DNA of 64,000 nt. Origin: Muricoccus nepalensis. Lineage in GTDB: Bacteria; Pseudomonadota; Alphaproteobacteria; Acetobacterales; Acetobacteraceae. The position numbers and the translations under genes are program-made. This document shows positions 1 to 64,000 of this stretch, one piece after another. Under the pieces are notes generated by a model. The model was given only the letters and a program-made list of their open reading frames with translations. It was not told the origin of the DNA and made no database searches. The stretch spans positions 186,001 through 250,000 of the forward strand of contig NZ_RCZP01000003.1 of NCBI RefSeq assembly GCF_006438825.1. The letters are read 5' to 3'. Positions within the stretch are counted from its first letter, which is position 1, and the number at the start of each line of letters is the position of its first letter.

Positions 1-593
1 GGCGCCCCGCCCTGCCGCACCGCGTAGCCCCGGCGCCGCGTGGCCGCGAGGAGGCGGGAGACGCGGGCCGGGTCGCGCGCCGGGGCGTCCGCCGGGTCGT
101 CCGATCCCGCCAGCAGGCGGAGGATCCCCTCCCGCTCGGCGGCCGGCGCGTGGGCGAGATAGGCGAGCCCCACCGTGCTCGCGAGCGGCGGCAGGCGCCG
201 CCCGACCATCCCGTGGTCAATCGAGAGCGGCGCGATGCGGTGGGTCGTGTCCCGGATGATCATGCGCGTGCCCTCCAGCGTCGCCACGTCCGAGGGCCAG
301 AGGATGCGCGCGGTCAGCGCCGTCAGGGCGGGCTTGGCGACAGTGGAGATCCACTGCTCATCCTCGAAGCCCTCGGAGAGCTCCCGGACCCGGAGGCGCA
401 GCAGGAAGCGGTCCTCCGAGGCGCCGCGGGCCACGTAGCCGTCTTCCAGCAGGGTCTGCATGACGCGGTACACCGTCGCGCGCGAGAGCCCCGTCTCCCG
501 CGCCAGCATCAGCACGCTGGCCGGTCCGAGGCGGTTCAGCGCCGCTAGGACGTCCAGGCCCCGCGACAGGGCGCGGATCGGCTTGGGCTGCAT
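1..593 (-). CDS. IclR-family transcriptional regulator (3' part cut by window edge)
   Basis: The reading frame is open from an ATG at 593 to the left edge, giving about 197 residues without a stop, so the C-terminal end is missing. The N-terminus has the IclR winged-helix layout: RALSRGLDVLAAL, then a recognition helix in LARETGLSRATVYRVMQTL, then the wing EDGYVAR. This is followed by the start of the effector domain (STVGLAYLAHAP). IclR proteins control catabolic or efflux operons, often a neighbouring one. The target here is unknown because the genes to the left are not visible. The gene is divergent from the metal ATPase, but no functional link is evident. Confidence 0.88.
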   Translation of the reverse strand, partial: MQPKPIRALSRGLDVLAALNRLGPASVLMLARETGLSRATVYRVMQTLLEDGYVARGASEDRFLLRLRVRELSEGFEDEQWISTVAKPALTALTARILWPSDVATLEGTRMIIRDTTHRIAPLSIDHGMVGRRLPPLASTVGLAYLAHAPAAEREGILRLLAGSDDPADAPARDPARVSRLLAATRRRGYAVRQGGA

Positions 594-890
594 CGCAGGA
601 CCGGCTCAGCCGGGCAATGGCCGGGGCGGCCCGGGAGGCCGCCCCGCTCCGCCGGCGGCACCGCCGTCCGTCACAAGACCGGGGCCGAACGCGTCAGCTT
701 CTGACAACAGCATCCTCCGGCGCGCGGCCTCGTCAGGCAGGACGGGCGACGCCCGCGCCGGGGATCACCAGCGAATCCGGCCCGACGGTCAAGGGCCGGG
801 CCGAGGCGAGGCGCGCCGGCGCCCGGGCACCCGCCGGCCCCGCGCGGCGCCGGCCGGAACGCCGCTTCCGCCCTTCCGCGGGATCGCCCC
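594..890. other. Intergenic region between divergent genes
   Basis: I see no convincing gene here. The possible reading frames on either strand have poor composition (Arg/Pro/Gly-rich) compared with the flanking genes. It should carry the leftward promoter of the IclR gene, but no clear -35/-10 pair was found. Confidence 0.5.
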
Positions 891-921
891 TTGATCCCTG
901 GCCCAGGGAGGGTCGTATCTG
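891..921 (+). promoter_or_regulatory. Candidate MerR-type metal-responsive promoter for the P1B ATPase
   Basis: A TTGATC element (891-896) and a TATCTG element (916-921) are separated by 19 bp, the long spacer typical of promoters activated by MerR-family metal sensors. The spacer and -35 contain the dyad TCCCTGGCCCAGGGA and end with AGGGT. This resembles the ACCCT...AGGGT arms of CadR/ZntR/PbrR sites, although the dyad is off-centre. It ends 24 nt before the ATPase start codon. No merR-type gene is in the window. The assignment is inference from spacing and symmetry. Confidence 0.35.
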
Positions 922-945
922 GGCACGGCAGCAGGAGCCTGGACC

Positions 946-3252
946 ATGGACGGTGTGCGGGACGGGGGCGGCGAGGCGCGGCGCGTGTCATGGCGCGTCG
1001 AGGGCATGGACTGCGCCTCCTGCGTCGCCAAGGTGGAGAAGGCCGTGAGCCGGCTGCCCGGGATCACGGACGTCTCCGTCAACCTGATGGCGGAGCGGCT
1101 CGGCGCCACGCTCTCCCCGGGCGGGGCGACGCGGGAGGCCGTCGAGGGCCAGATCGCGGCGGTGGGCTACCGGGCCACGCGCCTCGAGGGGGCGGCCGAC
1201 GCGGCCACCACCGGCGCCCGCGCGGCCCACGACCACGCGGCCCACGACCACTCGCACGACCACGCGGGCCACGATCACCACGACCACGCGCATGATGGCT
1301 ATCACGCGCACGGCGATCACGCGCAGGGCGGTGCCTTCGGCCATTCCCACGCCGACCACGACGACCCGGCCGACGCGACCAGGCCCTGGTACGCGACAGG
1401 CAAGGCCCGGCTCGTCTGGCTCCTAGGCGCCCTGGTCCTCGGCGCCTACGCCCTGTCCCTCGTCCTTCCGGCCCGGCTGACCGACCCGCTCTTCCTCGTC
1501 GCCACGCTCGTCGCCCTCGTGCCCTTCGGCCGCCGCGCCGTCGCCCTGGCCCGGGCCGGGACGCCCTTCTCCATCGAGACCCTGATGGTGACCGCCGCCG
1601 CCGGCGCCGCCGTCATCGGCGCCGCGGAGGAGGCGGCCGTCGTCGTCCTTCTCTTCGCGCTCGGCGAATTGCTGGAGAACGTGGCGGCCGGGCGCGCCCG
1701 AGCGGGCATCCGGGCGCTGGCCAGCCTCATGCCGCGGACGGCGCAGCGCCTGCGCCCCGACGGCACGGCCGAGGAGGTGCCCTCCGACCGCCTCGCCGTC
1801 GGCGACCTCGTCCTCGTCCGGCCCGGCGACCGCGTCCCCTGCGACGGCGCCATCGAGGAGGGCCAGTCCTCCCTCGACGAGAGCCCCGTGACCGGCGAGA
1901 GCATCCCCGTCCCCCGCGGCCCCGGCGAGGCCGTCGTCGCGGGCTCGATCAACGCCGACGGCGCGCTGCGCGTGCGGGTCACGCGCGGCGCGGCGGACAA
2001 CACCATCGCCCGCATCATCCGCCTGGTGGAGGAGGCGACCGCCTCCCGTGCGCCGACCCAGCGCTTCATCGAGCGCTTCTCGGCCTACTGGACCCCCGGG
2101 GCGATGCTCGTCTCGCTGCTGGTCATCCTGGTGCCGCCCTTCCTGCTGGGCTGGGACGGGTGGACGAGCCTCTACCGCGGGCTGGCCGTGCTGCTGATCG
2201 CCTGCCCCTGCGCCCTCGTCATCTCCGTTCCCGCCGCCCTGGCCTCGGGCCTCTCCGCCGGCGCCCGGCGCGGCCTCCTCATCAAGGGCGGCGCCGCGCT
2301 GGAGGCGATCGGCGCCGCGACGACCGTGGCCTTCGACAAGACCGGCACGCTGACGGAGGGGCGCCCGACCGTGACCGATCTCCTCCCCGCCCCCGGGACC
2401 TCGGAGGCCGAGCTCCTCGCGCTGGCCGCCGCCGTCGAGCAGGGGTCGTCCCACCCCCTCGCGCGCGCCGTCGTGGCGGCGGCCGAGGCGCGGGGCCTCG
2501 CGACGCCGCCCGCCTCCGGCCAGGGCGCCGTGCCCGGGAAGGGCGTCGTCGCCACGGTCGGCGGCCGCCGCGTGAGCGTCGGCAGCCCGCGCCACGCGGC
2601 GGAGGGCGGGGCGGAGCTCGGCGCCCTGGCCGAGGCCGTCGCCCGCCTCGAGGCCGAGGGAAAGACGGCCGTCGTGGTCCTGGACGAGAACGCCGTCCGG
2701 GGGGTGCTGGCGCTGCGCGACGAGCCGCGCGGCGACGCGGCCGAGGGCATCCTCGCCCTCTCCCGCCTGGGCATCCACTCCGTCATGCTCACCGGCGACA
2801 ACGCCCGCACCGGCGCCGCCATCGCGAAGGCCCTCGGCCTCGAGGCGAAGGCGGAGCTCCTGCCGGCCGACAAGCTCCGCGAGATCGCGGCGCTCCGGTC
2901 CGCCGGGACGGTGGTGATGGTCGGCGACGGCATCAACGACGCCCCCGCCCTCGCGGCGGCCTCCGTCGGCGTCGCCATGGGCGGCGGCACGGACGTCGCG
3001 CTCGAGGCGGCGGACGCGGCCGTGCTGCGGGACCGGGTCTCCGGCGTGGCGGAGCTCGTCGGCCTGTCGCGCTCAACCCTGGCGAACGTGCGGACGAACG
3101 TCGCCCTTGCGGTGGGGCTGAAGGCGGTGTTCCTCGTCACCACCCTGATCGGCGCCACCGGCCTCTGGCCCGCCATCCTGGCGGACACCGGGGCCACGGT
3201 GCTCGTCACGCTCAACGCGCTGCGCCTGCTCGCCTGGAAACCCGCCGCGTAG
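946..3252 (+). CDS. P1B-type heavy-metal-translocating ATPase (Zn/Cd/Pb type), His-rich
   Basis: This 768-residue ATP-driven inner-membrane pump should export soft divalent metals. In order: an HMA metal-binding domain with GMDCASC (C23, C26), a histidine-rich linker (about residues 88-143, many HDH/HDHA units), membrane helices, the actuator TGES (about 316), the CPC ion-path motif in ACPCALVIS (about 420), the phosphorylation site DKTGTLTEG (D464), TGDN, and GDGINDAPALA (about 660). CPC with a His-rich N-terminus fits the ZntA/CadA group better than the Cu group, but metal choice is inferred. CAGGAG sits 8 nt before the ATG. The His-rich stretch uses many CAC/GAC codons and looks repetitive at DNA level. 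Confidence 0.93.
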   Translation: MDGVRDGGGEARRVSWRVEGMDCASCVAKVEKAVSRLPGITDVSVNLMAERLGATLSPGGATREAVEGQIAAVGYRATRLEGAADAATTGARAAHDHAAHDHSHDHAGHDHHDHAHDGYHAHGDHAQGGAFGHSHADHDDPADATRPWYATGKARLVWLLGALVLGAYALSLVLPARLTDPLFLVATLVALVPFGRRAVALARAGTPFSIETLMVTAAAGAAVIGAAEEAAVVVLLFALGELLENVAAGRARAGIRALASLMPRTAQRLRPDGTAEEVPSDRLAVGDLVLVRPGDRVPCDGAIEEGQSSLDESPVTGESIPVPRGPGEAVVAGSINADGALRVRVTRGAADNTIARIIRLVEEATASRAPTQRFIERFSAYWTPGAMLVSLLVILVPPFLLGWDGWTSLYRGLAVLLIACPCALVISVPAALASGLSAGARRGLLIKGGAALEAIGAATTVAFDKTGTLTEGRPTVTDLLPAPGTSEAELLALAAAVEQGSSHPLARAVVAAAEARGLATPPASGQGAVPGKGVVATVGGRRVSVGSPRHAAEGGAELGALAEAVARLEAEGKTAVVVLDENAVRGVLALRDEPRGDAAEGILALSRLGIHSVMLTGDNARTGAAIAKALGLEAKAELLPADKLREIAALRSAGTVVMVGDGINDAPALAAASVGVAMGGGTDVALEAADAAVLRDRVSGVAELVGLSRSTLANVRTNVALAVGLKAVFLVTTLIGATGLWPAILADTGATVLVTLNALRLLAWKPAA

Positions 3253-3286
3253 CGGCACCGGAAGCCCGCGCGGCAAACGCCGGGCG

Positions 3287-4291
3287 TCACGGCTTCGTCG
3301 GCTCCTGCAGCGGCGTCGAGGCGTCCGTCCGCGCCGTCCCGGCCGCGGCCGGCCCCGGCTCCACCAGCGCGGCCAGCAGCCGCCGCGTCATCACCGGCAG
3401 CATGAAGATCGGGAAGACGCCGAGCGCGAGCAGCAGCTCGACCACCGGCCGGTCCGCGAGGAAGGGCGCGGCGGCGGACCAGATGAGGGTGATGTTGCGG
3501 TTGCCGCTCACCAGGCCGACGGTGAGGGCGCGGGTGCGCTCCATGACGCCGCTGAACAGCAGCGCCCCGACGAGCTGGAAGCCCGCGTTCGCGAGGAAGG
3601 CAACGCCCAGCAGCAGCGCCGCCTGCAGGGGCGCCTCCAGGATCTCGTCCCGCATGCCCCGCATCGCCCCCACCGCCACCAGCAGGAGGCCGAGGACCGC
3701 GACCCCGGTCATGGCGTTCGGGTTCCCCGCCACCCATCCGCCGGCGAAGCGCCGCAGGAGGATGGCCGCGCCCGCCGCGCCCCCGACGATCAGGCCCAGC
3801 CGCCCCGCCAGCGCCACGGGCTCGATCGCCAGCTCGGCGCCCGTCAGCGCGGCGGCGAGCGGCGGCAGGTAGAAGGGCGAGGCGAGCGTCGCCACGACCG
3901 TGGCCAGCAGGGCGAGCGGCGCGCTGAGGCCGAGCATGGCCGCGATGGCCGCCGCGCTGCCGACCGGCGGGGCGAGCGCGGTGAGCAGCAGCCCCTGCGC
4001 CACGTCGTGGCTCGGCCGGGCGAGCAGCAGCAGGCCGAAGGCGAGGAGCGGCACGCCGAAGGTCGCCCAGGCCAGCGCCGCGAGGAGCCCGGCGCGGTCC
4101 GCCGCCTCCGCGCGGAAGGCCGGCCCGTCCACCTTCAGGAAGGCGCCGAGCGTGAAGACGAAGACGGCCACCCCCATCAGCGGGCGCGCGAGCTCCGCGA
4201 GGGGCGGGGCGACCAGCCCGATCAGCACGCCCCCGCAGAGCAGCCCCGGCCCGTTCCGCCCGGCGAAGGCGAGCAGCCGTCCCGCGCTCAT
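3287..4291 (-). CDS. BASS-family (bile acid:sodium symporter-like) membrane transporter
   Basis: This is a 334-residue, almost entirely hydrophobic protein with about nine to ten predicted membrane helices and the polar signature GNRNITLIWSAA near residue 275, where BASS proteins keep conserved Asn/Ser residues in the crossover region. The family moves organic anions or metalloids with Na+; the substrate here is unknown. The ATG at 4291 begins MSAGRLLAFAGRNG and opens directly into the first helix. An upstream in-frame extension exists but has non-coding composition. The gene converges on the metal ATPase with 34 bp between them, and a 43-bp repeated element lies about 200 bp upstream. Confidence 0.75.
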   Translation of the reverse strand: MSAGRLLAFAGRNGPGLLCGGVLIGLVAPPLAELARPLMGVAVFVFTLGAFLKVDGPAFRAEAADRAGLLAALAWATFGVPLLAFGLLLLARPSHDVAQGLLLTALAPPVGSAAAIAAMLGLSAPLALLATVVATLASPFYLPPLAAALTGAELAIEPVALAGRLGLIVGGAAGAAILLRRFAGGWVAGNPNAMTGVAVLGLLLVAVGAMRGMRDEILEAPLQAALLLGVAFLANAGFQLVGALLFSGVMERTRALTVGLVSGNRNITLIWSAAAPFLADRPVVELLLALGVFPIFMLPVMTRRLLAALVEPGPAAAGTARTDASTPLQEPTKP

Positions 4292-4493
4292 GGCCCGACG
4301 GCCCGGCGCCCGCGGCGTAGGGCCCGGAGGCGCCCGGCCGCCGTCGCGGCGCGCGCCCGTCCCGCTCCCACTCGCTGCCCCGGCCACGAAACGGCGCCCC
4401 GCGCGATGCCCATCGGCTTCCCCTCGACCATCCTGGTCCTGGACGGCCGCGCGCCGCCCCTCGCCGCGAGCATCACGGCTGGCGTCCCGCCCC

Positions 4494-4536
4494 GGGCGTG
4501 AAAACCCCGTCAAACCCGGCGCCGGAACGTGTGACG
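4494..4536 (-). repeat. 43-bp element, copy A (possible promoter/operator)
   Basis: This copy matches the element at 6551-6593 at 32 of 43 positions with no gaps. Read leftward, both contain CGTyACACGTTyCG, then CCGGkTTTGAyG about 5 nt later, and both end in ACGCCC. Copy A lies 203-245 bp upstream of the BASS transporter start, oriented the same way as copy B is to its downstream gene. It is not part of any recognised coding sequence. A shared promoter or regulator site is the simplest reading, but no known sigma-factor consensus fits clearly. Confidence 0.5.
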
Positions 4537-4588
4537 CCCGCCGCGGCGTGCCGGCGCCGCCCCGGGTCCGGCGGGCGGGCCGCGCGCC

Positions 4589-5023
4589 TCATCCGGCACC
4601 GGCCGGCCACGAGGGGTGGAGAAGCGCCTGCCGGAGCGCCCGCCCGATCTGCCCGGCCCGGACCATTCGGCTGAGATGGCACGCCTGGGCGAGGAGGACC
4701 GCCGCGTTCCCCGCGTCGAGGATGGAGCAGGTCAGGGGCAGGGCGCTGACCATCCGGAAGGCCAGGTCGGCCGCGACCGACGGGTGGTCCTGGCCCATCC
4801 AGGCCGCCAGCGCGGCTACCCCCGCGAGGGCCGTGCCGCCGCTCGTCGCCGCCTCCCGCCGGGCGCGGCAGCGCTGGACGCGCATCGCCGCAAGCAGCTG
4901 CCGCTCGGCCTCGCCGACCGGATCGGAGGCGTCGAGGGACGCCCGCCCGCAACGGGAGAGGTATCTCCACGCGAGGCTCCGGCACTCGGCCTCCGCGTCG
5001 CGCGCGACGGACCCTTGCGGCAT
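4589..5023 (-). CDS. Hypothetical protein, 144 aa
   Basis: I do not recognise this protein. The ATG at 5023 (MPQGSVARDAEAE) is preceded by GAGGGG 9 nt upstream. An alternative ATG lies eight codons earlier at 5047. The protein is soluble and mostly alpha-helical in appearance, Ala-rich, with several cysteines (RCGRAS, QRCRARRE, LTCSIL, AQACHLSRM) and no membrane segment. Codon use is normal for the window, which supports a real gene. It points the same way as the two small genes to its right, but with a 365-bp gap. Confidence 0.55.
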   Translation of the reverse strand: MPQGSVARDAEAECRSLAWRYLSRCGRASLDASDPVGEAERQLLAAMRVQRCRARREAATSGGTALAGVAALAAWMGQDHPSVAADLAFRMVSALPLTCSILDAGNAAVLLAQACHLSRMVRAGQIGRALRQALLHPSWPAGAG

Positions 5024-5388
5024 CGCCTGTTCCCCTCGCTCCACCATCCGGCCCGTCGCCGCGGGATGGCCCGGGCGGCCGCGCCGGGAACGACCCTCCA
5101 CCGGCTTGGGGCGGAAGAGACCCCGAACGAGGTTGCCCCGTGCCGCCGCGCCCGGCCCGTGCCGAAGGTCACCCGCCGGGGAGCACCCAGGGCACTCCCC
5201 AAGGAAGGGCGGCGGCACGGGCCTCAGGGACGCAGCGGTCCGCGCGCCGCGGGCGTTACGAGCGCGACGGCGCAATCGAGGGCGGCCGCGCCGATCAAGG
5301 GCGCACCGGACCAGGCGGCCGCGCGCCGGACGGGGGAGGCGCCGGGCGCTTCGGCTCCGGGGGATGGCCCGCCGTCGGCCGGCACCGC
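5024..5388. other. Intergenic, no gene seen
   Basis: This G+C-rich stretch carries no reading frame with convincing composition on either strand, no tRNA-like fold and no clear terminator. It may hold the promoter of the 144-aa gene to its left. Confidence 0.4.
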
Positions 5389-6021
5389 CTAGTCGAGCGC
5401 CGGCACGCAGTCCTCGTCCAGCAGGGCGAGCGCCGCGAAGCGCGGCCCGAGCGGGCCCAGGTAGCGGCGCGCCGCCTCCTCCCCCGCGCGCAGCACCGCC
5501 GCGCCGCCGAGGCCGGGAACGCCGAAGGCGGAGACCGGGCCGGCCGGCAACCCGCGCAGCATCCGCAACGCGCCGAACAGGTCCGGCAAGAGGTCCTCCG
5601 GCGCCGGTGCCGGGGGAAGAAAAGCGCTGTCGGCGGAGAGGCCGCGCGCGGTGTGCACGTCCAGCTCCAGCACCGCCGCCCCCGCCTCCAGCAACTCCGC
5701 CGCGAGCCGGTCGCGCCAGGGCTCGGCGCCGGCAAACTCGCCGAGCAGGACGGCGGCGGGGTCGCCCGGCCGCCAGGCGGCGGGCGTCGTCAGCATGGCC
5801 GGCACGGGGCCCGGCGATGGCGCTCCCCCGTCGGGCGGCGCGGCCGGCTCCACCCAGCGAGCCTCCATGCGCGCACCGGACGGAGTCTCCAGTCCGGTGG
5901 CGACGCTCGTGCCGAGGCCGGGAAGGCCCGCCAACGCCAGGACGGCGACGCGCGCCGCGGCCCCGGCGCCAGCGACGGCGCGCCCGATGCCCCCGCGCGC
6001 CCCGTCCGTCGCCGGGGTCAC
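5389..6021 (-). CDS. Hypothetical protein, degenerate alpha/beta-hydrolase-like
   Basis: The start is a GTG whose last bases overlap the stop of the upstream gene (GTGA), implying translational coupling and a 210-residue product. The N-terminal 30 residues are Gly/Ala-rich and could be an export signal or membrane anchor. The remainder resembles an alpha/beta-hydrolase strand-helix pattern (AVLLGEFAGAEPW, AAVLELDVHTARG, VSAFGVPGLGGAAVL, ALLDEDCVP), but the nucleophile elbow reads FGVPGLG with no Ser. It is therefore either non-catalytic or a different fold. It pairs with the secreted protein upstream. Confidence 0.5.
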   Translation of the reverse strand: MTPATDGARGGIGRAVAGAGAAARVAVLALAGLPGLGTSVATGLETPSGARMEARWVEPAAPPDGGAPSPGPVPAMLTTPAAWRPGDPAAVLLGEFAGAEPWRDRLAAELLEAGAAVLELDVHTARGLSADSAFLPPAPAPEDLLPDLFGALRMLRGLPAGPVSAFGVPGLGGAAVLRAGEEAARRYLGPLGPRFAALALLDEDCVPALD

Positions 6022-6455
6022 GGCGCGCCCTCCCGCGTCTTGGCCGGGCCCGACCGCCTCGGCCCGCCGCCGTGCCACGCCCGCGACCCGACGGGCGTCG
6101 ACAGGCCGGCCGTGCTCTCGCGGGGCGCGGGCCTCTCCGTCGCCGCCGTCCCGGCCGCGGGCGCGTCGCAGGCCGATCGCCTCTGCCGCTCCAGCGCCGC
6201 CAGCTCGTTCCCGGTGAGCGCGCCGGCGCGGTGCATGACGGCCAGGAACCGCGCGTAGGTCGCCGGGTCGAGCAGGGTCTCCACGCCCTCCAGCGAGCAC
6301 TCGCAGGCGCTCCCCGCGGCGCGGCAGAAGGCGACGACCTCCGTCGACGGATCCGGCGGCAGGCCGTCCGGCCCCGCCCCCAGCGCCGGCCGGCAGGCCG
6401 GCCACGACGAGAGACAGGCGGCGAGCCACGCGCCGGTCACCGACCTCCAGGACAC
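6018..6455 (-). CDS. Small secreted protein, hypothetical
   Basis: This is a 145-residue product with a Sec-type signal peptide (MSWRSVTGAWLAACLSSW, cleavage expected near ALGA-GPDG). A short conserved-looking domain follows with cysteines in VAFCRAAGSACECSLEGVE and helices TYARFLAVMHRAGALTG and ELAALERQRRSAC. The tail is low-complexity and Pro/Arg-rich. I do not recognise the family. Its stop overlaps the start of the next leftward gene, so the two form an operon. The 43-bp element copy B lies about 96 bp upstream and may be its promoter region. Confidence 0.55.
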   Translation of the reverse strand: MSWRSVTGAWLAACLSSWPACRPALGAGPDGLPPDPSTEVVAFCRAAGSACECSLEGVETLLDPATYARFLAVMHRAGALTGNELAALERQRRSACDAPAAGTAATERPAPRESTAGLSTPVGSRAWHGGGPRRSGPAKTREGAP

Positions 6456-6550
6456 GATCGCCCTCCTCCGCTGCGGGAATACGGCCTCGGCATCGCGCCG
6501 CCAGCCTGCCGCTGCGCGTCGCGACAGGCTGCACGCCGCGGGCGGAAAGG

Positions 6551-6593
6551 GGGCGTTAGAAGCGCATCAAAACCGGGCTCGAAACGTGTAACG
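6551..6593 (-). repeat. 43-bp element, copy B (possible promoter/operator)
   Basis: This is the second copy of the element at 4494-4536 (32/43 identical, ungapped). It lies 96-138 bp upstream of the secreted-protein gene on the left and about 145 bp upstream of the divergent BTAD regulator on the right. The conserved blocks are GGGCGT, TCAA, ACGTGT and the terminal ACG in plus-strand reading. The proximity to a DNA-binding regulator makes a shared operator plausible. Confidence 0.5.
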
Positions 6594-6738
6594 GGCCGGG
6601 CGGCACGCGCCGCGGAACGCCTTGGGCGGCGCATGCAAATGAGTTAATGCCGGCCGGCTCTCCAGCCCGCCAGATTGATCCGTGGCCCCTCCCCCGCGCG
6701 TCGACGGCGTGCGGGACGGGGCGGACGGAGGGCTTGCG

Positions 6739-8796
6739 ATGGTCGAACCCCTCACCCCCGCTCCCGCGCCGGAACCGTCCCGCGCGCACGTCCGGCTGCT
6801 CGGCCCCTTCGAGGCGCGGCGGGCGGACGGCGCGCCGGTCCCCGGGCTGGGGCACCGCGGCGTCGCCCTTCTCGCCGTTCTCGCCCTGGCCGAGGCGCCG
6901 CCCGCGCGCGACGAGCTCGCGGCGCTCCTCTGGCCCGGGCGACGGCCGGAACAGGCCCGCGGCAGCCTCCGGCAGGAGCTGCTGCGCCTCCGCCGCGCCT
7001 TCGGCTGGCCCGCGGGCGGCCCCCTCCTGATTCCGGACGCCCTGGCCGGGGTGGACGCGCGCGACCTGAGCCGCGCGCTGGCCGGGAGCGCGGGGCTGGC
7101 GGAGGCCGTCCGGCTCTACCGGGGGGTCCTGCTGGCGGGCTTACCCCTCGGCCCAGACGACCCCTTCGCCCGCTGGCTCCTCCCCCGGCGCGCCGCCCTG
7201 CACGAGCGGGCGCTCGCGACCATGCGCGCGCGGCTCCGCGCGGGCGAGGGCACCGAGGCGCTGGCCCGCCGCCTCCTCGCCCTCGACCGGGGGGACGAGG
7301 ACGCGCATCGCCACCTCATGCGCGGGCACGCCGAGCGCGGCGACCTCGCCGCGGTGCTGGACCAGTACCGCTGCCTCACCGAAGCCCTCGGCCCCGCCGG
7401 CCCGGGCCCCTCGGCGGAGACGCGCGGGCTGCTGGACGAGCTCACGCTTCGGCTCGGCCCGCGCGCCCCCGCCGAGCCCGCCGGTGCGCCCGCGCTCGAC
7501 TGGATCCGCGCCGCGCCGGACCGCGCCCCGGTGCCCGCGGTCCCCGCGCCCGGCCCCGTCGCCCCGGTGGACGACCGGCCCTCCGTCGCCGTCCTCCCCT
7601 TCGCCGGGATCTCCCACGACCCCGTGGCGGGCGACGTGCTGGCCGACGGCCTGACGGAGGAGATCACGAACGCCCTCGCGCACGTCCCCGGCTTCTTCGT
7701 GACCGCGCGGCAGTCGGCGCTCGCCTATCGCGGGCTCGGCATGGACGTGCGCCGCATCGCGGCGGAGCTCGGCGTGCGCTACCTCGTGGAGGGCGGGGTG
7801 GAGCAGGACAGCCACCGGATCCGGCTGAACATCCGCCTGCTCGACGGGCGGACCGGGATGCATCTCTGGGCGGACTCGCAGGGCGCGCGGCTCGGCGACG
7901 CCATGGGGCTGCGCGACACGATCGTCCAGCGGATCGCGGCCCGCCTGGCGCCGCGCCTCATGCAGGAGGAGGTCGCGCGCGCTATGCGCCGGCCGCCCGA
8001 GTACCCGGACGCCTGGACCTGGCTGCAGCGCGCGAACGGCGTGCTCCTCGGCGGCCGGCACAAGGCGGCGCTGGAGCGGGTGCTGGAGCCGCTCGGCCGC
8101 GCGCTGGAGGCGGACCCCGGCTACGCCATGGCGCACGCGCTGGCCGGCGCCGTGCGCACCGCGCGCTGGCTGACGAAGGAGTTCCCGGACCCGGACGGGG
8201 AGCGCCGCCTCGCCCTCCAGCACGCGGACGCCGCCCTGGCGGCGGACCCGGAGAACCCCTTCGTCCTGTCGCATTGCGCGGAGGTGGCGCTCTACGCGCG
8301 CGCGAGCACGGAGGAGGCGCGCGCGCTGATCGAGCGGGCCGCGCAGCGAAACCCGAACGACGCCAACAGCCTCGCGCTCCTCGCCCATATCCGGCGCCAG
8401 GCGCAGGAGGACCCGCGCGCCTGCCTCGGCCTCATCGCCGACGCGCTCCGCCTGAGCCCGCGCGACCCCCGCAGCTTCGCCTGGCACCACTACGCGAGCT
8501 GGTGCCACTTCCGGCAGGAGGACCTCGGCGCGATGGAGGCCGCCTGCCGCCGCTCGATCGGGCTCTACGGGCGCTACCCGATGAACTGGATCGCCCTGAC
8601 CTCGTCCCTGTCCCTGCAGGAACGCGAGGCGGAGGCGCGCGAGGCCGCGGCGGTCCTGCGGCGCCTGCAGCCGGGCTTCCGCGCGGACGGCTTCTTCGAG
8701 GCCGCGCGCGCCACCTACGGCGCGCGGTTCGAGGGGCCGGTGCGGCAGGAATACGAGGCCCTGCGCGGCGCGCTCACCCGCGCCCTCGCCGACTAG
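6739..8796 (+). CDS. BTAD/winged-helix regulator with TolB-N-like and TPR domains
   Basis: The 685-residue protein starts at ATG 6739, with GGAGGG 7 nt upstream; a GTG 19 codons earlier lacks a good ribosome site. Residues about 15-240 have the layout of SARP/DnrI-like activators: an OmpR-type winged helix (VRLLGPFEARRADG) followed by a helical BTAD. Residues about 275-400 match the TolB-N/FlgO-like module found in many such proteins (SVAVLPFAGISHDP, ADGLTEEITNALA, VRYLVEGGV). The remaining residues are TPR-like helical pairs (NPNDANSLALLAHIRRQ). No transmembrane segment was seen. Target genes are unknown; the nearest candidates are the divergent small genes. Confidence 0.82.
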   Translation: MVEPLTPAPAPEPSRAHVRLLGPFEARRADGAPVPGLGHRGVALLAVLALAEAPPARDELAALLWPGRRPEQARGSLRQELLRLRRAFGWPAGGPLLIPDALAGVDARDLSRALAGSAGLAEAVRLYRGVLLAGLPLGPDDPFARWLLPRRAALHERALATMRARLRAGEGTEALARRLLALDRGDEDAHRHLMRGHAERGDLAAVLDQYRCLTEALGPAGPGPSAETRGLLDELTLRLGPRAPAEPAGAPALDWIRAAPDRAPVPAVPAPGPVAPVDDRPSVAVLPFAGISHDPVAGDVLADGLTEEITNALAHVPGFFVTARQSALAYRGLGMDVRRIAAELGVRYLVEGGVEQDSHRIRLNIRLLDGRTGMHLWADSQGARLGDAMGLRDTIVQRIAARLAPRLMQEEVARAMRRPPEYPDAWTWLQRANGVLLGGRHKAALERVLEPLGRALEADPGYAMAHALAGAVRTARWLTKEFPDPDGERRLALQHADAALAADPENPFVLSHCAEVALYARASTEEARALIERAAQRNPNDANSLALLAHIRRQAQEDPRACLGLIADALRLSPRDPRSFAWHHYASWCHFRQEDLGAMEAACRRSIGLYGRYPMNWIALTSSLSLQEREAEAREAAAVLRRLQPGFRADGFFEAARATYGARFEGPVRQEYEALRGALTRALAD

Positions 8797-8805
8797 CCCC
8801 GGGGC

Positions 8806-10395
8806 TCAGGCCCAGCGGACGCCCCAGAAGGTCGGCAGCCCCGGCGGCACCCCGGCCAGCCCGCGCCGGTGCGCCGCCCGCGGGAGCACCGCCCCGATGG
8901 GAATGTAGGGCAGGTCCTCGAAGGCCTGCCGCTGCAGGGCGCGGGCAAGGCCGTCGCGCTCCCCCGGGCTCCCGGCCTCGAGCCAGGCGTCGCGCAGGGC
9001 CTCGATCCGCGGGCTCACCGGCCAGCCGATACGGCCCTCCCGCCCGTTCCCGCGGAGATAGGGGTGGACGGCGGGGTCCAGCATGTCGAGGCCGGAGAAC
9101 CAGGTGTGGACCACGTTCCAGCCCCCCTGCGCCGGCGGGTCCTGCCGCGCGAGGCGCCCGAAGGCGGTGGCCCAGTCGAGCGCCTGGACGTCGACCTCGA
9201 AGCCGACGCGCCGCAGCAGGTCGGCCCCGACCTCCGCCTGCGCCCGCAGGATCGGCACGTCCGTCGGCGCGATGAGCACCACCCGCGCCCCCGCGGCGCC
9301 GGCCCGCGCCAATGCACGGCGCGCCCCCTCGAGGTCGCGCGGGCCGAGCAGCACGTCCAGCCCCTCGTCGCTCGCGCCCAGCGCGCCCTCCGCGAAGAAG
9401 CCGACCTCGGTCCGTCCGCCCCCTGGGAAGTCGCCGGCGACCGCGGCGACGTAGTCGGCGGGCGAGACCGCCGGCAGCAGCGCGCGGCGCACCGCCGGGT
9501 CGTCGAAGGGCGGGTGCAGCTGGTTGAAGCGCAGCGCGCCGTGGAGGCCGAGCGCGCCGGGCGGGGTGACCGCCACGCGCGGGTCCCGCGCGAGGGAGGG
9601 CAGCAGGTCGAAGCCGGGATTCTCCCACCAGTCCACCTCGCCCGCGCGCAACGCCGCCGCCGCCGTGGCGGGGTCGGGCAGCACGTGCCACTCCACGCGG
9701 TCGACCTGGACGTGCTTGGGCCCGGCGGTGAGGCCCGCCCCGCCGCCCTCGCGAGGGAGATAGGCCTCGTTCCGCTCGTAGGCCACGCGCGCGCCGGCGA
9801 GGCGCTCGGCGGGCAGGAAGCGGAAGGGGCCGCTGCCCACCACCTCCGTCACCGGGCGGTGCGGATCGGCCCGGGCCAGGCGCTCCGGCATGATCGCGCA
9901 GACCGGCGAGCCCGGCTTGCCGAGCGCGTAAGTCAGCAGCGGGAAGGGACGCCGGAGCCGGATGCCGATGTCCCGGTCGTCGAGCGCCCCGATCTCCTCG
10001 GCCGCGGCGAGCAGCGCCCCTCCGAAGCCGTCGCGCGCGCCCCATCGGCGGAGGCTCGCCGCGGCGTCGCGCGCGAGCACCGGCTCGCCGTCGTGGAAGC
10101 GCAGGCCCTCGCGCAGGCGGATCGTCCAGCGAAGGCCGTCGGCGGACACCTCGTGCCCCTGGGCCATCTGCGGCTGGACCCGGTAATCCGCGTCCATGCC
10201 GTAGAGGGTGTCGTAGACCATCAGCGCGTGGTTGCGCGTGACGTAGGCGCCGGACCAGACCGGGTCCGTGACGCCGAGATCCGCGTGCGGCACGAAGCGC
10301 AGGACGCGCGCGCCCGCGCCGGCCGCAAGGCGCGGGGCGGCAAGGCCGAGGGCGAGCGCGGCGCGGCGCCCAAGGGCAGCGGAGGGGAGACGCAT
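8806..10395 (-). CDS. ABC transporter substrate-binding protein, family 5 (peptide/Ni type)
   Basis: This periplasmic binding protein has 529 residues. It begins MRLPSAALGRRAALALGLAA with an Ala-rich export signal and twin arginines, then RVLRFVPHADLGVTDPVWS and TLYGMDADYRVQPQMAQG. The block WTIRLREGLRFHDGEPV is the family-5 signature region. GGAG lies 6 nt before the ATG. No permease or ATPase gene is adjacent, so it is an orphan here; the ligand (peptide, opine, nickel or other) cannot be told. It converges on the BTAD regulator with 9 bp between stop codons. Confidence 0.87.
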   Translation of the reverse strand: MRLPSAALGRRAALALGLAAPRLAAGAGARVLRFVPHADLGVTDPVWSGAYVTRNHALMVYDTLYGMDADYRVQPQMAQGHEVSADGLRWTIRLREGLRFHDGEPVLARDAAASLRRWGARDGFGGALLAAAEEIGALDDRDIGIRLRRPFPLLTYALGKPGSPVCAIMPERLARADPHRPVTEVVGSGPFRFLPAERLAGARVAYERNEAYLPREGGGAGLTAGPKHVQVDRVEWHVLPDPATAAAALRAGEVDWWENPGFDLLPSLARDPRVAVTPPGALGLHGALRFNQLHPPFDDPAVRRALLPAVSPADYVAAVAGDFPGGGRTEVGFFAEGALGASDEGLDVLLGPRDLEGARRALARAGAAGARVVLIAPTDVPILRAQAEVGADLLRRVGFEVDVQALDWATAFGRLARQDPPAQGGWNVVHTWFSGLDMLDPAVHPYLRGNGREGRIGWPVSPRIEALRDAWLEAGSPGERDGLARALQRQAFEDLPYIPIGAVLPRAAHRRGLAGVPPGLPTFWGVRWA

Positions 10396-10738
10396 CGCGA
10401 GCTCCAGCAAGGACCGGCGGCGGGAGGATCGGCCTCCTGGCGGGCCTGCACCACCGGAAAGCGGGGCGGGCGCGGGCGGTGCGGCGCCTCTTCGGCGCGC
10501 GGGCCGGAACGCGCTGGCGGGTGCGCCGGTCCTGCGTGCCGCCGGGGCGCGCGGAGGGCAGCTGCGGCTAGCTGCCAGTCCTGGCCGCCCATGCCCGAGC
10601 CGACGCCGCTGATCGCGCACCCTCGACGATCACCGGCCGCCCGTCCTTCCGGTTCGTCATGCGAAGCCCGGTCGCGAGGGCAAGCCGCGTCTCCGTCGCC
10701 CGCGTCATGCCGCCGGTCGGCGCGCCGGCCACGGAAGG
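10396..10738. other. Intergenic, no confident gene
   Basis: The region lies upstream of the family-5 binding protein. A leftward frame crosses 10568-10882 but has weak third-position G+C compared with real genes here. I see nothing firm besides the expected promoter. Confidence 0.4.
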
Positions 10739-11056
10739 ATGCGCGAGCCGTTCGTCCGAAGCCTCGTCATCGGGCTGTTCGACAACCGGGAGGGCCTCGC
10801 CGGCTGGCACGATGACCACGCCGCCTTCGTCGAGACCATCTGGCGCCAGCGGCACCGGGCCGCCGCGCTCACGCAGCAGCATCTTGCGAGGATCAGCAGG
10901 ATCTTCGTCTCAGTCGCCCGCGCCGCCATCAGCGTGTGGCCAGCTGTGGCCCGGCCCGTCGCGGGACGGACGGGGATCAGCCCGCGGAACGGTCGAGCAG
11001 CACCCACAGCCGCGCGATGCGGCCACCCACGATCTCCGCCGCGTCCGCGCCGGTGA
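10739..11056 (+). CDS. Possible small hypothetical gene or gene remnant
   Basis: The first about 62 codons (MREPFVRSLVIGLFDNREG..., through IFVSV near 10920) have about 92% G/C third positions, like real genes of the window, and no stop. Beyond about 10930 the codon use degrades, and the frame runs over the 3' end of the convergent SnoaL-like gene, which is unusual. No ribosome site has good spacing (GGAAGG abuts the ATG). This fits either a decayed gene whose C-terminus was lost or a small real gene. The family is not recognised. Confidence 0.3.
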   Translation: MREPFVRSLVIGLFDNREGLAGWHDDHAAFVETIWRQRHRAAALTQQHLARISRIFVSVARAAISVWPAVARPVAGRTGISPRNGRAAPTAARCGHPRSPPRPRR

Positions 11057-11369
11057 CAAGGGTCTCGCCGCCCTCCGGACCGGCCCGCCAGCGCAGCACG
11101 CCCAGCCCGTGATGGCCGACCGCCGCGCCCTCCGGCACGAAGGCGAAGCCCGGCCCGAACCCGTCGAGGAGCCGGCCCGCGACCTCGGCGATGCCTGCCT
11201 GCCCCTCGACGACGCCGTCCGGCTCGAACATCACGGGGTCAGACACGTACAGCTCCGCCAACGCGACCGCCCGCCGCGCGGCGTCGCGCTCGTTGAAGAC
11301 GCGCAGGAGGTTGGCGCGGAGCAGATGGTCGTAGTCCGGCTCGGCGGCGGGGTCGTTGGCGTCCGGCAT
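10977..11369 (-). CDS. SnoaL-like / NTF2-fold protein
   Basis: The 130-residue protein starts at ATG 11369 (MPDANDPAAEPDYDHLLRAN). The pattern is a helical N-terminus (LLRVFNERDAARRAVALAELYVSDPVMFEPDGVVEGQ, in two parts), then beta strands ending VTGADAAEIVGGRIARLWVLLD. This is typical of SnoaL/NTF2-like proteins of about 130 residues, a fold used by small isomerases and by binding proteins of unknown role. The specific function cannot be assigned. It stands alone, with no operon partner. Confidence 0.7.
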   Translation of the reverse strand: MPDANDPAAEPDYDHLLRANLLRVFNERDAARRAVALAELYVSDPVMFEPDGVVEGQAGIAEVAGRLLDGFGPGFAFVPEGAAVGHHGLGVLRWRAGPEGGETLVTGADAAEIVGGRIARLWVLLDRSAG

Positions 11370-11689
11370 GGCGGTCTGGATCCTCTGGTCGTCGCGGCAC
11401 GTTCGAAGCGGCCGGCGGCCCCCGGCCCGCAAGGAGGCCACGGAGGGGTGGCGTGGCGCAACGAGCCCGCCCTCCACCACCGATAGCCTAGGCCACCCCA
11501 GGCCCTGCCCGGAAGTCGGGGGCCGGCGCGCGGCTCCTGCGGCGAGGCGGAGCGGGCGCGTGATGGAGGGCGGTCCTCACGCGGCCGACGCACCCAGCGT
11601 GACCACCTCGCCGCACGCGGGACGTTTCCCTGATCCCGTCACGGCCATGCGGCGGGCTGCCCATCCAGGCCGAAGACGCCGCGGCCGTC
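11370..11689. other. Intergenic, no gene seen
   Basis: No frame here has convincing composition or a ribosome site. The stretch follows the stop of the leftward alpha/beta-hydrolase gene and precedes the SnoaL-like gene, and probably contains only its promoter and the hydrolase's 3' region. Confidence 0.4.
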
Positions 11690-12775
11690 TCAGGCCCAGA
11701 GCCCCTTCCCCGCGAGCCATTCCTGGACCAGCCCCGCGACGGTATCGCTGTTGCGGTCCATCATCATCATGTGGCTGTTCCCGCGGATCCCGCGCTCCGG
11801 CAGGTTCACCACGTCGACGGATCCGCCGGCCGCGCGCACAGCCTCGGCGAAGCGCATCCCGCTCGCGCGGATGGCCGGCCAGCGCGCGTCGCCGTCGATG
11901 TAGTCGCCGTAGAGGACGAGCATCGGCACGTCCTTCAGGGCGGCCACCTTCGCCAGGTCGCCGACCGCCGCGGGCTCCACGAGCACGAGGGCGCGGACCT
12001 TGTCCGGCCGCTCCTGGGCGGCGCGCCAGCCGAAGAACCCGCCCTGGCTGTGCACCATCACCACGCTCGGGCCTACGCGGTCGAGCAGGGCGCCGTAGGC
12101 CTCCAGCGTCAGCTCGTCCGTCGTGGTGAAGCGGGGCACGTTCTGCCGCATGAAGTTGCGGTAGCTGTCCCCGTCCGCCGGGAACTGGTTGCCCGGCAGG
12201 GTGGTGCCGCGCGCGCGGGAGCCGGGGCCGTCGCCGATGCGGAAGCGCTCGTAGGGATTGTCCTCGGTCAGGAAGATCGGCTGGCCGCCGGTGGCCTCCG
12301 GGATCATCGTCCAGCCGGACCGCCCGCGCTCCACCGCGTCCGAGACATAGACGGGCCAGCCGCGCCGCAGGAAGAAGTGCTGCCAGCCCTCCCGGCCGTC
12401 GGGCGTGGTCTCCCAGGTCACGCCGGTCAGGCCGCCACCGTGCCACATCAGCAGCGGGAAGCGGCCGCGCTGCGGCGCGGGGATCATGTAGCCCGCGTAC
12501 ATGCCGCCCACGAGGTAGGTGCCGTTCGGGTCCACCCGCGCGGGCTGCCCGCCCGGCGAGAAGAGGACCTCGCGCGTCGGCTGGCCGGAGACGACGAAGT
12601 CGCGCCCGCCAACGTGGAAGGAGCCGAACTCCGCGAGCGTGATCGGCGCGCGCCCCGCCGCGGGCGCAGCCACGGCCGGCGCCGTGCCCGGCACCATGCC
12701 CTGGGCGACGCCGGACTTGGGCAGCGCCGCCGCCGCGACGCCCATCGCCGCCCCTTGCAGGAACGTCCGTCTCAT
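11690..12775 (-). CDS. Exported alpha/beta-hydrolase (esterase-like)
   Basis: The 361-residue protein has an Arg-Arg signal peptide (MRRTFLQGAAMGVAAAALP, probably Tat). Catalytic landmarks are an oxyanion-loop HGGGLTG, the nucleophile elbow HSQGG (Ser flanked by Gln-Gly-Gly), and a late histidine in GNSHMMMMD. The acid is probably in VLYGDYIDGD. GGGAGG sits 7 nt before ATG 12775. The family is widespread in proteobacteria as a periplasmic esterase of unknown substrate. It is monocistronic, and an in-frame extension upstream of the signal peptide is unlikely to be used. Confidence 0.82.
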   Translation of the reverse strand: MRRTFLQGAAMGVAAAALPKSGVAQGMVPGTAPAVAAPAAGRAPITLAEFGSFHVGGRDFVVSGQPTREVLFSPGGQPARVDPNGTYLVGGMYAGYMIPAPQRGRFPLLMWHGGGLTGVTWETTPDGREGWQHFFLRRGWPVYVSDAVERGRSGWTMIPEATGGQPIFLTEDNPYERFRIGDGPGSRARGTTLPGNQFPADGDSYRNFMRQNVPRFTTTDELTLEAYGALLDRVGPSVVMVHSQGGFFGWRAAQERPDKVRALVLVEPAAVGDLAKVAALKDVPMLVLYGDYIDGDARWPAIRASGMRFAEAVRAAGGSVDVVNLPERGIRGNSHMMMMDRNSDTVAGLVQEWLAGKGLWA

Positions 12776-12938
12776 TGTCGCCTCCCGAATGTCAACCGCG
12801 CGGCCCAGTCTGCACGTCGCCCGCCGCCCTGACGAGGCAGGGCGCGAGCCGCCGGCCGTCAACGTGATCGGCCAGGGCGCGCCATCCAGAACCGGCGGCC
12901 AACTCAATCGACCGCGGCTTCCGGTCCGGAGGCCGCGG

Positions 12939-15752
12939 TTAGCGCGCGGGAACCACCGGGCCCAGGCCGGCGCGAAGCGGCCCGGCCTTTCCGGGGCGCG
13001 CGGCGGAGGACAGGGTGGAAAGGACCCGCGGCACTTCCGAGGACGGTACCGGCCGGCTGAACAGGTAACCCTGGACCTCCGTGCAGCGCTCGGCCTCGAG
13101 CCGGCGGAACTGCTCCTCGGTCTCCACCCCCTCGGCCGTGCTCGCCATGCCGAGCCGCTCGCAGAGGCCGGTCACCGCGCTGACGATCGCCGCGTCGTCG
13201 GGCGAGGTCCCGAGGTCGCGCACGAAGGCCCGGTCGATCTTGATCTTGTCGAAGGGGAAGCTGCGCAGGTAGCTCAGGGACGAGTAGCCCGTCCCGAAGT
13301 CGTCCATGGCGATGCGCGCGCCGAGATCCTTGAGGCGGTGCAGCGTCGCGATCGTCGCCTCGGTCTGGTGCAGCAGCACCCCCTCGGTGATCTCGAGCTC
13401 CAGCCGCCCCGCCGGCAACCCGCTGTCGGCGAGCGCCTCCGCCACCATCTCCACGAGCCGCGGGTCGCGGAACTGGATGGGCGACAGGTTCACCGCGACG
13501 CGCAGGCCCGGTGCCCAGCCGGCCGCGTCCGCGCAGGCCCGGCGCAGCGCCAGCTCGCCGAGCGCGACGATGAGGCCGATCTCCTCCGCCAGCGGGATGA
13601 ACTGGGCGGGGGGGATGAAGCCGCGCTCCGGGTGCCGCCAGCGCAGCAGCGCCTCGAGGCCGGTCGGCGCCCGGGTCTCGACCGCGATCACCGGCTGGTA
13701 GTGAACCTCGAACACCTCGGGCGTGGCGTGCAGCGCGCGCCGCAGCTCGAGCTCCAGTTGCCGGCGCTCCTGCGCCTGCTGGTCCATCTCGCGCTTGAAG
13801 AAGCGGGCCCGCCCGCGGCCATCCTGCTTGGCCCGGTAGAGGGCGAGGTCGGCGTGCTTCAGCACCTCGTCGGAGGTGGTCCCGTCCTGCGGGAGCACGG
13901 CGACCCCGATCGAGCTGCCGATGACCACCTGGTGGCCCTCGATGTCGAAGGGCTCGGAGAGCACCCCGATCAGGCGGCGCGCGAGCGCGGCCACCTCGGT
14001 GTTCACGGGGCGCTCGCCCTCCTCGTCGAGGGCGACGACCACCGCGAACTCGTCGCCGCCCAGCCGGGCCACCATGTCCCCGCGCGCGCCGCGCACGTTG
14101 GCTAGGATGCGCGCCGAGGCCGCCTTGAGCAGCGCGTCGCCCACCGGGTGGCCCAGGGTGTCGTTCACCTCCTTGAAGCGGTCGAGGTCCATGTAGAGCA
14201 CGGCGGCCGGCGTCCCGCGCGCCGCGGCCTCCGCCACCGCGTGGCCGAGCCGGTCGTGCAGGGCCAGCCGGTTGGGCAACCCCGTCAGGGCGTCGTGCCG
14301 CGCCATGTGCTCGACCCGCGCCTCGGCGGCGCGGCGCTCCGTCACGTCCTCGAAGGTGACGACCCAGCTTCCGTCGGGGGCGGGCTGGTACACCACGGAG
14401 GCGGCGCGCCCATCCTCCAGGTCCTGCACGAAGGCCCCGCCCTGGCGCGCCTCCACGAAGGTCGCCAGGCGGTCCAGCACGGGCCGGGCCTTCCCCGACG
14501 CTGCCCGCAGCTCCTCGAAGGTCGCGCCCGGGCGGAGCGCGCCGCGCGGATAGCCGATGATCCGCGCGCAGTTGTGGTTGGCGAGCTCCAGGCGGCTCTC
14601 CGCGCTGAACTTCCAGAGGCCCTGGGACATGCCCTCGACGGCCATCCGGAACCGCGCGTCCTGCGCCGCCAGCTCGCTCTCCCGCCGCAGCCGCTCGGCC
14701 AGTGCGGCCTGCTCGGCCTCCGCCTTCCGCGCCGCCGCCGCCAGGGTCACGCCGATCAGCAGGAGCAGGAGACCGCAGCCAATGATCAGGTTGATCCCCT
14801 GCTCCCGCCAGCCCGCGAGCGCCGCCTCCGTGGTGGTGCCGACATGGACCCGCAGCGGATGCCCCGCGAGGGCGCGCGCGGAGACCAGCCGCTCGCGCCC
14901 GTCGACCGCGCTGGCCATGCGGACCGCGGCGCCGTCCGGCGCGGCGAGGGTGGAGCGGAACTGGGGCGAGGCGCTGAAGTCGCGCCCGACGCTGCTCCCC
15001 GCGTCGGGGTAGCGGGCGATCAGCGTGCCGTCGGTCCGGAACAGGGCGACGCTCGTCTCCGGACCGAGCGCGAGTTCCCGGTAGAAGCTCTCGAAGTAGG
15101 CGAGCTCCACGACGCCCACGGCGGCGCCGAAGAAGCTCCCGTCGGGGCCGGAGATGCGCCGGGCGAGATGGATGCTCCAGGTGCCCGTGCCGCGGTTGTG
15201 CACGGGCGGGCCGATCACCCAGTCCTGGCCGCCGTCCCGCAGCAGGCGGAAGTACTCGCGGTCGCCGAGCTCGGTCGGCGGCGCTGGCCAGTGGCGGGAG
15301 AAGGAGAGGAGCCGGCCATCGGCGCCGATGAGGAGCAGCGCGTCGGCCTGCGGCATCGCGTCGGACCGCTCGCGCAGCGCCTCGTGCACGGAGCGCGCAC
15401 GGGCCCAGGCCGCGAGGCGGTCGGCCGAGGCGAGCGCGCCCTCCGCCCGCGCGCGCTCGAGAAGCGCCTCGAGCGCGAAGTCGACGGTCTGGAAGGCGCG
15501 GTCGGTGTGGTCGGCGAGGACCACCGAGATCGTTCGCAGCTCGCGACCGGCATCGACGATCGTGCGCTGGTACGTCTTCCACGACACGAAGGCGCTCGCC
15601 AGGATCACGGTCAGGCCGAGCAGCAGGGCCGCGACCACCGGCACCCGCGCGCCGCGCAACAGCGCGCCCGCGCCCGCCGACGCATCGCGCGCGGCGTCCC
15701 GGCCCGGGCGAGGCCGCGTCGGGGTCTCCGGGCGGAGCGCTGGCGCGGGCAT
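12939..15752 (-). CDS. Membrane GGDEF-EAL c-di-GMP enzyme with Cache and PAS domains
   Basis: This 937-residue inner-membrane sensor has a first helix at about residues 38-58, an extracytoplasmic Cache-like domain (about 60-300; SRHWPAP, IHLARRISGPDGSFFGAAVG), a second helix at about 318-340, a PAS domain (about 360-480), GGDEF (RLGGDEF, about 565) and EAL (GLEALLRW, about 699; DDFGTGYSSLSYL). Both catalytic motifs are intact, so it may make and break c-di-GMP. The product-inhibition site RxxD before GGDEF is missing (ARGD in its place). It is a paralogue of the protein at 20109. No clear Shine-Dalgarno precedes ATG 15752, so the start is tentative. Confidence 0.9.
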   Translation of the reverse strand: MPAPALRPETPTRPRPGRDAARDASAGAGALLRGARVPVVAALLLGLTVILASAFVSWKTYQRTIVDAGRELRTISVVLADHTDRAFQTVDFALEALLERARAEGALASADRLAAWARARSVHEALRERSDAMPQADALLLIGADGRLLSFSRHWPAPPTELGDREYFRLLRDGGQDWVIGPPVHNRGTGTWSIHLARRISGPDGSFFGAAVGVVELAYFESFYRELALGPETSVALFRTDGTLIARYPDAGSSVGRDFSASPQFRSTLAAPDGAAVRMASAVDGRERLVSARALAGHPLRVHVGTTTEAALAGWREQGINLIIGCGLLLLLIGVTLAAAARKAEAEQAALAERLRRESELAAQDARFRMAVEGMSQGLWKFSAESRLELANHNCARIIGYPRGALRPGATFEELRAASGKARPVLDRLATFVEARQGGAFVQDLEDGRAASVVYQPAPDGSWVVTFEDVTERRAAEARVEHMARHDALTGLPNRLALHDRLGHAVAEAAARGTPAAVLYMDLDRFKEVNDTLGHPVGDALLKAASARILANVRGARGDMVARLGGDEFAVVVALDEEGERPVNTEVAALARRLIGVLSEPFDIEGHQVVIGSSIGVAVLPQDGTTSDEVLKHADLALYRAKQDGRGRARFFKREMDQQAQERRQLELELRRALHATPEVFEVHYQPVIAVETRAPTGLEALLRWRHPERGFIPPAQFIPLAEEIGLIVALGELALRRACADAAGWAPGLRVAVNLSPIQFRDPRLVEMVAEALADSGLPAGRLELEITEGVLLHQTEATIATLHRLKDLGARIAMDDFGTGYSSLSYLRSFPFDKIKIDRAFVRDLGTSPDDAAIVSAVTGLCERLGMASTAEGVETEEQFRRLEAERCTEVQGYLFSRPVPSSEVPRVLSTLSSAARPGKAGPLRAGLGPVVPAR

Positions 15753-16089
15753 CGCCGGCTAGAGAGCCCGCGGCGGGCGCTGGATCCGGGAGGGACGGAG
15801 CGGATACCCGACGGACGGTGACCTCACGGGAGCAGGCCTTCGCTGATCTTCTTGCTGCCGCCACCGATACAGGCCGCCGGTTGAAGGATTCGCTAACGGG
15901 CGGCGCGGCGCGTTCCAGGCCGCCGCCCGCCTAGTCACTTGCCGCGCGGCGTGGCCGGTAGGACCTGCCTGCCGGGAAGGCCGGCGACGGCGCCTCGCCC
16001 TGCCGCAACCGCGCCGATCCCGCGCGCGGCGGCCCGGACGGATTGCGCGCAGGGCGCCCCCTGCGGGATCGCTGCCGCGCCGGTCTTGC
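15753..16089. other. Intergenic, no gene seen
   Basis: No plausible coding frame or RNA gene was found between the GGDEF-EAL gene start and the tannase-family stop. The A/T-richer patch around 15840-15895 is the likeliest place for the leftward promoter, but no clean -35/-10 pair was found. Confidence 0.4.
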
Positions 16090-17709
16090 CTAGCGCCGGT
16101 AGGACGCCCCGATCTCCGGCAGGTCCATGCCGGGGAACTCGGCGCAGCGGTAGCTTTCCGCCGTCGCCTGATCGCCGGCCCCGTCATGCACCGCGCGCTG
16201 GGGGTAGGGGCAGAGCGGCCGGCTGAACTGGATTGCGCCGTCGGGGCGGTTGCCCTCGCGGTGGTGCGCGAGGATCCGCGCGGGGGGCGTGCCCTCCTCC
16301 ACCCAGCGCTCCAGCGCCGCCTGCAGCTCGGGCTGGTTCGCGCCGGGGCCGCCGCGGCAGTGCTCCATGCCCGGGACGAGGAAGAGCCGGTAGAAGGACG
16401 GGACGTCCCCGCCCGCCGCCTCCGCGACGCGCCCGTGGTAGGCGATGGACTCCGCGAAGGGCACGACCGGGTCGGCCAGGCCGTGATAGGCGATCAGCTT
16501 GCCGCCGCGCCGGCGGAAGGCGGAGAGGTCCGGGTCCGTCGCGTTGATCACCGGCGCCAGCCGCGCATCCACCGCCGCTATGTCGCGGTCGAAGTCGAAG
16601 GCCCACCAGCTCCAGCCCGCGCCGAACCCGGCCCAGTGGCGCCAGTAGTTCACCCGCGCGGGCGCCGAGGGGTTGCCCGGGTCCGCCCAGTAGAGGCTCC
16701 AGCCCGGCAGGCTCGGCGGCCCGCCGCTGTTCTCGCTGCCCCGCGGGAAGGGGAAGTGGATCCGCTCGCCGGTGCGCGGGTTGCGCGGCCCGTCGTACAT
16801 GGACCGGAGCGCCTCCACCTGCGGGTCCGTCAGGCAGTCCGCGCCGTCCCCGCCGGCGCAGCGCAGGGCCGCCGGATCGAAGCGGCAGGCCAGGGGATCG
16901 TTCAGCCAGCCGTCCGCCGCATGCCCGCCGCCCGCGCCGTTGCCGGCCCGGCAGGCCGCCAGCGCGGCCTCGGCGACGAGCCGCAGCTTGGCGGGCGGGA
17001 CAAGCGCCGCGGCGTCGTCGCCGGGCGCGTGGTTGCGCTGGTACTGCCAGAGGAAGCCCGCGTTCAGGTGGGTGCGGTTGCCGCCGGAGGCGCCGGCGAT
17101 GATGCCGTCGAAGTCCTCGGGGTAGCGCTGGGCCGAGGCCATGCCCTGGTGGCCGCCGGTGGAGCAGCCCGCGAAGAAGGTGCGGCGGGCGGGCTGGCCG
17201 TAGAAGGCGGCGACGACCTGCTTCGCCCGCACGACGGATTCGTGCACCGCGCGGTGCCCCCAGTCCACGATCGCCTCCGGGCGGCCCTCGGCGAAGGAGG
17301 GGTCGTCGCCCTCGTGGCCGGTGTCCGTGCCCAGCGTGGCGTAGCCGCGCCGCAGGAGCCCGGCCATCTCCCCGTAGGAAAGGGCGGAGCTGTAGCCGCC
17401 GTTCCCGAACATCTGCAGCCGCCCGTTCCAGCCCCCGGCCGGCAGCCAGAGCTCGAAGCCGATGCGCGACCCCGCCACCGGCTCCACGACGCCCCGGACG
17501 CGGCAGAAGGCCGGGAGGGCCTCCTGCACCGGGCCGGAGGGCGGGCGGTAGCTTCCCGCCGCCACCTCCTCCGCCTCGACCCGCGCCTGCGGGAGGGCGA
17601 GCCCCGCGAGCGCCCCGCAATCGGCCGCGCGGGCCGGCGCCGGCATGCCCGCCAGCAGCGCGAGCGCGGGGCCGGCGGCCACCCCCAGGAACGTCCAGCG
17701 ATGCCTCAT
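16090..17709 (-). CDS. Tannase/feruloyl-esterase-family secreted hydrolase
   Basis: The 539-residue protein has a Sec signal peptide (ALALLAGMPAPARAAD). It carries the tannase-family CS-D-HC catalytic set: GCSTGGHQG (Cys next to the nucleophile Ser), Asp in YHGLADPVVPF, and VPGMEHCRGGPG. A calcium-binding lid region with paired cysteines lies between (about residues 240-310). The family cleaves ester bonds of plant phenolics (gallate, ferulate) and also of synthetic esters such as MHET; which one applies here is open. GGAGGAGG just upstream supports ATG 17709. It lies 63 bp after the 3-hydroxybutyrate-oligomer-hydrolase-like gene in the same direction, so co-transcription is likely. Confidence 0.87.
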   Translation of the reverse strand: MRHRWTFLGVAAGPALALLAGMPAPARAADCGALAGLALPQARVEAEEVAAGSYRPPSGPVQEALPAFCRVRGVVEPVAGSRIGFELWLPAGGWNGRLQMFGNGGYSSALSYGEMAGLLRRGYATLGTDTGHEGDDPSFAEGRPEAIVDWGHRAVHESVVRAKQVVAAFYGQPARRTFFAGCSTGGHQGMASAQRYPEDFDGIIAGASGGNRTHLNAGFLWQYQRNHAPGDDAAALVPPAKLRLVAEAALAACRAGNGAGGGHAADGWLNDPLACRFDPAALRCAGGDGADCLTDPQVEALRSMYDGPRNPRTGERIHFPFPRGSENSGGPPSLPGWSLYWADPGNPSAPARVNYWRHWAGFGAGWSWWAFDFDRDIAAVDARLAPVINATDPDLSAFRRRGGKLIAYHGLADPVVPFAESIAYHGRVAEAAGGDVPSFYRLFLVPGMEHCRGGPGANQPELQAALERWVEEGTPPARILAHHREGNRPDGAIQFSRPLCPYPQRAVHDGAGDQATAESYRCAEFPGMDLPEIGASYRR

Positions 17710-17772
17710 CGGCCCCTCCTCCCTCCGGGCACCCTCGCCCGCGCCCCTCCGGCCACCCGCGCCGTCCCGCGC

Positions 17773-19812
17773 TCAGTCCGGGATCGCCGCCCGCCCCGCA
17801 CGGACCTCGATCCGGTCTCCGGCCGCGGGCTCCGCCGCGGGGGGCGGCACCGCCGCGGCCACCAGCGGCGGCGCGGACCCGGCACGGCCGCCGCGGGGCG
17901 TGGTGCGGACCACCTGGCTCGGCGGGATCGGCGCGCCGGCGGTCAGATGGGCCCAGAGCGCGTCGAGCCCGCGCAGGAGGTAGAGGTTCAGGGGGACGAA
18001 GCGGGTGTCGAAGCCCGGCCCGGACAGGCCGAAATGCTCCGCGTTCTCCACCTCCCAGTAGCGGAGGTTCCCGCGGTCCCCCTCGGCCAGGCTGTTCAGC
18101 GCGAGATAGGGGCGCGAGGAGAAGGCCGCCGGGACCCGGTCATCCAGCCGCCCGTGGACAATGATCACGGGCCGACCGCGCAGGTTCCCGTTCGCGAGGA
18201 ACTCCGCGATGCCCGCCTGCACGCGCCGCGCCTCCGGGCTGCCGCCGACCGCCATCTCCCGCAGGCAGAGCGCGCCGTCGAGGTTGTAGTCCTGGCGCCC
18301 CGTCGAGGGGGAAACGGAGAGGGCGTTGCGCCGCGGGCCGGTCGGGTCCCGGTCGTTCACGATGTCCACGGGCCCGAAGGGCGCGCCGCCGGGCGCGGTG
18401 GCGAAGCTCTGGGCCAGCACCTCCGGCGGCGCGGCGACCGGTCGGCCCTCCGCGTCCACCGCGGCGAAGCTGAGGCCGCAGACCCGGTCCTCCACCCCGA
18501 AGCGGCCGTGCGCCGAGACGTACTTGGCCGCGGTGGCGTCGGGCACGACCGAGTAGTTGTGCGCGTGCAGGATCTCGACCTCGCGGTCGTAGCCGTAGGC
18601 GTGCACCCGCTCCAGCGCCTCCCGCGCCTGCGCCGGGAGGTCGTCCGCCGCCAGCAGCCCCTTCTCGCGCAGGGAGGCGCAGCGTTCGGCGGCGCGGGCG
18701 ATGCCGGCGCGGCCCGGGGCGTCCTCCGGCAGGGCCGGCGCGGCGCAGGGGAGGTAGAGGTTGCCGAAGGTGAAGTAGTCGAGCAGCGTCCGCCCGGGAT
18801 CGCGCCGCTCCCGCCCGCGATAGGCCACGACGGCGCGCGCCTCCGGCCGGACCTGCACCTGCGGCTCGCCCGCGAGGACGGCGTCCACCAGCCCCGCGTC
18901 GTCCGCCTCCCCGGCGTAGAGGGCCGCCCCGCCGCCGTTCGAGTTCCCGGCCACGATGACGAGCGTGTTCGCGCGGGTGAAGCGCTCCGACCCGGCGCGC
19001 TCGTTGAGCTGCCAGAAGGCGTAGCGGATGGTGCGGAGCACGTCCTCGCCCCAGCCCGCCTCCGCGTTGCGGCGGGAATGCGCGTGCTTGAAGGCGATCC
19101 GGTGCGGCGCCTCCGCCAGCAGCCGCCGGCGCGCCTCGGGTGCGAGGTCGGCGGCGAAATGGGCGTGCTCGCCGGCCTCGGCGGCCGGGGCGCGCGTGCC
19201 GTCGATCCGGTGCACCGTGTCGGTCCCGAGGTCGTGGACGCCGTTCCCCGCTCCCTTGTCCGTGTAGACGACGGCGCAGCCGCGCCGCAGGCCCCAGAAC
19301 CCGAAATCGACGATGTCGCGGAACAGCGCCGAGGAGCCGTTCACCGGCACGGCGAGGATGCAGTTCCGCTCGCCCGACCGATCGCGCGGCACCTGCAGCA
19401 GCACGGCGACGTGGCGCGACCCGCGGCCGGCGGGATCGTCGGTGAAGGCCAGGTACTCCTCGCCCGCGATCCGCCCGTCATCCTCGAGCAGCCGGCCCGT
19501 GGCCGTCTCCACGTTGGGCCCGAAGAGGCGCCCGAAGCCGAAGCCCGCGTCGCCGCGGCGGAACATCGACGCGCGGCGAAGCTCCTCCGCCGTCGGCGCC
19601 CGCGGGTCGGCGTAGCCGGGCGCCGGGCCGGACAGGAGGCCGCCCACGCCCCGCCCCGCGGTGACGAGGTCGTCGGAGAGGCCGTCCAGGGTCCGGTGGC
19701 TCTCCACGCGGAGCCAGGCGGGCCGCGGCGCCACCTCCGCGGCCGCGGGGACCGGGGGCGCGACGGCCCCGCCGGCCAGCAGGAGAGCACCCAGGAGCCG
19801 CACAGCCGCCAT
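17773..19812 (-). CDS. 3-hydroxybutyrate-oligomer hydrolase family protein, exported
   Basis: The 679-residue protein has a Sec signal (AAVRLLGALLLAGGAVAPP). The family hydrolyses D-3-hydroxybutyrate oligomers, the soluble products of poly-hydroxybutyrate depolymerases. The nucleophile lies in VVAGNSNGGGAALYAG, and conserved stretches include GAGNGVHDLGTDTV, FKHAHSRRNAEAGWG and IIVHGRLDDRVPAAF. GAGG lies 7 nt before ATG 19812, and longer starts would bury the signal. It probably heads an operon with the tannase-family esterase, together giving the cell two extracytoplasmic ester hydrolases. Confidence 0.85.
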   Translation of the reverse strand: MAAVRLLGALLLAGGAVAPPVPAAAEVAPRPAWLRVESHRTLDGLSDDLVTAGRGVGGLLSGPAPGYADPRAPTAEELRRASMFRRGDAGFGFGRLFGPNVETATGRLLEDDGRIAGEEYLAFTDDPAGRGSRHVAVLLQVPRDRSGERNCILAVPVNGSSALFRDIVDFGFWGLRRGCAVVYTDKGAGNGVHDLGTDTVHRIDGTRAPAAEAGEHAHFAADLAPEARRRLLAEAPHRIAFKHAHSRRNAEAGWGEDVLRTIRYAFWQLNERAGSERFTRANTLVIVAGNSNGGGAALYAGEADDAGLVDAVLAGEPQVQVRPEARAVVAYRGRERRDPGRTLLDYFTFGNLYLPCAAPALPEDAPGRAGIARAAERCASLREKGLLAADDLPAQAREALERVHAYGYDREVEILHAHNYSVVPDATAAKYVSAHGRFGVEDRVCGLSFAAVDAEGRPVAAPPEVLAQSFATAPGGAPFGPVDIVNDRDPTGPRRNALSVSPSTGRQDYNLDGALCLREMAVGGSPEARRVQAGIAEFLANGNLRGRPVIIVHGRLDDRVPAAFSSRPYLALNSLAEGDRGNLRYWEVENAEHFGLSGPGFDTRFVPLNLYLLRGLDALWAHLTAGAPIPPSQVVRTTPRGGRAGSAPPLVAAAVPPPAAEPAAGDRIEVRAGRAAIPD

Positions 19813-20108
19813 CGTCGTTCCTCGCCCGTCCAGCACCCTTGGCCCCGCCCGGCCGCGGCGGCCGCCAACCCCGCGAAGTCCCGCACGGAACGGACCGGCC
19901 GGCAATCCGGCCGCCGCGGTCCCTCCCCCGACCGTGATCCCCGGCGCGCGGAGGCGCCGCGGGCGCGGACGGACTCCGCGGGCCTTACGCTTCCTTCATC
20001 CACGTCGGCTTAGGAAGGAGGCGGCATCGCCGTGAGAACCCGGTGCCGCCCGCCCGGCGCCGGCCCTGGCGGGGCAGGACGCCGCCAGCCGGGGATCGGA
20101 TCCGCCGC

Positions 20109-23100
20109 ATGCTTTCCCTCGTCGCCGCCGCCCTGAAATGGCCCGAGAGCGCGCGCCGCCGCGGACCGGGGCCGGCCACGCCCGTCGAGGCCGACGATCG
20201 CCGGGCGGCCTTCCACCGGGCCGCCATCGGCGCCCTCCTCGCGGCCGCCATCGGCCTCGCGACGGCCGGCTACCTGGGCAACCAGCGCGAGGCCGCGCTG
20301 CGCGACGCGGAGCGGGAGGTGCGGAACCTCTCCCTCGTGCTGGCCACCTGGATCGGCGACGGCTTCCGCACGATCGAGCAGCTCGAGGCCGGGATCGCGG
20401 ACTGGATGCGCGCCGAGGGCGTCGACGACCCCGCCGAGTTCTACCCCCGCCTCTCCACGCGGGCGGTGCACGAGATGCTGCGCGGCCGCGTCGCCGCCCT
20501 GCCGCGCGTGAGCCGCTTCTTCCTCGTCGACCACGACGGGCGGAACACGGCGAACACCGCCTCCTTTCCCGCGCCGTCGATCAACTCCATCGGCCGCGAC
20601 TACTTCGACGCACTGCGCAACGACTCGGCGCCCGACACCTTCCTCAGCGCGCCGTCGCGCAACCAGGTGGACGGCCAGTGGAGCATCTTCCTGGCCCGCC
20701 GCCTGCACGCGCCGGACGGCCGCTTCCTCGGCGTGGTCGCCGCCGGCATCGACCTCAACTACTTCGAGGGCATCTTCGGCCGCCTCACGCTCGGGCCCGG
20801 CAGCTCGGTCCAGCTCGCGCGCCGCGACGGCCTCCTCCTGGCCGGGCATCCCTGGCCCGAGAGCCTGATTGGCACCTCCATGGCGGGGGACGAGGTGTTC
20901 ACCGCGCTCCTGCCGCGCGCCGGCGACGGCACGATGCGCAGCGCCGGCGGGGCCGACGGCGAGGCACGGGTCCTCGCGGCGCGGGCGCTCGATTCCCACC
21001 CCCTCGTCGTCGTCGCGAGCCGCGCGACCGACCAGATCCTCGCGCCGTGGCGAAGCGAGGCGCGGCGCCTGGGCGCCGGCGCGGCCGTGCTGGACACCCT
21101 GATCCTCGCGGGCGTGCTGCTGGTCAACCGCCAGGCCCGGCAGCGGGCGGCGGTGCGCCGCCTGCAGGACGCCCAACGCGAGGCGGAGGCGCGGGCGGGC
21201 GCCGCCGAGGCGCAGGCGCGCGACGCCCGGCTGCTCGCGGCGCGGGAGGCCTCGCTGCGCGCCATCTTCGACAACGGGACGGCCGGCATCGCCGAGGTCG
21301 ACGCGACTACGCGCCGCTTCCTCCGGGTGAACCGCCGCTACGCCGAGATCACGGGGCGGAGCGAGGCCGAGCTCCTCGGCGGGCTCGGCCCCATGGACGT
21401 CGTCCACCCGGACGCGCGCGAACGGATCCGCGGCACCTGGGAGGCCGCGCGCGACCGCGACAACTGGGAGATGGAGGCCCGCTACCTGCGGCCCGACGGC
21501 ACGATGGTCTGGGCGCGACTCAGCGTCGCCGTCGTCGCGCGCGACGCCGCGGGCGCGCCGGTCCGCCTCGTCTCCATCGTGCAGGACGTGACCGAGCGGC
21601 ACGAGGCCGAGGCCTTGCTGCGGCTGAGCCTGGAGGTGGGCCGGATCGGCAGCTTCCGCCACGACATCGCCGCCGGCACGGTCGCGTCCGGGCCGGAGAT
21701 GTGCGCCATGCTGGGCCTGCCCGCCGTCGAGCGGCTCCTGACCGAGGAGCAGTGGTTCGCCCCCGTGCTGCCGGAGGATGCCGAGGGGCTGCGCGCCGCG
21801 ATCGACCGCGGGGTCGCCGCCCGGGAGGCCGAGGGCGCGGTCGAGTACCGGATCCGCCGGGCCTCGGACGGCGAGGTGCGCCACGTCGAGGCGCGCGTTC
21901 GCCTCGAGTACGACGGCGAGGGCCGCCCGCTCTCGGCCGTCGGCGCGGTCATCGACGTGACCGAGCGGCGCGAGGCGGAGGCGCGGATCGCCCACCTCGC
22001 CCACCACGACGCCCTCACCGGCCTGCCGAACCGCCTCCTCCTCCGCGAGCGGCTGGACGCGGCCCTGGCGCGCGCGCGGCGGGGCGAGGGCTTCGCCGTG
22101 GTCTGCCTCGACCTCGACCGCTTCAAGGAGGTGAACGACAGCCTCGGCCATCCCGTCGGCGACAGCCTGCTGCGCGCCGTCACGGAGAGGCTGAAGGCGG
22201 CCGTGCGCGGGACCGACACGCTGGCCCGCCTCGGCGGCGACGAGTTCGCCATCGTCCTCGCCGACGTCGACCAGCCCGCCGAGGCCACCTCCCTCGCGCG
22301 GCGGCTGGTCGAGGTGGTCGGCCAGCCCTTCGAGGTCGACGGCCACCAGGTCGTCATCGGGACGAGCATCGGCATCGCGGTCGCCCCCGGCGACGGCCTC
22401 GACGCCGACGTGCTGCTCAAGGCCGCCGACATGGCCCTCTACTGCGCCAAGGCGGACGGGCGCGGGCGGTGGCGCTTCTTCGAGCCCGAGATGGACGCCC
22501 GCATGCAGATGCGCCGCGCCCTCGAGACCGACCTGCGCCACGCCCTCGCCATGGGCGAGTTCGAGGTCCACTACCAGCCCATCATCGGCGTCGGCTCTCG
22601 GCGGGTCAGCGGCCTCGAGGCCCTGGTGCGGTGGCGCCACCCGGTGCGCGGCCTCGTGCCGCCGGACGCCTTCATCCCGCTCTGCGAGGAGATCGGGCTC
22701 ATCGTGCCGCTCGGCGAGTGGGTCCTAGCCCAGGCCTGCGCCGAGGCGGTGACCTGGCGCGGGGCGCCCAAGGTCGCGGTCAACCTCTCCGCCGTCCAGT
22801 TCGCCAACCGCGGCCTGGTGGAGGCGGTGGCCGCGGCGCTGGAGGCCTCGGGCCTCGCGCCCGGGCGGCTCGAGCTCGAGATCACCGAGACCGTCATGCT
22901 GCAGGACACCGAGTCCACGCTGGCCACCCTGCACCGGCTGAAGGCGCTCGGCGTGCGGATTGCCCTCGACGACTTCGGGACGGGCTACTCCTCACTGAGC
23001 TACCTTCAGCGCTTCCCCTTCGACAAGGTGAAGATCGACCGCTGCTTCACCCGCGGCCTCGACCATTCGCGCCAGAGCGAGGTCATCGTGAGCGCGGTGA

Positions 23101-23309
23101 CCGGCCTCTGCGCGGGTCTCGACATGACCACCACGGCCGAGGGGGTCGAGACCGAGGAGCAGTTCCGCGCCCTGGCCCGCAACGGCTGCACGGAGGCGCA
23201 GGGCTATCTGTTCAGCCGCCCCTGCCTCGCGACCGAAGTGCCGGCCACGCTCGCGCGCCTCAACGCGGCCGCGGCCGGGCAGGTGCGGGCCGCGCCGGCC
23301 CCGGCGTGA
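20109..23309 (+). CDS. Membrane GGDEF-EAL c-di-GMP enzyme with Cache and two PAS domains
   Basis: The 1066-residue sensor has helix 1 (about residues 36-58), a periplasmic Cache domain (SRFFLVDHDGRNTANTAS; IGRDYFDALRND), helix 2 (about 322-343), PAS1 (about 378-500), PAS2 (about 505-625), GGDEF (about 709) and EAL (about 836; DDFGTGYSSLSYLQ). Unlike its paralogue at 12939, it keeps the RxxD inhibitory site (RGTD five residues before GGDEF). Both catalytic motifs are intact. ATG 20109 was chosen because it starts the cytoplasmic leader; a GTG 22 codons earlier is possible. Its membrane topology suggests it senses an extracellular ligand. Confidence 0.9.
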   Translation: MLSLVAAALKWPESARRRGPGPATPVEADDRRAAFHRAAIGALLAAAIGLATAGYLGNQREAALRDAEREVRNLSLVLATWIGDGFRTIEQLEAGIADWMRAEGVDDPAEFYPRLSTRAVHEMLRGRVAALPRVSRFFLVDHDGRNTANTASFPAPSINSIGRDYFDALRNDSAPDTFLSAPSRNQVDGQWSIFLARRLHAPDGRFLGVVAAGIDLNYFEGIFGRLTLGPGSSVQLARRDGLLLAGHPWPESLIGTSMAGDEVFTALLPRAGDGTMRSAGGADGEARVLAARALDSHPLVVVASRATDQILAPWRSEARRLGAGAAVLDTLILAGVLLVNRQARQRAAVRRLQDAQREAEARAGAAEAQARDARLLAAREASLRAIFDNGTAGIAEVDATTRRFLRVNRRYAEITGRSEAELLGGLGPMDVVHPDARERIRGTWEAARDRDNWEMEARYLRPDGTMVWARLSVAVVARDAAGAPVRLVSIVQDVTERHEAEALLRLSLEVGRIGSFRHDIAAGTVASGPEMCAMLGLPAVERLLTEEQWFAPVLPEDAEGLRAAIDRGVAAREAEGAVEYRIRRASDGEVRHVEARVRLEYDGEGRPLSAVGAVIDVTERREAEARIAHLAHHDALTGLPNRLLLRERLDAALARARRGEGFAVVCLDLDRFKEVNDSLGHPVGDSLLRAVTERLKAAVRGTDTLARLGGDEFAIVLADVDQPAEATSLARRLVEVVGQPFEVDGHQVVIGTSIGIAVAPGDGLDADVLLKAADMALYCAKADGRGRWRFFEPEMDARMQMRRALETDLRHALAMGEFEVHYQPIIGVGSRRVSGLEALVRWRHPVRGLVPPDAFIPLCEEIGLIVPLGEWVLAQACAEAVTWRGAPKVAVNLSAVQFANRGLVEAVAAALEASGLAPGRLELEITETVMLQDTESTLATLHRLKALGVRIALDDFGTGYSSLSYLQRFPFDKVKIDRCFTRGLDHSRQSEVIVSAVTGLCAGLDMTTTAEGVETEEQFRALARNGCTEAQGYLFSRPCLATEVPATLARLNAAAAGQVRAAPAPA

Positions 23310-23333
23310 CCCGGCGCCGGCTGGCCGCACCGC

Positions 23334-24299
23334 CTATTCCACGCGGATGTTCAGCTCGCGCACTACGCGGCCGAAGCGCTCAAAATCCGCGCGGTTGACC
23401 TCGGCGAGCCGCGACGGCGGCCCGCCCGCCGGCACGCCGCCGAAGGCGGCCAGGCGCTCCTGCACGTCCGGCATCGCCAGCACGTCGTTCATGTGGGCGT
23501 TCATCGCATCAACCATCGGCGCGGGCAGGCCGCGCGGGCCGAAGAGCCCCCACCAGGTCGTCACGTCCAAGTCGTAGCCCGATTCCTTGTAGGTGGGCAC
23601 GTTGGGAAGCACCGGGCTGCGCGCCGCCTCGGAGACCGCGACGGGGACGAGCGTTCCCGCGTTGAAGTGGTCGTAGACGGCGCCGATCGTCACCAGCCCG
23701 ACCCCCAGGGAGCCGGAGAGCAGGTCGTTCACCACCGGCGCGACGCCGCGGTAGGAGATCTCGGTGAGCTGCAGCTTCGCGAGGTGGTTGAACATCTCGG
23801 CGTAGATGTGCATCGGCGACCCGGACCCGGGCGAGCCGTAGCCGACGAGCTGCCCCGCCTTCGCCTGCGCGACGACGTCGGCCAGCGAACGGATGCCGCT
23901 CTGCTTGCTGGCCACGAGGACGATCGGGTTCGTCGCGATCATGTGGACCGGCGTGAAGTCGCCCACGGGGTTGTAGTTGACCCCTTGCTTGAGGACGAGC
24001 GGCGCGATCGGGAAGGTCGAGGGGGCGAAGAGCAGGACCGACCCGTCGGGCGGGACGCGGGCGACGTACTGGGTGCCGACGGCGCCGCTCGCCCCGGACC
24101 GGTTCTCCACGATCACCTGCCGGCCCAGGCGGGGCGTCAGCCGGTCGGCGAAGAGCCGCGCCAGCGCGTCGGTGTCCCCGCCCGGCGGGTAGGCGACGAC
24201 GAAGGTGACGGGCCGCACGGGCTGCGCGACGGCGGGAGCGGCCAGGCCGGCGGCGAGGCCGAGGGTGAGGGTGAGGGCGCGTCGTCCGAGGTTCTTCAT
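23334..24299 (-). CDS. Bug/TctC-type TTT substrate-binding protein
   Basis: This 321-residue periplasmic protein has a signal peptide (LTLTLGLAAGLAAPAVAQ). Family signatures are VTFVVAYPPGGDTDALARL, VIVENRSGASGAVGTQYVA and YGSPGSGSPMHIYAEMF. Bug proteins capture carboxylates for tripartite tricarboxylate transporters; no TctA/TctB genes are present, as is common for orphans. GGGAAGG lies 8 nt before ATG 24299. It is divergent from the catabolic operon and has an IclR-type dyad 122 bp upstream of its start, so it is probably co-regulated and may bind the pathway's substrate. Confidence 0.9.
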   Translation of the reverse strand: MKNLGRRALTLTLGLAAGLAAPAVAQPVRPVTFVVAYPPGGDTDALARLFADRLTPRLGRQVIVENRSGASGAVGTQYVARVPPDGSVLLFAPSTFPIAPLVLKQGVNYNPVGDFTPVHMIATNPIVLVASKQSGIRSLADVVAQAKAGQLVGYGSPGSGSPMHIYAEMFNHLAKLQLTEISYRGVAPVVNDLLSGSLGVGLVTIGAVYDHFNAGTLVPVAVSEAARSPVLPNVPTYKESGYDLDVTTWWGLFGPRGLPAPMVDAMNAHMNDVLAMPDVQERLAAFGGVPAGGPPSRLAEVNRADFERFGRVVRELNIRVE

Positions 24300-24420
24300 G
24301 AACAGCCTTCCCAGGTGGGCGGATAAGAGGTTCAGCGTGAGCCGTGGCCGCCCCCGCGCGGCGCGGCGAGCGTCCACCGCCGTGCGACGGACCGGATGAC
24401 AACGCGCTCCCGTTCTTATT

Positions 24421-24438
24421 TGAACAGTGTGTTCGAAT
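24421..24438. promoter_or_regulatory. Probable IclR operator 1
   Basis: The sequence TGAACAGTGTGTTCGAAT contains the dyad GAAC-N5-GTTC. It matches the second site at 24590 in 15 of 18 positions. It lies in the divergent promoter region on the Bug-gene side. Assignment to the IclR protein encoded at 26208 is inferred from the context. Confidence 0.6.
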
Positions 24439-24553
24439 TGCCCGAAGGGTGTGAGAAGAGCCCCCGCAAGGTCAAGCCGGATTTTTCCCGGCCAGCAAGG
24501 AAAGGCGATACCCGGCCCGGCGGGAACGGCGCTCGCTCGGAAACAGATTGCCT

Positions 24554-24582
24554 TTGACAAGCCGAACCCGCGCCGCCATCTT
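24554..24582 (+). promoter_or_regulatory. Candidate promoter of the catabolic operon
   Basis: A perfect TTGACA (24554-24559) is followed after 17 bp by CATCTT (24577-24582, three matches to TATAAT). The predicted start point, near 24589, falls at the edge of operator 2, an arrangement expected for repression. The leader to the first gene would be about 75 nt. Confidence 0.45.
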
Positions 24583-24589
24583 CCATTCA

Positions 24590-24607
24590 TGAACACTTGG
24601 TTCGAAT
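24590..24607. promoter_or_regulatory. Probable IclR operator 2
   Basis: The sequence TGAACACTTGGTTCGAAT again has the dyad GAAC-N5-GTTC, with identical TGAACA and GTTCGAAT flanks. It starts 169 bp from operator 1 and sits at the predicted transcription start of the rightward operon. A partial third copy (TGAACAAGTTGAC) begins a few bases downstream. Confidence 0.6.
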
Positions 24608-24662
24608 ATGAACAAGTTGACCACGCGGCTGCGACGCGGGGTGCCTGTTGGAAGCGGGCCGC

Positions 24663-25421
24663 GTGAGCGCGGTGGGGAATCTTCTGGCCGGCCGCACCGT
24701 GGTGGTCACGGGCGCAGCGCGGGGCGTGGGGCGGGCCATCGCGCTCGCCTGCGCCGCCGCCGGCGCGCGCCTCGTGCTGGCCGACATCCTGGCGGACCCG
24801 CTCGCGGAGACGACCGCCGCGCTGGTCGCCGCCGGCCACGCGGCCCGCGCCGTGCCGCTGGACCTGGCGGAGCCGGGCAGCGTCGCGGCCTTCGCCGCCG
24901 ACATCGCGGCGCATGAGGGGCGCGTGGACGGGCTCGTCAACAACGCCGCCATCGCAACCGGCATCGGCGGCCCGGAATTCGACGCGATCGAGATCGAGAC
25001 CTGGGACCGGGTGATGCGCGTGAACGTGCGCGGCACGTGGCTCGTCACCCGCGCGGTCGTCCCGCTGATGGGCGCCGGGCGGATCGTCAACATCGCCTCC
25101 GACACCGCCCTCTGGGGCGCGCCGCGCCTCCTCGCCTACACGGCCAGCAAGGGCGCGGTGATCTCCATGACGCGGTCGCTCTCCCGGGAGCTCGGCCCGC
25201 GCGGCATCGCCATCGCCTGCGTCGCGCCGGGCATCATGCGCAACGAGGCGACGGAGTACGTCCCCGCCGAGCGCCACCGCCTCTACGAGACCGGCCGCGC
25301 CGTCCCCGGCCCCCAGGTGCCCGAGGACATCACGGACACGGTGGTCTTCCTCCTCACCCCCGGCGCCCTCGCCCTCACCGGCCAAGTGCTTCCCGTGGGC
25401 GCGGGCTTCGTCTTCACGTGA
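24663..25421 (+). CDS. SDR-family oxidoreductase (classical)
   Basis: The 252-residue NAD(P)-dependent dehydrogenase has TGAARGVGRA (cofactor glycines, about residue 15), VNNAAIA, the active-site Ser in VNIASDTA, and YTASK (Tyr and Lys of YxxxK). GTG 24663 is chosen because GGAAG precedes it by about 9 nt; a TTG five codons upstream is the alternative. It is the first gene of the rightward catabolic operon and overlaps the next gene by 4 nt (GTGA). It may oxidise a diol or hydroxy intermediate, but the substrate is not evident. Confidence 0.88.
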   Translation: MSAVGNLLAGRTVVVTGAARGVGRAIALACAAAGARLVLADILADPLAETTAALVAAGHAARAVPLDLAEPGSVAAFAADIAAHEGRVDGLVNNAAIATGIGGPEFDAIEIETWDRVMRVNVRGTWLVTRAVVPLMGAGRIVNIASDTALWGAPRLLAYTASKGAVISMTRSLSRELGPRGIAIACVAPGIMRNEATEYVPAERHRLYETGRAVPGPQVPEDITDTVVFLLTPGALALTGQVLPVGAGFVFT

Positions 25422-26215
25422 GCGCCCGCCTCGAGGCCGCCGGCATCGCCCTGCTGCACCGTTCCGGCCCGGACGCGGTCCCGCCGCTGGTGCTGCTGCA
25501 CGGCATCGGCAGCAACGCGGAGAGCTGGCGGCCGCTGATGGGCGCCCTGCCGGAGGGCCGCGCCCTCTGGGCCTGGAACGCGCCGGGCTACGGCGGCTCC
25601 GCCCCGGTCGCGCCCGCCGCGCCGACGCCGGGCGACTACGCCGCCGCGCTGGCGCGGCTGCTGGACGCGTTGGGGCTCGACCGCATCGTCCTTGCCGGCC
25701 ATTCGCTCGGCTGCCTCTTCGCCGCCCGCTTCGCCGCCCGCCATCCGGCGCGTGTCGCGCGTCTCGCGCTGATGTCGCCCGCCCTCGGCTACGGCGTCAC
25801 GGCCGGCCCGCTGCCGCCGGCCGTGCAGGCGCGGATCGACGACCTGAGCGCCCTCGGCCCAACGGCCTTCGCCGAGCGCCGGGCCGCCCGCCTCGTCCAC
25901 GACGCGCCCAGCCGCCCGGCGGTGCTGGAGGGCGTGCGCCGCGCCATGGCCGCCGTCGACCCCGCGGGCTACGCCCAGGCCGTCCACGCCCTCGGCGCCG
26001 GGGACCTGCTGGCGGACGCCGCGCGGCTCGCCATGCCCGTCCTCGTCGCGACCGGGCTGGAGGACGTCGTGACGCCGCCCGACAACGCCCGCCGCCTGCA
26101 CGCCGCGCTCCCGAACCCGATCCGCCTCGCGGAGTTCCCGGCGGCCGGCCACGCCCTGCCGCAGGAATTCCCCGCCGAGGTCGCGGCCCTTCTCGCGGAG
26201 ACGATCCTTGCCTGA
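25418..26215 (+). CDS. Alpha/beta-hydrolase (possible meta-cleavage product hydrolase)
   Basis: The 265-residue cytoplasmic protein has LLHGIGSNAESW (oxyanion), the nucleophile elbow AGHSLGC, the acid in TGLEDVVTP and the His in AAGHALPQE, so the triad is complete. Its GTG start overlaps the SDR stop (GTGA). Sitting in an operon with a VOC-type ring-cleavage enzyme and a Rieske oxygenase, a C-C bond hydrolase of a ring-fission product is a reasonable inference. Lactone or ester hydrolysis cannot be excluded from sequence. Confidence 0.85.
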   Translation: MSARLEAAGIALLHRSGPDAVPPLVLLHGIGSNAESWRPLMGALPEGRALWAWNAPGYGGSAPVAPAAPTPGDYAAALARLLDALGLDRIVLAGHSLGCLFAARFAARHPARVARLALMSPALGYGVTAGPLPPAVQARIDDLSALGPTAFAERRAARLVHDAPSRPAVLEGVRRAMAAVDPAGYAQAVHALGAGDLLADAARLAMPVLVATGLEDVVTPPDNARRLHAALPNPIRLAEFPAAGHALPQEFPAEVAALLAETILA

Positions 26216-27038
26216 GCCGGAGGCCGACGCCCACGCCTACCTCTCGCCGCCCGTGCAGCGCGCGGCGCTTCTCCTGCGCCACATCGCGGAGGGGGACCGG
26301 GTCACCAACATGGCCGCCACGGCGCGCGCGCTCGGCATCAACCGCACGACCCTGCTGCGGCTGCTGACCACGCTTGAGGCGGAGCGCTTCATCGAGGCCG
26401 CGCCCCAGGGCGGCTGGCGCATCGGCCTCGGCCTCATCGGCATCGCCGCCCAGGCCTTCTTCTCGCAGGACCTGGTGCAGACCGCCGCCCCGGCCATCGG
26501 CCGCCTCGCCGACCAGCTCGACCTCTCCGCCCATCTCGGGGTCCTGGACCGCACGGAGATCGTCTACGTCGTCCGCCGCACGCCGGAGAACGGGCGCTAC
26601 GTCAGCAACATCCGCATCGGCAGCCGCCTTCCCGCGCACGCCGCGAACATGGGCCGCATCATCCTCGCCCACCTGCCCGCCGCGCGGGTGGAGGAGATCT
26701 TCGCCCACGCCCCCCTGCCCGCGAGCACGGCCCAGACGCCCGTGACCCTCGAGCAGCTCCGCGCCCGCCTCGACGCGGACCGCGCCGAGGGCCTGGCCTG
26801 GAGCGACGGCTTCTTCGAGGCCGGCATCAGCTCCGTCGCCGCGGCCATCCTCGACGCCGCCGGCACGCCCGTCGCCGCGCTCAACGTCAGCGGCCAGACC
26901 GCGGCCTTCGACGGCCCGGCGCGGCGCGAGCGCATCGGCGGCCTCGTGCGCGAGACGGCGGAGGAGATCTCCCGCCGGCTCGGCTGGCCCGGCCCGGCAG
27001 CCCTCCCTAACCCAACGAAGCTGAAGGTGGTGGCATGA
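26208..27038 (+). CDS. IclR-family transcriptional regulator of the catabolic operon
   Basis: The protein is 276 residues from a TTG start at 26208, which overlaps the hydrolase stop by 8 nt and has GGAG about 8 nt upstream. Winged helix: QRAALLLRHIAEGD, then ARALGINRTTLLRLLTTLE. Effector domain: LSAHLGVLDRTEIVYVVRR, IGSRLPAHAANMGRIILA, and FFEAGISSVAAAILD. Because it lies inside the operon, it probably autoregulates through the two GAAC-N5-GTTC dyads at 24421 and 24590, responding to a pathway intermediate. It overlaps the next gene by 4 nt. Confidence 0.9.
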   Translation: MPEPEADAHAYLSPPVQRAALLLRHIAEGDRVTNMAATARALGINRTTLLRLLTTLEAERFIEAAPQGGWRIGLGLIGIAAQAFFSQDLVQTAAPAIGRLADQLDLSAHLGVLDRTEIVYVVRRTPENGRYVSNIRIGSRLPAHAANMGRIILAHLPAARVEEIFAHAPLPASTAQTPVTLEQLRARLDADRAEGLAWSDGFFEAGISSVAAAILDAAGTPVAALNVSGQTAAFDGPARRERIGGLVRETAEEISRRLGWPGPAALPNPTKLKVVA

Positions 27039-27964
27039 GCGAGACGGCCACGGTCGATTTCATGCGCGGGATCGCCATGCGCGCGCCGGGCGTGACCGCG
27101 ACCCGCGACTTCTACGAGAAGAGCTGGGGCCTGCGCGCGGTGGCCCAGGGCAACGACGGCACGGTCTACTTCCGCGGCACCGGCGCGGAGCAGTGGATCT
27201 ACGCCCTGCGGGGGGACGCCACCTTCGGCATCGACTACATCCATTTCGGCCTGAACAGCCGCGCCCGCGTGGACGCGCTCCACGCCCAGCTCGCGGCCGC
27301 GGGCATCGCCCTCGGCGGCGCCCCCGCCGAGCTCGCCACCCCCGGCGGCGGCTACGGCTTCACCGCGCTCGACCCCGAGGGCCGCCGCCTGCGCTTCTCC
27401 GCCGACGTCGCCCGCCACGCCGACACCGACGACAGCCGCGCCATGCCGCGCAAGGTCTCCCACGTCGTGCTGAACACGCCGGGGATGGAGGCGCTCAGCG
27501 GCTGGTACCGCGAGCATCTCGGCTTCCGCGTCACCGACTACTCCGCGGACATGATGATCTTCCTCCGCGCCGCCACCGACGCCGCGTTCAGCGACCACCA
27601 CTCCATCGCCCTGAACCGCGCGCAGTACGCCTCCGTGAACCACGTCGCCTTCGAGATGCCCTCCATCGACAGCTTCATGCGGGGGATCGGGCGCATGCGC
27701 GTGGCCGGGCAGTCGCCGGCCTGGGGACCCGGCCGCCACGGCCCGGGCAACAACCCCTTCGCCTATTTCGTCTCGCCCTCCGGCTTCGTCATCGAGTTCA
27801 CCTCCGAGGTGCACAAGGTGGAGGAGGCGACGCACCAGCCCGAGGTCTGGCCGCGCGACGTGCCGGAGAAGATGGACACCTGGATGACCGCCGGCCCGCC
27901 GACGCCGGCCATGCGCACCGTCATGGCCGGCCGCCCCGACGCCGGCTGGCCGACGGCGGGCTGA
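27035..27964 (+). CDS. VOC-family extradiol-type dioxygenase, two modules
   Basis: The 309-residue protein has two vicinal-oxygen-chelate modules of about 130-150 residues each. The C-terminal module has the expected iron ligands: His in RKVSHVVLNTPG, His in SVNHVAFEMPS and Glu in GFVIEFTSEV. An extra His pair (SDHHSIALN) lies where second-shell residues sit in extradiol enzymes. This supports a ring-cleaving catecholic dioxygenase rather than a simple glyoxalase. ATG 27035 overlaps the IclR stop (ATGA). The partner hydrolase and Rieske enzyme in the same operon fit an aromatic meta route. Confidence 0.82.
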   Translation: MSETATVDFMRGIAMRAPGVTATRDFYEKSWGLRAVAQGNDGTVYFRGTGAEQWIYALRGDATFGIDYIHFGLNSRARVDALHAQLAAAGIALGGAPAELATPGGGYGFTALDPEGRRLRFSADVARHADTDDSRAMPRKVSHVVLNTPGMEALSGWYREHLGFRVTDYSADMMIFLRAATDAAFSDHHSIALNRAQYASVNHVAFEMPSIDSFMRGIGRMRVAGQSPAWGPGRHGPGNNPFAYFVSPSGFVIEFTSEVHKVEEATHQPEVWPRDVPEKMDTWMTAGPPTPAMRTVMAGRPDAGWPTAG

Positions 27965-27967
27965 GCG

Positions 27968-28747
27968 GTGGACCTCGGCTACGCGGGCCGCGTCGCGGTC
28001 GTGACCGGCGGCACCTCCGGCATCGGCCTCGCGACCGCGCGGCTGCTGCTCGAGGAGGGGGCGCGTGTCGCCGTCTGCGGGCGCGACGCCGGCCGGCTGG
28101 AGGCCGCGCGCGCCGCGCTCGGCGGCGACGTCCTGGCGCGCCGGTGCGACGTGCTCGACCGCGCGCAGGTGCAGGACTTCGCGGCCGCCGTCGCCGAATG
28201 GGGCGGCGGGGCGCTGGACCTCCTCGTGAACAACGCCGGCCAGGGCCGCGTCTCGACCTTCGCGGAGACGACCGAGGCCGCCTGGCGGGAGGAGCTGGAG
28301 CTGAAGTTCTTCTCCCAGATCCACGCGCTGCACGCCTTCCGCTCGCTGCTGGAGCGGGCCGCGGCGCCGGCCATCGTCGGCGTGAACTCCCTTCTCGCGC
28401 TGCAGCCCGAGGCGCACATGGTCTGCACCTCCGCCGCCCGCGCCGGCGTGCAGAGCCTGCTCAAGTCCCTCGCGACGGAGTTCGCGCCGCGCATCCGCGT
28501 GAACTCCGTCCTGCTCGGCCTGGTGGATTCCGGCCAGTGGCAGCGCCGCTACAAGGCGCGCGAGGACCGGGCCCAGACGCGCGAGGCCTGGTTCGGCGCG
28601 CTCGCCGCGAAGAAGGGCATTCCCCTCGCCCGCCTCGGCCGCCCGGAGGAGCCCGCGCGCGCCATCCTCTTCCTCGGCTCGCCGGCGGCGAGCTACGTCA
28701 CCGGCGCCAGCCTGGAGGTTTCCGGCGGCGTGTCGCGGCACATCTGA
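27968..28747 (+). CDS. SDR-family protein lacking the YxxxK catalytic pair
   Basis: The 259-residue Rossmann protein has TGGTSGIGLA at the N-terminus and LVNNAGQGR. Where classical SDRs have YxxxK it reads TSAARAG after HMVC, so both the catalytic Tyr and Lys are replaced. The downstream region (FAPRIRVNSVLLGLVDSGQWQ) is otherwise typical. It may use another acid/base or may not be a redox enzyme. The GTG start at 27968 follows the VOC stop by 3 nt, and the gene is translationally packed in the operon. Confidence 0.82.
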   Translation: MDLGYAGRVAVVTGGTSGIGLATARLLLEEGARVAVCGRDAGRLEAARAALGGDVLARRCDVLDRAQVQDFAAAVAEWGGGALDLLVNNAGQGRVSTFAETTEAAWREELELKFFSQIHALHAFRSLLERAAAPAIVGVNSLLALQPEAHMVCTSAARAGVQSLLKSLATEFAPRIRVNSVLLGLVDSGQWQRRYKAREDRAQTREAWFGALAAKKGIPLARLGRPEEPARAILFLGSPAASYVTGASLEVSGGVSRHI

Positions 28748-28758
28748 CGAGAGCCCGC

Positions 28759-30441
28759 ATGGACCACCTCCCGCTTGCCGCCCCGACGACGACCGAGGAG
28801 CCGGTGGGCGACCTCGTCGCGCGCGCGCTCGCCGATCTCGGCGTCACCACCGCCTTCGGCGTCATCTCCATCCACAACATGCCGATCCTCGACGCCATCG
28901 CGCGCCAGGGCCGCATCCGCTTCGTGCCCGCGCGCGGCGAGGCGGGGGCGATGAACATGGCCGACGCCTTCGCCCGCGTCTCGCGCGGGCTCGGGGTCGT
29001 CATCACCTCCACCGGCACCGGCGCCGGCAACGCGGCGGGCAGCCAGGTGGAGGCGCTGACGGCGGGCACCCCGCTCCTGCACATCACCACCACCATCGAC
29101 CGCGCCTTCATGGACCGCGATCGCGCCGCCATCCACGACGTGCCGCGCCAGCCCGAGATGCTGAAGGCGATCAGCAAGGCCTATTTCCGCGTCTGGGAGC
29201 CCTCCGGCGCGGTGGACACGCTGCTCGCCGCCGCCCGCGCCGCCCTCACCGCCCCCACGGGGCCGGTGAGCATCGAGTTCCCCGTGGACCTGCAGCGCGC
29301 CAAGGTGCCCGGCCGTGCCCGGCCCGCCCGCCTCCACGTCGCGCCCCAGCCGCCCGACCCCGCGCAGCTCGACGCCCTGGCGGAGGCGATCCTCCGGGCC
29401 GAACGGCCGATGCTCTGGCTCGGCGGCGGCGCGCGCGGCGCGTCGGAGGCGGCGACGGCGCTGGTGAACCGCGGCGTGGCCGCCGTCACCAGCACACAGG
29501 GCCGCGCCGTGGTGCCGGAGGACCATCCCTGGTCGCTCGGCGCCTTCAACATGACGCCCGCCGCCCAGGCCCTCTACGACCGCGCGGACCTGATGGTCGT
29601 CCTCGGCTCCCGCCTGCGCGGGAACGAGACGCGCAACAACGCCATGCCCCTGCCTCGGCCGCTGGTGCAGGTGGACGCCGAGCCCTCCCAGGCCGGGCGC
29701 AACTACCCCGTGGACATGTTCATCGCCGGCGACGCCCGCCTGGCGCTGGAGGGGCTGCTGGCCCGCCTGCCGACGTCGCTTGCCACCGACGCCGCCTTCC
29801 TGCACGACGTCGCCATCGCCCGCGCCCAGTCCGAGGGCGCGCTGCGCTCGGCGCTCGGCCCCTACCAGGTGGTGGCGGACGCGCTGCTGGCCCGCGTGCC
29901 CGCCGGGCGGCACCCCTTCGTGCGCGACGTGACCCTCTCCAACTCCACCTTCGGCAACCGCTACGTCCACCTGGCCGCGCCGCATCTCGGCGTGCACGCG
30001 CTCGGCGGCGGCATCGGCCAGGGCATCGCCATGGCCATCGGCGCTGCCATGGCGGGCGAGGCGAAGACAATCGCCCTCGTCGGCGACGGCGGCGCCATGC
30101 TGATGATCGGCGAGCTCGCGACGGCGGCCGACACGGGCGCCGACGCCGTGTTCATCCTCATGAACGACGGCGGCTACGGCGTGATCCGCAACATCCAGGA
30201 CGCGCAGTACGGCGGCCGCCGCCACTACGCCGACCTGCTGACCCCTGACTTCGGCACCCTCTGCCGGAGCCTCCGCCTCCCGCACGAGAAGGTCTCCGAC
30301 ATCGGCGCCTTCGAGGCCGCGCTGGACCGCGCCCTCGCGCAGGAGGGCCCCTGCGTGCTGGAAGTGGACATGGCCGCCATCGGCCCTTTCGCCGAGAGCT
30401 TCGCCGGTCCCCCCGCCGGCGCCGCGGGGAGCGTGCGCTGA
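28759..30441 (+). CDS. Thiamine-diphosphate-dependent enzyme (acetolactate-synthase-like)
   Basis: This 560-residue enzyme of the ALS/benzoylformate-decarboxylase superfamily has a PYR domain with the cofactor-activating Glu in VPARGEAGAMNMADAFAR (E61), a central domain (about 200-330) and a PP domain with the ThDP/Mg motif GDGGAMLMIGELA...NDGGYG. It lacks ALS context (no ilvN), so biosynthetic acetolactate formation is unlikely. In this operon it may decarboxylate, ligate or hydrolyse a keto-acid or ring intermediate. ATG 28759 lies 11 nt after the SDR stop. Confidence 0.87.
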   Translation: MDHLPLAAPTTTEEPVGDLVARALADLGVTTAFGVISIHNMPILDAIARQGRIRFVPARGEAGAMNMADAFARVSRGLGVVITSTGTGAGNAAGSQVEALTAGTPLLHITTTIDRAFMDRDRAAIHDVPRQPEMLKAISKAYFRVWEPSGAVDTLLAAARAALTAPTGPVSIEFPVDLQRAKVPGRARPARLHVAPQPPDPAQLDALAEAILRAERPMLWLGGGARGASEAATALVNRGVAAVTSTQGRAVVPEDHPWSLGAFNMTPAAQALYDRADLMVVLGSRLRGNETRNNAMPLPRPLVQVDAEPSQAGRNYPVDMFIAGDARLALEGLLARLPTSLATDAAFLHDVAIARAQSEGALRSALGPYQVVADALLARVPAGRHPFVRDVTLSNSTFGNRYVHLAAPHLGVHALGGGIGQGIAMAIGAAMAGEAKTIALVGDGGAMLMIGELATAADTGADAVFILMNDGGYGVIRNIQDAQYGGRRHYADLLTPDFGTLCRSLRLPHEKVSDIGAFEAALDRALAQEGPCVLEVDMAAIGPFAESFAGPPAGAAGSVR

Positions 30442-30442
30442 G

Positions 30443-31267
30443 ATGCTGCGCCTCGGCATCATCGGGGCCGGGGGGATCGCCTCCACGGTCCTCTCGGCGC
30501 TCTCGGCGGAGCTCCCGGCGCCGCTCCGCTCCCTCGACCTCCTCGTCCGGCCCGGGCGCGAGGTGGAGGGCGAGGCGCTGCTGGCCGGCGCCGGCGGCCT
30601 GGCCGCGGAGCGCCGCGTCCACGCCGCCCTCGAGCCCTTCCTCGCGCAGGCCCCGGACCTCGTGCTCGAGTGCGCCGGCCACGGCGCCGTGCGCGCCTAC
30701 GCCGAGGCCGTGCTGCGCGCCGGCCGGGACCTCGTCGTCGTCTCCGTCGGCGCCCTCGCGGACCCCGCCCTGCACGACCGCCTCCGGGCGGCGGCGCGGG
30801 AGGGCGGCGCGCGGCTCGTCCTGCCCGCCGGCGCGATCGGCGGGATCGACGTCCTGGCCGCGGCCCGCGCCTCCGGCCTGGAGGAGGTCTCCTACATCGG
30901 CCGCAAGCCGCCCCGCGCCTGGGCCGGCACCCGCGCGGAGGGGCTGCTGGACCTCGGCGGCCTGACGGAGCCGGCCACCTTCTTCGAGGGCAGCGCGCGG
31001 GACGCCGCGCGCGACTACCCGCAGAACGCCAACGTCGCGGCCACGGTCGCGCTGGCGGGCGCGGGGTTCGACGCGACGCGGGTCCGCCTCGTGGCCGACC
31101 CCGGCATCGCCCGGAACCAGCACGAGCTCGTCGTCCGCTCGGCCGCGGTGAACTTCACGATCCGGCTGGAGGGACGGCCCTCCGCCGCCAACCCCAAGAC
31201 CTCGCTCGGCGCGGGCTACAGCGTCGCGCGCGAGGTGCTCAACCGCGTGGCCCCGGTGGTGCTCTGA
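30443..31267 (+). CDS. Aspartate dehydrogenase-like NAD(P) oxidoreductase
   Basis: The 274-residue protein has an N-terminal Rossmann domain (LGIIGAGGIAS) and the family motifs ECAGHGAVR, LPAGAIGGIDVLAA, YPQNANVAATVALAG and ANPKTSLGAGYSV. These are the L-aspartate dehydrogenase (DUF108) signatures. In NAD synthesis this enzyme makes iminoaspartate for NadA, but no nadA or nadC is nearby. Inside a catabolic operon it may act on a different amino or imino acid. Start ATG 30443 follows the ThDP gene stop by 1 nt, and its stop overlaps the next ATG (TGATG). Confidence 0.85.
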   Translation: MLRLGIIGAGGIASTVLSALSAELPAPLRSLDLLVRPGREVEGEALLAGAGGLAAERRVHAALEPFLAQAPDLVLECAGHGAVRAYAEAVLRAGRDLVVVSVGALADPALHDRLRAAAREGGARLVLPAGAIGGIDVLAAARASGLEEVSYIGRKPPRAWAGTRAEGLLDLGGLTEPATFFEGSARDAARDYPQNANVAATVALAGAGFDATRVRLVADPGIARNQHELVVRSAAVNFTIRLEGRPSAANPKTSLGAGYSVAREVLNRVAPVVL

Positions 31268-31359
31268 TGGCGCGAACGGAAACCTGCCGGTCCCCCGTCC
31301 CACGCACCGCCGGCGCGCGCCGCCCCAGGGTCTGGGCCAAGGCGGGGGCCGGCGCATGA
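31267..31359 (+). CDS. Possible 30-codon ORF coupled on both sides
   Basis: The ATG overlaps the stop of the aspartate-dehydrogenase-like gene (TGATG), and the TGA overlaps the start of the reductase gene (ATGA), so it exactly fills the 88-nt gap between them. The third-position G/C content is about 86%. The predicted peptide (MARTETCRSPVPRTAG...) is basic, rich in Arg, Ala and Pro, with no recognisable domain. It could be a real small protein, or simply a translational bridge that keeps ribosomes engaged across the gap. Confidence 0.35.
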   Translation: MARTETCRSPVPRTAGARRPRVWAKAGAGA

Positions 31360-32321
31360 ACGCCATCTCCGCCGCCGCCGCGCGGACCTTCCCCGCCCTG
31401 CTGCGCCGCGTGACCTACGTCGCCCCCGGCGTCCTCGCCCTCGACTTCGAGGCGGAGGACGGCGGCGAGCTGCCGCCCTTCGAGCCGGGCTCGCACCTCG
31501 ACGTCCACCTGCCGGACGGCACCGTCCGCCAGTACTCCCTCTGCGGCGACCCCGCGGACCGAACCACCTACCGGATCGCCGTGCGCGACGTGAAGGGCGG
31601 GCGCGCCTCCCGCTTCGTGCACCGCGGGGAGCTCCGCCCGGGCGTGGTCGTCACGCTGGGGGCACCGCGCAACAACTTCGCCTTCGAGCCCGCGGCACGC
31701 TACCTCTTCGTCGCCGGCGGGATCGGCATCACCCCGCTGCTGCCGATGATGCGCGCGGCGACGCGGGCCGGGACGCCCTGGACCCTTCTCCTCTGCGCGC
31801 CCCGCAGCGCCGAGGCCCCCTTCATCCGCGAGGCCCGCGCCCTCGGCGGCGAGGTCTCCGTCCACGCCAGCGAGGAGGGCACCCGCCTGGACGTGGCCGG
31901 GCGGCTGCGCGACGCCCCCGCCGACACCCTCCTTTACTGCTGCGGCCCGGAGCGGCTGATGCTGGCGGTGGAGGAGGCGACGGCCCACTGGCCCGAGGGC
32001 AGCGTCCGCTTCGAGTGGTTCACCGCGCGCTCGCGCCCCGAGGGCGAGGTCTCCGGCACCTTCGAGGTGGAGTGCGTCCGCTCCGGCCTCACCCTCGCCG
32101 TGCCGCCCGAGCGAAGCGTGCTCGCCGTGCTGAACGACGCGGGCCTCGCGGTGCCCTGCTCCTGCGAGCAGGGGGTCTGCGGCACCTGCGAGGTGGCGGT
32201 GCTGGAGGGGGAGGTGGACCACCGCGACAGCATCCTCTCCGCCTCCGAGCGGGCGGCGAACGCGACGATGATGACCTGCGTCTCCCGCGCGGCATCGCCC
32301 CGGCTGGTGCTCGACCTGTGA
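31356..32321 (+). CDS. PDR/VanB-family oxygenase reductase (flavin, NAD, plant-type 2Fe-2S)
   Basis: The 321-residue electron-transfer protein belongs to class IA two-component oxygenases. Its order is an FMN-binding barrel (VRQYSLCGDPADR, about 55-75), an NAD domain (YLFVAGGIGITPLLPMM, YCCGPERLM) and a C-terminal 2Fe-2S domain with CSCEQGVCGTC plus a fourth Cys 29 residues later (MMTC). It should carry electrons from NADH to the Rieske oxygenase encoded two genes downstream. The 109-nt gap that follows is non-coding apart from the strong ribosome site of the next gene. Confidence 0.92.
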   Translation: MNAISAAAARTFPALLRRVTYVAPGVLALDFEAEDGGELPPFEPGSHLDVHLPDGTVRQYSLCGDPADRTTYRIAVRDVKGGRASRFVHRGELRPGVVVTLGAPRNNFAFEPAARYLFVAGGIGITPLLPMMRAATRAGTPWTLLLCAPRSAEAPFIREARALGGEVSVHASEEGTRLDVAGRLRDAPADTLLYCCGPERLMLAVEEATAHWPEGSVRFEWFTARSRPEGEVSGTFEVECVRSGLTLAVPPERSVLAVLNDAGLAVPCSCEQGVCGTCEVAVLEGEVDHRDSILSASERAANATMMTCVSRAASPRLVLDL

Positions 32322-32430
32322 CGGCGCGTCCCGGCGAACCGCGCGGCACCGGCCGCCGCGCGCCGCCCCGCTTCCCGGCCCGCCCGCGCGGACCGGACGA
32401 AGGTTTGCTTCGGCAGGAGAGGAAGGCATC

Positions 32431-32661
32431 GTGAACGACACCTATCGCTTCCCGCACCTTGAGGAGCGGCAATCCATCAACCGCCTGCCGACCGAGTGGG
32501 AGGGCAGCCTGGCGGACGCCATCGAGGCCGCCTTCGCCAAGGGCAACTGGGAGCTCGAGGACCTCGTCGCGGCCCTGAACCGCTCGCGCGTGCGCCCGAG
32601 GGCGGGCGGCGAATGGACCCCCGAGAACTTCCAGGCCACGATGCACGAGCTGGGAGCCTAG
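32431..32661 (+). CDS. Small 76-aa protein with predicted HTH-like fold
   Basis: A GTG start is preceded by a strong AGGAGAGGAAGG. The product (LEERQSINRLPTEWEGSLADA, then FAKGNWELEDLVAALN and GEWTPENFQATMHEL) consists of three helices and resembles small recombinase-like HTH proteins that I recall beside Rieske oxygenase genes. The C-terminal GGEWTPENFQ segment looks like a resolvase-type helix-turn-helix. It lies between the reductase and oxygenase genes, 4 nt before the latter. The function is unknown: an assembly factor or a regulator are both possible. Confidence 0.75.
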   Translation: MNDTYRFPHLEERQSINRLPTEWEGSLADAIEAAFAKGNWELEDLVAALNRSRVRPRAGGEWTPENFQATMHELGA

Positions 32662-32665
32662 CCCG

Positions 32666-33766
32666 ATGAGCGCGACCACCCTCTCCCCCGCCGCCGCCCG
32701 CCCCGCCCCGCGCGGCACGGAACCGGCCCCGCCGAACCCCGTGACCGACCTCGAGATCCGCGAGGCCCTGAAGCTCGGCGTCCGCAACCGCTGGTGGCCC
32801 GTCCTGCCCTCCCGCTTCGTCAAGGCGGGCGAGAAGCCCGTCGGCCTCACGCGGCTCGGCGAGCCCCTCGTCCTCTGGCGCGACGCCGCGGGCGGCATCC
32901 ACGTGCAGGTCGACCGCTGCCCGCACCGCGCCGTCCCGCTCTCCCGCGGGCAGAACGAGGGCGACCGGCTCCGCTGCAACTACCACGGCGTCGAGGTGGG
33001 GCCGGACGGCACCGTCCTCGCCGTCCCCGGCCAGCCCGGCTGCCCGCTGGAGGGCAAGAAGGCCGTCAAGACCTACCCCTCCGTGGAGGTGGCCGGCGCC
33101 GTCTTCGTCTGGTTCGGCGACGCCCTGCACGAGGAGGCGCCCGACTTCGTGCCCCCGCCCCAGCTCGCCGCGCCGGAATGGGAGCGCTTCGTCTGCTACG
33201 CTGACTGGGAGATGTACTGGCGCTACTCCCTCGACAACGCCATGGACCCGATGCACGGGACCTTCCTGCACGCCAACTCGCACACGATGTACCAGGGCGA
33301 CACGCAGGCGCACTTCGTCACGCGCGACACGCCCACCGGCTTCTTCTTCGAGAAGGAGGGCCAGCGCGATGTGAACTTCGACTGGTCCGAGCTCGTCGAC
33401 GACGGCGCGCTCTACGTCCGGCTCGAGATCCCCTACCCGCCCTCCGGCGGCCCCGGCGGCAACTTCGCCATCATCGGCTTCGCGACCCCGATCGACGAGA
33501 ACAACACCGCGAGCTTCTTCTGGCGCTGCCGGAAGGTGCAGGGCTGGCAGCGCGACGTCTGGCGCTTCCTCTACCGGACGCGCATGGAGCCGCGGCACTG
33601 GGCGGTGCTCGAGCAGGACCGCGAGATGCTGGCGGGCTGCAAGCCGGGGCTCGAGAAGCACGAGATGCTCTACCAGCACGACGCCGGCCTCATCCGGCTG
33701 CGGCGCTACCTCGCGCAGGTCACGCGCAGGCAGCTCACCGAACTCCGCGCCGCCGGCAAGGGGTGA
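32666..33766 (+). CDS. Rieske non-haem iron oxygenase, alpha subunit (phthalate/vanillate type)
   Basis: The 366-residue protein has the Rieske motif C85-P-H87 ... C104-N-Y-H107 and a mononuclear iron site NAMDPMHGTFLH (D194, H197, H202), with the third carboxylate probably in VLEQDREML. Length and layout match the class IA ring-hydroxylating or O-demethylating group (PDR family), which works with the FMN/2Fe-2S reductase present two genes upstream. No beta subunit is present, as expected. The substrate is not predictable; a substituted benzoate, phthalate or methoxy-aromatic is plausible. Confidence 0.9.
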   Translation: MSATTLSPAAARPAPRGTEPAPPNPVTDLEIREALKLGVRNRWWPVLPSRFVKAGEKPVGLTRLGEPLVLWRDAAGGIHVQVDRCPHRAVPLSRGQNEGDRLRCNYHGVEVGPDGTVLAVPGQPGCPLEGKKAVKTYPSVEVAGAVFVWFGDALHEEAPDFVPPPQLAAPEWERFVCYADWEMYWRYSLDNAMDPMHGTFLHANSHTMYQGDTQAHFVTRDTPTGFFFEKEGQRDVNFDWSELVDDGALYVRLEIPYPPSGGPGGNFAIIGFATPIDENNTASFFWRCRKVQGWQRDVWRFLYRTRMEPRHWAVLEQDREMLAGCKPGLEKHEMLYQHDAGLIRLRRYLAQVTRRQLTELRAAGKG

Positions 33767-33801
33767 GCGGCCGAGCTGCGCGGGGCAGCGAGGAGGCGGG
33801 G

Positions 33802-34179
33802 ATGGATCCGGACACGCGGCGCATCGCGGCCGTGGTGGCGCACCGCCACCGCGCGGGCCGCTGCCCGCTCCTCGTCCACGCCCTCGGCACCGGCGAGAGC
33901 TTCGCGATCGAGCCCCTGCCGGACGGCTTCCGCGACGTCGCCTCCGGCCAGGTGGTGCGCCCGCGGCCGGACGGCTTCGCGCTCGAGGGCGGCGGCCAGG
34001 TCGAGCTCCGCTTCACCGGCGACCTCGACTTCGAGGGCCGCGACGGCGCCTCGGGCGCGCGCTTCACCGGCCGCGCCGGTGGCGGCGCCTCCGTCACCCT
34101 CTACGGGCGCGACCCCGCGGACTACGCGACCTACGCCATGTCCTACCGGCCGGACGGCGCCGTCGCCCAGCCGGGGTGA
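33802..34179 (+). CDS. Hypothetical protein, 125 aa
   Basis: ATG 33802 has GGAGGCGGGG directly upstream; an in-frame GTG at 33763 is less likely. The product is predicted to be mostly beta strand with no signal peptide (HRAGRCPLLVHALGTGE, GQVELRFTGDLDFEGRDG, SVTLYGRDPADYATYAMSYR). It contains two RPDG turns. I do not recognise it. It is the last gene of the catabolic operon, 35 nt after the Rieske stop, and a hairpin follows it. Confidence 0.5.
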   Translation: MDPDTRRIAAVVAHRHRAGRCPLLVHALGTGESFAIEPLPDGFRDVASGQVVRPRPDGFALEGGGQVELRFTGDLDFEGRDGASGARFTGRAGGGASVTLYGRDPADYATYAMSYRPDGAVAQPG

Positions 34180-34206
34180 CGCGGCGGGACGGCCGCGCCG
34201 CCCAGG

Positions 34207-34230
34207 AGCGTGCCTAAGCACGTTTCTCCT
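34207..34230 (+). terminator. Weak hairpin, possible terminator of the catabolic operon
   Basis: A 7-bp stem AGCGTGC / GCACGTT (one G-U pair) with loop CTAA is followed by TCTCCT. The U-tract is poor, so termination efficiency is doubtful. Because the core GTGCCTAAGCAC is palindromic, it could instead be an operator for the Mo-hydroxylase operon that starts about 100 bp downstream. Confidence 0.35.
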
Positions 34231-34324
34231 TGCCGCTCCGGGGGGCGGCACCTAGAGTGGCCGCGTCGCGCGGCGCCCCGATGTTGGATGCCCGCTGCCG
34301 CGAACGGCCCGGACGAAGGCGACC

Positions 34325-36664
34325 ATGACGACAGAAGCCCGGCTTGACGGCGCGGCCTCGACGATCGGACGGCCGACGCCCCCGCTCAACGCGCGCGAGA
34401 AGCTGACGGGGCGCGCGCTCTACGCCGCCGACTTCAAGATGCCGGGCATGCTGCACCTCAAGGTGCTGCGCAGCCCCCACGCCCACGCGCGGATCGTCTC
34501 CGTCGACACCGCCGCCGCCCGCGCGCTGCCGGGCGTCCACGCCGTCCTCTGCGGCGAGGACACGCCGGACCGGCTCACGGGCGTCCACCGCAAGCAGCAC
34601 CGCATCCTCGCGACCTCCAAGGTGCGCTTCGTCGGCGAGGAGGTGGTCGCGGTCGCGGCGATCGACGAGGAGACGGCGCGGGACGCGCTGGACCTCGTGC
34701 GCGTCGCGTACGAGCCGCTGCCGCTGGTCCGCAGCATGGACGAGGCGCTGCGGCCCGGCGCCGCAGAGGTCCACGAGAACACCGGCAACCTCTCCATCGA
34801 GTACAACGTGGAGCGCGGCGACGTCGACGCCGCCTTCGCCGGCGCCGCCCTGGTGCACGAGGCCACCTACGAGACGACGCCGCAGTACCCGGGCTACCTG
34901 GAGCCGATGGCGACCGTGGCCTGGGTGGACGGCGACGGGCGCCTCGTCGTGCGCACCTCCACCCAGTCGGTGTTCCTCCAGCGCAACCGCTACGCCGACG
35001 CCCTCGGCCTGCCCGTCTCCGCGGTCCGCGTCATCCAGGCGACCGTCGGCGGCGCCTTCGGTGGGAAGGTCGTGGAGGAGTGCAACAGCCTCATCTGCGC
35101 CTGGATGGCGCACCGGCTGGGGCGGCCCGTCAGCTTCGTGAACAGCCGGCTCGACGACTTCCTCGGCGCCCGGTCGAGCCCGGCCGAGCGCATCACGCTC
35201 CGGATGGGCGTCGACGCGGAGGGCCACATCATTGCCAAGGAGGTCCGCATCCTCGCCGATTGCGGGGCCTACGAGGGGCTCGCGACCCATGTGCTGCAGG
35301 TGTCGCTCGTGCGGAGCGACAACATGCACCGCCACCTGAGGAACGTCCGCTCGAACGGCCGCCTCGCCTTCACCAACCACCCGCCCCGCGGCGCCGTCCG
35401 CGGCTTCGGCGGACCGCAGGCGGCCTTCGCGCTGAACAGCCACATGACGGAGATGGCGCAGGCCCTGGGCATCGATTCCGTCGACTTCATGAAGCGGAAC
35501 GCCGTGCGAGCCGGCGACACCAGCGTGCACGGCTTCGAGCTTGGCAGCGCGGGCCTCGCCGAGTGCTTCGACCAGGTGAGCGAGGCCATCGGCTGGGCCG
35601 CCAAGCGGGAGCGCCCGCGGGACCGCGGCACGAAGCGCCGGGGGATCGGCTTCGCGGGGGCGATCCACGTGAGCGGCAACCGCGAGATGGGCAACTGGGA
35701 CGGCTCGATCGTCACCGCCCGCGTGACGGCGGATGGCCGCGTCACCCTGTCGACCGGCGAGTCCGACATGGGCCAGGGCGCCTACACGATGCTCGCCCAG
35801 TGCTGCGCGAGCGAGCTGGGGATCCCCGTCTCGCGCGTCACGGTGCTGCCGACGGACACGGACCTCTCGCCCTACGGCCACGGCTCCATCGCGTCCCGCG
35901 TCACCATCCTCGCGGGCAACGCGGCGATCCGCGCCGGGCGCGCGATCCGGGGCCGGCTGCTCGCCCTGGCCTCCGAGGTGCTCGGCGTGCCCGAGGGCGA
36001 CCTCACCATCGCGGGCGGCGAGATTTACGCGACCTCCACCTCGCCGAACCGCCGGCTGACCTTCGGCGAGCTCTCGCGCCTGCACCTCTACCGGCACGGC
36101 GGCGAAGAGCTGCGGGTCACCGCGACCTACGACCCGCCGACCTTCCTCGCCATGTCGCGGCCCGACCAGTACGGCAACGTCGCCCCCGGCTACTCCTTCG
36201 CCGCGCAGGCCGTCGAGGTCGAGGTCGACACCGAGACCGGCCAGGTCGAGATCCTCGCGACCGTGGTCTCCGACGACTGCGGCCGGGCGCTCAACCCGCT
36301 GGCGGTGCACGGGCAGACCTGCGGGGCGGCCGCCATGGGCATCGGCTGGGCGCTCTACGAGGAGATGAAGTTCGAGGACTGCCGGCTCCTGAACGGCAAT
36401 CTCGCCGACTACACCATGCCCACCGCCGGATCCCTGCCGCATATCCGGTCCGAGATCGTCGAATCCATGGAGCCCAACGGTCCCTACGGCGCGAAGGGGG
36501 CGAGCGAGACCGCGATGCTTCCGGGCGCGGCGGCGATCGCCAACGCGGTGCACGACGCCGTGGGGGTGCGCATCCGCGAGCTGCCGATCACGCCGGAGAA
36601 GATCCTCGCGGGGCTGCGCGCCCGCGCGTCGGCGGACGCCGCGCCGGGTGCCTCCCATGCGTGA
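34325..36664 (+). CDS. Molybdenum hydroxylase large subunit (xanthine dehydrogenase family)
   Basis: The 779-residue Mo-cofactor subunit has VGGAFGGKVVEE, RGAVRGFGGPQAAFA, TGESDMGQGAYTMLAQ and the catalytic Glu in PYGAKGASETAMLPG. The active-site loop lacks the CO-dehydrogenase Cys motif (AYRCSFR), so this is not form I CO dehydrogenase. Hydroxylation of an N-heterocycle, an aldehyde or an aryl-CoA is more likely. There is no signal peptide, so it is cytoplasmic. It overlaps the FAD subunit by 8 nt. The subunit order large-FAD-FeS-CoxG indicates one complex with maturation help. Confidence 0.9.
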   Translation: MTTEARLDGAASTIGRPTPPLNAREKLTGRALYAADFKMPGMLHLKVLRSPHAHARIVSVDTAAARALPGVHAVLCGEDTPDRLTGVHRKQHRILATSKVRFVGEEVVAVAAIDEETARDALDLVRVAYEPLPLVRSMDEALRPGAAEVHENTGNLSIEYNVERGDVDAAFAGAALVHEATYETTPQYPGYLEPMATVAWVDGDGRLVVRTSTQSVFLQRNRYADALGLPVSAVRVIQATVGGAFGGKVVEECNSLICAWMAHRLGRPVSFVNSRLDDFLGARSSPAERITLRMGVDAEGHIIAKEVRILADCGAYEGLATHVLQVSLVRSDNMHRHLRNVRSNGRLAFTNHPPRGAVRGFGGPQAAFALNSHMTEMAQALGIDSVDFMKRNAVRAGDTSVHGFELGSAGLAECFDQVSEAIGWAAKRERPRDRGTKRRGIGFAGAIHVSGNREMGNWDGSIVTARVTADGRVTLSTGESDMGQGAYTMLAQCCASELGIPVSRVTVLPTDTDLSPYGHGSIASRVTILAGNAAIRAGRAIRGRLLALASEVLGVPEGDLTIAGGEIYATSTSPNRRLTFGELSRLHLYRHGGEELRVTATYDPPTFLAMSRPDQYGNVAPGYSFAAQAVEVEVDTETGQVEILATVVSDDCGRALNPLAVHGQTCGAAAMGIGWALYEEMKFEDCRLLNGNLADYTMPTAGSLPHIRSEIVESMEPNGPYGAKGASETAMLPGAAAIANAVHDAVGVRIRELPITPEKILAGLRARASADAAPGASHA

Positions 36665-37535
36665 CGTCGACTACCTCCGGCCCGAGACGGTGGCCGAGGC
36701 GAGCGCGCTCCTCGCCGAGCTTGGCGAGGGCGGCCGCCTGATCGCGGGCGGGACGGCGCTCCTGCTCGCGCTGCGCCAGCGCATGGTGGCGCCGACGCAT
36801 CTCGTCTCCCTCGCGCGGGTGGGCGGCCTGCGCGGCATCACCTACGACCCGCGCGACGGGCTCCGCATCGGCGCGCTGACGACGCACAGCGCCCTCGCGC
36901 GCTCGGCCGTGGTCCGGGCGCACTACCCCGTGCTCGCGGACATGGCGGGGCGGCTCGCGGATCCCCAGGTCCGGAACCAGGGGACCCTCGGCGGCAACCT
37001 CTGCTACGCCGACCCCACCACCGATCCCCCGACCTGCCTCGCCGCGCTCGACGCCCGCCTGGTGCTCGGCAGCGCGCGCGGCGACCGGTCCCTGCCGGTC
37101 ACGGAGTTCCTCGTCGACTACTTCACCACCGCGCTGCATCCGGACGAGATCCTCACCGGGATCCGCCTCCCGCCGCCGCGCTTCGACCTCGGCCACCACG
37201 CCCGCTTCCACCGCACCGCGGCCGAGCACCGCCCCCTCATCAACCTCACCCTCCTCGCCCGGCGCGACGGGGATACCGTGGCGGAGGCGCGGCTGGTGGT
37301 GGGGGCGACGACCGTCGTGCCGACCCGCGTCGCCGCCGCCGAGGCCTTCCTCGCGGGCCGCGCGGTGACGGCGGCCGTGGCGCGCGAGGCCGCCGACATT
37401 GTGGCGGATGCGGTCGAGCCCCTCTCCGACCTCCGCGGCACGGCCGCCTTCCGCCGCGACATGCTGCGCGTCATGGCGCGCCGCTCGATCGAGCGCCTGA
37501 TGCCGCCGGGCATGGAAGGCCGGGAGGTCGCATGA
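36657..37535 (+). CDS. Molybdenum hydroxylase FAD subunit (CoxM-like)
   Basis: The 292-residue FAD-binding subunit starts at ATG 36657 (MRDVDYLRPETVAEA); a GTG three codons earlier is the alternative. FAD motifs are IAGGTALLLALRQRM and RNQGTLGGNLCYADPTTD, followed by the CO-dehydrogenase flavoprotein C-terminal domain (VVGATTVVPTRVAAAEAF). It moves electrons from the Fe-S subunit to the acceptor. It overlaps its neighbours on both sides, and its stop is within the ATGA start of the Fe-S gene. Confidence 0.92.
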   Translation: MRDVDYLRPETVAEASALLAELGEGGRLIAGGTALLLALRQRMVAPTHLVSLARVGGLRGITYDPRDGLRIGALTTHSALARSAVVRAHYPVLADMAGRLADPQVRNQGTLGGNLCYADPTTDPPTCLAALDARLVLGSARGDRSLPVTEFLVDYFTTALHPDEILTGIRLPPPRFDLGHHARFHRTAAEHRPLINLTLLARRDGDTVAEARLVVGATTVVPTRVAAAEAFLAGRAVTAAVAREAADIVADAVEPLSDLRGTAAFRRDMLRVMARRSIERLMPPGMEGREVA

Positions 37536-38008
37536 GCCGCATCCCGATCGAGGTGATCGTCAACGGCGTGGCGCAGCGGGCGGAAGTGCCGGCGCGGCGG
37601 CTTCTGGCGGACTTCCTCCGCGACGACCTCTTCCTGACTGGCACGAAGCGCGGCTGCGAGACGGGCGTCTGCGGCGCCTGCTCGGTGCTGCTCGACGGCG
37701 AGGTCGTCAAGTCCTGCCTCTCCCTCGCGGTGCAGGCCGACGGCCACGAGGTCACCACGGTGGAGGGGCTCGCCGCCGGGGAGGACCTGCACCCGCTGCA
37801 GGAGGCCTTCGCCGAGCACGGCGGCTTCCAGTGCGGCTACTGCACGCCGGGCATGCTCATGGCCGCCATCGCGATCCTGCACGAGACGCCGAGCCCGACG
37901 GAGGCGGAGGTCCGCGCGGGGCTGAGCGGTAACCTCTGCCGCTGCACCGGCTATGTCGGCATCGTGGAATCGATCATGGCCGCCGCGGAGAAGATGCGTG
38001 GAACTTGA
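37532..38008 (+). CDS. Molybdenum hydroxylase 2Fe-2S subunit (CoxS-like)
   Basis: The 158-residue protein has two 2Fe-2S clusters. The plant-type N-terminal set is KRGCETGVCGACSVLLDG plus KSC. The C-terminal helical set is QCGYCTPGMLMA and NLCRCTGY. All eight cysteines are present. It conveys electrons from the Mo site to FAD. ATG 37532 overlaps the previous stop, and the gene overlaps the CoxG-like gene by 11 nt. Confidence 0.94.
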   Translation: MSRIPIEVIVNGVAQRAEVPARRLLADFLRDDLFLTGTKRGCETGVCGACSVLLDGEVVKSCLSLAVQADGHEVTTVEGLAAGEDLHPLQEAFAEHGGFQCGYCTPGMLMAAIAILHETPSPTEAEVRAGLSGNLCRCTGYVGIVESIMAAAEKMRGT

Positions 38009-38744
38009 GAAGACGCTCACCGTCGCCGCGCCCATCGCGCGCGTCTGGGACCTCCTGCTGGACCCCCGGGTCATGGCCGGCTGCGTCCCCGGCACCGGCG
38101 CGGTCGAGGTGCTGAGCGGCACCGAGTACCTGGCGGAGATCACGGTGAAGATCTCCTTCGTCGCCGCCCGCTTCAAGGTCCGGACCCGGATACTGGAGGC
38201 GCGCGCGCCCGGCTACCTGCGCATCGAGGGCACGGGAGAGGACGCGTCCGTCGCCAGCTCGATGCGCCAGGAAAGCGAGCTGTTCCTGACCGACCTCGGC
38301 GACGGGCAGACGGAGCTCCGCGTGAGGGTGAAGGCCGAGGTGCTCGGCCGGCTCGGCTCCTTCGGCCTCGGCATGATGGCGACGAAGGCCGACCGGATGT
38401 GGGACGAGTTCGGCGCGAACTTCGCGGCCGCGGCGCGGCACGACGCCGAGGCGGCGGGCGCGCCGGCCCCCGCGGCGGTTAAGGCCCTCCCCCCTGCCGA
38501 CGAAGCCGTTCCCCCTCCCGCGCCTCCCCCGGGACCAGCATCGCCCGACCCCTCGCATGGCCCGGCGCGGGCGCGCTGGTGGCAGCGCCTCGTCGGCGCC
38601 GCCGCGCCGGCTGCCCCCCTCGGCGAGCGGCGGCTGCCGACCGACATCTACGTCGAGCTGCACCGCGCGGACGGCGTCGTGAAGGTCCTCTGGCCGGCGA
38701 GCGCCGCGCCCGAGGCGGTGCGCTGGCTGCGGGAGCTCCGCTAG
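37998..38744 (+). CDS. CoxG-like SRPBCC protein with Pro-rich linker and C-terminal tail
   Basis: The 248-residue protein has residues 1-150 forming a START/SRPBCC domain of the CoxG type (LEKTLTVAAPIARVWDLL, MAGCVPGTGAVEVL, GMMATKADRMWDEFGANF). A Pro/Ala linker follows (about 155-190) and then a short tail (RLPTDIYVELHRADGVVKVLWP). CoxG proteins help recruit CO dehydrogenase to the membrane or take part in assembly; here it probably serves the adjacent Mo hydroxylase. GTG 37998 has GGAGAAG upstream and lies inside the end of the Fe-S gene. Confidence 0.85.
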   Translation: MELEKTLTVAAPIARVWDLLLDPRVMAGCVPGTGAVEVLSGTEYLAEITVKISFVAARFKVRTRILEARAPGYLRIEGTGEDASVASSMRQESELFLTDLGDGQTELRVRVKAEVLGRLGSFGLGMMATKADRMWDEFGANFAAAARHDAEAAGAPAPAAVKALPPADEAVPPPAPPPGPASPDPSHGPARARWWQRLVGAAAPAAPLGERRLPTDIYVELHRADGVVKVLWPASAAPEAVRWLRELR

Positions 38745-38749
38745 CGCGC

Positions 38750-39262
38750 TCAGTCGAGGATCGGCGTCGCCTCCTGGGCGACGTGGTAGACGTTCCGCAT
38801 CATCTTCCGCAGGACCACGAAGAAGAGCCCCCGCTCCTCCTCGCCGATCCCCTCGAAGGCGTTCGCGATCTGCGCGGCGGTCGCGGGCAGCAGCACCTCG
38901 GCGAAGCTCCGCCGGCCTTTGTCGGTCAGACGCACCCGCGTCGTCCGGCGGTCATCCGCCGGCGAGGTCCGCCGCACCAGGCCGCGCTCCTCCAGCGTGC
39001 CGACCACGCGCCCGACGAAGGACCGCTCGAGCGTCGTGATGCGCGCGAGCTCCGTCAGGGTGAGGTCGTCCGCGTACTGGAGCGTCGAGATCACGCGCCA
39101 GTCCGACTGGCTGAACCCGTGGCGGCGGAGCTCCGCGACGACGTTGCCGTCGAAGCGGGTGAGGATATGCGCCAGGAAGAACATCGGGTGGTCGAGGAGG
39201 TCGAAGCGGCCCGCCGGCGCCTCACCCGTCGTGGCGCCAGGACGGGCCCGGCTAGGCGCCAT
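38750..39262 (-). CDS. MarR-family transcriptional regulator
   Basis: The protein is about 170 residues from ATG 39262. A longer start at 39328 would add a basic Arg-rich leader, and neither has a strong ribosome site. The MarR fold is clear: LAHILTRFDGNVVAELRRHG, the HTH LTLTELARITTLERSFVGRVVGTLEERG and the wing TSPADDRRTTRVRLTDKGR. It converges on the CoxG-like gene with 5 bp between stops. It may control the Mo hydroxylase or the bicupin, but no operator was identified. Confidence 0.87.
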   Translation of the reverse strand: MAPSRARPGATTGEAPAGRFDLLDHPMFFLAHILTRFDGNVVAELRRHGFSQSDWRVISTLQYADDLTLTELARITTLERSFVGRVVGTLEERGLVRRTSPADDRRTTRVRLTDKGRRSFAEVLLPATAAQIANAFEGIGEEERGLFFVVLRKMMRNVYHVAQEATPILD

Positions 39263-39441
39263 CGCGCGCCGCCCTGGTCGGGGCTCCCATCCCGGCCGGC
39301 GGGCCGCCCGGGCAATGCGCGTCGACATGCGTAGCCAAGCCCGTGCCCCGTCCCGGTGATCCACGGCCCGCTATCGCATACCCGGCCCCCTCTTCCCAGG
39401 GGCCGGAGGATGGGCCAGCGGGGCGCCCGGCCCGCCTCCGG

Positions 39442-40392
39442 CTAGGCGGCCTCGAAGCGCACCGTCTCGGGCTCGGCGGTGCCGATCACCTGCCACACCG
39501 TCACGGGGCCGGCGCTGTTGTTGCGGAACCAGTGGCGGCGCCCCGCCGGGTTCAGCACGAGGTCCCGCGGGCCGAGCTCGACCTCGACGCCGTTCCCCGC
39601 CTCGTCCTCCCAGCCCACTGTCAGGCTTCCCTCCAGCACCAGGAAGGCGTCCTCCACCTCGCGGGCGTAAGGCTTCACGCCGACGCCCACGGGCACGCCC
39701 AGCATCTCCTTCCGGCAGGTGTCGCTCTCGATGCCGCCCGGCCCGACATAGACCTTGCGCGTGAAGCCCGCCCCGTCCCACAGCGTCGGCTGCTCGCTGT
39801 GGCGGATGACGTAGCGCGCCATGTGCTGGGCCAGCGGGTGCTCACCGGTCGGGCTGAAGGCGATGGTCCGGCCCGGCTGCGCGCCGAAGCTCCGCGCGAG
39901 CTCGGGCGCCGTGTTCTTCGGGTGGTAGAGGTAGCGCGGCGGCAGCGGCTTGCCGACATCGACGCTGATGGACATCAGCACGGGCTCGATCCCGTCGTTG
40001 CGGAAACCGTGCCCGATGTCGCGGGCGTTCAGGATCATGTCCTTCGGGCCGAGCTTCACCTCGACCACCTCGCCGTCCCTCTCCCAGCCGACGGTCAGCA
40101 CGCCGTCGATGATCAGGAAGCTCTCCTCGATCTCGTGCGCGTGGCAGGCCGCGTACTTGCCGACGTGCTTGTAGATGAGGCTGAGGGTGAAGTGCTCCGG
40201 CTTCAGCGTGGAGCTGTCGCCCACCTTCGGCGACCCGCCGGCGCCGATGTAGCGCATCTGCGCGCGCTCCAGGTCGGGGAAGCCGCGGTTGCTGGGGAAG
40301 GCGTCCCAATCGAAGGTCTTGGCGACGTGGCGGCCCACATGGGCGCGCAGCTCGGCCTCCAGGGAGGAGGGAACGGGGGCGAGGACGTTCAT
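39442..40392 (-). CDS. Bicupin protein (gentisate-dioxygenase-like), one metal site
   Basis: The 316-residue two-cupin protein has metal ligands in the N-terminal cupin: CHAHEIEESF (H-x-H and Glu) and ARDIGHGFRN. In the C-terminal cupin the equivalent first motif reads YAREVEDAF without histidines, so it is probably structural. The layout resembles gentisate/hydroxynaphthoate dioxygenases but is shorter, and the substrate is open. GGAGAG lies 7 nt before ATG 40392. It is divergent from the IclR gene at 40475 across 82 bp, which suggests control by that regulator. Confidence 0.82.
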   Translation of the reverse strand: MNVLAPVPSSLEAELRAHVGRHVAKTFDWDAFPSNRGFPDLERAQMRYIGAGGSPKVGDSSTLKPEHFTLSLIYKHVGKYAACHAHEIEESFLIIDGVLTVGWERDGEVVEVKLGPKDMILNARDIGHGFRNDGIEPVLMSISVDVGKPLPPRYLYHPKNTAPELARSFGAQPGRTIAFSPTGEHPLAQHMARYVIRHSEQPTLWDGAGFTRKVYVGPGGIESDTCRKEMLGVPVGVGVKPYAREVEDAFLVLEGSLTVGWEDEAGNGVEVELGPRDLVLNPAGRRHWFRNNSAGPVTVWQVIGTAEPETVRFEAA

Positions 40393-40474
40393 CGGGCGCT
40401 CTCCGGCGGTCTCCGGCCCATCGCCGGCGCGCCAGGACTATCCCCCGCCCGTTTTGGATGCTAGGTGCTGTTTT

Positions 40475-41287
40475 ATGGGTAAACAACCAACCGACGGGCA
40501 AGAGGCGGTCCCGGTTGACGACCGCTACATCGTCCCCGGGCTGCAGCGCGGGCTGCAGGCGCTGCTGGCCTTCACGCCGGAGCAGCGGCGGATGACGCTC
40601 ACCGAGTTGGGCCAGGCCGTCGGTGTTACCCGCTCCGCCGTGTTCCGCATCGCCTACACGCTCGACCAGCTCGGCTTCCTCGCCTACGACCCGCACACGC
40701 GCACCTACGCCCTCGGGCCGCAGGTGCTGCGCCTCGGCTACGGCTACCTCGCCTCGCGCGACCTGCTGGAGGTGGCGCGGCCGCAGCTGGAGGCCCTGCG
40801 CGACCGCACGGGCTGGTCCGCCCATCTCGGCGTGCTGGAGGGGCGGGAGGTCGTCTACCTGGCGCGGCTCCCCACGCGCGGGTCGCTGTCGAGCGTGGTG
40901 CAGGTGGGCACGCGCCTACCGGCCCATGCCACCAGCATGGGCCGCGTGCTGCTGGCCGCCCTCGCCCCGGCCGCGCTGCGGGACCTCTTCGCGGGCGCGC
41001 CGCTGGAGCCGCACGGCGCGCGCACGCCGACCACCCTCCCCGCCCTCCTCGCCCAGGCGGAGCTCGACCGCGACGCTGGCTTCGCCGCCCATGTGGCGGG
41101 CTACGAGGCCGGCGTCGCCAGCGTCGCTGCCCCCGTCCGCGACGTGACGGGCGCGACCGTCGCCGCTATCAATATCTCGACCGTCGCCTTCCTCACCTCG
41201 GAGGAGGAGCTGCGCGGCCCCCTGGCGAGGGACGTGATGGCCACCGCCGCCCGCATCTCGGCCGCCCTCGGCGCCCGCCCCGCCTGA
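40475..41287 (+). CDS. IclR-family transcriptional regulator
   Basis: The 270-residue protein has the winged helix VPGLQRGLQALLAF, LGQAVGVTRSAVFRIAYTLDQLG and the effector-domain core GWSAHLGVLEGREVVYLARL, PAHATSMGRVLLAALAP and AGYEAGVASVAAPVRD. The start is ATG 40475, in an A/T-rich patch (GTTTTATGGGTAAAC) unlike the surrounding sequence, which is probably the divergent promoter or operator. By position it should regulate the bicupin gene and perhaps the Bug gene 66 bp downstream. Confidence 0.9.
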   Translation: MGKQPTDGQEAVPVDDRYIVPGLQRGLQALLAFTPEQRRMTLTELGQAVGVTRSAVFRIAYTLDQLGFLAYDPHTRTYALGPQVLRLGYGYLASRDLLEVARPQLEALRDRTGWSAHLGVLEGREVVYLARLPTRGSLSSVVQVGTRLPAHATSMGRVLLAALAPAALRDLFAGAPLEPHGARTPTTLPALLAQAELDRDAGFAAHVAGYEAGVASVAAPVRDVTGATVAAINISTVAFLTSEEELRGPLARDVMATAARISAALGARPA

Positions 41288-41353
41288 GGCCGGGCAAGGG
41301 GCATCCTCCTTGCAACCCCTCCCGGAACACGCCCCCTGCCCGATGAGGTCCCC

Positions 41354-42340
41354 ATGATCCCCGCCCAGCCCGCCCTCGGGCGCCGCGCCCTCGCGCTCGG
41401 CCTCCTCGCCCTCTCCGGCCGCGCGCGCGCCGCCGACGCCTGGCCGTCGCGCCCCGTCACGATCGTCGCCCCCTTCACGCCGGGCGGGCCGGTGGACGTG
41501 CTGGCGCGCGTCATTGCCCAGGGGGTCCAGGCGGGGGGCGGCCAGCCGGCGGTGGTGGACAACCGGGTCGGCGCCCAGGGCAACATCGGAATCGACGCGG
41601 TGCGCCGCGCGGCGCCGGACGGCCACACGCTGTTGCTGGTGCCCGCCGGCAACCTGACGATCAACCCCACGCTGATGGGCAACCTGCCCTTCGTCGTGGA
41701 GCGGGACTTCGCGCCGATCAGCCTCCTCGCGACCGCGCCCAACGTCATCGTCTGCGCCAACGACCTTCCCGTGCGCAGCATCCCCGAGCTGGTCGCCTAC
41801 GCCCGCACGCAGCGCGACGGCCTGACCTACGCCTCCCCCGGCGTCGGCAGCCAGCTCCACCTGGCGGGCGAGCTTCTCGCGCAGCGCACGGGCATGCCGA
41901 TGCTGCACGTGCCCTACAAGGGCTCCAGCCAGGCGCTGACGGACGTGATCGCCGGCAACGTGCAGCTTCTCTTCACCAACCTGCCGGCGACGCTGGCGGC
42001 GATCCGCGGGGGGCAGGTGCGCGCCCTCGCCCTCACCACCGCCGCCCGCGCCCCCGCCGCGCCGGAGATCCCGACGCTGGAGGAGCTCGGCGTCGGCGGC
42101 TTCGACATCACCTCTTGGTACGGGCTGATGGCGCCGCGGGCGACCCCGGCGGCGACCCAGGCGGCGCTCTTCGAGGCGATCCGCGCCGTGCTGCACGCCC
42201 CCGCCACGCGCGCGGCCCTCGAGGCCCAGGGGCTGACCGTCACCGACGAGGGGCTCGCCGCCTTCGGCGAGCGCATCCGGCGGGAGACGGAGACCTGGGC
42301 CGAGGTGATCCGCGCCCGGAACATCCAGTCCGGCCTCTGA
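41354..42340 (+). CDS. Bug/TctC-type TTT substrate-binding protein
   Basis: The 328-residue periplasmic protein has an Arg-containing signal (LGRRALALGLLALSGRARA). Bug motifs are VTIVAPFTPGGPVDVLARV, VVDNRVGAQGNIGIDAV and YASPGVGSQLHLAGELL. GAGG lies 7 nt before ATG 41354. There are no permease genes nearby. Following the IclR gene and the bicupin, it may supply the carboxylate substrate of that unit. It is distinct in sequence from the Bug protein at 23334. Confidence 0.9.
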   Translation: MIPAQPALGRRALALGLLALSGRARAADAWPSRPVTIVAPFTPGGPVDVLARVIAQGVQAGGGQPAVVDNRVGAQGNIGIDAVRRAAPDGHTLLLVPAGNLTINPTLMGNLPFVVERDFAPISLLATAPNVIVCANDLPVRSIPELVAYARTQRDGLTYASPGVGSQLHLAGELLAQRTGMPMLHVPYKGSSQALTDVIAGNVQLLFTNLPATLAAIRGGQVRALALTTAARAPAAPEIPTLEELGVGGFDITSWYGLMAPRATPAATQAALFEAIRAVLHAPATRAALEAQGLTVTDEGLAAFGERIRRETETWAEVIRARNIQSGL

Positions 42341-42367
42341 CGGGCCGGGCCGCCCGCCCGCGGGGGC

Positions 42368-43642
42368 TCAGCCGAACAGGTCGGCCGTGATGCTCGCGTA
42401 CCAGTCGTCGGCGTAGCGCGCCTCCAGCCGGCGCTGCTCGGGCAGGTCGCCGCGCGGCGACACGCCGCCCGAGTTCGGCACCTCGGCGATCGCCGTCCCC
42501 TCCGCGTTCGGGCGGAAGACGTTCACGACGGAAATCCCGTAATCCGCCCCGACATGGGAGTAGCAGGTGTTGAAGTAGGGCGCCTCCGGCACCGCCTCCC
42601 CGCGCAGCAGCGCGGCGGCGCTGGCGACGGCCTGCTTGGCCGTCGAGCTCGCGACGAAGCCCGACTTCGGCATCGGCCCCGGGATGTTCGCGTCGCCGAC
42701 CACGTGCACCCCCGGCGCCGCCCGCGCCTCGAAGGTCCGGGTGTCGACGGGAACCCATCCCGTCGCGTCCGTCAGGCCCGAGGCAACGGCGATGCGCGCC
42801 GCCGACTGCGGCGGGATGACGTTGCCCACGTCCACCCGGTGCCGCGTGCCGAACTCCGTTTCCAGCACCCCCTCGCGCGCGTCCACCCGCACGACGCGCC
42901 CGTCATCCGCCAGGGGCACCCACTCGATCATGCCGGGATAGAGCGCGTTCCAGCCGTCCTGGAACAGCGCCTGCTTGCTGAAGGCGTCCTTCGCGTCGAG
43001 GGCGAGGATCTTGGAGCGCGGCTTGTGGCGCTTGAGGTAGTGCGCGATCAGGCTGATCCGCTCGTAGGGGCCGGGCGGGCAGCGAAAGGGGTTGGCGGGA
43101 ATGGCAAGCCCGACGACGCCCCCGTCCGGCATCGCCTCGAGCTGCCGCCGCAGCAGCCGCGTCTGGGCGCCGTCGCCCGCGATCCAGGCGTGCGGCATCA
43201 CTCGGGACGCCGCCTCGTCGTAGCCCTCGAGCGCGCCGAAGCGGATCGCGATGCCCGGCGAGAGGATCAGCCGGTCGTAGGATAGCGTCTCGCCCCCGCG
43301 CAGCCGCACCCGGCGCGCGACGGGGTCGATCTCCTCCGCCCGGTCCTGGATCACCCGCACCCCGCGCGCGCGCAGGCCGTCATAGCCGTGGGTGATCTCC
43401 TCCATCCGCCGCTCGCCGGCGAGGACGAGGTTGGCGTAGGGGCAGGTGACGAAGCGCGGCTGCGGCTCGACGAGCGCGACGTCGAGCCAGGGGTGGTTCC
43501 GGCGCGCGAAGCCCGCGGCCGAGGCGCCCCCGAAGCCGCCGCCGATCACCAGCAGCCGCGCCGCCCCCTGCGCGCGCGCCAGCGCCGGGACGGAGAGCGC
43601 CGCCGCGGCCGAGAGGAGGGCGCGGCGCCGGAGGGCCGTCAC
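42368..43642 (-). CDS. fccB: Flavocytochrome c sulfide dehydrogenase flavoprotein subunit
   Basis: The 424-residue FAD protein has a Tat-type signal (ALRRRALLSAAAALSVPALA). FAD fingerprint: LLVIGGGFGGASAAG. C67 sits where FccB links FAD covalently, and C188 and C360 match the redox-active disulfide pair after allowing for the signal. The family oxidises sulfide to sulfur in the periplasm, passing electrons to the cytochrome subunit encoded just upstream. A GTG start with GAGGAGG 7 nt before it. Last gene of the leftward Mo/Sox array. Confidence 0.9.
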   Translation of the reverse strand: MTALRRRALLSAAAALSVPALARAQGAARLLVIGGGFGGASAAGFARRNHPWLDVALVEPQPRFVTCPYANLVLAGERRMEEITHGYDGLRARGVRVIQDRAEEIDPVARRVRLRGGETLSYDRLILSPGIAIRFGALEGYDEAASRVMPHAWIAGDGAQTRLLRRQLEAMPDGGVVGLAIPANPFRCPPGPYERISLIAHYLKRHKPRSKILALDAKDAFSKQALFQDGWNALYPGMIEWVPLADDGRVVRVDAREGVLETEFGTRHRVDVGNVIPPQSAARIAVASGLTDATGWVPVDTRTFEARAAPGVHVVGDANIPGPMPKSGFVASSTAKQAVASAAALLRGEAVPEAPYFNTCYSHVGADYGISVVNVFRPNAEGTAIAEVPNSGGVSPRGDLPEQRRLEARYADDWYASITADLFG

Positions 43643-43652
43643 GCGCGCCTCC

Positions 43653-43967
43653 TCACGGCCGCCGCGCGAAGTGGTCGAGGGCGGCCGCCGTCTCCGCCTC
43701 GGTGTAGCCCCGCGCGATGCGGTTCATGATCGTCGCCGGCCGCTCGTTCGCGCGGAAGGCCGCCATGGCCGCGGCCAGCTCGGCCCGGTCCCGCCCGGCC
43801 AGGCCCGGGACGCTCCCGCTGCCCGCGCCGCCCGGCCCGTGGCAGCCGAGGCAGCCCTGCGCGACCAGCGGCGCCGGCTGGGACCGGGCCGGCGCCGCGC
43901 CCGCCAGCGCCGCCAGGACCGCGGCGCCCGCGAGGCCCCCTCCCCGGATCGCGCGCTGCCACCCCAT
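43653..43967 (-). CDS. Monohaem cytochrome c (FccA/SoxE-type partner)
   Basis: The 104-residue protein has a signal peptide (GGGLAGAAVLAALAGAAPARS), a single CLGCH haem site, and a distal methionine candidate in PATIMNRIARGY, the position used by class I cytochromes beside FccB. It is shorter than dihaem FccA. It lies 10 nt before fccB and 17 nt after soxA, so it is co-transcribed. GGAGG lies 7 nt upstream of ATG 43967. Confidence 0.85.
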   Translation of the reverse strand: MGWQRAIRGGGLAGAAVLAALAGAAPARSQPAPLVAQGCLGCHGPGGAGSGSVPGLAGRDRAELAAAMAAFRANERPATIMNRIARGYTEAETAAALDHFARRP

Positions 43968-43984
43968 CGACGTCCTCCCTCCCC

Positions 43985-44746
43985 TCATCGGCGCAGGCCC
44001 GGCGCCTCGATGGGCAGCCCCGCCGCGCGGCTCGCCAGGAACAGCTCCAGCGCCAGGTACTCGGGCGCGCCGAGCGGCAGTTGCTCCGCCCGCACGCCGA
44101 GCGAGCAGGCCCGCAACCGCCGGTGCAGCGAGCCAAGCGTGTTCCAGTCGAGGCGATAGGCCGGGTAGCCCGTGCCGAGCCCGTTCGAGATGACGTCGCC
44201 CCGCAGGCGCCGCCCGGCGTTGTCGTCGTGGCACTGCCCGCAGGACAGGTTCAGCTGGCCCTGCCGCGCCTCGTAGAAGCGGCGCCCCTCCTCGAGGAAG
44301 GGCGCGGCGGCCCCGCCCGTCTCCACCGCGACGGGCTGCCCGTGGGAGCGCAGCGCGACCGCGGCGGTCAGGGCGAGGAGCGGCTCGCTCTCGTAGCCGA
44401 AGGCGGGCGCGCCCTGGTGCCGCGCGCGGCACCGCTCGATCCGCCCCTCCAGGTTCAGCAACGCGCCGTCCTCCGCCACCGCCGGGTAGCGCGCGGCGAC
44501 GCCCGCCATGCCCGCGATGTCGCCGTGGCAGGACTGGCAGCTCCGCGCGCCCTCCCGCCACAGCGCCTCCCCCTCCTCCACCCAGAGCCAGCCGGGATGG
44601 CGCGAGGGGTCCTCCTGCGCGTCGCGGAGCCCGGGCGAGAGGTAGTCGCGCGTCGGGCGGATCTCGGCGGCCCCCGCCAGCAGCCCCGCCACGAGCCAGG
44701 GCAGGGCGAGCAGGAGGGCGCGCGCCGCGCGGCGGCCCGCGGTCAC
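43985..44746 (-). CDS. soxA: SoxA, dihaem c-type cytochrome of the SoxAX complex
   Basis: The 253-residue protein starts from a GTG that overlaps the soxZ stop (GTGA). A signal peptide (ALLLALPWLVAGLLAGAAE) is followed by CQSCH (70-74) with ligand C106, and CGQCH (169-173) with the active-site cysteine C214 in LRACSLGVRAEQLPLG. This spacing matches dihaem SoxA proteins. With SoxX it forms the disulfide/thioester linking thiosulfate to SoxY. Both haem sites are intact, so the enzyme should be functional. Confidence 0.93.
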   Translation of the reverse strand: MTAGRRAARALLLALPWLVAGLLAGAAEIRPTRDYLSPGLRDAQEDPSRHPGWLWVEEGEALWREGARSCQSCHGDIAGMAGVAARYPAVAEDGALLNLEGRIERCRARHQGAPAFGYESEPLLALTAAVALRSHGQPVAVETGGAAAPFLEEGRRFYEARQGQLNLSCGQCHDDNAGRRLRGDVISNGLGTGYPAYRLDWNTLGSLHRRLRACSLGVRAEQLPLGAPEYLALELFLASRAAGLPIEAPGLRR

Positions 44747-45072
44747 GCCACGTCCAGCCGGGCCTCGCGGCGGTAGATCGCGCCGCCGTCCTCGTGCCAC
44801 TCGAAGACCAGGGTGCCGCTCTCCGTCGCGACGGTCGTGAACTCGACATAGGGGTTGGCGGTGACGCCCGGGGAGAGGTCCATGCGGAACACCTCCTCCC
44901 CGCCATAGGTCACCCGGAACGCGTGCAGGATCCGACGCGGCGTCGGCGCCACCCCCGGCGCGTTGGCCGCGCGCTCCATCGGGTGGCGGACCAGCACGCG
45001 CACGGTCACGACCTCTCCCTTCCGCGCGGAGGCGGGCATGGTGATCCGGGCGGTGATGGGGACAGTGCGCAT
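44743..45072 (-). CDS. soxZ: SoxZ, sulfur-carrier partner of SoxY
   Basis: The 109-residue cytoplasmic-looking beta-sandwich protein (TVPITARITMPASARKGEVV, VRVLVRHPMERA, FRMDLSPGVTANPYVEFTT) is exported as a dimer with SoxY. It has no signal of its own, as is usual. It lies 2 nt after soxY and overlaps soxA by 4 nt. Confidence 0.94.
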   Translation of the reverse strand: MRTVPITARITMPASARKGEVVTVRVLVRHPMERAANAPGVAPTPRRILHAFRVTYGGEEVFRMDLSPGVTANPYVEFTTVATESGTLVFEWHEDGGAIYRREARLDVA

Positions 45073-45074
45073 GG

Positions 45075-45563
45075 TCAGCCCGTTTCCACGCAGGCGCCGA
45101 GGATGACGATCACGTTGCGGCCGACGCGGTGGACCGTCCCGCGGCTCGTCTCGGCGAGGGCAACGAGCGTCTGGCTCGTCGCCAGCCGGACCCGCGTCGA
45201 GACCTCAGCGCGGCCGGACCGCGGCGTCAGGTGGAAGGTCGCGACGCGCGGGAAGGGGTTCTTCTCGGACAGGACGTGGATCGCCGTGACGTGGTCCTCC
45301 GCCGTCATCGGGCTCTCGGCCGCGACCGACAGTTCCACGGAGTTGCCGTTCTCCGACAGCGGCGGCACCTCGAGCGCGATCCCGCCCTCGACCGGCACCC
45401 GGCCCGCGAGGATGGCGCGCTCGGCCGCAGCGAAGCTCTCCGCGCTCTGCACCTCGGTCAGCACCGACGGCGCCGCGGCCGGGGGCGCGCCCTGGGCACG
45501 CGCGGCCGCCGCGCCCATCGCGGGCGGCAGGGCCAGCACGGCGCGGCGGGAAAGGGCACTCAT
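45075..45563 (-). CDS. soxY: SoxY, sulfur-carrier protein with atypical C-terminus
   Basis: The 162-residue protein has a Tat signal (MSALSRRAVLALPPAMGAA) and the SoxY core (NGNSVELSVAAESPMTAEDHV, LSEKNPFPRVATFHLTP). The carrier cysteine is present, but the canonical mobile end GGCGG is replaced by LGACVETG: Cys is followed by Val-Glu-Thr-Gly. That changes the swinging arm on which thiosulfate-derived sulfur rides. It lies 4 nt after soxX and 2 nt before soxZ. Confidence 0.9.
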   Translation of the reverse strand: MSALSRRAVLALPPAMGAAAARAQGAPPAAAPSVLTEVQSAESFAAAERAILAGRVPVEGGIALEVPPLSENGNSVELSVAAESPMTAEDHVTAIHVLSEKNPFPRVATFHLTPRSGRAEVSTRVRLATSQTLVALAETSRGTVHRVGRNVIVILGACVETG

Positions 45564-45567
45564 CGCG

Positions 45568-45933
45568 TCACTCCTTCAGTCCGGCGAGGTAGGCGACGAC
45601 GTCCTCCACCTCCTGCGCGCTCAGCACGGGCTCGCCGCGGTAGCGCGGGTCCACCCGACGGAGCCCCTCGGTCCGGTGGTAGGCGGGCATGATCGCGCCG
45701 GGGTTCACGCGCGTGGGGTCCACCAGCCGCAGCCGCACCTGCCCCGGCGACAGGCGGCTGCCGACGCCCGCGAGCGGCGGGCCGACATCGCCCATGAAGG
45801 GCTCCGCCGTGCCGGGGATGGCGTGGCAGATGAGGCAATTGGCCGTCTCCCGGTTCCGGACGACGGCCTCGCCCCGCGCGGGGTCGCCAGCCAACCCGTC
45901 CAGCGGCGCCGCGATCGCGTCCCCCGCCACCAC
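45568..45933 (-). CDS. soxX: SoxX, monohaem cytochrome of SoxAX; start codon unresolved
   Basis: Haem site NCLICHAIP and distal region GAIMPAYHRTEG are present, with SoxX C-terminal PVLSAQEVEDVVAYLAGLK. The listed start is the first ordinary start codon (GTG 45933), but that omits the obvious in-frame export signal just upstream (about 45937-46011: ARRRG, then VLALLALLAAAPAAG). The frame stays open to 46038 with only a late CTG as a near-start, so the true start is non-standard, or a single-base error or frameshift lies between 45937 and 46020. The upstream Mo-subunit gene ends inside this extension. Confidence 0.8.
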   Translation of the reverse strand: MVAGDAIAAPLDGLAGDPARGEAVVRNRETANCLICHAIPGTAEPFMGDVGPPLAGVGSRLSPGQVRLRLVDPTRVNPGAIMPAYHRTEGLRRVDPRYRGEPVLSAQEVEDVVAYLAGLKE

Positions 45934-46012
45934 GAAGGGCGCGACCCGCCCCGCCGCCGGCGCGGCGGCGAGCAGGGCGAGGAGCGCGAGGACGGCGCCG
46001 CGCCGGCGCGCG

Positions 46013-48223
46013 TCAGGCGCGGCGGAGGTCGTGGTGCTTCAGCGGCATGTCGCGGATCCGCTTGCCCGTCGCCGCGAAGAGCGCGTTCAGCACCGCCGGC
46101 GCCGCCACCATGATCGTCGGCTCGCCCACGCCGCCCCAGAAGCCGCCGGAGGGCATGACGATCGTCTCGACCTTCGGCATCTCGTCCATGCGCAGCACGT
46201 TGTAGCTGTCGAAGTTCGTCTGCTCGACGGCGCCGTCCTTCAGGGTGATCTCCTGGTAGAGCATGGCCGAGAGCCCGTAGACGAAGGACCCCTCCACCTG
46301 CATCTCGATCTGGCGCGGGTTCGCGGCGTGGCCGGGATCGGTCGCGGCCACGATCCGGTGGATGCGGAGCTGCCCGGCATCGCTCACCGAGACCTCCGCC
46401 GCCGCCGCGACGTAGCTGCCGAAGCCCATCTGCTGCGCGAGGCCGCGGTGCACGCCGGGCGGCGGGGGCGAGCCCCAGCCGATCCGCTCCGCCACCGCGT
46501 TGAGCACCGCCAGGTGCTTCGGGTGGTTCGCCATGAGCTTGCGGCGCAGCGCCAGCGGGTCCTGCCCCGTCGCGTGCGCGACCTCGTCGAGGAAGCACTC
46601 GAGGTAGATGGCGTTCTGGTTGTGGTTCACGCCCCGCCAGAAATGCGCGGGCACGTGCGTGTTGCGCATGGCGTGGTCGACGAGCAGGTTCGGGAAGGTG
46701 TAGCCGATCGCCCCCTCCGCCCCGCCCGGGTTCAGCCCCTGGAACTGCACGGGGTCGCGCCCGTTCTGCAGCCCGCCCGGGAAGGCCGTGGAGAGGATCG
46801 ACTGGCCGGAGATGCGCATGTGCAGCCCGGTGATGTCGCCCTTCTCGTCGAGGCCCGCGGTCAGCCGGCACTTGGTGACGGGGTGGTAGCGCCCCTGCAC
46901 CATGTCCTCCTCGCGCGTCCACATCGTCTTGACGGGAAGGCCGGGCACCTGGCGCGCGATGCGGACCGCGTCCTCCAGCCAGTCGTGCACCGTGCGCCGG
47001 CCGAAGCCGCCGCCCAGGTCCACGCGGTGGACGTCGCAGGCCGTCTGCGGCAGGCCGGCCGCGCCGGCGGCGGCGGCCAGCGCCGCCTCGCCGTTCTGGG
47101 TCGGGCACCAGACGTCGCAGCGCGCCGGGGTCCACAGGACCGTGGCGTTCATCGGCTCCATCGGCGCGTGGTTCAGGAAGGGGTAGGAGTAGGTCGCCTC
47201 CACCTTCCGGGCGGCGCCCGCGATCGCCGCGCGCGCGTCGCCGCTCTCGTTCCCGACGAAGGCCTCCTTCGCGGTCAGCCCCTCGTCCAGCATGGCGGCG
47301 ACGGTGGCGGAGGAGACGCGCCCGCTCTCGCCCACGTCCCACTCGACCGGCAGGGCGTCCAGCGCGGTCTTCGCGCGCCAGAAGGTGTCCGCCACGACGG
47401 CGACGCAGGAGTCACCGACCTGCAGGACGTGCTTCACGCCCGGCATGCCCGTGACGGCCGCCGCGTCGAAGGACTTCACGCGCCCGCCGAAGACGGGGCA
47501 GCGCCGCGGCACCGCGACGAGCATCCCGGCCATCCGGAGGTCGGCGCCGTAGACCTGCTTGCCCGTCGTCTTGTCCGCCGTGTCGATCCGCGCGAGCGGC
47601 TGCCCGGCGATCGTCCAGCTGCGCGGGTCCTTCAGCGGCACGTCCGCCGGCGGCGCCAGCCGCGCCGCCTCGGCCGCGACCTCCCCGTAGCGGAGCCGGC
47701 GCCCGGTCGGGCCGTGGGTGATCACGCTGTCCTTCGCCGCGCACTCCCCCGCGGGGACGCCCCAGCGGTCCGCGGCGGCCTGGACGAGCATCATCCGCGC
47801 GGCGGCGCCGCCCCGGCGGACGTATTCCTGGCTCTGGCGGATGCCCTGGCTGCCCGCCGTCAGGAAGGCGCCCCAGGCCCGGTTGCGGGCGAGGCTCTGG
47901 CCGGGCGTCACGTACTCCGTCGAGACGCGCGACCAGTCGCATTGCAGCTCCTCGGCGATGAGCTGGGCGAGGCCGGTGCGCGTCCCCTGCCCCATCTCGG
48001 TCCGGGCCATGCGGAGGACGACGCGGTCGTCCGGGTGGATGACGACCCAGGCGTTCACCTCCGGCACGGGGGGCGGCACGCCGGGCGCGGACGCCGGCTG
48101 CGCCAGGGCGCCCTTGGACGGAAGGTGGAAACCGAGCAGCACGGCCGCCCCGGCGCCCTTCAGCAGGGTGCGGCGCGACGCGCGGGATGCGGTCTCGGGC
48201 GTGACGGTGTCGGGCGTGGTCAT
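46013..48223 (-). CDS. Exported IorB-type molybdopterin subunit (1)
   Basis: The 736-residue large subunit of the isoquinoline 1-oxidoreductase/periplasmic aldehyde dehydrogenase group has a Tat signal (ASRRTLLKGAGAAVLLG). Motifs: RTEMGQGTRTGLAQLIAEEL (Mo-cofactor) and WGGVGEPTIMVAAPAVL (catalytic Glu). The 3' end overlaps the signal-peptide region of soxX. Electrons from such enzymes usually go to c-type cytochromes, which the following sox/fcc genes would supply. The substrate is unknown. It lies 13 nt after its Fe-S partner. Confidence 0.9.
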   Translation of the reverse strand: MTTPDTVTPETASRASRRTLLKGAGAAVLLGFHLPSKGALAQPASAPGVPPPVPEVNAWVVIHPDDRVVLRMARTEMGQGTRTGLAQLIAEELQCDWSRVSTEYVTPGQSLARNRAWGAFLTAGSQGIRQSQEYVRRGGAAARMMLVQAAADRWGVPAGECAAKDSVITHGPTGRRLRYGEVAAEAARLAPPADVPLKDPRSWTIAGQPLARIDTADKTTGKQVYGADLRMAGMLVAVPRRCPVFGGRVKSFDAAAVTGMPGVKHVLQVGDSCVAVVADTFWRAKTALDALPVEWDVGESGRVSSATVAAMLDEGLTAKEAFVGNESGDARAAIAGAARKVEATYSYPFLNHAPMEPMNATVLWTPARCDVWCPTQNGEAALAAAAGAAGLPQTACDVHRVDLGGGFGRRTVHDWLEDAVRIARQVPGLPVKTMWTREEDMVQGRYHPVTKCRLTAGLDEKGDITGLHMRISGQSILSTAFPGGLQNGRDPVQFQGLNPGGAEGAIGYTFPNLLVDHAMRNTHVPAHFWRGVNHNQNAIYLECFLDEVAHATGQDPLALRRKLMANHPKHLAVLNAVAERIGWGSPPPPGVHRGLAQQMGFGSYVAAAAEVSVSDAGQLRIHRIVAATDPGHAANPRQIEMQVEGSFVYGLSAMLYQEITLKDGAVEQTNFDSYNVLRMDEMPKVETIVMPSGGFWGGVGEPTIMVAAPAVLNALFAATGKRIRDMPLKHHDLRRA

Positions 48224-48236
48224 GGCGCGTCGTCCC

Positions 48237-48704
48237 TCAGCCCGTGGTGCCGGCGGTCGCGGCGGCGGCCTGGTGGATGCCGGCGCGGACGCGGTTGAAG
48301 GTGCCGCAGCGGCAGATGTTGGTCATCGCCTCGTTGATCTCGTCGTCCGTCGGCCGCGGCTTCTCGGCCAGCAGCGCCGCCGCGGCCATGATCATCCCGG
48401 ACTGGCAGAAGCCGCATTGCGGCACGTCCAGCGCGCGCCAGGCCACCTGCACGGGGTGGTTGCCGTCGGGCGAGAGGCCCTCGATCGTCACGATCTTCTG
48501 GTCCTCGGCCACCGCCGAGACCGGCAGGGAGCAGGCCCGGATCGCCTGGCCGTCGAGGTGGACGGTGCAGGCCCCGCACTGCGCGACGCCGCAGCCGTAC
48601 TTCGTGCCGGTCAGGCCGACATGGTCCCGGATCGCCCAGAGCAGGGGGGTGTCGGGCTCCGCGTCCACCTCCACGGTCTTGCCGTTGATGTTCAGCCTGG
48701 CCAT
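48237..48704 (-). CDS. IorA-type 2Fe-2S subunit (1)
   Basis: The 155-residue two-cluster protein has [19 protein letters not shown] plus RAC, then [13 protein letters not shown] and [10 protein letters not shown]. All eight Cys are present. No signal peptide is seen, so it is probably exported with its Tat-carrying partner. It precedes the Mo subunit gene by 13 nt. A 165-bp gap separates it from the second pair's Mo gene. Confidence 0.93.
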
Positions 48705-48869
48705 CGCGGTTGCCGCCCTCGGACGTTTTCGTTGCGTCGACTATCGACAACCCGCGCCCCCCCTGCAAGCCCGACCTGCGGCGGCCCGGCCCGCGAGGGA
48801 CCGGCCGCGGCGGGGGCGCCCGCGGGCCGCGGCGACCCGGGCGCGGCGGAACCGCGCCCGGCCCGCCCC

Positions 48870-51086
48870 TCAGGGGAGCGGCATTCGCGCCGCCCCGCTG
48901 AGCGCGGCCTTGACGCGCTCGGGCGTGAAGGGCGCGCGCCGCAGCCGGGCGCCGGTCGCGTCGAAGATGGCGTTGCCGAAGGCGGGCGCGATGACGGCGG
49001 CCGCCGGCTCGCCCGCCCCCCACATCGGCTGGTCCGGCCGGTCGAGGATCTCCACCGTGATCCGCGGCACCTCGGGGAAGGTGATCAGCGGGTAGCTCTC
49101 CCAGTCGAGGGTGGTGATCCGGTTCCCCTCCCAGGCGATCTCCTCGCGCAGGCACCGGGAGAGGGTCTGCACCACGCACCCTTCCGCCTGCTGCCGGACG
49201 CCGTCGGGGTTGATCACCTGCCCGCAGTCCTGGGCCAGCCAGGCGTCGGTGGCGCGCACCGTCCCGTCATCCAGGTTCACCTCCGCCGCGATGACGCAGG
49301 CGACGTAGGTGCGGGTGTTGTCGTAGCGGATATAGGCGATGCCCCGCCCGCGCCGGATTGGGCCGGACGCCTCGCCCCTCGGCGAGGGCCGCCCGTCCCA
49401 GCCGGAGACCCGCGCCGCCGCCTCGATCACCGCGCGCCCGCGGGGGTCGGAGAGGTGGTCGAGGCGGAAGCGCACCGGGTCCTTCCGCGCGGCCGCCGCC
49501 AGCTCGTCCGTGAAGCACTCCACCGCAAAGCAGTTCTGCACCCGCCCCGGCGTGCGGATCCAGGAGGGGCGGAAGGGCGTCTCCGCGATCCGGTGCACGA
49601 CCGTCCGGGCGGCGGGGATGCCGTCGTAGGGCGGGTTGGAGTTCGCGTGCCAGTTCCCCGAGCCCGGCGCGCCGCCGTCCTCCTTGTCCAGCAGCGCCGA
49701 CGCCGTGGTGCGGAGCAGCGTGACGGTGGAGTGCGGCACCCAGGACTGCGAGTCCCAGGCGGCCATGCGGCCCTCCGCCGTCAGCCCGCCCTTGAGGTCC
49801 ATGACGGTGGGCGGGCCCTTGGGCTCGGAGCCGTGCTCGTCGTGGCGCATCCATTGCAGCCGGACCGGCCGCGGCGCCACCGCGGTTGCGATCACCGCGC
49901 ATTCCGACGCCGCGTCCTCGAGCCCGTTCCGCCCGAAGCAGCCGGAGGAGTGGTGGTAGAGCACCCGCACCGCCTCGTTCGGCATCCCCAGCGCGCGCGC
50001 GATCTGCGCCCGGAGGTCAAAGGGCGCCTGGGTGCCGGAGTGCACGGTCAGCCGCCCGTCGGCAAGCTGCGCGACGGCGCAGGAGGGGCCGATCGTGCCG
50101 TGGGTCTGCACGGCAAAGGCGTAGCTCGCCTCCAGCGTCGACGCGGCCTCGGCCAGCGCGCTCTCCGGGTTGCCCCGGTTGACCGTCACGTCGGCCCGCA
50201 CGGCCGGCGTGCGCCGCGCGACATCGTAGACCTCCTCCATCGAGGGAATGGCCTTGCCCGCGCTCCAGGTTACCGCCAGATCGCGCGCGGCGCGCACCGC
50301 GTCCCACTCGCGCTCCGCCACCACCGCCAGCACGCCGCCCTGGCGCACGAGGCGCGCGGGGATGCCGGCGATCGAGGCCTCGTCCACCGCGACGGGCTCG
50401 GCGCCCAGCGCGGGCGCGTGGATCACCCGGGCGTGCAGCATGCCCGGCAGGCGGACGTTGTGGATGTAGTCGCCGCCCGCCGTCAGCTTGTCCACCAGGT
50501 CCGGGCGCGGCAACGACCGCCCCGCCACCTTCCAGGCCGCGCGGTCCTTCACGCGGGCCTCGGGGTCGATCGCGACGTCGAAGCGCCGCCCGCCGACGAG
50601 TTCCGCGTAGCTCACCCGCCGCCCCGGGTCGGAAGCGACGCGCACCGCGCCGTCCACCGTCTCCACGTCGCCGGTCGCGACGCCGAGGCGCTCGGCCCCC
50701 ATCCGGGCGAGGGCCGCGCGCGCGGTCGCGGCGGCGCGGCGCAGGCGCGGCCCCACGACCTGCAGCGTGACGGAGCCGCCGGTCAGCCCGTGGTCGGCCG
50801 AGCGGTCGGTGTCGGGGAAGGGCAGGTGGACGGCCTCGAAGGGCAAGTCGAGCTCCTCCGCGGCGATCTGGGCGAGGGCGGTGCGGATGCCCTGGCCGAA
50901 CTCCGTCTTGCTCGTCAGCACGGCGCAGCGGCCGTCGGCGCCGATGGCGAGCACGCCGTCCACGTCGGTAGCGGGCGGGTCGGCCAGGTTCGTCTGCGCG
51001 CCCACCGGCGCGCCGCGCAGGCCGAGAGCCACGAAGAGGCCGGCGCCGGCCGCGAGCACCGAGCGGCGGGGAAGGATCGCGTTCAT
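48870..51086 (-). CDS. Exported IorB-type molybdopterin subunit (2)
   Basis: The 738-residue second paralogue starts MNAILPRRSVLAAGAGLFV with a Tat signal. Motifs: KTEFGQGIRTALAQIAAEEL, HHSSGCFGRNGLEDAAS, VIAAEVNLDDGTVRATDAW and MWGAGEPAAAVIAP (catalytic Glu). It is clearly diverged from paralogue 1, so a different substrate is likely. GAGGAGG lies upstream of ATG 51086. It is 13 nt after the Fe-S subunit gene. Confidence 0.9.
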   Translation of the reverse strand: MNAILPRRSVLAAGAGLFVALGLRGAPVGAQTNLADPPATDVDGVLAIGADGRCAVLTSKTEFGQGIRTALAQIAAEELDLPFEAVHLPFPDTDRSADHGLTGGSVTLQVVGPRLRRAAATARAALARMGAERLGVATGDVETVDGAVRVASDPGRRVSYAELVGGRRFDVAIDPEARVKDRAAWKVAGRSLPRPDLVDKLTAGGDYIHNVRLPGMLHARVIHAPALGAEPVAVDEASIAGIPARLVRQGGVLAVVAEREWDAVRAARDLAVTWSAGKAIPSMEEVYDVARRTPAVRADVTVNRGNPESALAEAASTLEASYAFAVQTHGTIGPSCAVAQLADGRLTVHSGTQAPFDLRAQIARALGMPNEAVRVLYHHSSGCFGRNGLEDAASECAVIATAVAPRPVRLQWMRHDEHGSEPKGPPTVMDLKGGLTAEGRMAAWDSQSWVPHSTVTLLRTTASALLDKEDGGAPGSGNWHANSNPPYDGIPAARTVVHRIAETPFRPSWIRTPGRVQNCFAVECFTDELAAAARKDPVRFRLDHLSDPRGRAVIEAAARVSGWDGRPSPRGEASGPIRRGRGIAYIRYDNTRTYVACVIAAEVNLDDGTVRATDAWLAQDCGQVINPDGVRQQAEGCVVQTLSRCLREEIAWEGNRITTLDWESYPLITFPEVPRITVEILDRPDQPMWGAGEPAAAVIAPAFGNAIFDATGARLRRAPFTPERVKAALSGAARMPLP

Positions 51087-51099
51087 CGTCCCGGCCTCC

Positions 51100-51570
51100 T
51101 CAGCCCGCCATCGCCGCGGCCGCGCGCGCGACCGCCGCCACCATCCGGTTGTGCCCGCCGCAGCGGCAGAGGTTCCGCGCCAGCGCCTCCTTGATCTCGC
51201 TCTCGCTTGGCCGCCGGTTCTGCGAGAGCAGGTCGGCCGACTGCATGATCATGCCGTTGGAGCAGTAGCCGCACTGCCCCGCCCCTTCGGCGTTGAAGGC
51301 GGCCTGGAGCGGGTGCGGGCTCTCCTTCGTGCCGAGCCCCTCCAGCGTCGTCACGGACTGCCCCTCCACCGCCTCGGCCGGGTAGGAGCAGGAGCGCACG
51401 GCGCGCCCGTCGATCAGGACGGTGCAGGCGCCGCACTGCGCGAGGCCGCAGCCGAAGCGCGGCCCGTTCAGCGCGAAGGGCTCCTCCCGCAGGAGGTAGA
51501 GCAGCGGCTGGTCGGGGGCGGCGGGCTCCGCCTCCGCCGGACGGCCGTTCAGCGTGAAGCGCAGGGTCAT
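51100..51570 (-). CDS. IorA-type 2Fe-2S subunit (2)
   Basis: The 156-residue two-cluster protein has [19 protein letters not shown] plus RSC, then GQCGYCSNGMIMQ and NLCRCGGHNR, all eight Cys present. The start is ATG 51570 with GGAGGAGAGG upstream. It is the first gene of the leftward Mo/Sox array, so the promoter should lie in the region to the right (51571-51900). Confidence 0.92.
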   Translation of the reverse strand: MTLRFTLNGRPAEAEPAAPDQPLLYLLREEPFALNGPRFGCGLAQCGACTVLIDGRAVRSCSYPAEAVEGQSVTTLEGLGTKESPHPLQAAFNAEGAGQCGYCSNGMIMQSADLLSQNRRPSESEIKEALARNLCRCGGHNRMVAAVARAAAAMAG

Positions 51571-51900
51571 CGAACCTCTCCTCCCGCCCCTGTTCCGGGG
51601 CTTTTCTCCCGTTGCCGAACCCGGCCCGTCGCCGGCACGCGCCAGCGCCCCCGCCGCGCCCGTCATGGCGCGCCAGCAAGGCCAGGCCCGCGGCATCGTG
51701 CCCAAGGAAGGCGGGGCCCGTCCACTGATCGTCGCACGCAGGGCGGCCGGCGCGGCGGCGAGGCGCGCGCCGAAACGTCGCGCGGCGCCGCTTTGCCCCC
51801 TTCAAGCGGAACCGGATGTGTGATGACCTCCGGGATGAAGCACCGGGCTGGCCGGCGATGTTCCGTCGGCCGGAATCAACACGACGTTCGACACAACGAT
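51571..51900. other. Divergent intergenic region
   Basis: No gene is supported here. Together with the hairpin that follows, it separates the leftward Mo/Sox array from the rightward ABC importer. It should hold promoters for both. A short A/T-richer segment (AATCAACACGACGTTCGACACAACG, in two parts near 51874) is the likeliest place for the rightward promoter, but no clear -10 was found. Confidence 0.4.
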
Positions 51901-51922
51901 CCCGCCGGAACCAACCGGCGGG
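51901..51922 (+). promoter_or_regulatory. Leader hairpin ahead of the ABC importer
   Basis: CCCGCCGG-AACCAA-CCGGCGGG forms a perfect 8-bp stem with a 6-nt loop. It ends 19 nt before the start codon, just upstream of the ribosome site GGAGGAAG. It is too close to the start to be a terminator with a U-tract (none follows). It could stabilise the mRNA or modulate initiation. Confidence 0.45.
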
Positions 51923-51941
51923 ACGCTCCGGAGGAAGCGCC

Positions 51942-53267
51942 ATGCCCGTCACGTCCCCCCTCACCCGCCGCGGCGCGCTCGCCGCCGGCTTCGGCTCCGT
52001 CCTGCTCCCGGCGGGCCTCTCCGCGCAGGCGCCGGCGGCCAAGCCGTCCGAGCTGAAGATCGGCATCACGACCTTTCTCTCCGGCCCGGCCTCTGTCTTC
52101 GGCGTGCCCGGCCGCAACGCCGCGGAGATGCTGGCCGAGGAGATCAACCGCGAGGGCGGCATCGGCGGCGTGCCGATCCGCCTCTTCTTCGTGGACGAGG
52201 GCCCGGGCATCGACCACCTCGTCGGCGAGTTCCGCCGCCTCGTGCAGAACGAGAAGGTGGACGTGATGCTCGCCTCCATCTCCTCCGGCTCCTGCCTCGC
52301 CTGCACGCCGCTGGCCGAGGAGCTGCGGAAGGTGACGCTCCTCTGGGACTGCGGCACCCAGCGCATCTTCGAGGAGGGGTCCTACAAGTACGCCTTCCGC
52401 AGCCAGGCGAACTCGACGCCCGAGATGATGGCCCCGCTCCTCTACCTGCTGAAGCACAAGCCCGACTTCCGCTCGCTGGCCGTGGTGAACCAGGACTACG
52501 CCTGGGGGCGCGATTCCTGGGAGCTCTGGAAGGCCGCGATGGACGTCCTCAAGCCCGGCGTGCGCGTCGTGGCAGAGCTCTTCCCGCGCTTCGGCGCGAC
52601 AGACTTCTCGGCGGAGGTCACGCGCCTCCTCGCGCTGCGCCCGGACGTGGTGCTCAGCACGAGCTGGGGCGGCGACCTCGACACCTTCATCCGCCAGTCG
52701 GCGGAGCGGCGCCTCTTCGAGCGCTCGACCTTCGTCCTGCCGCTCGCGGAATCCTCGCTCGAGCGCGTCGGACGCCTGCTGCCGCCCGGGCACATCGTCG
52801 GCAGCCGCGGCGACCACTGGCACCAGCACCCGCGCCCGGCCGACCCGGCGGCGCTGCAGCGCTTCGTCGCCAACTACCGGCGCCGCTTCAACGCCTACCC
52901 GATCTACCCGACCTACCACATGGCCCAGGCCTTCAGCGCGCTCCGCGCCGCCTACGCGAAGGCGACCGCGGCGAACGGCGGCAACTGGCCGTCGGACGTG
53001 CAGCTCGCGGGCGCCTTCCCTGGGCTGGAGTTCGACAGCCCCACCGCGCGGCTGCGCATTCGCGAGGACGGCCAGGCGCTGGAGCCGCAGCTCATCGGCA
53101 CGACGGCGCAGGACGATCGCTTCCCCTTCCCGATCATGGACCGGATGGTGGTCTTCCCCCCCGAGACGATCATGCCCCCGGTCGGCCAGAAGAGCCTCGA
53201 CTGGATCCGCACGCTGACGGCCGACGCGGTGTCGCGCGTGCCGGACCCCGTCCGCCCGGCCGGCTGA
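51942..53267 (+). CDS. Branched-chain-type ABC substrate-binding protein
   Basis: The 441-residue periplasmic protein begins with a Tat/Sec signal (LTRRGALAAGFGSVLLPAGL). It has the type-I binding fold: KIGITTFLSGPASVFGVPG, MLAEEINREGGIGGVPIRL, VNQDYAWGRDSWELW and YAFRSQANSTPEM. Related proteins bind branched-chain amino acids, amides or aromatic acids; the ligand here is not clear. It heads a complete importer operon. GGAGGAAG lies 5 nt before ATG 51942. Confidence 0.9.
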   Translation: MPVTSPLTRRGALAAGFGSVLLPAGLSAQAPAAKPSELKIGITTFLSGPASVFGVPGRNAAEMLAEEINREGGIGGVPIRLFFVDEGPGIDHLVGEFRRLVQNEKVDVMLASISSGSCLACTPLAEELRKVTLLWDCGTQRIFEEGSYKYAFRSQANSTPEMMAPLLYLLKHKPDFRSLAVVNQDYAWGRDSWELWKAAMDVLKPGVRVVAELFPRFGATDFSAEVTRLLALRPDVVLSTSWGGDLDTFIRQSAERRLFERSTFVLPLAESSLERVGRLLPPGHIVGSRGDHWHQHPRPADPAALQRFVANYRRRFNAYPIYPTYHMAQAFSALRAAYAKATAANGGNWPSDVQLAGAFPGLEFDSPTARLRIREDGQALEPQLIGTTAQDDRFPFPIMDRMVVFPPETIMPPVGQKSLDWIRTLTADAVSRVPDPVRPAG

Positions 53268-53279
53268 CGGGCGCGGCGC

Positions 53280-54215
53280 ATGGGGGAATGGTTCGAGCAG
53301 AACGGCGCACTCCTCGGCCTCGCGCTGCTGGACGGCATCGCGAGCGCCGCGCTGATCTTCATGGTGGCCGTCGGGCTCAACCTCGTCTTCGGGGTGCTGC
53401 GGGTGCTGAACGTCGCGCATGGCAGCTTCTTCGCCATCGGCGGCTACATGGCCGCGTCCATCGGGCTCCTGATGACGGCGGTCGGGCTGCCGCCCTGGGC
53501 CTCCTTCGCGGCCCTCCTCCTGGCCGCGGTCGTGACCGGTGCGATCCTCGGCCCCCTCATCGAGCGCTTCCTGCTCCGCCGCGTCTACGCCGAGGAGTCC
53601 GTCCTGCAGCTCCTCGTCACCTTCGCGCTCTTCATGATCCTGGAGGACCTGCAGAAGATCGTCTGGGGCGTGCAGCCCGTCTCCTTCGGCGGCCCCGTCG
53701 CCCTGATGGGCACGGTGGACGTCCCCTTCGCCGGCGACGTGATCCCCTACAACGCCTACCAGGTGATCCTCCTGCCGGTCGTCGCCCTCCTCACCCTCGG
53801 GGGCCTCGCCTGGTTCCTGCGGCGCACGCTGGCGGGGCGCGTCATCGTCGCCGTCACCCTCGACCGCGAGGCGGCGACGGCGATGGGGATCGACGCCGGG
53901 CGGGTCTTCCTGCTGACCTTCACCTTCGGGGCCGTGCTGGCGGCGCTGGGCGGCGCGCTCTCCGCGCCCACCGCCTCCCTCGTCCCGGGCGTCGGCGCCT
54001 CCACCATCGTGCTCTCCTTCGCCGTGGTCGCGACCGCCGGGCTGGGGCAGATCGAGGGCGCGGCGCTGACGGCCCTGATGATCGGCATCGGCCGCTCCGT
54101 CGCCGTCACCTTCGAGCCGGAGCTGGAGGTGGTGGTCCCCTACCTCATCATGGTCGCCGTGCTGCTGCTCCGCCCGCAGGGCCTCTTCGGGGTGCCGGAG
54201 ACGCGGCGGATATGA
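53280..54215 (+). CDS. livH: ABC importer permease, LivH type
   Basis: The 311-residue integral membrane protein has about eight helices (ALIFMVAVGLNLVFGVLRVL; YMAASIGLLMTAVGLP; AGRVFLLTFTFGAVLAALGGAL). It overlaps the second permease by 4 nt (ATGA). It forms the transmembrane pair with LivM. Confidence 0.9.
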   Translation: MGEWFEQNGALLGLALLDGIASAALIFMVAVGLNLVFGVLRVLNVAHGSFFAIGGYMAASIGLLMTAVGLPPWASFAALLLAAVVTGAILGPLIERFLLRRVYAEESVLQLLVTFALFMILEDLQKIVWGVQPVSFGGPVALMGTVDVPFAGDVIPYNAYQVILLPVVALLTLGGLAWFLRRTLAGRVIVAVTLDREAATAMGIDAGRVFLLTFTFGAVLAALGGALSAPTASLVPGVGASTIVLSFAVVATAGLGQIEGAALTALMIGIGRSVAVTFEPELEVVVPYLIMVAVLLLRPQGLFGVPETRRI

Positions 54216-55159
54216 GGGGCCTGCGCCGGGCCGAGATCCTCATCGCCCTCCTCCTCGCCGCCGCCATCGTCCTCGCCGCCTTCTCGACGCCCTGGCTGCG
54301 CTTCGTGCTCACCGTCGCGCTCGCCAAGGGCGTCGCCGTGCTCGGCATCCTGCTGCTGCTGCGCGCCGGGCAGGTGAGCTTCGGGCACGCGCTCTACGTC
54401 GCGCTCGGCGCCTACGCCGTCGCCTTCCTCGCGCCCCGCGTGCCCGAGGCGGCGCTCCTCCTCCCCCTCGCCGCCGTCGTCGCGGGGCTGGTGGGCACGG
54501 TGGTCGGCCTCTTCGTGTCGCGCTACCGCGAGATCTTCTTCGGCATGCTGAACCTTGCGCTCAGCATGGTCTTCTACTCCGTGCTGGAGAAGCTCTACCA
54601 CATCACCCGCGGCACGGACGGCATCCGCGTGCCCGCGATCACGGTGCTCGGCCAGCCGCTGGAGGGATCGTCCTACGACTGGGCGGTCTTCGCCATGGCG
54701 CTCGGCCTCGCCCTCCTCTTCGGCCTTCTGGCCCGGGCCTACCTCGCCTCCCCCGTCGGGCAGGCCCTGGCCGCGATCAAGACGCGCGAGACCCGGCTCG
54801 ACTTCATGGGCGTCTCGCCGCGCCGCGTCCTCCTCTCGGCCTATGTGCTCTCCGCGGTCATGGCGGGCTGCGCGGGGGCGGTGATCGCGATGGCGACGCG
54901 CCACGTCACGCCGCTGCTCGCCTACTGGACCGCCTCCGGCGAGCTCGTCTTCATCGCCGTGCTCGGCGGCGCGGGCGGCGTGCTCGGCCCCTTCCTCGGC
55001 GCCGCGACCTTCGAGCTGGTGCGCGTCTACGCCGCGGCCACCGTCGCCGACGCCTGGGGGATGATCCTCGGCGCCGTGCTGCTGCTCGTCATCCTCTTCG
55101 CCCGCGGCGGCCTCTGGGGCATCGTCGCGGCGCGCCTCGGCCGGCGGCGCGCGGCGTGA
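54212..55159 (+). CDS. livM: ABC importer permease, LivM type
   Basis: The 315-residue membrane protein has LRAGQVSFGHALYVALGAYA and the permease-ATPase contact loop ETRLDFMGVSPRRVLLSAYV. ATG 54212 overlaps the LivH stop. Its own stop overlaps the GTG of the LivG-type ATPase gene. Confidence 0.9.
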   Translation: MRGLRRAEILIALLLAAAIVLAAFSTPWLRFVLTVALAKGVAVLGILLLLRAGQVSFGHALYVALGAYAVAFLAPRVPEAALLLPLAAVVAGLVGTVVGLFVSRYREIFFGMLNLALSMVFYSVLEKLYHITRGTDGIRVPAITVLGQPLEGSSYDWAVFAMALGLALLFGLLARAYLASPVGQALAAIKTRETRLDFMGVSPRRVLLSAYVLSAVMAGCAGAVIAMATRHVTPLLAYWTASGELVFIAVLGGAGGVLGPFLGAATFELVRVYAAATVADAWGMILGAVLLLVILFARGGLWGIVAARLGRRRAA

Positions 55160-55938
55160 GCGCCCTTCTCGAGGCGCGCGGCCTTCGCCTGGCCTTCGGC
55201 GGCGTGAAGGCCGCCGACGGTATCGACCTCGCGGTGACGGCGGGCGAGTTCCTGGCGATCATCGGCCCGAACGGCGCCGGCAAGACCACCTTCATCAACA
55301 TGGCAACCGGCTACCTGCGCTCGCAGGGCGGCCAGATCCTCTTCGACGGCGCGGAGATCACCGGCCGCTCCCCGCGGGAGATCGTCCGCCGCGGCATCGC
55401 TCGCTCCTTCCAGCTCCCGCAGCTCTTCTCCGAGCACACGGTGGAGGAGAACGCGGCGTTGGCCATCGCCGCGCGGGACGGGATCTGGTCCCCCTTCCGC
55501 CCCCTGCTGCGCCCCGCCTGGCGGGAGGAGGCGCGCGACCTGCTGGACCGCTTCGGCCTGCTGCCCGCCGCCGCGCTCCGCGCCGACGCGCTGAACGAGG
55601 GCACGCGCAAGCTGGCCGACATCGCCATGGCCGTGGCGCTCCGCCCGCGCGTGCTGCTGATGGACGAACCGACGAGCGGCGTCGCCGCCTCCGAGAAGAT
55701 GGCGGTGGTCGAGACGCTGGCGCGCGTCCTGCGGTCCTCCGGCGTGACGGCCGTCTTCGTCGAGCACGACATGGACGTGGTGGAGCGCTTCGCCGACCGC
55801 GTCGCCGTCTGGGCGCAGGGCCGCATCGCGGCGCTCGGCTCCCCCGCGGCGGTCCTCGCGGACCCGGAGGTGCAGCGGAACGTGATCGGGATCGCGCGGC
55901 CCGCCCGCGCCACGGGCGGGAGGGCCGCCGATGCTTGA
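55156..55938 (+). CDS. livG: ABC importer ATPase, LivG type, variant signature
   Basis: The 260-residue ATPase has Walker A GPNGAGKTT (about residue 38), Walker B VLLMDEPTS and switch His in VFVEHDMDVV. The ABC signature reads LNEGTRKLADIA rather than LSGGQ/LSYGQ. The D-loop is SGVAASE. It overlaps LivM (GTGA) and LivF by 8 nt. Confidence 0.9.
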   Translation: MSALLEARGLRLAFGGVKAADGIDLAVTAGEFLAIIGPNGAGKTTFINMATGYLRSQGGQILFDGAEITGRSPREIVRRGIARSFQLPQLFSEHTVEENAALAIAARDGIWSPFRPLLRPAWREEARDLLDRFGLLPAAALRADALNEGTRKLADIAMAVALRPRVLLMDEPTSGVAASEKMAVVETLARVLRSSGVTAVFVEHDMDVVERFADRVAVWAQGRIAALGSPAAVLADPEVQRNVIGIARPARATGGRAADA

Positions 55939-56605
55939 GCTCCGCGCCGTCGCCGCCGACATCGCGGGCGCGCCGGTGCTGCGCGGCGTCTCGATGCATC
56001 TTCCCCCCGGCGGGCTCGTCGCGCTCATCGGGCGCAACGGCGCCGGCAAGACCACCACCCTGCGTGCGATCATGGGCCTGCTGCCGCTGCGCGGCGGCCA
56101 GGTGCTGCTCGGGGGCGAGGAGGTGACGGGCGTGCCCGCGCATCACCGCGCCCGCCTCGGCGTCGGCTACGCGCCGGAGGAGCGGCGCCTCTTCGGCCCT
56201 TTCTCCGTGCGCCAGAACCTCCTCCTGCCGGCCGAGGTGCTGCGGCTTCCCGCGGCGGAGACCGCCCGCCGCCTGGAGGCCGTCTTCACCTTCCTGCCCG
56301 AATTGGCGACGCTGGCGGACCGCCGCGCGGCCGGGCTCTCCGGCGGGCAGGGCAAGATGGTCGCGCTCGGCCGCGCGCTCATCGTCGGCACGCGCGCGGT
56401 GCTGCTGGACGAGCCCTTTCAGGGCCTCGCGCCGGCGCTCGCGCAGCGCTACGCGGACGCGCTCCGCGGCTTGCACGCGGCCTTCCCGCGCGTCGCGCTG
56501 CTGGTGACCGAGAGCAACCCGCAGCTTCTCGAGCCGCTGGTGGACACGACCTACGTCATCGAGCGCGGCGAAATTCTGACGGCGGACGCCGCCACCGCGG
56601 CCTAA
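55931..56605 (+). CDS. livF: ABC importer ATPase, LivF type
   Basis: The 224-residue ATPase has Walker A GRNGAGKTTT, a canonical signature LSGGQGKMVALGRAL, Walker B AVLLDEPF and Q-loop MGLLPLRGGQV. The H-loop position reads VTESNPQLLE, with Glu-Ser where LivF often has an acidic residue or Gln/His. Last subunit of the importer. It pairs with LivG. Confidence 0.9.
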   Translation: MLELRAVAADIAGAPVLRGVSMHLPPGGLVALIGRNGAGKTTTLRAIMGLLPLRGGQVLLGGEEVTGVPAHHRARLGVGYAPEERRLFGPFSVRQNLLLPAEVLRLPAAETARRLEAVFTFLPELATLADRRAAGLSGGQGKMVALGRALIVGTRAVLLDEPFQGLAPALAQRYADALRGLHAAFPRVALLVTESNPQLLEPLVDTTYVIERGEILTADAATAA

Positions 56606-56777
56606 CGGGCGGGACAGCGGCGAGGCCAGGCGTTACGCTCGGCCGGCACGCCGCCGAAGGAGGTGAACGAGGCTCTCAGACTGCCGGCTGGGCCGCGGCA
56701 CGCCGCCCCGCCGGAGCGACCCCGGGCCGCAGGACCGGGATCAGCAAGAAGAAACAAGCACGATGGAGGAAAAGAGC

Positions 56778-57773
56778 ATGAACGGGCTTTCGAGGCGCGC
56801 CCTCTTGGGCGCCACCGCCGGGTCGGCCATCGCCGGGCTGGCGCTGCCCGGGGCAGAGGCCGCCGCCCCCTTCCGCAACGACCTGCCCCCGGCCTGGCAC
56901 CGGTTCCGGATCGGCGAGTTCGAGGCGACGGTCCTCTCCGACGGCGCGCTGCCGCTCGGTGACCCCACCGACTCCTTCCTCGGGGTCGAGGCTGGCGAGA
57001 TCCGCAAGATGCTCACCGACAACTTCCTGCCGCCGGGTGCGGCGACTCTCGCGCAGAACGCGCTCGTGCTGAACACCGGCCGCCAGCTCGTGCTCTTCGA
57101 CACGGGCATGGGCGACAGCATGGGCGAGGCCAGCCGCATGTTCGGCCCGACCACCGGCCAGCTCCTGCGGAACATGCGCGCCGCCGGCATCGACCCCGCC
57201 CAGATCGACATGGTGATCGCGACCCACGCCCATTGCGACCACATCTGGGCGCTGGTGGACGCGAACGGCAACCGCAACTTCCCGAACGCCCAGGTCGCGA
57301 TCGCCGAGGCCGACCTGCGCTTCTGGACGGACGAAGCGAACAAGCGCGGCCCGGACTTCATGACGGCCTTCATCGACGGCGCGCGCAAGAACCTGGCTCC
57401 CTATCGCGACCGCATGGTGATGGTGCGCGACGGCCAGGAAGTGATCCCCGGCGTGACCGCGGTCGCCGCCCCCGGCCACACGGTGGGCCACCACTGCTAC
57501 ATCATCAGCTCCGGCGACCGGATCGTCATGAACACCGGCGACCTCGCGCACCACCAGCTGCTGCTGCTGCGCCGGCCCGGGCTGGAGTTCTCCTTCGACA
57601 CGGACCCGAAGCTCTCGGCGGTAACGAGGACCCGCCTGCTGGACCGCATCGCGCGGGACCGCTACGCGGTCCTCTCCTACCACTTCCCCTGGCCGGGCCT
57701 CGGTCACGTGCTGCGGGAGGGCGACGGCTACGGCTGGCTTCCGGCGACGATCAACACCACGCTCGTCGAGTAG
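56778..57773 (+). CDS. Exported metallo-beta-lactamase-fold hydrolase
   Basis: The 331-residue protein starts at ATG 56778, which has GGAGG 8 nt upstream; an ATG five codons earlier is poorer. A Tat signal (LSRRALLGATAGSAIAGLAL) is followed by the zinc motif THAHCDH, APGHTVGHH, the bridging Asp in MNTGDLAHH and a late His in LSYHFPWPG. This is a complete two-metal site. Members hydrolyse lactones, thioesters or sulfur compounds; the substrate here is open. It is 172 bp after livF and probably transcribed separately. Confidence 0.87.
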   Translation: MNGLSRRALLGATAGSAIAGLALPGAEAAAPFRNDLPPAWHRFRIGEFEATVLSDGALPLGDPTDSFLGVEAGEIRKMLTDNFLPPGAATLAQNALVLNTGRQLVLFDTGMGDSMGEASRMFGPTTGQLLRNMRAAGIDPAQIDMVIATHAHCDHIWALVDANGNRNFPNAQVAIAEADLRFWTDEANKRGPDFMTAFIDGARKNLAPYRDRMVMVRDGQEVIPGVTAVAAPGHTVGHHCYIISSGDRIVMNTGDLAHHQLLLLRRPGLEFSFDTDPKLSAVTRTRLLDRIARDRYAVLSYHFPWPGLGHVLREGDGYGWLPATINTTLVE

Positions 57774-57814
57774 CGGGGGACGATGCGCCGGGCGGCCTCC
57801 CCGCCCGGCGCCGC

Positions 57815-58549
57815 TCACCCCACCATCGTCAGCGTGAAGCGGGACAGCGAGCGGATATGGGCCTGCACCGCCCGCCGCGCCGCCCGGGCATCGCCGTCGA
57901 TCAGGGCGTCCAGGATCGCGATGTGCTCGCTCGAGTCCGGCCCCACCCGGTCCGACAGCCAGGCGATCTCGAAGAGCCGCGTCGTGATCCGCAGGCTCTC
58001 GATCAGCCGGGCCATTACCTTGTTCCCGCAGTGCTCAGCGAGGACGCGGTGCACGGCGTCGTCCGAGGTCCAGTGCGCGTCCGTGTGGGCGGGCGCGGCG
58101 TTCAGCTCCACCGCCTCGGCGCGCAGCGCGCGCAGCCGCGGGACCGGGATCCGCCCCGCGGCTAGGGCCGCCGCCTCCGGCTCGAGGATCTCCCGAACCT
58201 TGAGGCTCTGCAGGTACTCCGCCAGCTCGACATGGCGGACGACGAAGGACCGGTTGGGCGCCTTCACGACCAGCCCCTCGCCTTCCAGCCGCTGTAGGGC
58301 CTCGCGCAACGGCGTGCGGGAGACGCCGAGCGTCTCGGCGAGGCGCTGCTCCACGATCGTCTCGCCGCCCTTCAGGCGCCGGTCGCGGATCATCTCCGAC
58401 ACCGCCCGGTAGGCGAGGCCGGAGAGGTTCAGCGAGCCCCCGCCCTCCCCGCCGCGGGCGCCGGCGGGGGGCACGGGCCCCTTCCCCTCCCGCCCGGCCT
58501 CGGTCTGCGCTCTGCGTCCGGGCAAGGATCCCTCCTGGGTCGCGGCCAT
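57815..58549 (-). CDS. GntR-family (FCD/FadR subfamily) regulator
   Basis: The 244-residue protein has the GntR HTH LAYRAVSEMIRDRRLKGGE, then LAETLGVSRTPLREALQRLEGEGLV. The C-terminal FCD domain contains LAEYLQSLKVREILEPEAAALA and HRVLAEHCGNKVMARLI. It is preceded by a Gly-rich unstructured leader of about 40 residues. It lies 11 nt after the permease gene and so is in the same leftward operon. Its likely operator is the GTATAC site at 61045. Confidence 0.88.
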   Translation of the reverse strand: MAATQEGSLPGRRAQTEAGREGKGPVPPAGARGGEGGGSLNLSGLAYRAVSEMIRDRRLKGGETIVEQRLAETLGVSRTPLREALQRLEGEGLVVKAPNRSFVVRHVELAEYLQSLKVREILEPEAAALAAGRIPVPRLRALRAEAVELNAAPAHTDAHWTSDDAVHRVLAEHCGNKVMARLIESLRITTRLFEIAWLSDRVGPDSSEHIAILDALIDGDARAARRAVQAHIRSLSRFTLTMVG

Positions 58550-58560
58550 CCGAGAGCCGC

Positions 58561-59250
58561 TCACCGGTGGTCGGCGGCTTCGCTCGCGTATCCCCGGCCG
58601 AAGCGCCGCTCCAGCGCGCGCTGCACGAGGTCCCAGGCCGTGGTCATCGCGAGATAGTAGAGGGCCGCCACCGTGAAAAGCTCGAGCACCAGGAAGCGCT
58701 CCTGGATGAGGATCTGCGTCCGCCGCAGGAGCTCGTCCATCGAGATCACGCTCGCGACCGAGGTCGTCTTCAGCAGCCCGTTCACGCTGTTGCCGAGCGG
58801 CGGGATGATGATCCGCAGCGCCTGCGGCCAGACGACCAGCCGGAAGACCTGCGCGCCCCGCAGGCCGAGCGCCCGCGCCGCCTCGCGCTGCCCGCGAGGC
58901 ACCGCCTGGATGCCCGCGCGCACCGTCTCCGAGAGATAGGCGGCCTCGTTCAGCGAGAGCCCGAGCAGCGCCGCCACCGGCACCGAGAGCCGAATGCCGA
59001 AGAGGGGCAGCGCCGTGTAGATCACGAGCAGCTGCACCAGCACCGGCGTGCCCCGGAACAGCCAGCAATAAGTCGCGGCGACCCCCGACAGCAGGCGGCT
59101 CTTGGAAAGCCGCATCAGGGCCAGCCCGATCCCGAGCACCAGCCCGAAGGCCAGCGACCCCGCCGTCAGCCCCACCGAGAGGATCGCGCCCTCCAGCAGG
59201 TAGGCGTTCAGCAGGTAGTCGAGGAATCCCGGCCAGGACCAGACCTGCAT
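58561..59250 (-). CDS. Polar-amino-acid ABC transporter permease
   Basis: The 229-residue membrane protein of the HisM/GlnP type has TM helices LLEGAILSVGLTAGSLAFG and an EAA loop (VPRGQREAARALGLRGAQVF), with YCWLFRGTPVLVQLLVIY. It lies 1 nt after the binding-protein gene. No amino-acid ATPase gene is in the locus, so it must use one encoded elsewhere. Confidence 0.9.
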   Translation of the reverse strand: MQVWSWPGFLDYLLNAYLLEGAILSVGLTAGSLAFGLVLGIGLALMRLSKSRLLSGVAATYCWLFRGTPVLVQLLVIYTALPLFGIRLSVPVAALLGLSLNEAAYLSETVRAGIQAVPRGQREAARALGLRGAQVFRLVVWPQALRIIIPPLGNSVNGLLKTTSVASVISMDELLRRTQILIQERFLVLELFTVAALYYLAMTTAWDLVQRALERRFGRGYASEAADHR

Positions 59251-59251
59251 C

Positions 59252-60085
59252 TCAGGGGGTCGGGCCGGTCACGTCGAAGGCCGCGTCCCAGCCGCGCACG
59301 CCGTAGCGCTCGAGCAGGGCGGCGTAGCTGCCGTCGGCCCGCATCTCCTCGAGCACCTTCGCCACCGCCTCCGCCAGCGGGCGCGAGCGCAGGCCGAAGG
59401 CGATCGGCGTGGGGAAGAGCCCGCTGATGGGGCGCGCGAAGTCCCCGCGCGTCTCGTACTCCTTGGCCGTGCTGTCGATCGACACCGCGGCGTCCACCTG
59501 CCCCACCCGCAGCGACTGGAAGGAGACGGCGAAGTTGTCGAAGGCGCGCACCGTGGGCGCGCGGCCGCCGGCGGCCGTCACCTGCCGCAGGATGTCCTGG
59601 GAGCGGTTGAACTCGAAGCCCCCCTGCTCCACCCCGATCGAGAGGCCCGCCAGGTCCTTCACCTCGCGGATGTTGCGGGGGTTGCCGCGCGGCACGGAGA
59701 TCGAGATCGCCTGCTGCTCGTAGCGCACGAGCTGCATCAGCCGCGCGCGCTCCTCGGTGAAGAACATCCCGGTGTTGATCATGTCCCAGCGCCGCGCGGC
59801 CAGGCCCGGGATCATGGCGGCGAACTCCACCCGCACGTTCTCCACCTTCAGGCAAAGCCGCTTCGCGATCTCGGCGCCGAGCTCCACCCGCATCCCGCGC
59901 AGCGCGCCCGAGGAATCGACGAACTGCATCGGCGGCAGCGTCGGGTTCGTCGAGAGCGTCAGCGTTCCCGGCGTCACCAGCTCGGAATTGGCCACGCGCG
60001 GCGCGCAGCCGGCGGGCGCCTGGGCCAGGGCGGGCAGGGCAAAGGCGCAGAGCGCGACGCCGGCGAGAGCGGGGAGGAGGCGCAT
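59252..60085 (-). CDS. Polar-amino-acid ABC substrate-binding protein
   Basis: The 277-residue periplasmic protein has a Sec signal (LPALAGVALCAFALPALAQ). Family-3 features: GTLTLSTNPTLPPMQFVDS, GMRVELGAEIAKRL, WDMINTGMFFTEERA and LAGLSIGVEQGG. It lies 31 nt after the DapA-family gene. In this context hydroxyproline or a related amino acid is the plausible ligand. Confidence 0.9.
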   Translation of the reverse strand: MRLLPALAGVALCAFALPALAQAPAGCAPRVANSELVTPGTLTLSTNPTLPPMQFVDSSGALRGMRVELGAEIAKRLCLKVENVRVEFAAMIPGLAARRWDMINTGMFFTEERARLMQLVRYEQQAISISVPRGNPRNIREVKDLAGLSIGVEQGGFEFNRSQDILRQVTAAGGRAPTVRAFDNFAVSFQSLRVGQVDAAVSIDSTAKEYETRGDFARPISGLFPTPIAFGLRSRPLAEAVAKVLEEMRADGSYAALLERYGVRGWDAAFDVTGPTP

Positions 60086-60116
60086 GGCAGGGGTCCTTGT
60101 CAGGGGGAAGGAGGGG

Positions 60117-61007
60117 TCAGGCGGCGAGGAGGCCGAGGCCGCCCAGCACGTCGCGCAGGGCCGCGTTGTCGGCTTCCGGCAGCGGCAGGCGCGGCGGGCG
60201 CGGCGGGCCCATGTCCATCCCGGCCATCCGCAGCGCCGCCTTGGTGCCGGAGACGTAGCGGGGCCCGCCGACGAAGGGCAGCAGCGGCGCGAGCTTGCGG
60301 TAGAGCGGCAGCGCCGTCTCGCGGTCGCCGGCGGCCGCGGCCTCGAACATCGCGGAGGACAGCGCGGGCGCCACGTTGGAGCAGACCGCGACCCAGCCCA
60401 CGGCACCCAGGAAGGCGCTCTCGTAGCCGAGCACGCCCGCGAAGACCGTCATGCGGTCGCCGCAGAGCGCGAGGATGTCGCGCACCCGCGTCGGGTCGAG
60501 CGTGGATTCCTTGATGTAGCGGCAGTTGTCGATGCGCGAGAGGCGCGCGACGGTCGCCGGCAGCAGGTCCACGTTGGCGGTGGCGGGGTTGTTGTAGACC
60601 ATCACCGGGATGCCGATCGCCTCGCCGATGCGGCGGTAGTGCTCGAAGAGCTCGTCCTCCGTCGGCACGGAGTAGAAGGGCGGGATCACCATCACCCCGT
60701 CCGCGCCCATCCGCTCCGCCTCGCACGAGAGCGCCACGGCCTCCCGCGTGTCCTCGCAGCCCGTGCCGACGATCACCGGCACCCGCCCGGCGCTCGCGCG
60801 CAGCACGGTCTCGACCACCGCCGCCCGCTCCTCGCGGGAGACGCTCAGGAACTCCCCCGTCGAGCCCAGCGGGATCAGGCCGCGCACGCCGTTGGCGATC
60901 TGATGCTCGACCAGCCGCGCCAGCGCCGCCAGGTCCGGGGCGGCGCCGTCGGCGGTGAAGGGGGTGACGAGGACGGTATGGGTGCCGCGGAAGGGCTCGG
61001 CGGTCAT
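60117..61007 (-). CDS. DapA/NAL-superfamily lyase (candidate pyrroline-hydroxycarboxylate deaminase)
   Basis: The 296-residue (beta/alpha)8 protein forms a Schiff base with K166 (RYIKEST), has the partner Tyr Y138 (VMVYNNP) and the substrate loop PLGSTGEFL. No lysine-biosynthesis gene is near. Members next to HcnABC-type dehydrogenases and GntR regulators act as 1-pyrroline-4-hydroxy-2-carboxylate deaminases in hydroxyproline breakdown, which fits this context. ATG 61007 is preferred; a longer start at 61037 would run into the operator region. Confidence 0.87.
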   Translation of the reverse strand: MTAEPFRGTHTVLVTPFTADGAAPDLAALARLVEHQIANGVRGLIPLGSTGEFLSVSREERAAVVETVLRASAGRVPVIVGTGCEDTREAVALSCEAERMGADGVMVIPPFYSVPTEDELFEHYRRIGEAIGIPVMVYNNPATANVDLLPATVARLSRIDNCRYIKESTLDPTRVRDILALCGDRMTVFAGVLGYESAFLGAVGWVAVCSNVAPALSSAMFEAAAAGDRETALPLYRKLAPLLPFVGGPRYVSGTKAALRMAGMDMGPPRPPRLPLPEADNAALRDVLGGLGLLAA

Positions 61008-61028
61008 GCGCGCAGGACTCCAGGAGAC

Positions 61029-61050
61029 GTATTCCATACCGAGTGTATAC
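61029..61050. promoter_or_regulatory. Probable GntR (FCD) operator between divergent genes
   Basis: Two dyads lie side by side: GTATTCCATAC (61029-61039, a GTAT-N3-ATAC inverted repeat) and GTGTATAC (61043-61050), which continues GA and matches eight of ten positions of the FCD-type consensus TTGTATACAA. Seventeen bases after the GTATAC is TATATC (61068-61073), a candidate -10 for the rightward gene, so a bound repressor would cover its -35. The leftward start codon is only 22 bp away. Confidence 0.55.
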
Positions 61051-61108
61051 GATCCGGGCCGCCTGCCTATATCCTGACTGCCCTGCCCCGAAGGCCCCGC
61101 CCCCGCCC

Positions 61109-63949
61109 ATGCGCCTCGACACGCCCGGATTCAGCCCCCTCGGCCCCGCCCTGACCTTCCGCTTCGACGGCGAGCCCGTCACGGCGCTGCCCGGCGAGAC
61201 CGTCGGCGCCGCCCTTGCCGCCAGCGGCCGCCTCGCGCTCCGCCGCACCGCGGCCGGCGCGCCGCGCGGCCTCTACTGCGGGATGGGCGCCTGCTGGGAC
61301 TGCGCCGTGACAATCGACGGCCGCGCCGGGGAGCGCGCCTGCCAGGTGAAGGCCGCGCCGGGCCTGGACGTCCGCTCGGCGCCCCCGGGCACCCCCACCC
61401 CCTTCGGGTTCGACGCGGCGCCGCCCGCCGAGCCGGAGGAGCACCGCCCGGACCTGCTGGTCGTCGGCGCCGGTCCCGCCGGCCTCTCCACCGCCATCGA
61501 GGCCGCCCGCGCCGGCGCCGTCGTCACCGTGCTCGACGAGCGCGACGCGGCGGGGGGCCAGTACCTCAAGCCCCTGGCCGCCCACGCGGCCGACCGCCCC
61601 GACGCCCAGCACCGCCGCGGCGACGCGCTGCGCGCCGAGGCCCGCGCGGCGGGCGTGCGGCTGGAGACCGGCGCCCTCGTCTGGGGCGCCTTCGCGCGGG
61701 ACGAGGTGGCGGCGCTGCTGCGGGGGCGGGCCGCCCTCTTCCGCCCCCACCAGCTCCTCCTCGCCCCCGGCGCGCACGAGCGGCCCGTGGCGCTGCCCGG
61801 CTGGACGCTGCCCGGCGTGATGACCACGGGCGCCCTGCAGACCCTCGCCCGCGCGGGCCGCGTCTCCCCCGCCCCGGTGGTGGTGGTGGCCGGCAACGGC
61901 CCGCTGAACCTCCAGCTCGCCTGCGAGCTGGTGGAGGGAGGCGCGCGCGTGGCGGCCGTGGTCGAGGCCGCGCCCCGCCCCGGCCCCCGCGCCTGGCGCG
62001 ACGCGCTCCGGATGGGCCTCGCCGCGCCGGACCTCGCCTGGGACGGCACCCGCTACCTCCTCCGCCTCCGCCGCGCGGGGGTGCCGGTGCTCTGGGGCGC
62101 GCGGGTCGCGGCCTGCGAGGGCGAGGGGCGGCTGGAGCGCGTCCGCGTCGCCGCGCCCGGCGGCGAGCGGGTCCTCGAGGCGGGCGCCCTGGCCCTGCAC
62201 CACGGCTTCGTGCCGGAGACGGGCCTCGCCCGCGCGCTCGGCGCCGCGCACCGGGCGGGGCCGTCGGGCGCGCTGGAGACGGTCACCGACGAGGAGGGCC
62301 GCACCGACGTCCCGGGCGTGGCCGCGATCGGCGACGGCGCCGCGGCGGGCGGGGCGCGCGCCGCCCTCGCCATGGGGCGGATCGCCGGCCGGGCGGCGGC
62401 GCGGGCGCTCGGCCTCGACGCCCCCGCCCGCGCCGCGGACCGCGCCGCGCTGGACCGCGCCCGGGCCTTCCAGGCCGCGCTCTGGCGGCTCTTCCGCGCG
62501 CCCCCGCCCGCCGCCCCGCCCGACGACGTGATCGCCTGCCGCTGCGAGGAGGTGACGGCCGGCGCCGTCCGCGCCGCCGGGGGAACGGCCGTCGCCGCGC
62601 GCCGCGCCACGCGGGCGGGCATGGGCGCCTGCGGCGGCCGCTTCTGCGCCTCCACCCTGCGCGACATCCTCGGCCCGGCGCCCGGAGAGGCCGGCTTCGC
62701 CGCGCCCCGCGCGCCGCTCCGCCCGGTCCCCGCCGCCGCGATCTGGCACCCGCGCCCCGAGGCCGCGCGCGAGCGCCTCTACGACGCGCCCGCCCTCCCC
62801 CGCCGCTGGACGACCGCCTCCCCGGCCCCGGTGCCGCCGGACTGCGACGTGCTGGTCGTGGGCGGGGGCGTCGTCGGGCTCTCCACCGCGCTGTTCCTCG
62901 CGCGGGAGGGCCGCGACGTGCTGGTGGCCGAGCGCGGCGAGCCCGGCCTGGGCGCCTCCACCGCCAACGCCGGCAGCCTGCACGTCCAGCTCCTGGCCTA
63001 CGCCTTCGGGGACGTCGGCGACCCCGGGCCGCTGGCCGAGGCGCTCGCCCTCGCGCCGCCGGCCGTCGCCCTCTGGCGCGAGCTCGCGGCCGCGGCCGGG
63101 GAGACGCTCTCGATCCGCACCGAGGGCGGGCTGATCCTCGCCGACACGCCCGACGCCCTCGACTGGCTGCGCCGCAAGACCGCCTTCGAGCGCGCCCGCG
63201 GCATCGAGGCCGAGGTGATCGGCCCCGCCGAGCTCCGCGACCTCGCCCCCGCCCTGCGCCCCGGCCTCGCCGGCGCCTCCTGGTGCCCGGCCGAGGGGCA
63301 GATGGACCCGCTGCGGGGAACCGCGGCCCTGCTCCGCCTCGCGCGGGCGGCGGGGGCACGGGTGGCGCCGGGGCTCGAGGTCCTGTCCCTCGCCCGGGAC
63401 GGCGCGGGCTACCGCGTCGGCGTGCCCGGCGGCGCCTTCCGCGCGGGGCGGATCGTCAACGCCGCTGGGCCCCACGCCATGGCGGTGGCGCAAATGCTGG
63501 GGGAGGCCCTGCCGATGCGCCTCGTGGTGCAGCAGGTGATCGCCACCAGCCCGGGGCCGCCCTCGCTCCGGCCGCTCGTGCAATGGGCGCGCCGGCACCT
63601 TTCCCTGAAGCAGACGGACTCCGGGCAGCTTCTCATCGGCGGCGGCTGGCCCGGCCGCCTCGACGAGGACGGCGCGGCGCGGCTCATCCGGGAGGCGGTC
63701 GAGGGCAACCTCTGGACCGCGGGGCAGGCCCTGCCGATGCTGTCGGGCCTCCGGGTGCTGCGCGCCTGGGCCTCGCCCAACATCCACCTCGACCGCGGGC
63801 CGCTGCTGGGCGAGAGCGCCCGCAACCCCGGCCTGTTCCACGCCATCACCTCGAACGGCTGGACCCTGGGCCCGCTGGTCGGGCGCCTGGTCGCGGAGGC
63901 CATCCTCGGACGGGGCGGCCCGCCGGCGGCCTTCGCGCCGGGACGCTAG
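61109..63949 (+). CDS. Three-in-one D-hydroxyproline-dehydrogenase/HcnABC-type fusion
   Basis: The 946-residue protein has four modules. (1) About residues 1-100: HcnA-like 2Fe-2S domain with CGMGACWDC and a fourth Cys (ERACQ). (2) About 110-460: FAD/NAD oxidoreductase (LLVVGAGPAGLSTAIEAA). (3) About 475-535: BFD-like 2Fe-2S domain, CRCEEVT ... GACGGRFC. (4) About 579-940: DAO-type FAD domain (VLVVGGGVVGLSTALFLA; GASTANAGSL). In known systems (HcnABC, OoxAB, LhpBEF) these are separate chains. The likely role is oxidation of a D-amino acid such as cis-4-hydroxy-D-proline. ATG 61109 begins directly at the 2Fe-2S domain. Confidence 0.9.
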   Translation: MRLDTPGFSPLGPALTFRFDGEPVTALPGETVGAALAASGRLALRRTAAGAPRGLYCGMGACWDCAVTIDGRAGERACQVKAAPGLDVRSAPPGTPTPFGFDAAPPAEPEEHRPDLLVVGAGPAGLSTAIEAARAGAVVTVLDERDAAGGQYLKPLAAHAADRPDAQHRRGDALRAEARAAGVRLETGALVWGAFARDEVAALLRGRAALFRPHQLLLAPGAHERPVALPGWTLPGVMTTGALQTLARAGRVSPAPVVVVAGNGPLNLQLACELVEGGARVAAVVEAAPRPGPRAWRDALRMGLAAPDLAWDGTRYLLRLRRAGVPVLWGARVAACEGEGRLERVRVAAPGGERVLEAGALALHHGFVPETGLARALGAAHRAGPSGALETVTDEEGRTDVPGVAAIGDGAAAGGARAALAMGRIAGRAAARALGLDAPARAADRAALDRARAFQAALWRLFRAPPPAAPPDDVIACRCEEVTAGAVRAAGGTAVAARRATRAGMGACGGRFCASTLRDILGPAPGEAGFAAPRAPLRPVPAAAIWHPRPEAARERLYDAPALPRRWTTASPAPVPPDCDVLVVGGGVVGLSTALFLAREGRDVLVAERGEPGLGASTANAGSLHVQLLAYAFGDVGDPGPLAEALALAPPAVALWRELAAAAGETLSIRTEGGLILADTPDALDWLRRKTAFERARGIEAEVIGPAELRDLAPALRPGLAGASWCPAEGQMDPLRGTAALLRLARAAGARVAPGLEVLSLARDGAGYRVGVPGGAFRAGRIVNAAGPHAMAVAQMLGEALPMRLVVQQVIATSPGPPSLRPLVQWARRHLSLKQTDSGQLLIGGGWPGRLDEDGAARLIREAVEGNLWTAGQALPMLSGLRVLRAWASPNIHLDRGPLLGESARNPGLFHAITSNGWTLGPLVGRLVAEAILGRGGPPAAFAPGR

Positions 63950-64000
63950 CGGCCGGGCCGCGCGCCCTTCAGGCGGGGCGGCGCGCCCTCAGCCTCGGCC

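What the first reader, a model, noticed from the sequence alone, without database searches (positions are those of the whole stretch)
61109..63949. Single polypeptide combining HcnA-, HcnB- and HcnC-like chains
The gene runs without a stop through a 2Fe-2S domain, an FAD/NAD oxidoreductase with a BFD-like 2Fe-2S tail, and a separate DAO-type FAD domain. In the characterised HcnABC, opine oxidase and D-hydroxyproline dehydrogenase families these are two or three separate proteins. All cofactor motifs look intact, so it may be a self-contained electron chain (two FAD, two Fe-S) in one protein. Residues about 540-575 would be the junction.
Basis: partly seen in the sequence, partly recalled or inferred. 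Interest (0 to 1): 0.72.

Follow-up and report, generated by a model that had tools for sequence, protein, structure and literature searches.

The report
Three-subunit amine dehydrogenase in one chain
One gene encodes as a single protein what related bacteria make as three separate subunits of a flavin and iron-sulphur enzyme thought to strip electrons from amino-acid-like compounds; the fusion looks real and inherited in many bacteria, but its substrate is unknown and the hydroxyproline first guessed is not supported.

Summary
Window 61109-63949 encodes one 946-aa chain with Fer2_4, Pyr_redox_2, BFD-like and DAO parts: the gamma, alpha and beta subunits of the OpnDH / D-HypDH / L-proline dehydrogenase superfamily, in that order. 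An open frame alone proves little here (81% GC; two other frames are stop-free). The fusion is nonetheless well supported: 20 loci carry it full length in one frame; in the window's family 33 of 130 genomes match, 28 full length, 5 cut by contig ends, none split; the junction is under purifying selection and has invariant residues. Trees give one origin; the nearest relatives mostly have gamma-alpha fused and beta separate.

Hydroxyproline as substrate is not supported: the gene sits with its own kind of DHDPS-family enzyme, an amino-acid ABC importer and often a dihydropyrimidinase; no hydroxyproline epimerase was found beside it. I read it as a single-chain variant of a known enzyme kind in a catabolic pathway I found undescribed.

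The parts
61109..63949 (+). whole fusion gene, gamma-alpha-beta in one frame, 946 aa (upstream in-frame GTG at 61043 is an alternative start)
   Evidence: alignment of 19 orthologues
61148..61378 (+). gamma-like Fer2_4 [2Fe-2S] domain, residues 14-90; cysteines C57, C62, C65, C78 (CX4CX2CX12C)
   Evidence: Pfam 75 bits; cysteines invariant in 19 of 19; spacing
61451..62356 (+). alpha-like Pyr_redox_2 FAD domain, residues 115-416, with GxGxxG at 120-125
   Evidence: Pfam 103 bits; G120, G122, G125 invariant
62537..62671 (+). BFD-like [2Fe-2S] segment, residues 477-521; C477, C479, C508, C513 (CXCX28CX4C)
   Evidence: Pfam 23.4 bits, under the 26-bit cut-off; cysteines invariant in 19 of 19; relatives have CXCX27-34CX4C
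62684..62842 (+). junction alpha-to-beta, residues about 526-578; weakly modelled in part but with invariant P536, P539, P541, E551
   Evidence: pLDDT under 50 at 524-531, 549-557, 559-570; purifying selection
62846..63898 (+). beta-like DAO FAD domain, residues 580-930, with G585-x-G587-x-x-G590 and the FMN motif R885-x-W887
60117..61037 (-). divergent DHDPS/NAL-superfamily enzyme (conserved Lys in YIKES and Tyr in YNNP; their Schiff-base role is recalled), probable next enzyme of the pathway
   Evidence: Pfam 219 bits; alignment; such a gene in 15 of 22 fused loci; tree
59252..60085 (-). amino-acid-type ABC solute-binding protein (start chosen by eye inside the ORF 59252-60406)
   Evidence: 333 bits to the annotated ABC substrate-binding protein of L029
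58561..59250 (-). amino-acid ABC transporter permease
   Evidence: Pfam BPD_transp_1 88 bits; 293 bits to the L029 permease
57815..58546 (-). GntR/FCD regulator of the cluster (start approximate)
   Evidence: Pfam FCD and GntR; GntR genes also lie in the L029, L062, L063, L064 clusters

Best explanation
A natural single-chain version of the alpha-beta-gamma flavin dehydrogenases of amino-acid-like amines. An ABC importer of the amino-acid type brings in a small D- or N-substituted (secondary or cyclic) amino acid. The C-terminal DAO domain, with FAD, oxidises its C-N bond to an imine. The electrons go to an FMN held between the DAO and Pyr_redox parts (Arg-X-Trp motif), then by the [2Fe-2S] and/or FAD sites of the N-terminal two-thirds to a respiratory acceptor rather than to oxygen. 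The resulting imine or 2-oxo acid is handled by the DHDPS-family enzyme encoded next door; a dihydropyrimidinase opens a ring somewhere in the route in many of the hosts. Shown here by sequence: the fusion, its conservation, its single origin, the motifs and the gene neighbourhood. Inferred: cofactor binding, electron path, acceptor, order of the steps. Substrate unknown.
For: Domain content; the two halves match the two partner chains of one solved complex, L-proline dehydrogenase 1y56_A and 1y56_B (Foldseek TM 0.79 and 0.83 by target length), and of sarcosine oxidase 1vrq_A/B. Eight Fe-S cysteines, both GxGxxG and RxW invariant in 19 of 19. One frame in 20 loci; 33 of 130 family genomes positive at 1e-100, 28 full length, 5 cut by contig ends, 0 split. 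Purifying selection across the junction. Fused proteins form one clade (beta 100/99, alpha 86/73), next to proteins with gamma-alpha fused and beta separate. DHDPS-family gene in 15 and dihydropyrimidinase in 14 of 22 loci, one or the other in 19 of 22. Biochemistry of the split enzyme: PMC4575208.
Against: No expression or protein data. The BFD segment is below the Pfam cut-off in this protein, and its cysteine spacing (X28; 27-34 in the relatives read here) differs from the X15-20 printed in PMC4575208. The characterised enzyme showed only one [2Fe-2S] per unit, so the second cluster may not form. Alpha-tree support for one origin is moderate (86/73). A GTG at residue 575 could serve as an internal start, though I see no ribosome site before it. 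The window itself has no dihydropyrimidinase near the fused gene; a homologue lies on another contig. Two contig-cut loci (L052, L059) show neither partner on the downstream side that is present.
Confidence: 0.65

Rival explanations
1. [quoted passage not shown]
For: Same superfamily as heteromeric D-HypDH; a DHDPS-family partner and transporters belong to that pathway (PMC4575208; passages of PMC4113996). An aldehyde dehydrogenase lies near the fused gene in L057 (Pfam) and, by similarity, in the stretches of L073 and L096.
Against: No PF05544 gene beside the fused gene in 11 of 11 genomes; none over the cut-off in G018, G023, G025, G163. Contig breaks leave linkage open in some drafts (in G031 the epimerase is at a contig end). 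The fused-gene DHDPS proteins score 334-570 bits to the window's, the epimerase-linked or recalled hyp-region ones 60-118. A dihydropyrimidinase has no place in that pathway as I know it.
Confidence: 0.12
2. It is an opine-type dehydrogenase (octopine, nopaline or a similar N-carboxyalkyl amino acid) in one chain.
For: Opine dehydrogenases share the three parts and the FMN motif, and the B. thailandensis genes run gamma-alpha-beta as the fusion does (PMC4575208). A gamma-alpha-fused relative with its beta gene lies on a Ti plasmid (L067).
Against: The two-beta clusters that resemble B. japonicum Odh in gene order (L035, L046, L069, own-genome L009) fall outside the fused clade in the beta and alpha trees. 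The opine catabolism described in PMC4575208 (parts read) names no DHDPS-family or hydantoinase enzyme.
Confidence: 0.2
3. The long frame is an accident of 81% GC DNA: alpha and beta are translated separately from an internal start.
For: High GC makes stop-free frames common; two other frames of this gene have no stop. GTG at residue 575.
Against: Junction under purifying selection in its own frame, invariant junction residues, open also at 58-68% GC (L063, L073, L056, L032), no split copy among 33 family genomes.
Confidence: 0.05

Closest known systems
Flavin-containing opine dehydrogenase OdhABC (P. putida, B. japonicum; PMC4575208)
   Same: gamma Fer2, alpha with FAD and second cysteine motif, beta DAO with Arg-X-Trp FMN motif; ABC transporter genes nearby
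   Different: three separate chains in an alpha4beta4gamma4 complex; here one chain, with DHDPS-family and often dihydropyrimidinase genes as neighbours
Archaeal L-proline dehydrogenase PDH1 (1y56)
   Same: the two halves match its two chains in sequence and fold; the first ~120 residues of the L-ProDH alpha subunit correspond to gamma (PMC4575208 figure legend)
   Different: beta is a separate chain
Heterotetrameric sarcosine oxidase SoxA/SoxB (1vrq, 2gag)
   Same: alpha chain matches the N-terminal half, beta chain the DAO half; FMN between subunits (recalled)
   Different: no GCV_T domain found here; TIGR01372 110 bits against a 1164 cut-off; beta fused
Gamma-alpha-beta split operon of Pantoea sp. 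At-9b plasmid pPAT9B04
   Same: same three parts in the same order, followed by a DHDPS-family gene and hydA, with an amino-acid ABC importer
   Different: three genes; its alpha and beta fall outside the fused clade, its DHDPS is distant

Membership tests
Heteromeric flavin amine dehydrogenases (OpnDH / D-HypDH / L-ProDH superfamily) | Fer2 part with CX4CX2CX11-12C | tested here: met
   C57, C62, C65, C78, X12; invariant in 19 of 19
Heteromeric flavin amine dehydrogenases (OpnDH / D-HypDH / L-ProDH superfamily) | two ADP-binding GxGxxG motifs in alpha and beta parts | tested here: met
   G120/122/125 and G585/587/590 invariant
Heteromeric flavin amine dehydrogenases (OpnDH / D-HypDH / L-ProDH superfamily) | second Cys motif CXCX15-20CX4C in alpha | tested here: inconclusive
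   four cysteines invariant, but spacing X28 here and X27-34 in the relatives read here, not 15-20 as printed
Heteromeric flavin amine dehydrogenases (OpnDH / D-HypDH / L-ProDH superfamily) | Arg-X-Trp FMN motif in beta | tested here: met
   R885-A-W887, Arg and Trp invariant in 19 of 19
Heteromeric flavin amine dehydrogenases (OpnDH / D-HypDH / L-ProDH superfamily) | separate alpha, beta (and gamma) chains | tested here: not met
   single frame
Heteromeric flavin amine dehydrogenases (OpnDH / D-HypDH / L-ProDH superfamily) | dye-linked dehydrogenase activity, 2 FAD + FMN + [2Fe-2S] | not testable with these tools
   needs purified protein
D-hydroxyproline dehydrogenase pathway | gene beside hydroxyproline epimerase (PF05544) | tested here: not met
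   0 of 11 genomes; some are drafts whose contig ends limit the test
D-hydroxyproline dehydrogenase pathway | DHDPS-family partner of the epimerase-linked type | tested here: inconclusive
   distant from the L097, L100, L101 proteins (support for the grouping only 58); those are deaminases by neighbourhood or recalled position only
Sarcosine oxidase SoxAB | GCV_T folate domain in SoxA; TIGR01372 and TIGR01373 over cut-off | tested here: not met
   no GCV_T among the Pfam matches; 110 of 1164 and 71 of 529 bits
HcnABC hydrogen cyanide synthase | glycine-specific, HcnA/B/C sequence group | not tested
   no Hcn reference sequence was at hand; no Hcn model among the NCBIfam matches at 1e-8, but I did not check that the library holds one

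The most novel reading that the evidence does not exclude
The fused gene is the core of an undescribed catabolic pathway, spread horizontally among soil and plant bacteria, in which a one-chain, three-flavin, one- or two-cluster dehydrogenase acts with its own DHDPS-family lyase and a dihydropyrimidinase on a cyclic or ureido amino-acid-like compound. The route gamma|alpha|beta to gamma-alpha|beta to gamma-alpha-beta can be read off living lineages, and Pantoea pairs the unfused form with the same kinds of partner.
Probability: 0.5. Interest if true: 0.58.

Novelty: new variant of a known kind. Interest (0 to 1): 0.45.

Why it matters
The characterised relatives are hard to handle because three subunits, tightly bound to the membrane, must assemble in a 1:1:1 ratio (PMC4575208). 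A natural one-chain version would fix that ratio, would be a simpler object for mapping the FAD-FMN-FeS electron path, and gives a worked example of stepwise subunit fusion. Its conserved neighbourhood points to a catabolic route that the records opened here label only with generic names (FAD-dependent oxidoreductase, 4-hydroxy-tetrahydrodipicolinate synthase, dihydropyrimidinase).

Tried and rejected
Open frame as proof of fusion: rejected as too weak at 81% GC; replaced by selection, conservation and census. Hydroxyproline: tested through PF05544 and DHDPS proteins, not supported. Phages: no match at 1e-10. The probe was meant to span the junction, but by its coordinates it covers only the start of the DAO part, so that call counts DAO relatives: 66 of 200 genomes match, only G219 (204 bits) and the own genome (143 bits) stand out, the next has 78 bits. 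Alignment A3 misplaced the beta rows; A2, in which about the first tenth of the beta rows is misplaced, was used for the model. The VIA-align list shows mainly the DAO part; the alpha part is supported by Foldseek rows and by sequence. Rows with glycine oxidase and DMGDH are fold matches only. No second structure job was run for the alpha part alone.

Literature: ten searches; the papers listed in nine of them (two found none) show no title or abstract start about a three-in-one fusion. Searches listed only part of what they found (25 of 253, 20 of 147, 25 of 96, 15 of 53, 8 of 39), and the library holds only open-licence papers. One search (3NA8) gave one paper, not opened. PMC4575208: abstract, introduction, parts 3 and 4 of 6, and passages; PMC4113996: passages; all others: listing only. 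Of the 93 plasmid records, 12 were opened and two more had been opened.

Rows dropped before counts: second copies of the same gene (overlapping loci) in the trees; rows with under 80% of the domain, so L033 and L066 are missing from the alpha tree; L047_6540 and L065_1170 (long branches) from the beta tree; L058 from the DHDPS tree (under 180 residues aligned). L059 was labelled unfused and relabelled as a contig-cut fused copy.
Full report
OBSERVATION. The gene at 61109-63949 (+) is one open frame of 946 codons plus stop. Pfam finds Fer2_4 (14-90), Pyr_redox_2 (115-416), a BFD-like segment (477-521, 23.4 bits, cut-off 26) and DAO (580-930); in two orthologues the BFD segment passes the cut-off. 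A search of the own genome with this protein found it once, plus two matches on contig C43. There lies a split set (DAO, Fer2, Pyr_redox, then a second DAO), an order like OdhB1-C-A-B2 of B. japonicum (PMC4575208).

IS THE FUSION REAL? At 81% GC an open frame means little: frame 2 and one reverse frame of the gene are also free of stops. Three tests speak for it. First, architecture. Nineteen distinct loci, this one included, carry all three parts in one frame with an alpha-beta linker of 33-71 residues, and so does L096. Two more loci are cut by contig ends (L033, L059). In the window's family 33 of 130 genomes are positive at 1e-100: 28 full length in one frame (G027 as two matches in one frame), 5 (G023, G393, G415, G431, G469) stopped by contig ends, none split by a stop. 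In a class-wide draw 6 of 142 genomes match at 1e-60, and 2 of 142 (own and G163) have the fusion. Among the 14 other genomes of the same genus searched, only G013 matches at 1e-60, so the gene is patchy. Second, selection: dN/dS over the junction codons is 0.052/0.583 in the Variovorax pair and 0.198/1.045 in the Agrobacterium-Rhizobium pair; the Azospirillum pair has 0 non-synonymous and 3 synonymous changes there. Third, the junction holds residues invariant in 19 of 19 (P536, P539, P541, E551). A GTG at residue 575 has, to my eye, no ribosome site before it.

ANATOMY. In the 19-protein alignment the four Fer2 cysteines (57, 62, 65, 78), the four BFD cysteines (477, 479, 508, 513), both GxGxxG sets and R885-x-W887 are invariant (the set includes near-copies such as L029/L064). 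PMC4575208 gives Arg-X-Trp as the putative FMN site of the beta subunit, and concluded 2 FAD, 1 FMN and one [2Fe-2S] per alpha-beta-gamma unit (about 7.5 iron per mole) even though both cysteine motifs are conserved there. So the prediction for the fused chain is two FAD, one FMN and one or two clusters. The printed spacing of the second motif (X15-20) fits none of the alpha parts in which I found it (X27-34). The AlphaFold model (40-row alignment, mean pLDDT 81, pTM 0.82) has mostly confident domains; among its weak stretches are residues 93-106 between Fer2 and Pyr_redox and parts of 524-570 at the junction. Foldseek matches it to both chains of L-proline dehydrogenase 1y56 and of sarcosine oxidase 1vrq. 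By sequence, none of the 14 solved chains found at 1e-10 covers both halves in its best stretch.

EVOLUTION. In trees of the beta and alpha parts the fused proteins form one clade (21 rows, one of them contig-cut; beta 100/99 of 54 rows, alpha 86/73 of 48 rows). Nearest to it stand proteins in which gamma and alpha are one chain and beta is separate (Roseicitreum L065, Antarctobacter L066, Agrobacterium leguminum L067; also a gamma-alpha chain of genome G114, whose beta was not looked for). Further out lie Embleya L072 (gamma-alpha fused) and Bradyrhizobium L068 (all three separate). The order of these branches is not firm. In L065 the gamma-alpha gene precedes a beta gene with a 14-base overlap, though that beta is a long branch. 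The simplest history is gamma|alpha|beta, then gamma-alpha|beta, then gamma-alpha-beta. The copy in G013, same genus as the window, groups with rhizobial copies, which points to transfer between lineages.

NEIGHBOURHOOD. In 22 loci (20 full-length, 2 contig-cut) the fetched stretch holds a DHDPS-family gene in 15, dihydropyrimidinase (hydA) in 14, one or the other in 19. The remaining three (L015, L052, L059) have their upstream side cut by a contig end; L052 and L059 do have their downstream side and show neither there. Amino-acid ABC transporter genes and GntR regulators are also common, DUF3830 in five. In the window: DHDPS-family 60117-61037, solute-binding protein, permease and GntR, all divergent from the fused gene. 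The window lacks hydA nearby, but its genome has a 55% identical one elsewhere. The split operon of Pantoea sp. At-9b has gamma, alpha, beta, DHDPS-family and hydA in a row, though its proteins fall outside the fused groups.

SUBSTRATE. In 11 fused-gene genomes searched for PF05544, every match lies on another contig or, in G013, far away on the same one (2.8 Mb for the strong match); 4 of 11 have no match over the cut-off. Several of these genomes are drafts, so contig breaks weaken the test. The DHDPS-family proteins beside fused genes score 334-570 bits to the window protein, those beside annotated hydroxyproline epimerases or in the recalled S. meliloti hyp region 60-118 bits; the tree keeps the fused-gene group together, but with weak support (58). 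Neither result excludes hydroxyproline as an in vitro substrate. The combination with a dihydropyrimidinase fits a cyclic or ureido amino-acid-like compound better, which is inference only. Gamma-glutamyltranspeptidase follows the fused gene in one locus by Pfam (L031) and in two more by similarity (L054, L059).

VERDICT. A conserved, single-origin, one-chain variant of a known enzyme kind, annotated in the four records seen only as 'FAD-dependent oxidoreductase'. No description was seen in the listings of nine literature searches of an open-licence library, so mention elsewhere is possible. Function at the level of a dye-linked amine dehydrogenase is likely; the substrate is open.

Noticed in passing
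L009 (own genome C43:9000-23000), ORFs at 4120-6156, 6083-6457, 6160-7833, 9133-10920: A split set beta-gamma-alpha plus a second beta, in gene order like the two-beta opine dehydrogenase cluster of B. japonicum, in the same genome as the fusion.
   Followed up: partly
L060 (G017:C102), 1850-4812 minus strand: An alpha gene whose last part lies in another frame while beta follows in the first frame; frame disruption or assembly error, left as it is.
   Followed up: partly
L070 6264-11484 (Pantoea sp. At-9b pPAT9B04): Unfused gamma-alpha-beta genes followed by DHDPS-family and dihydropyrimidinase genes: the split counterpart of the fused cluster in another lineage.
   Followed up: partly
L067 7950-10870 (Agrobacterium leguminum pTiCFBP4996): Beta gene plus gamma-alpha fused gene on a Ti plasmid, with saccharopine-dehydrogenase-like and RidA genes nearby; perhaps an opine catabolic set.
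   Followed up: no
window 51936-56605: A branched-chain-type ABC importer (Peripla_BP_6 binding protein by Pfam; two permeases and two ATPases by reading the ORFs), then a metallo-beta-lactamase-fold gene at 56763-57773, beside the amino-acid importer of the fused cluster.
   Followed up: no
window 61067-63841, minus strand, and frame 2 of the gene: Stop-free shadow frames over nearly the whole gene (924 aa on the minus strand), an effect of 81% GC that could mislead gene callers.
   Followed up: yes
L031 4750-6396, L054 9042-10613, L059 2416-5652: Gamma-glutamyltranspeptidase-like gene right after the fused gene in three loci (Pfam on the first, similarity for the others).
   Followed up: partly
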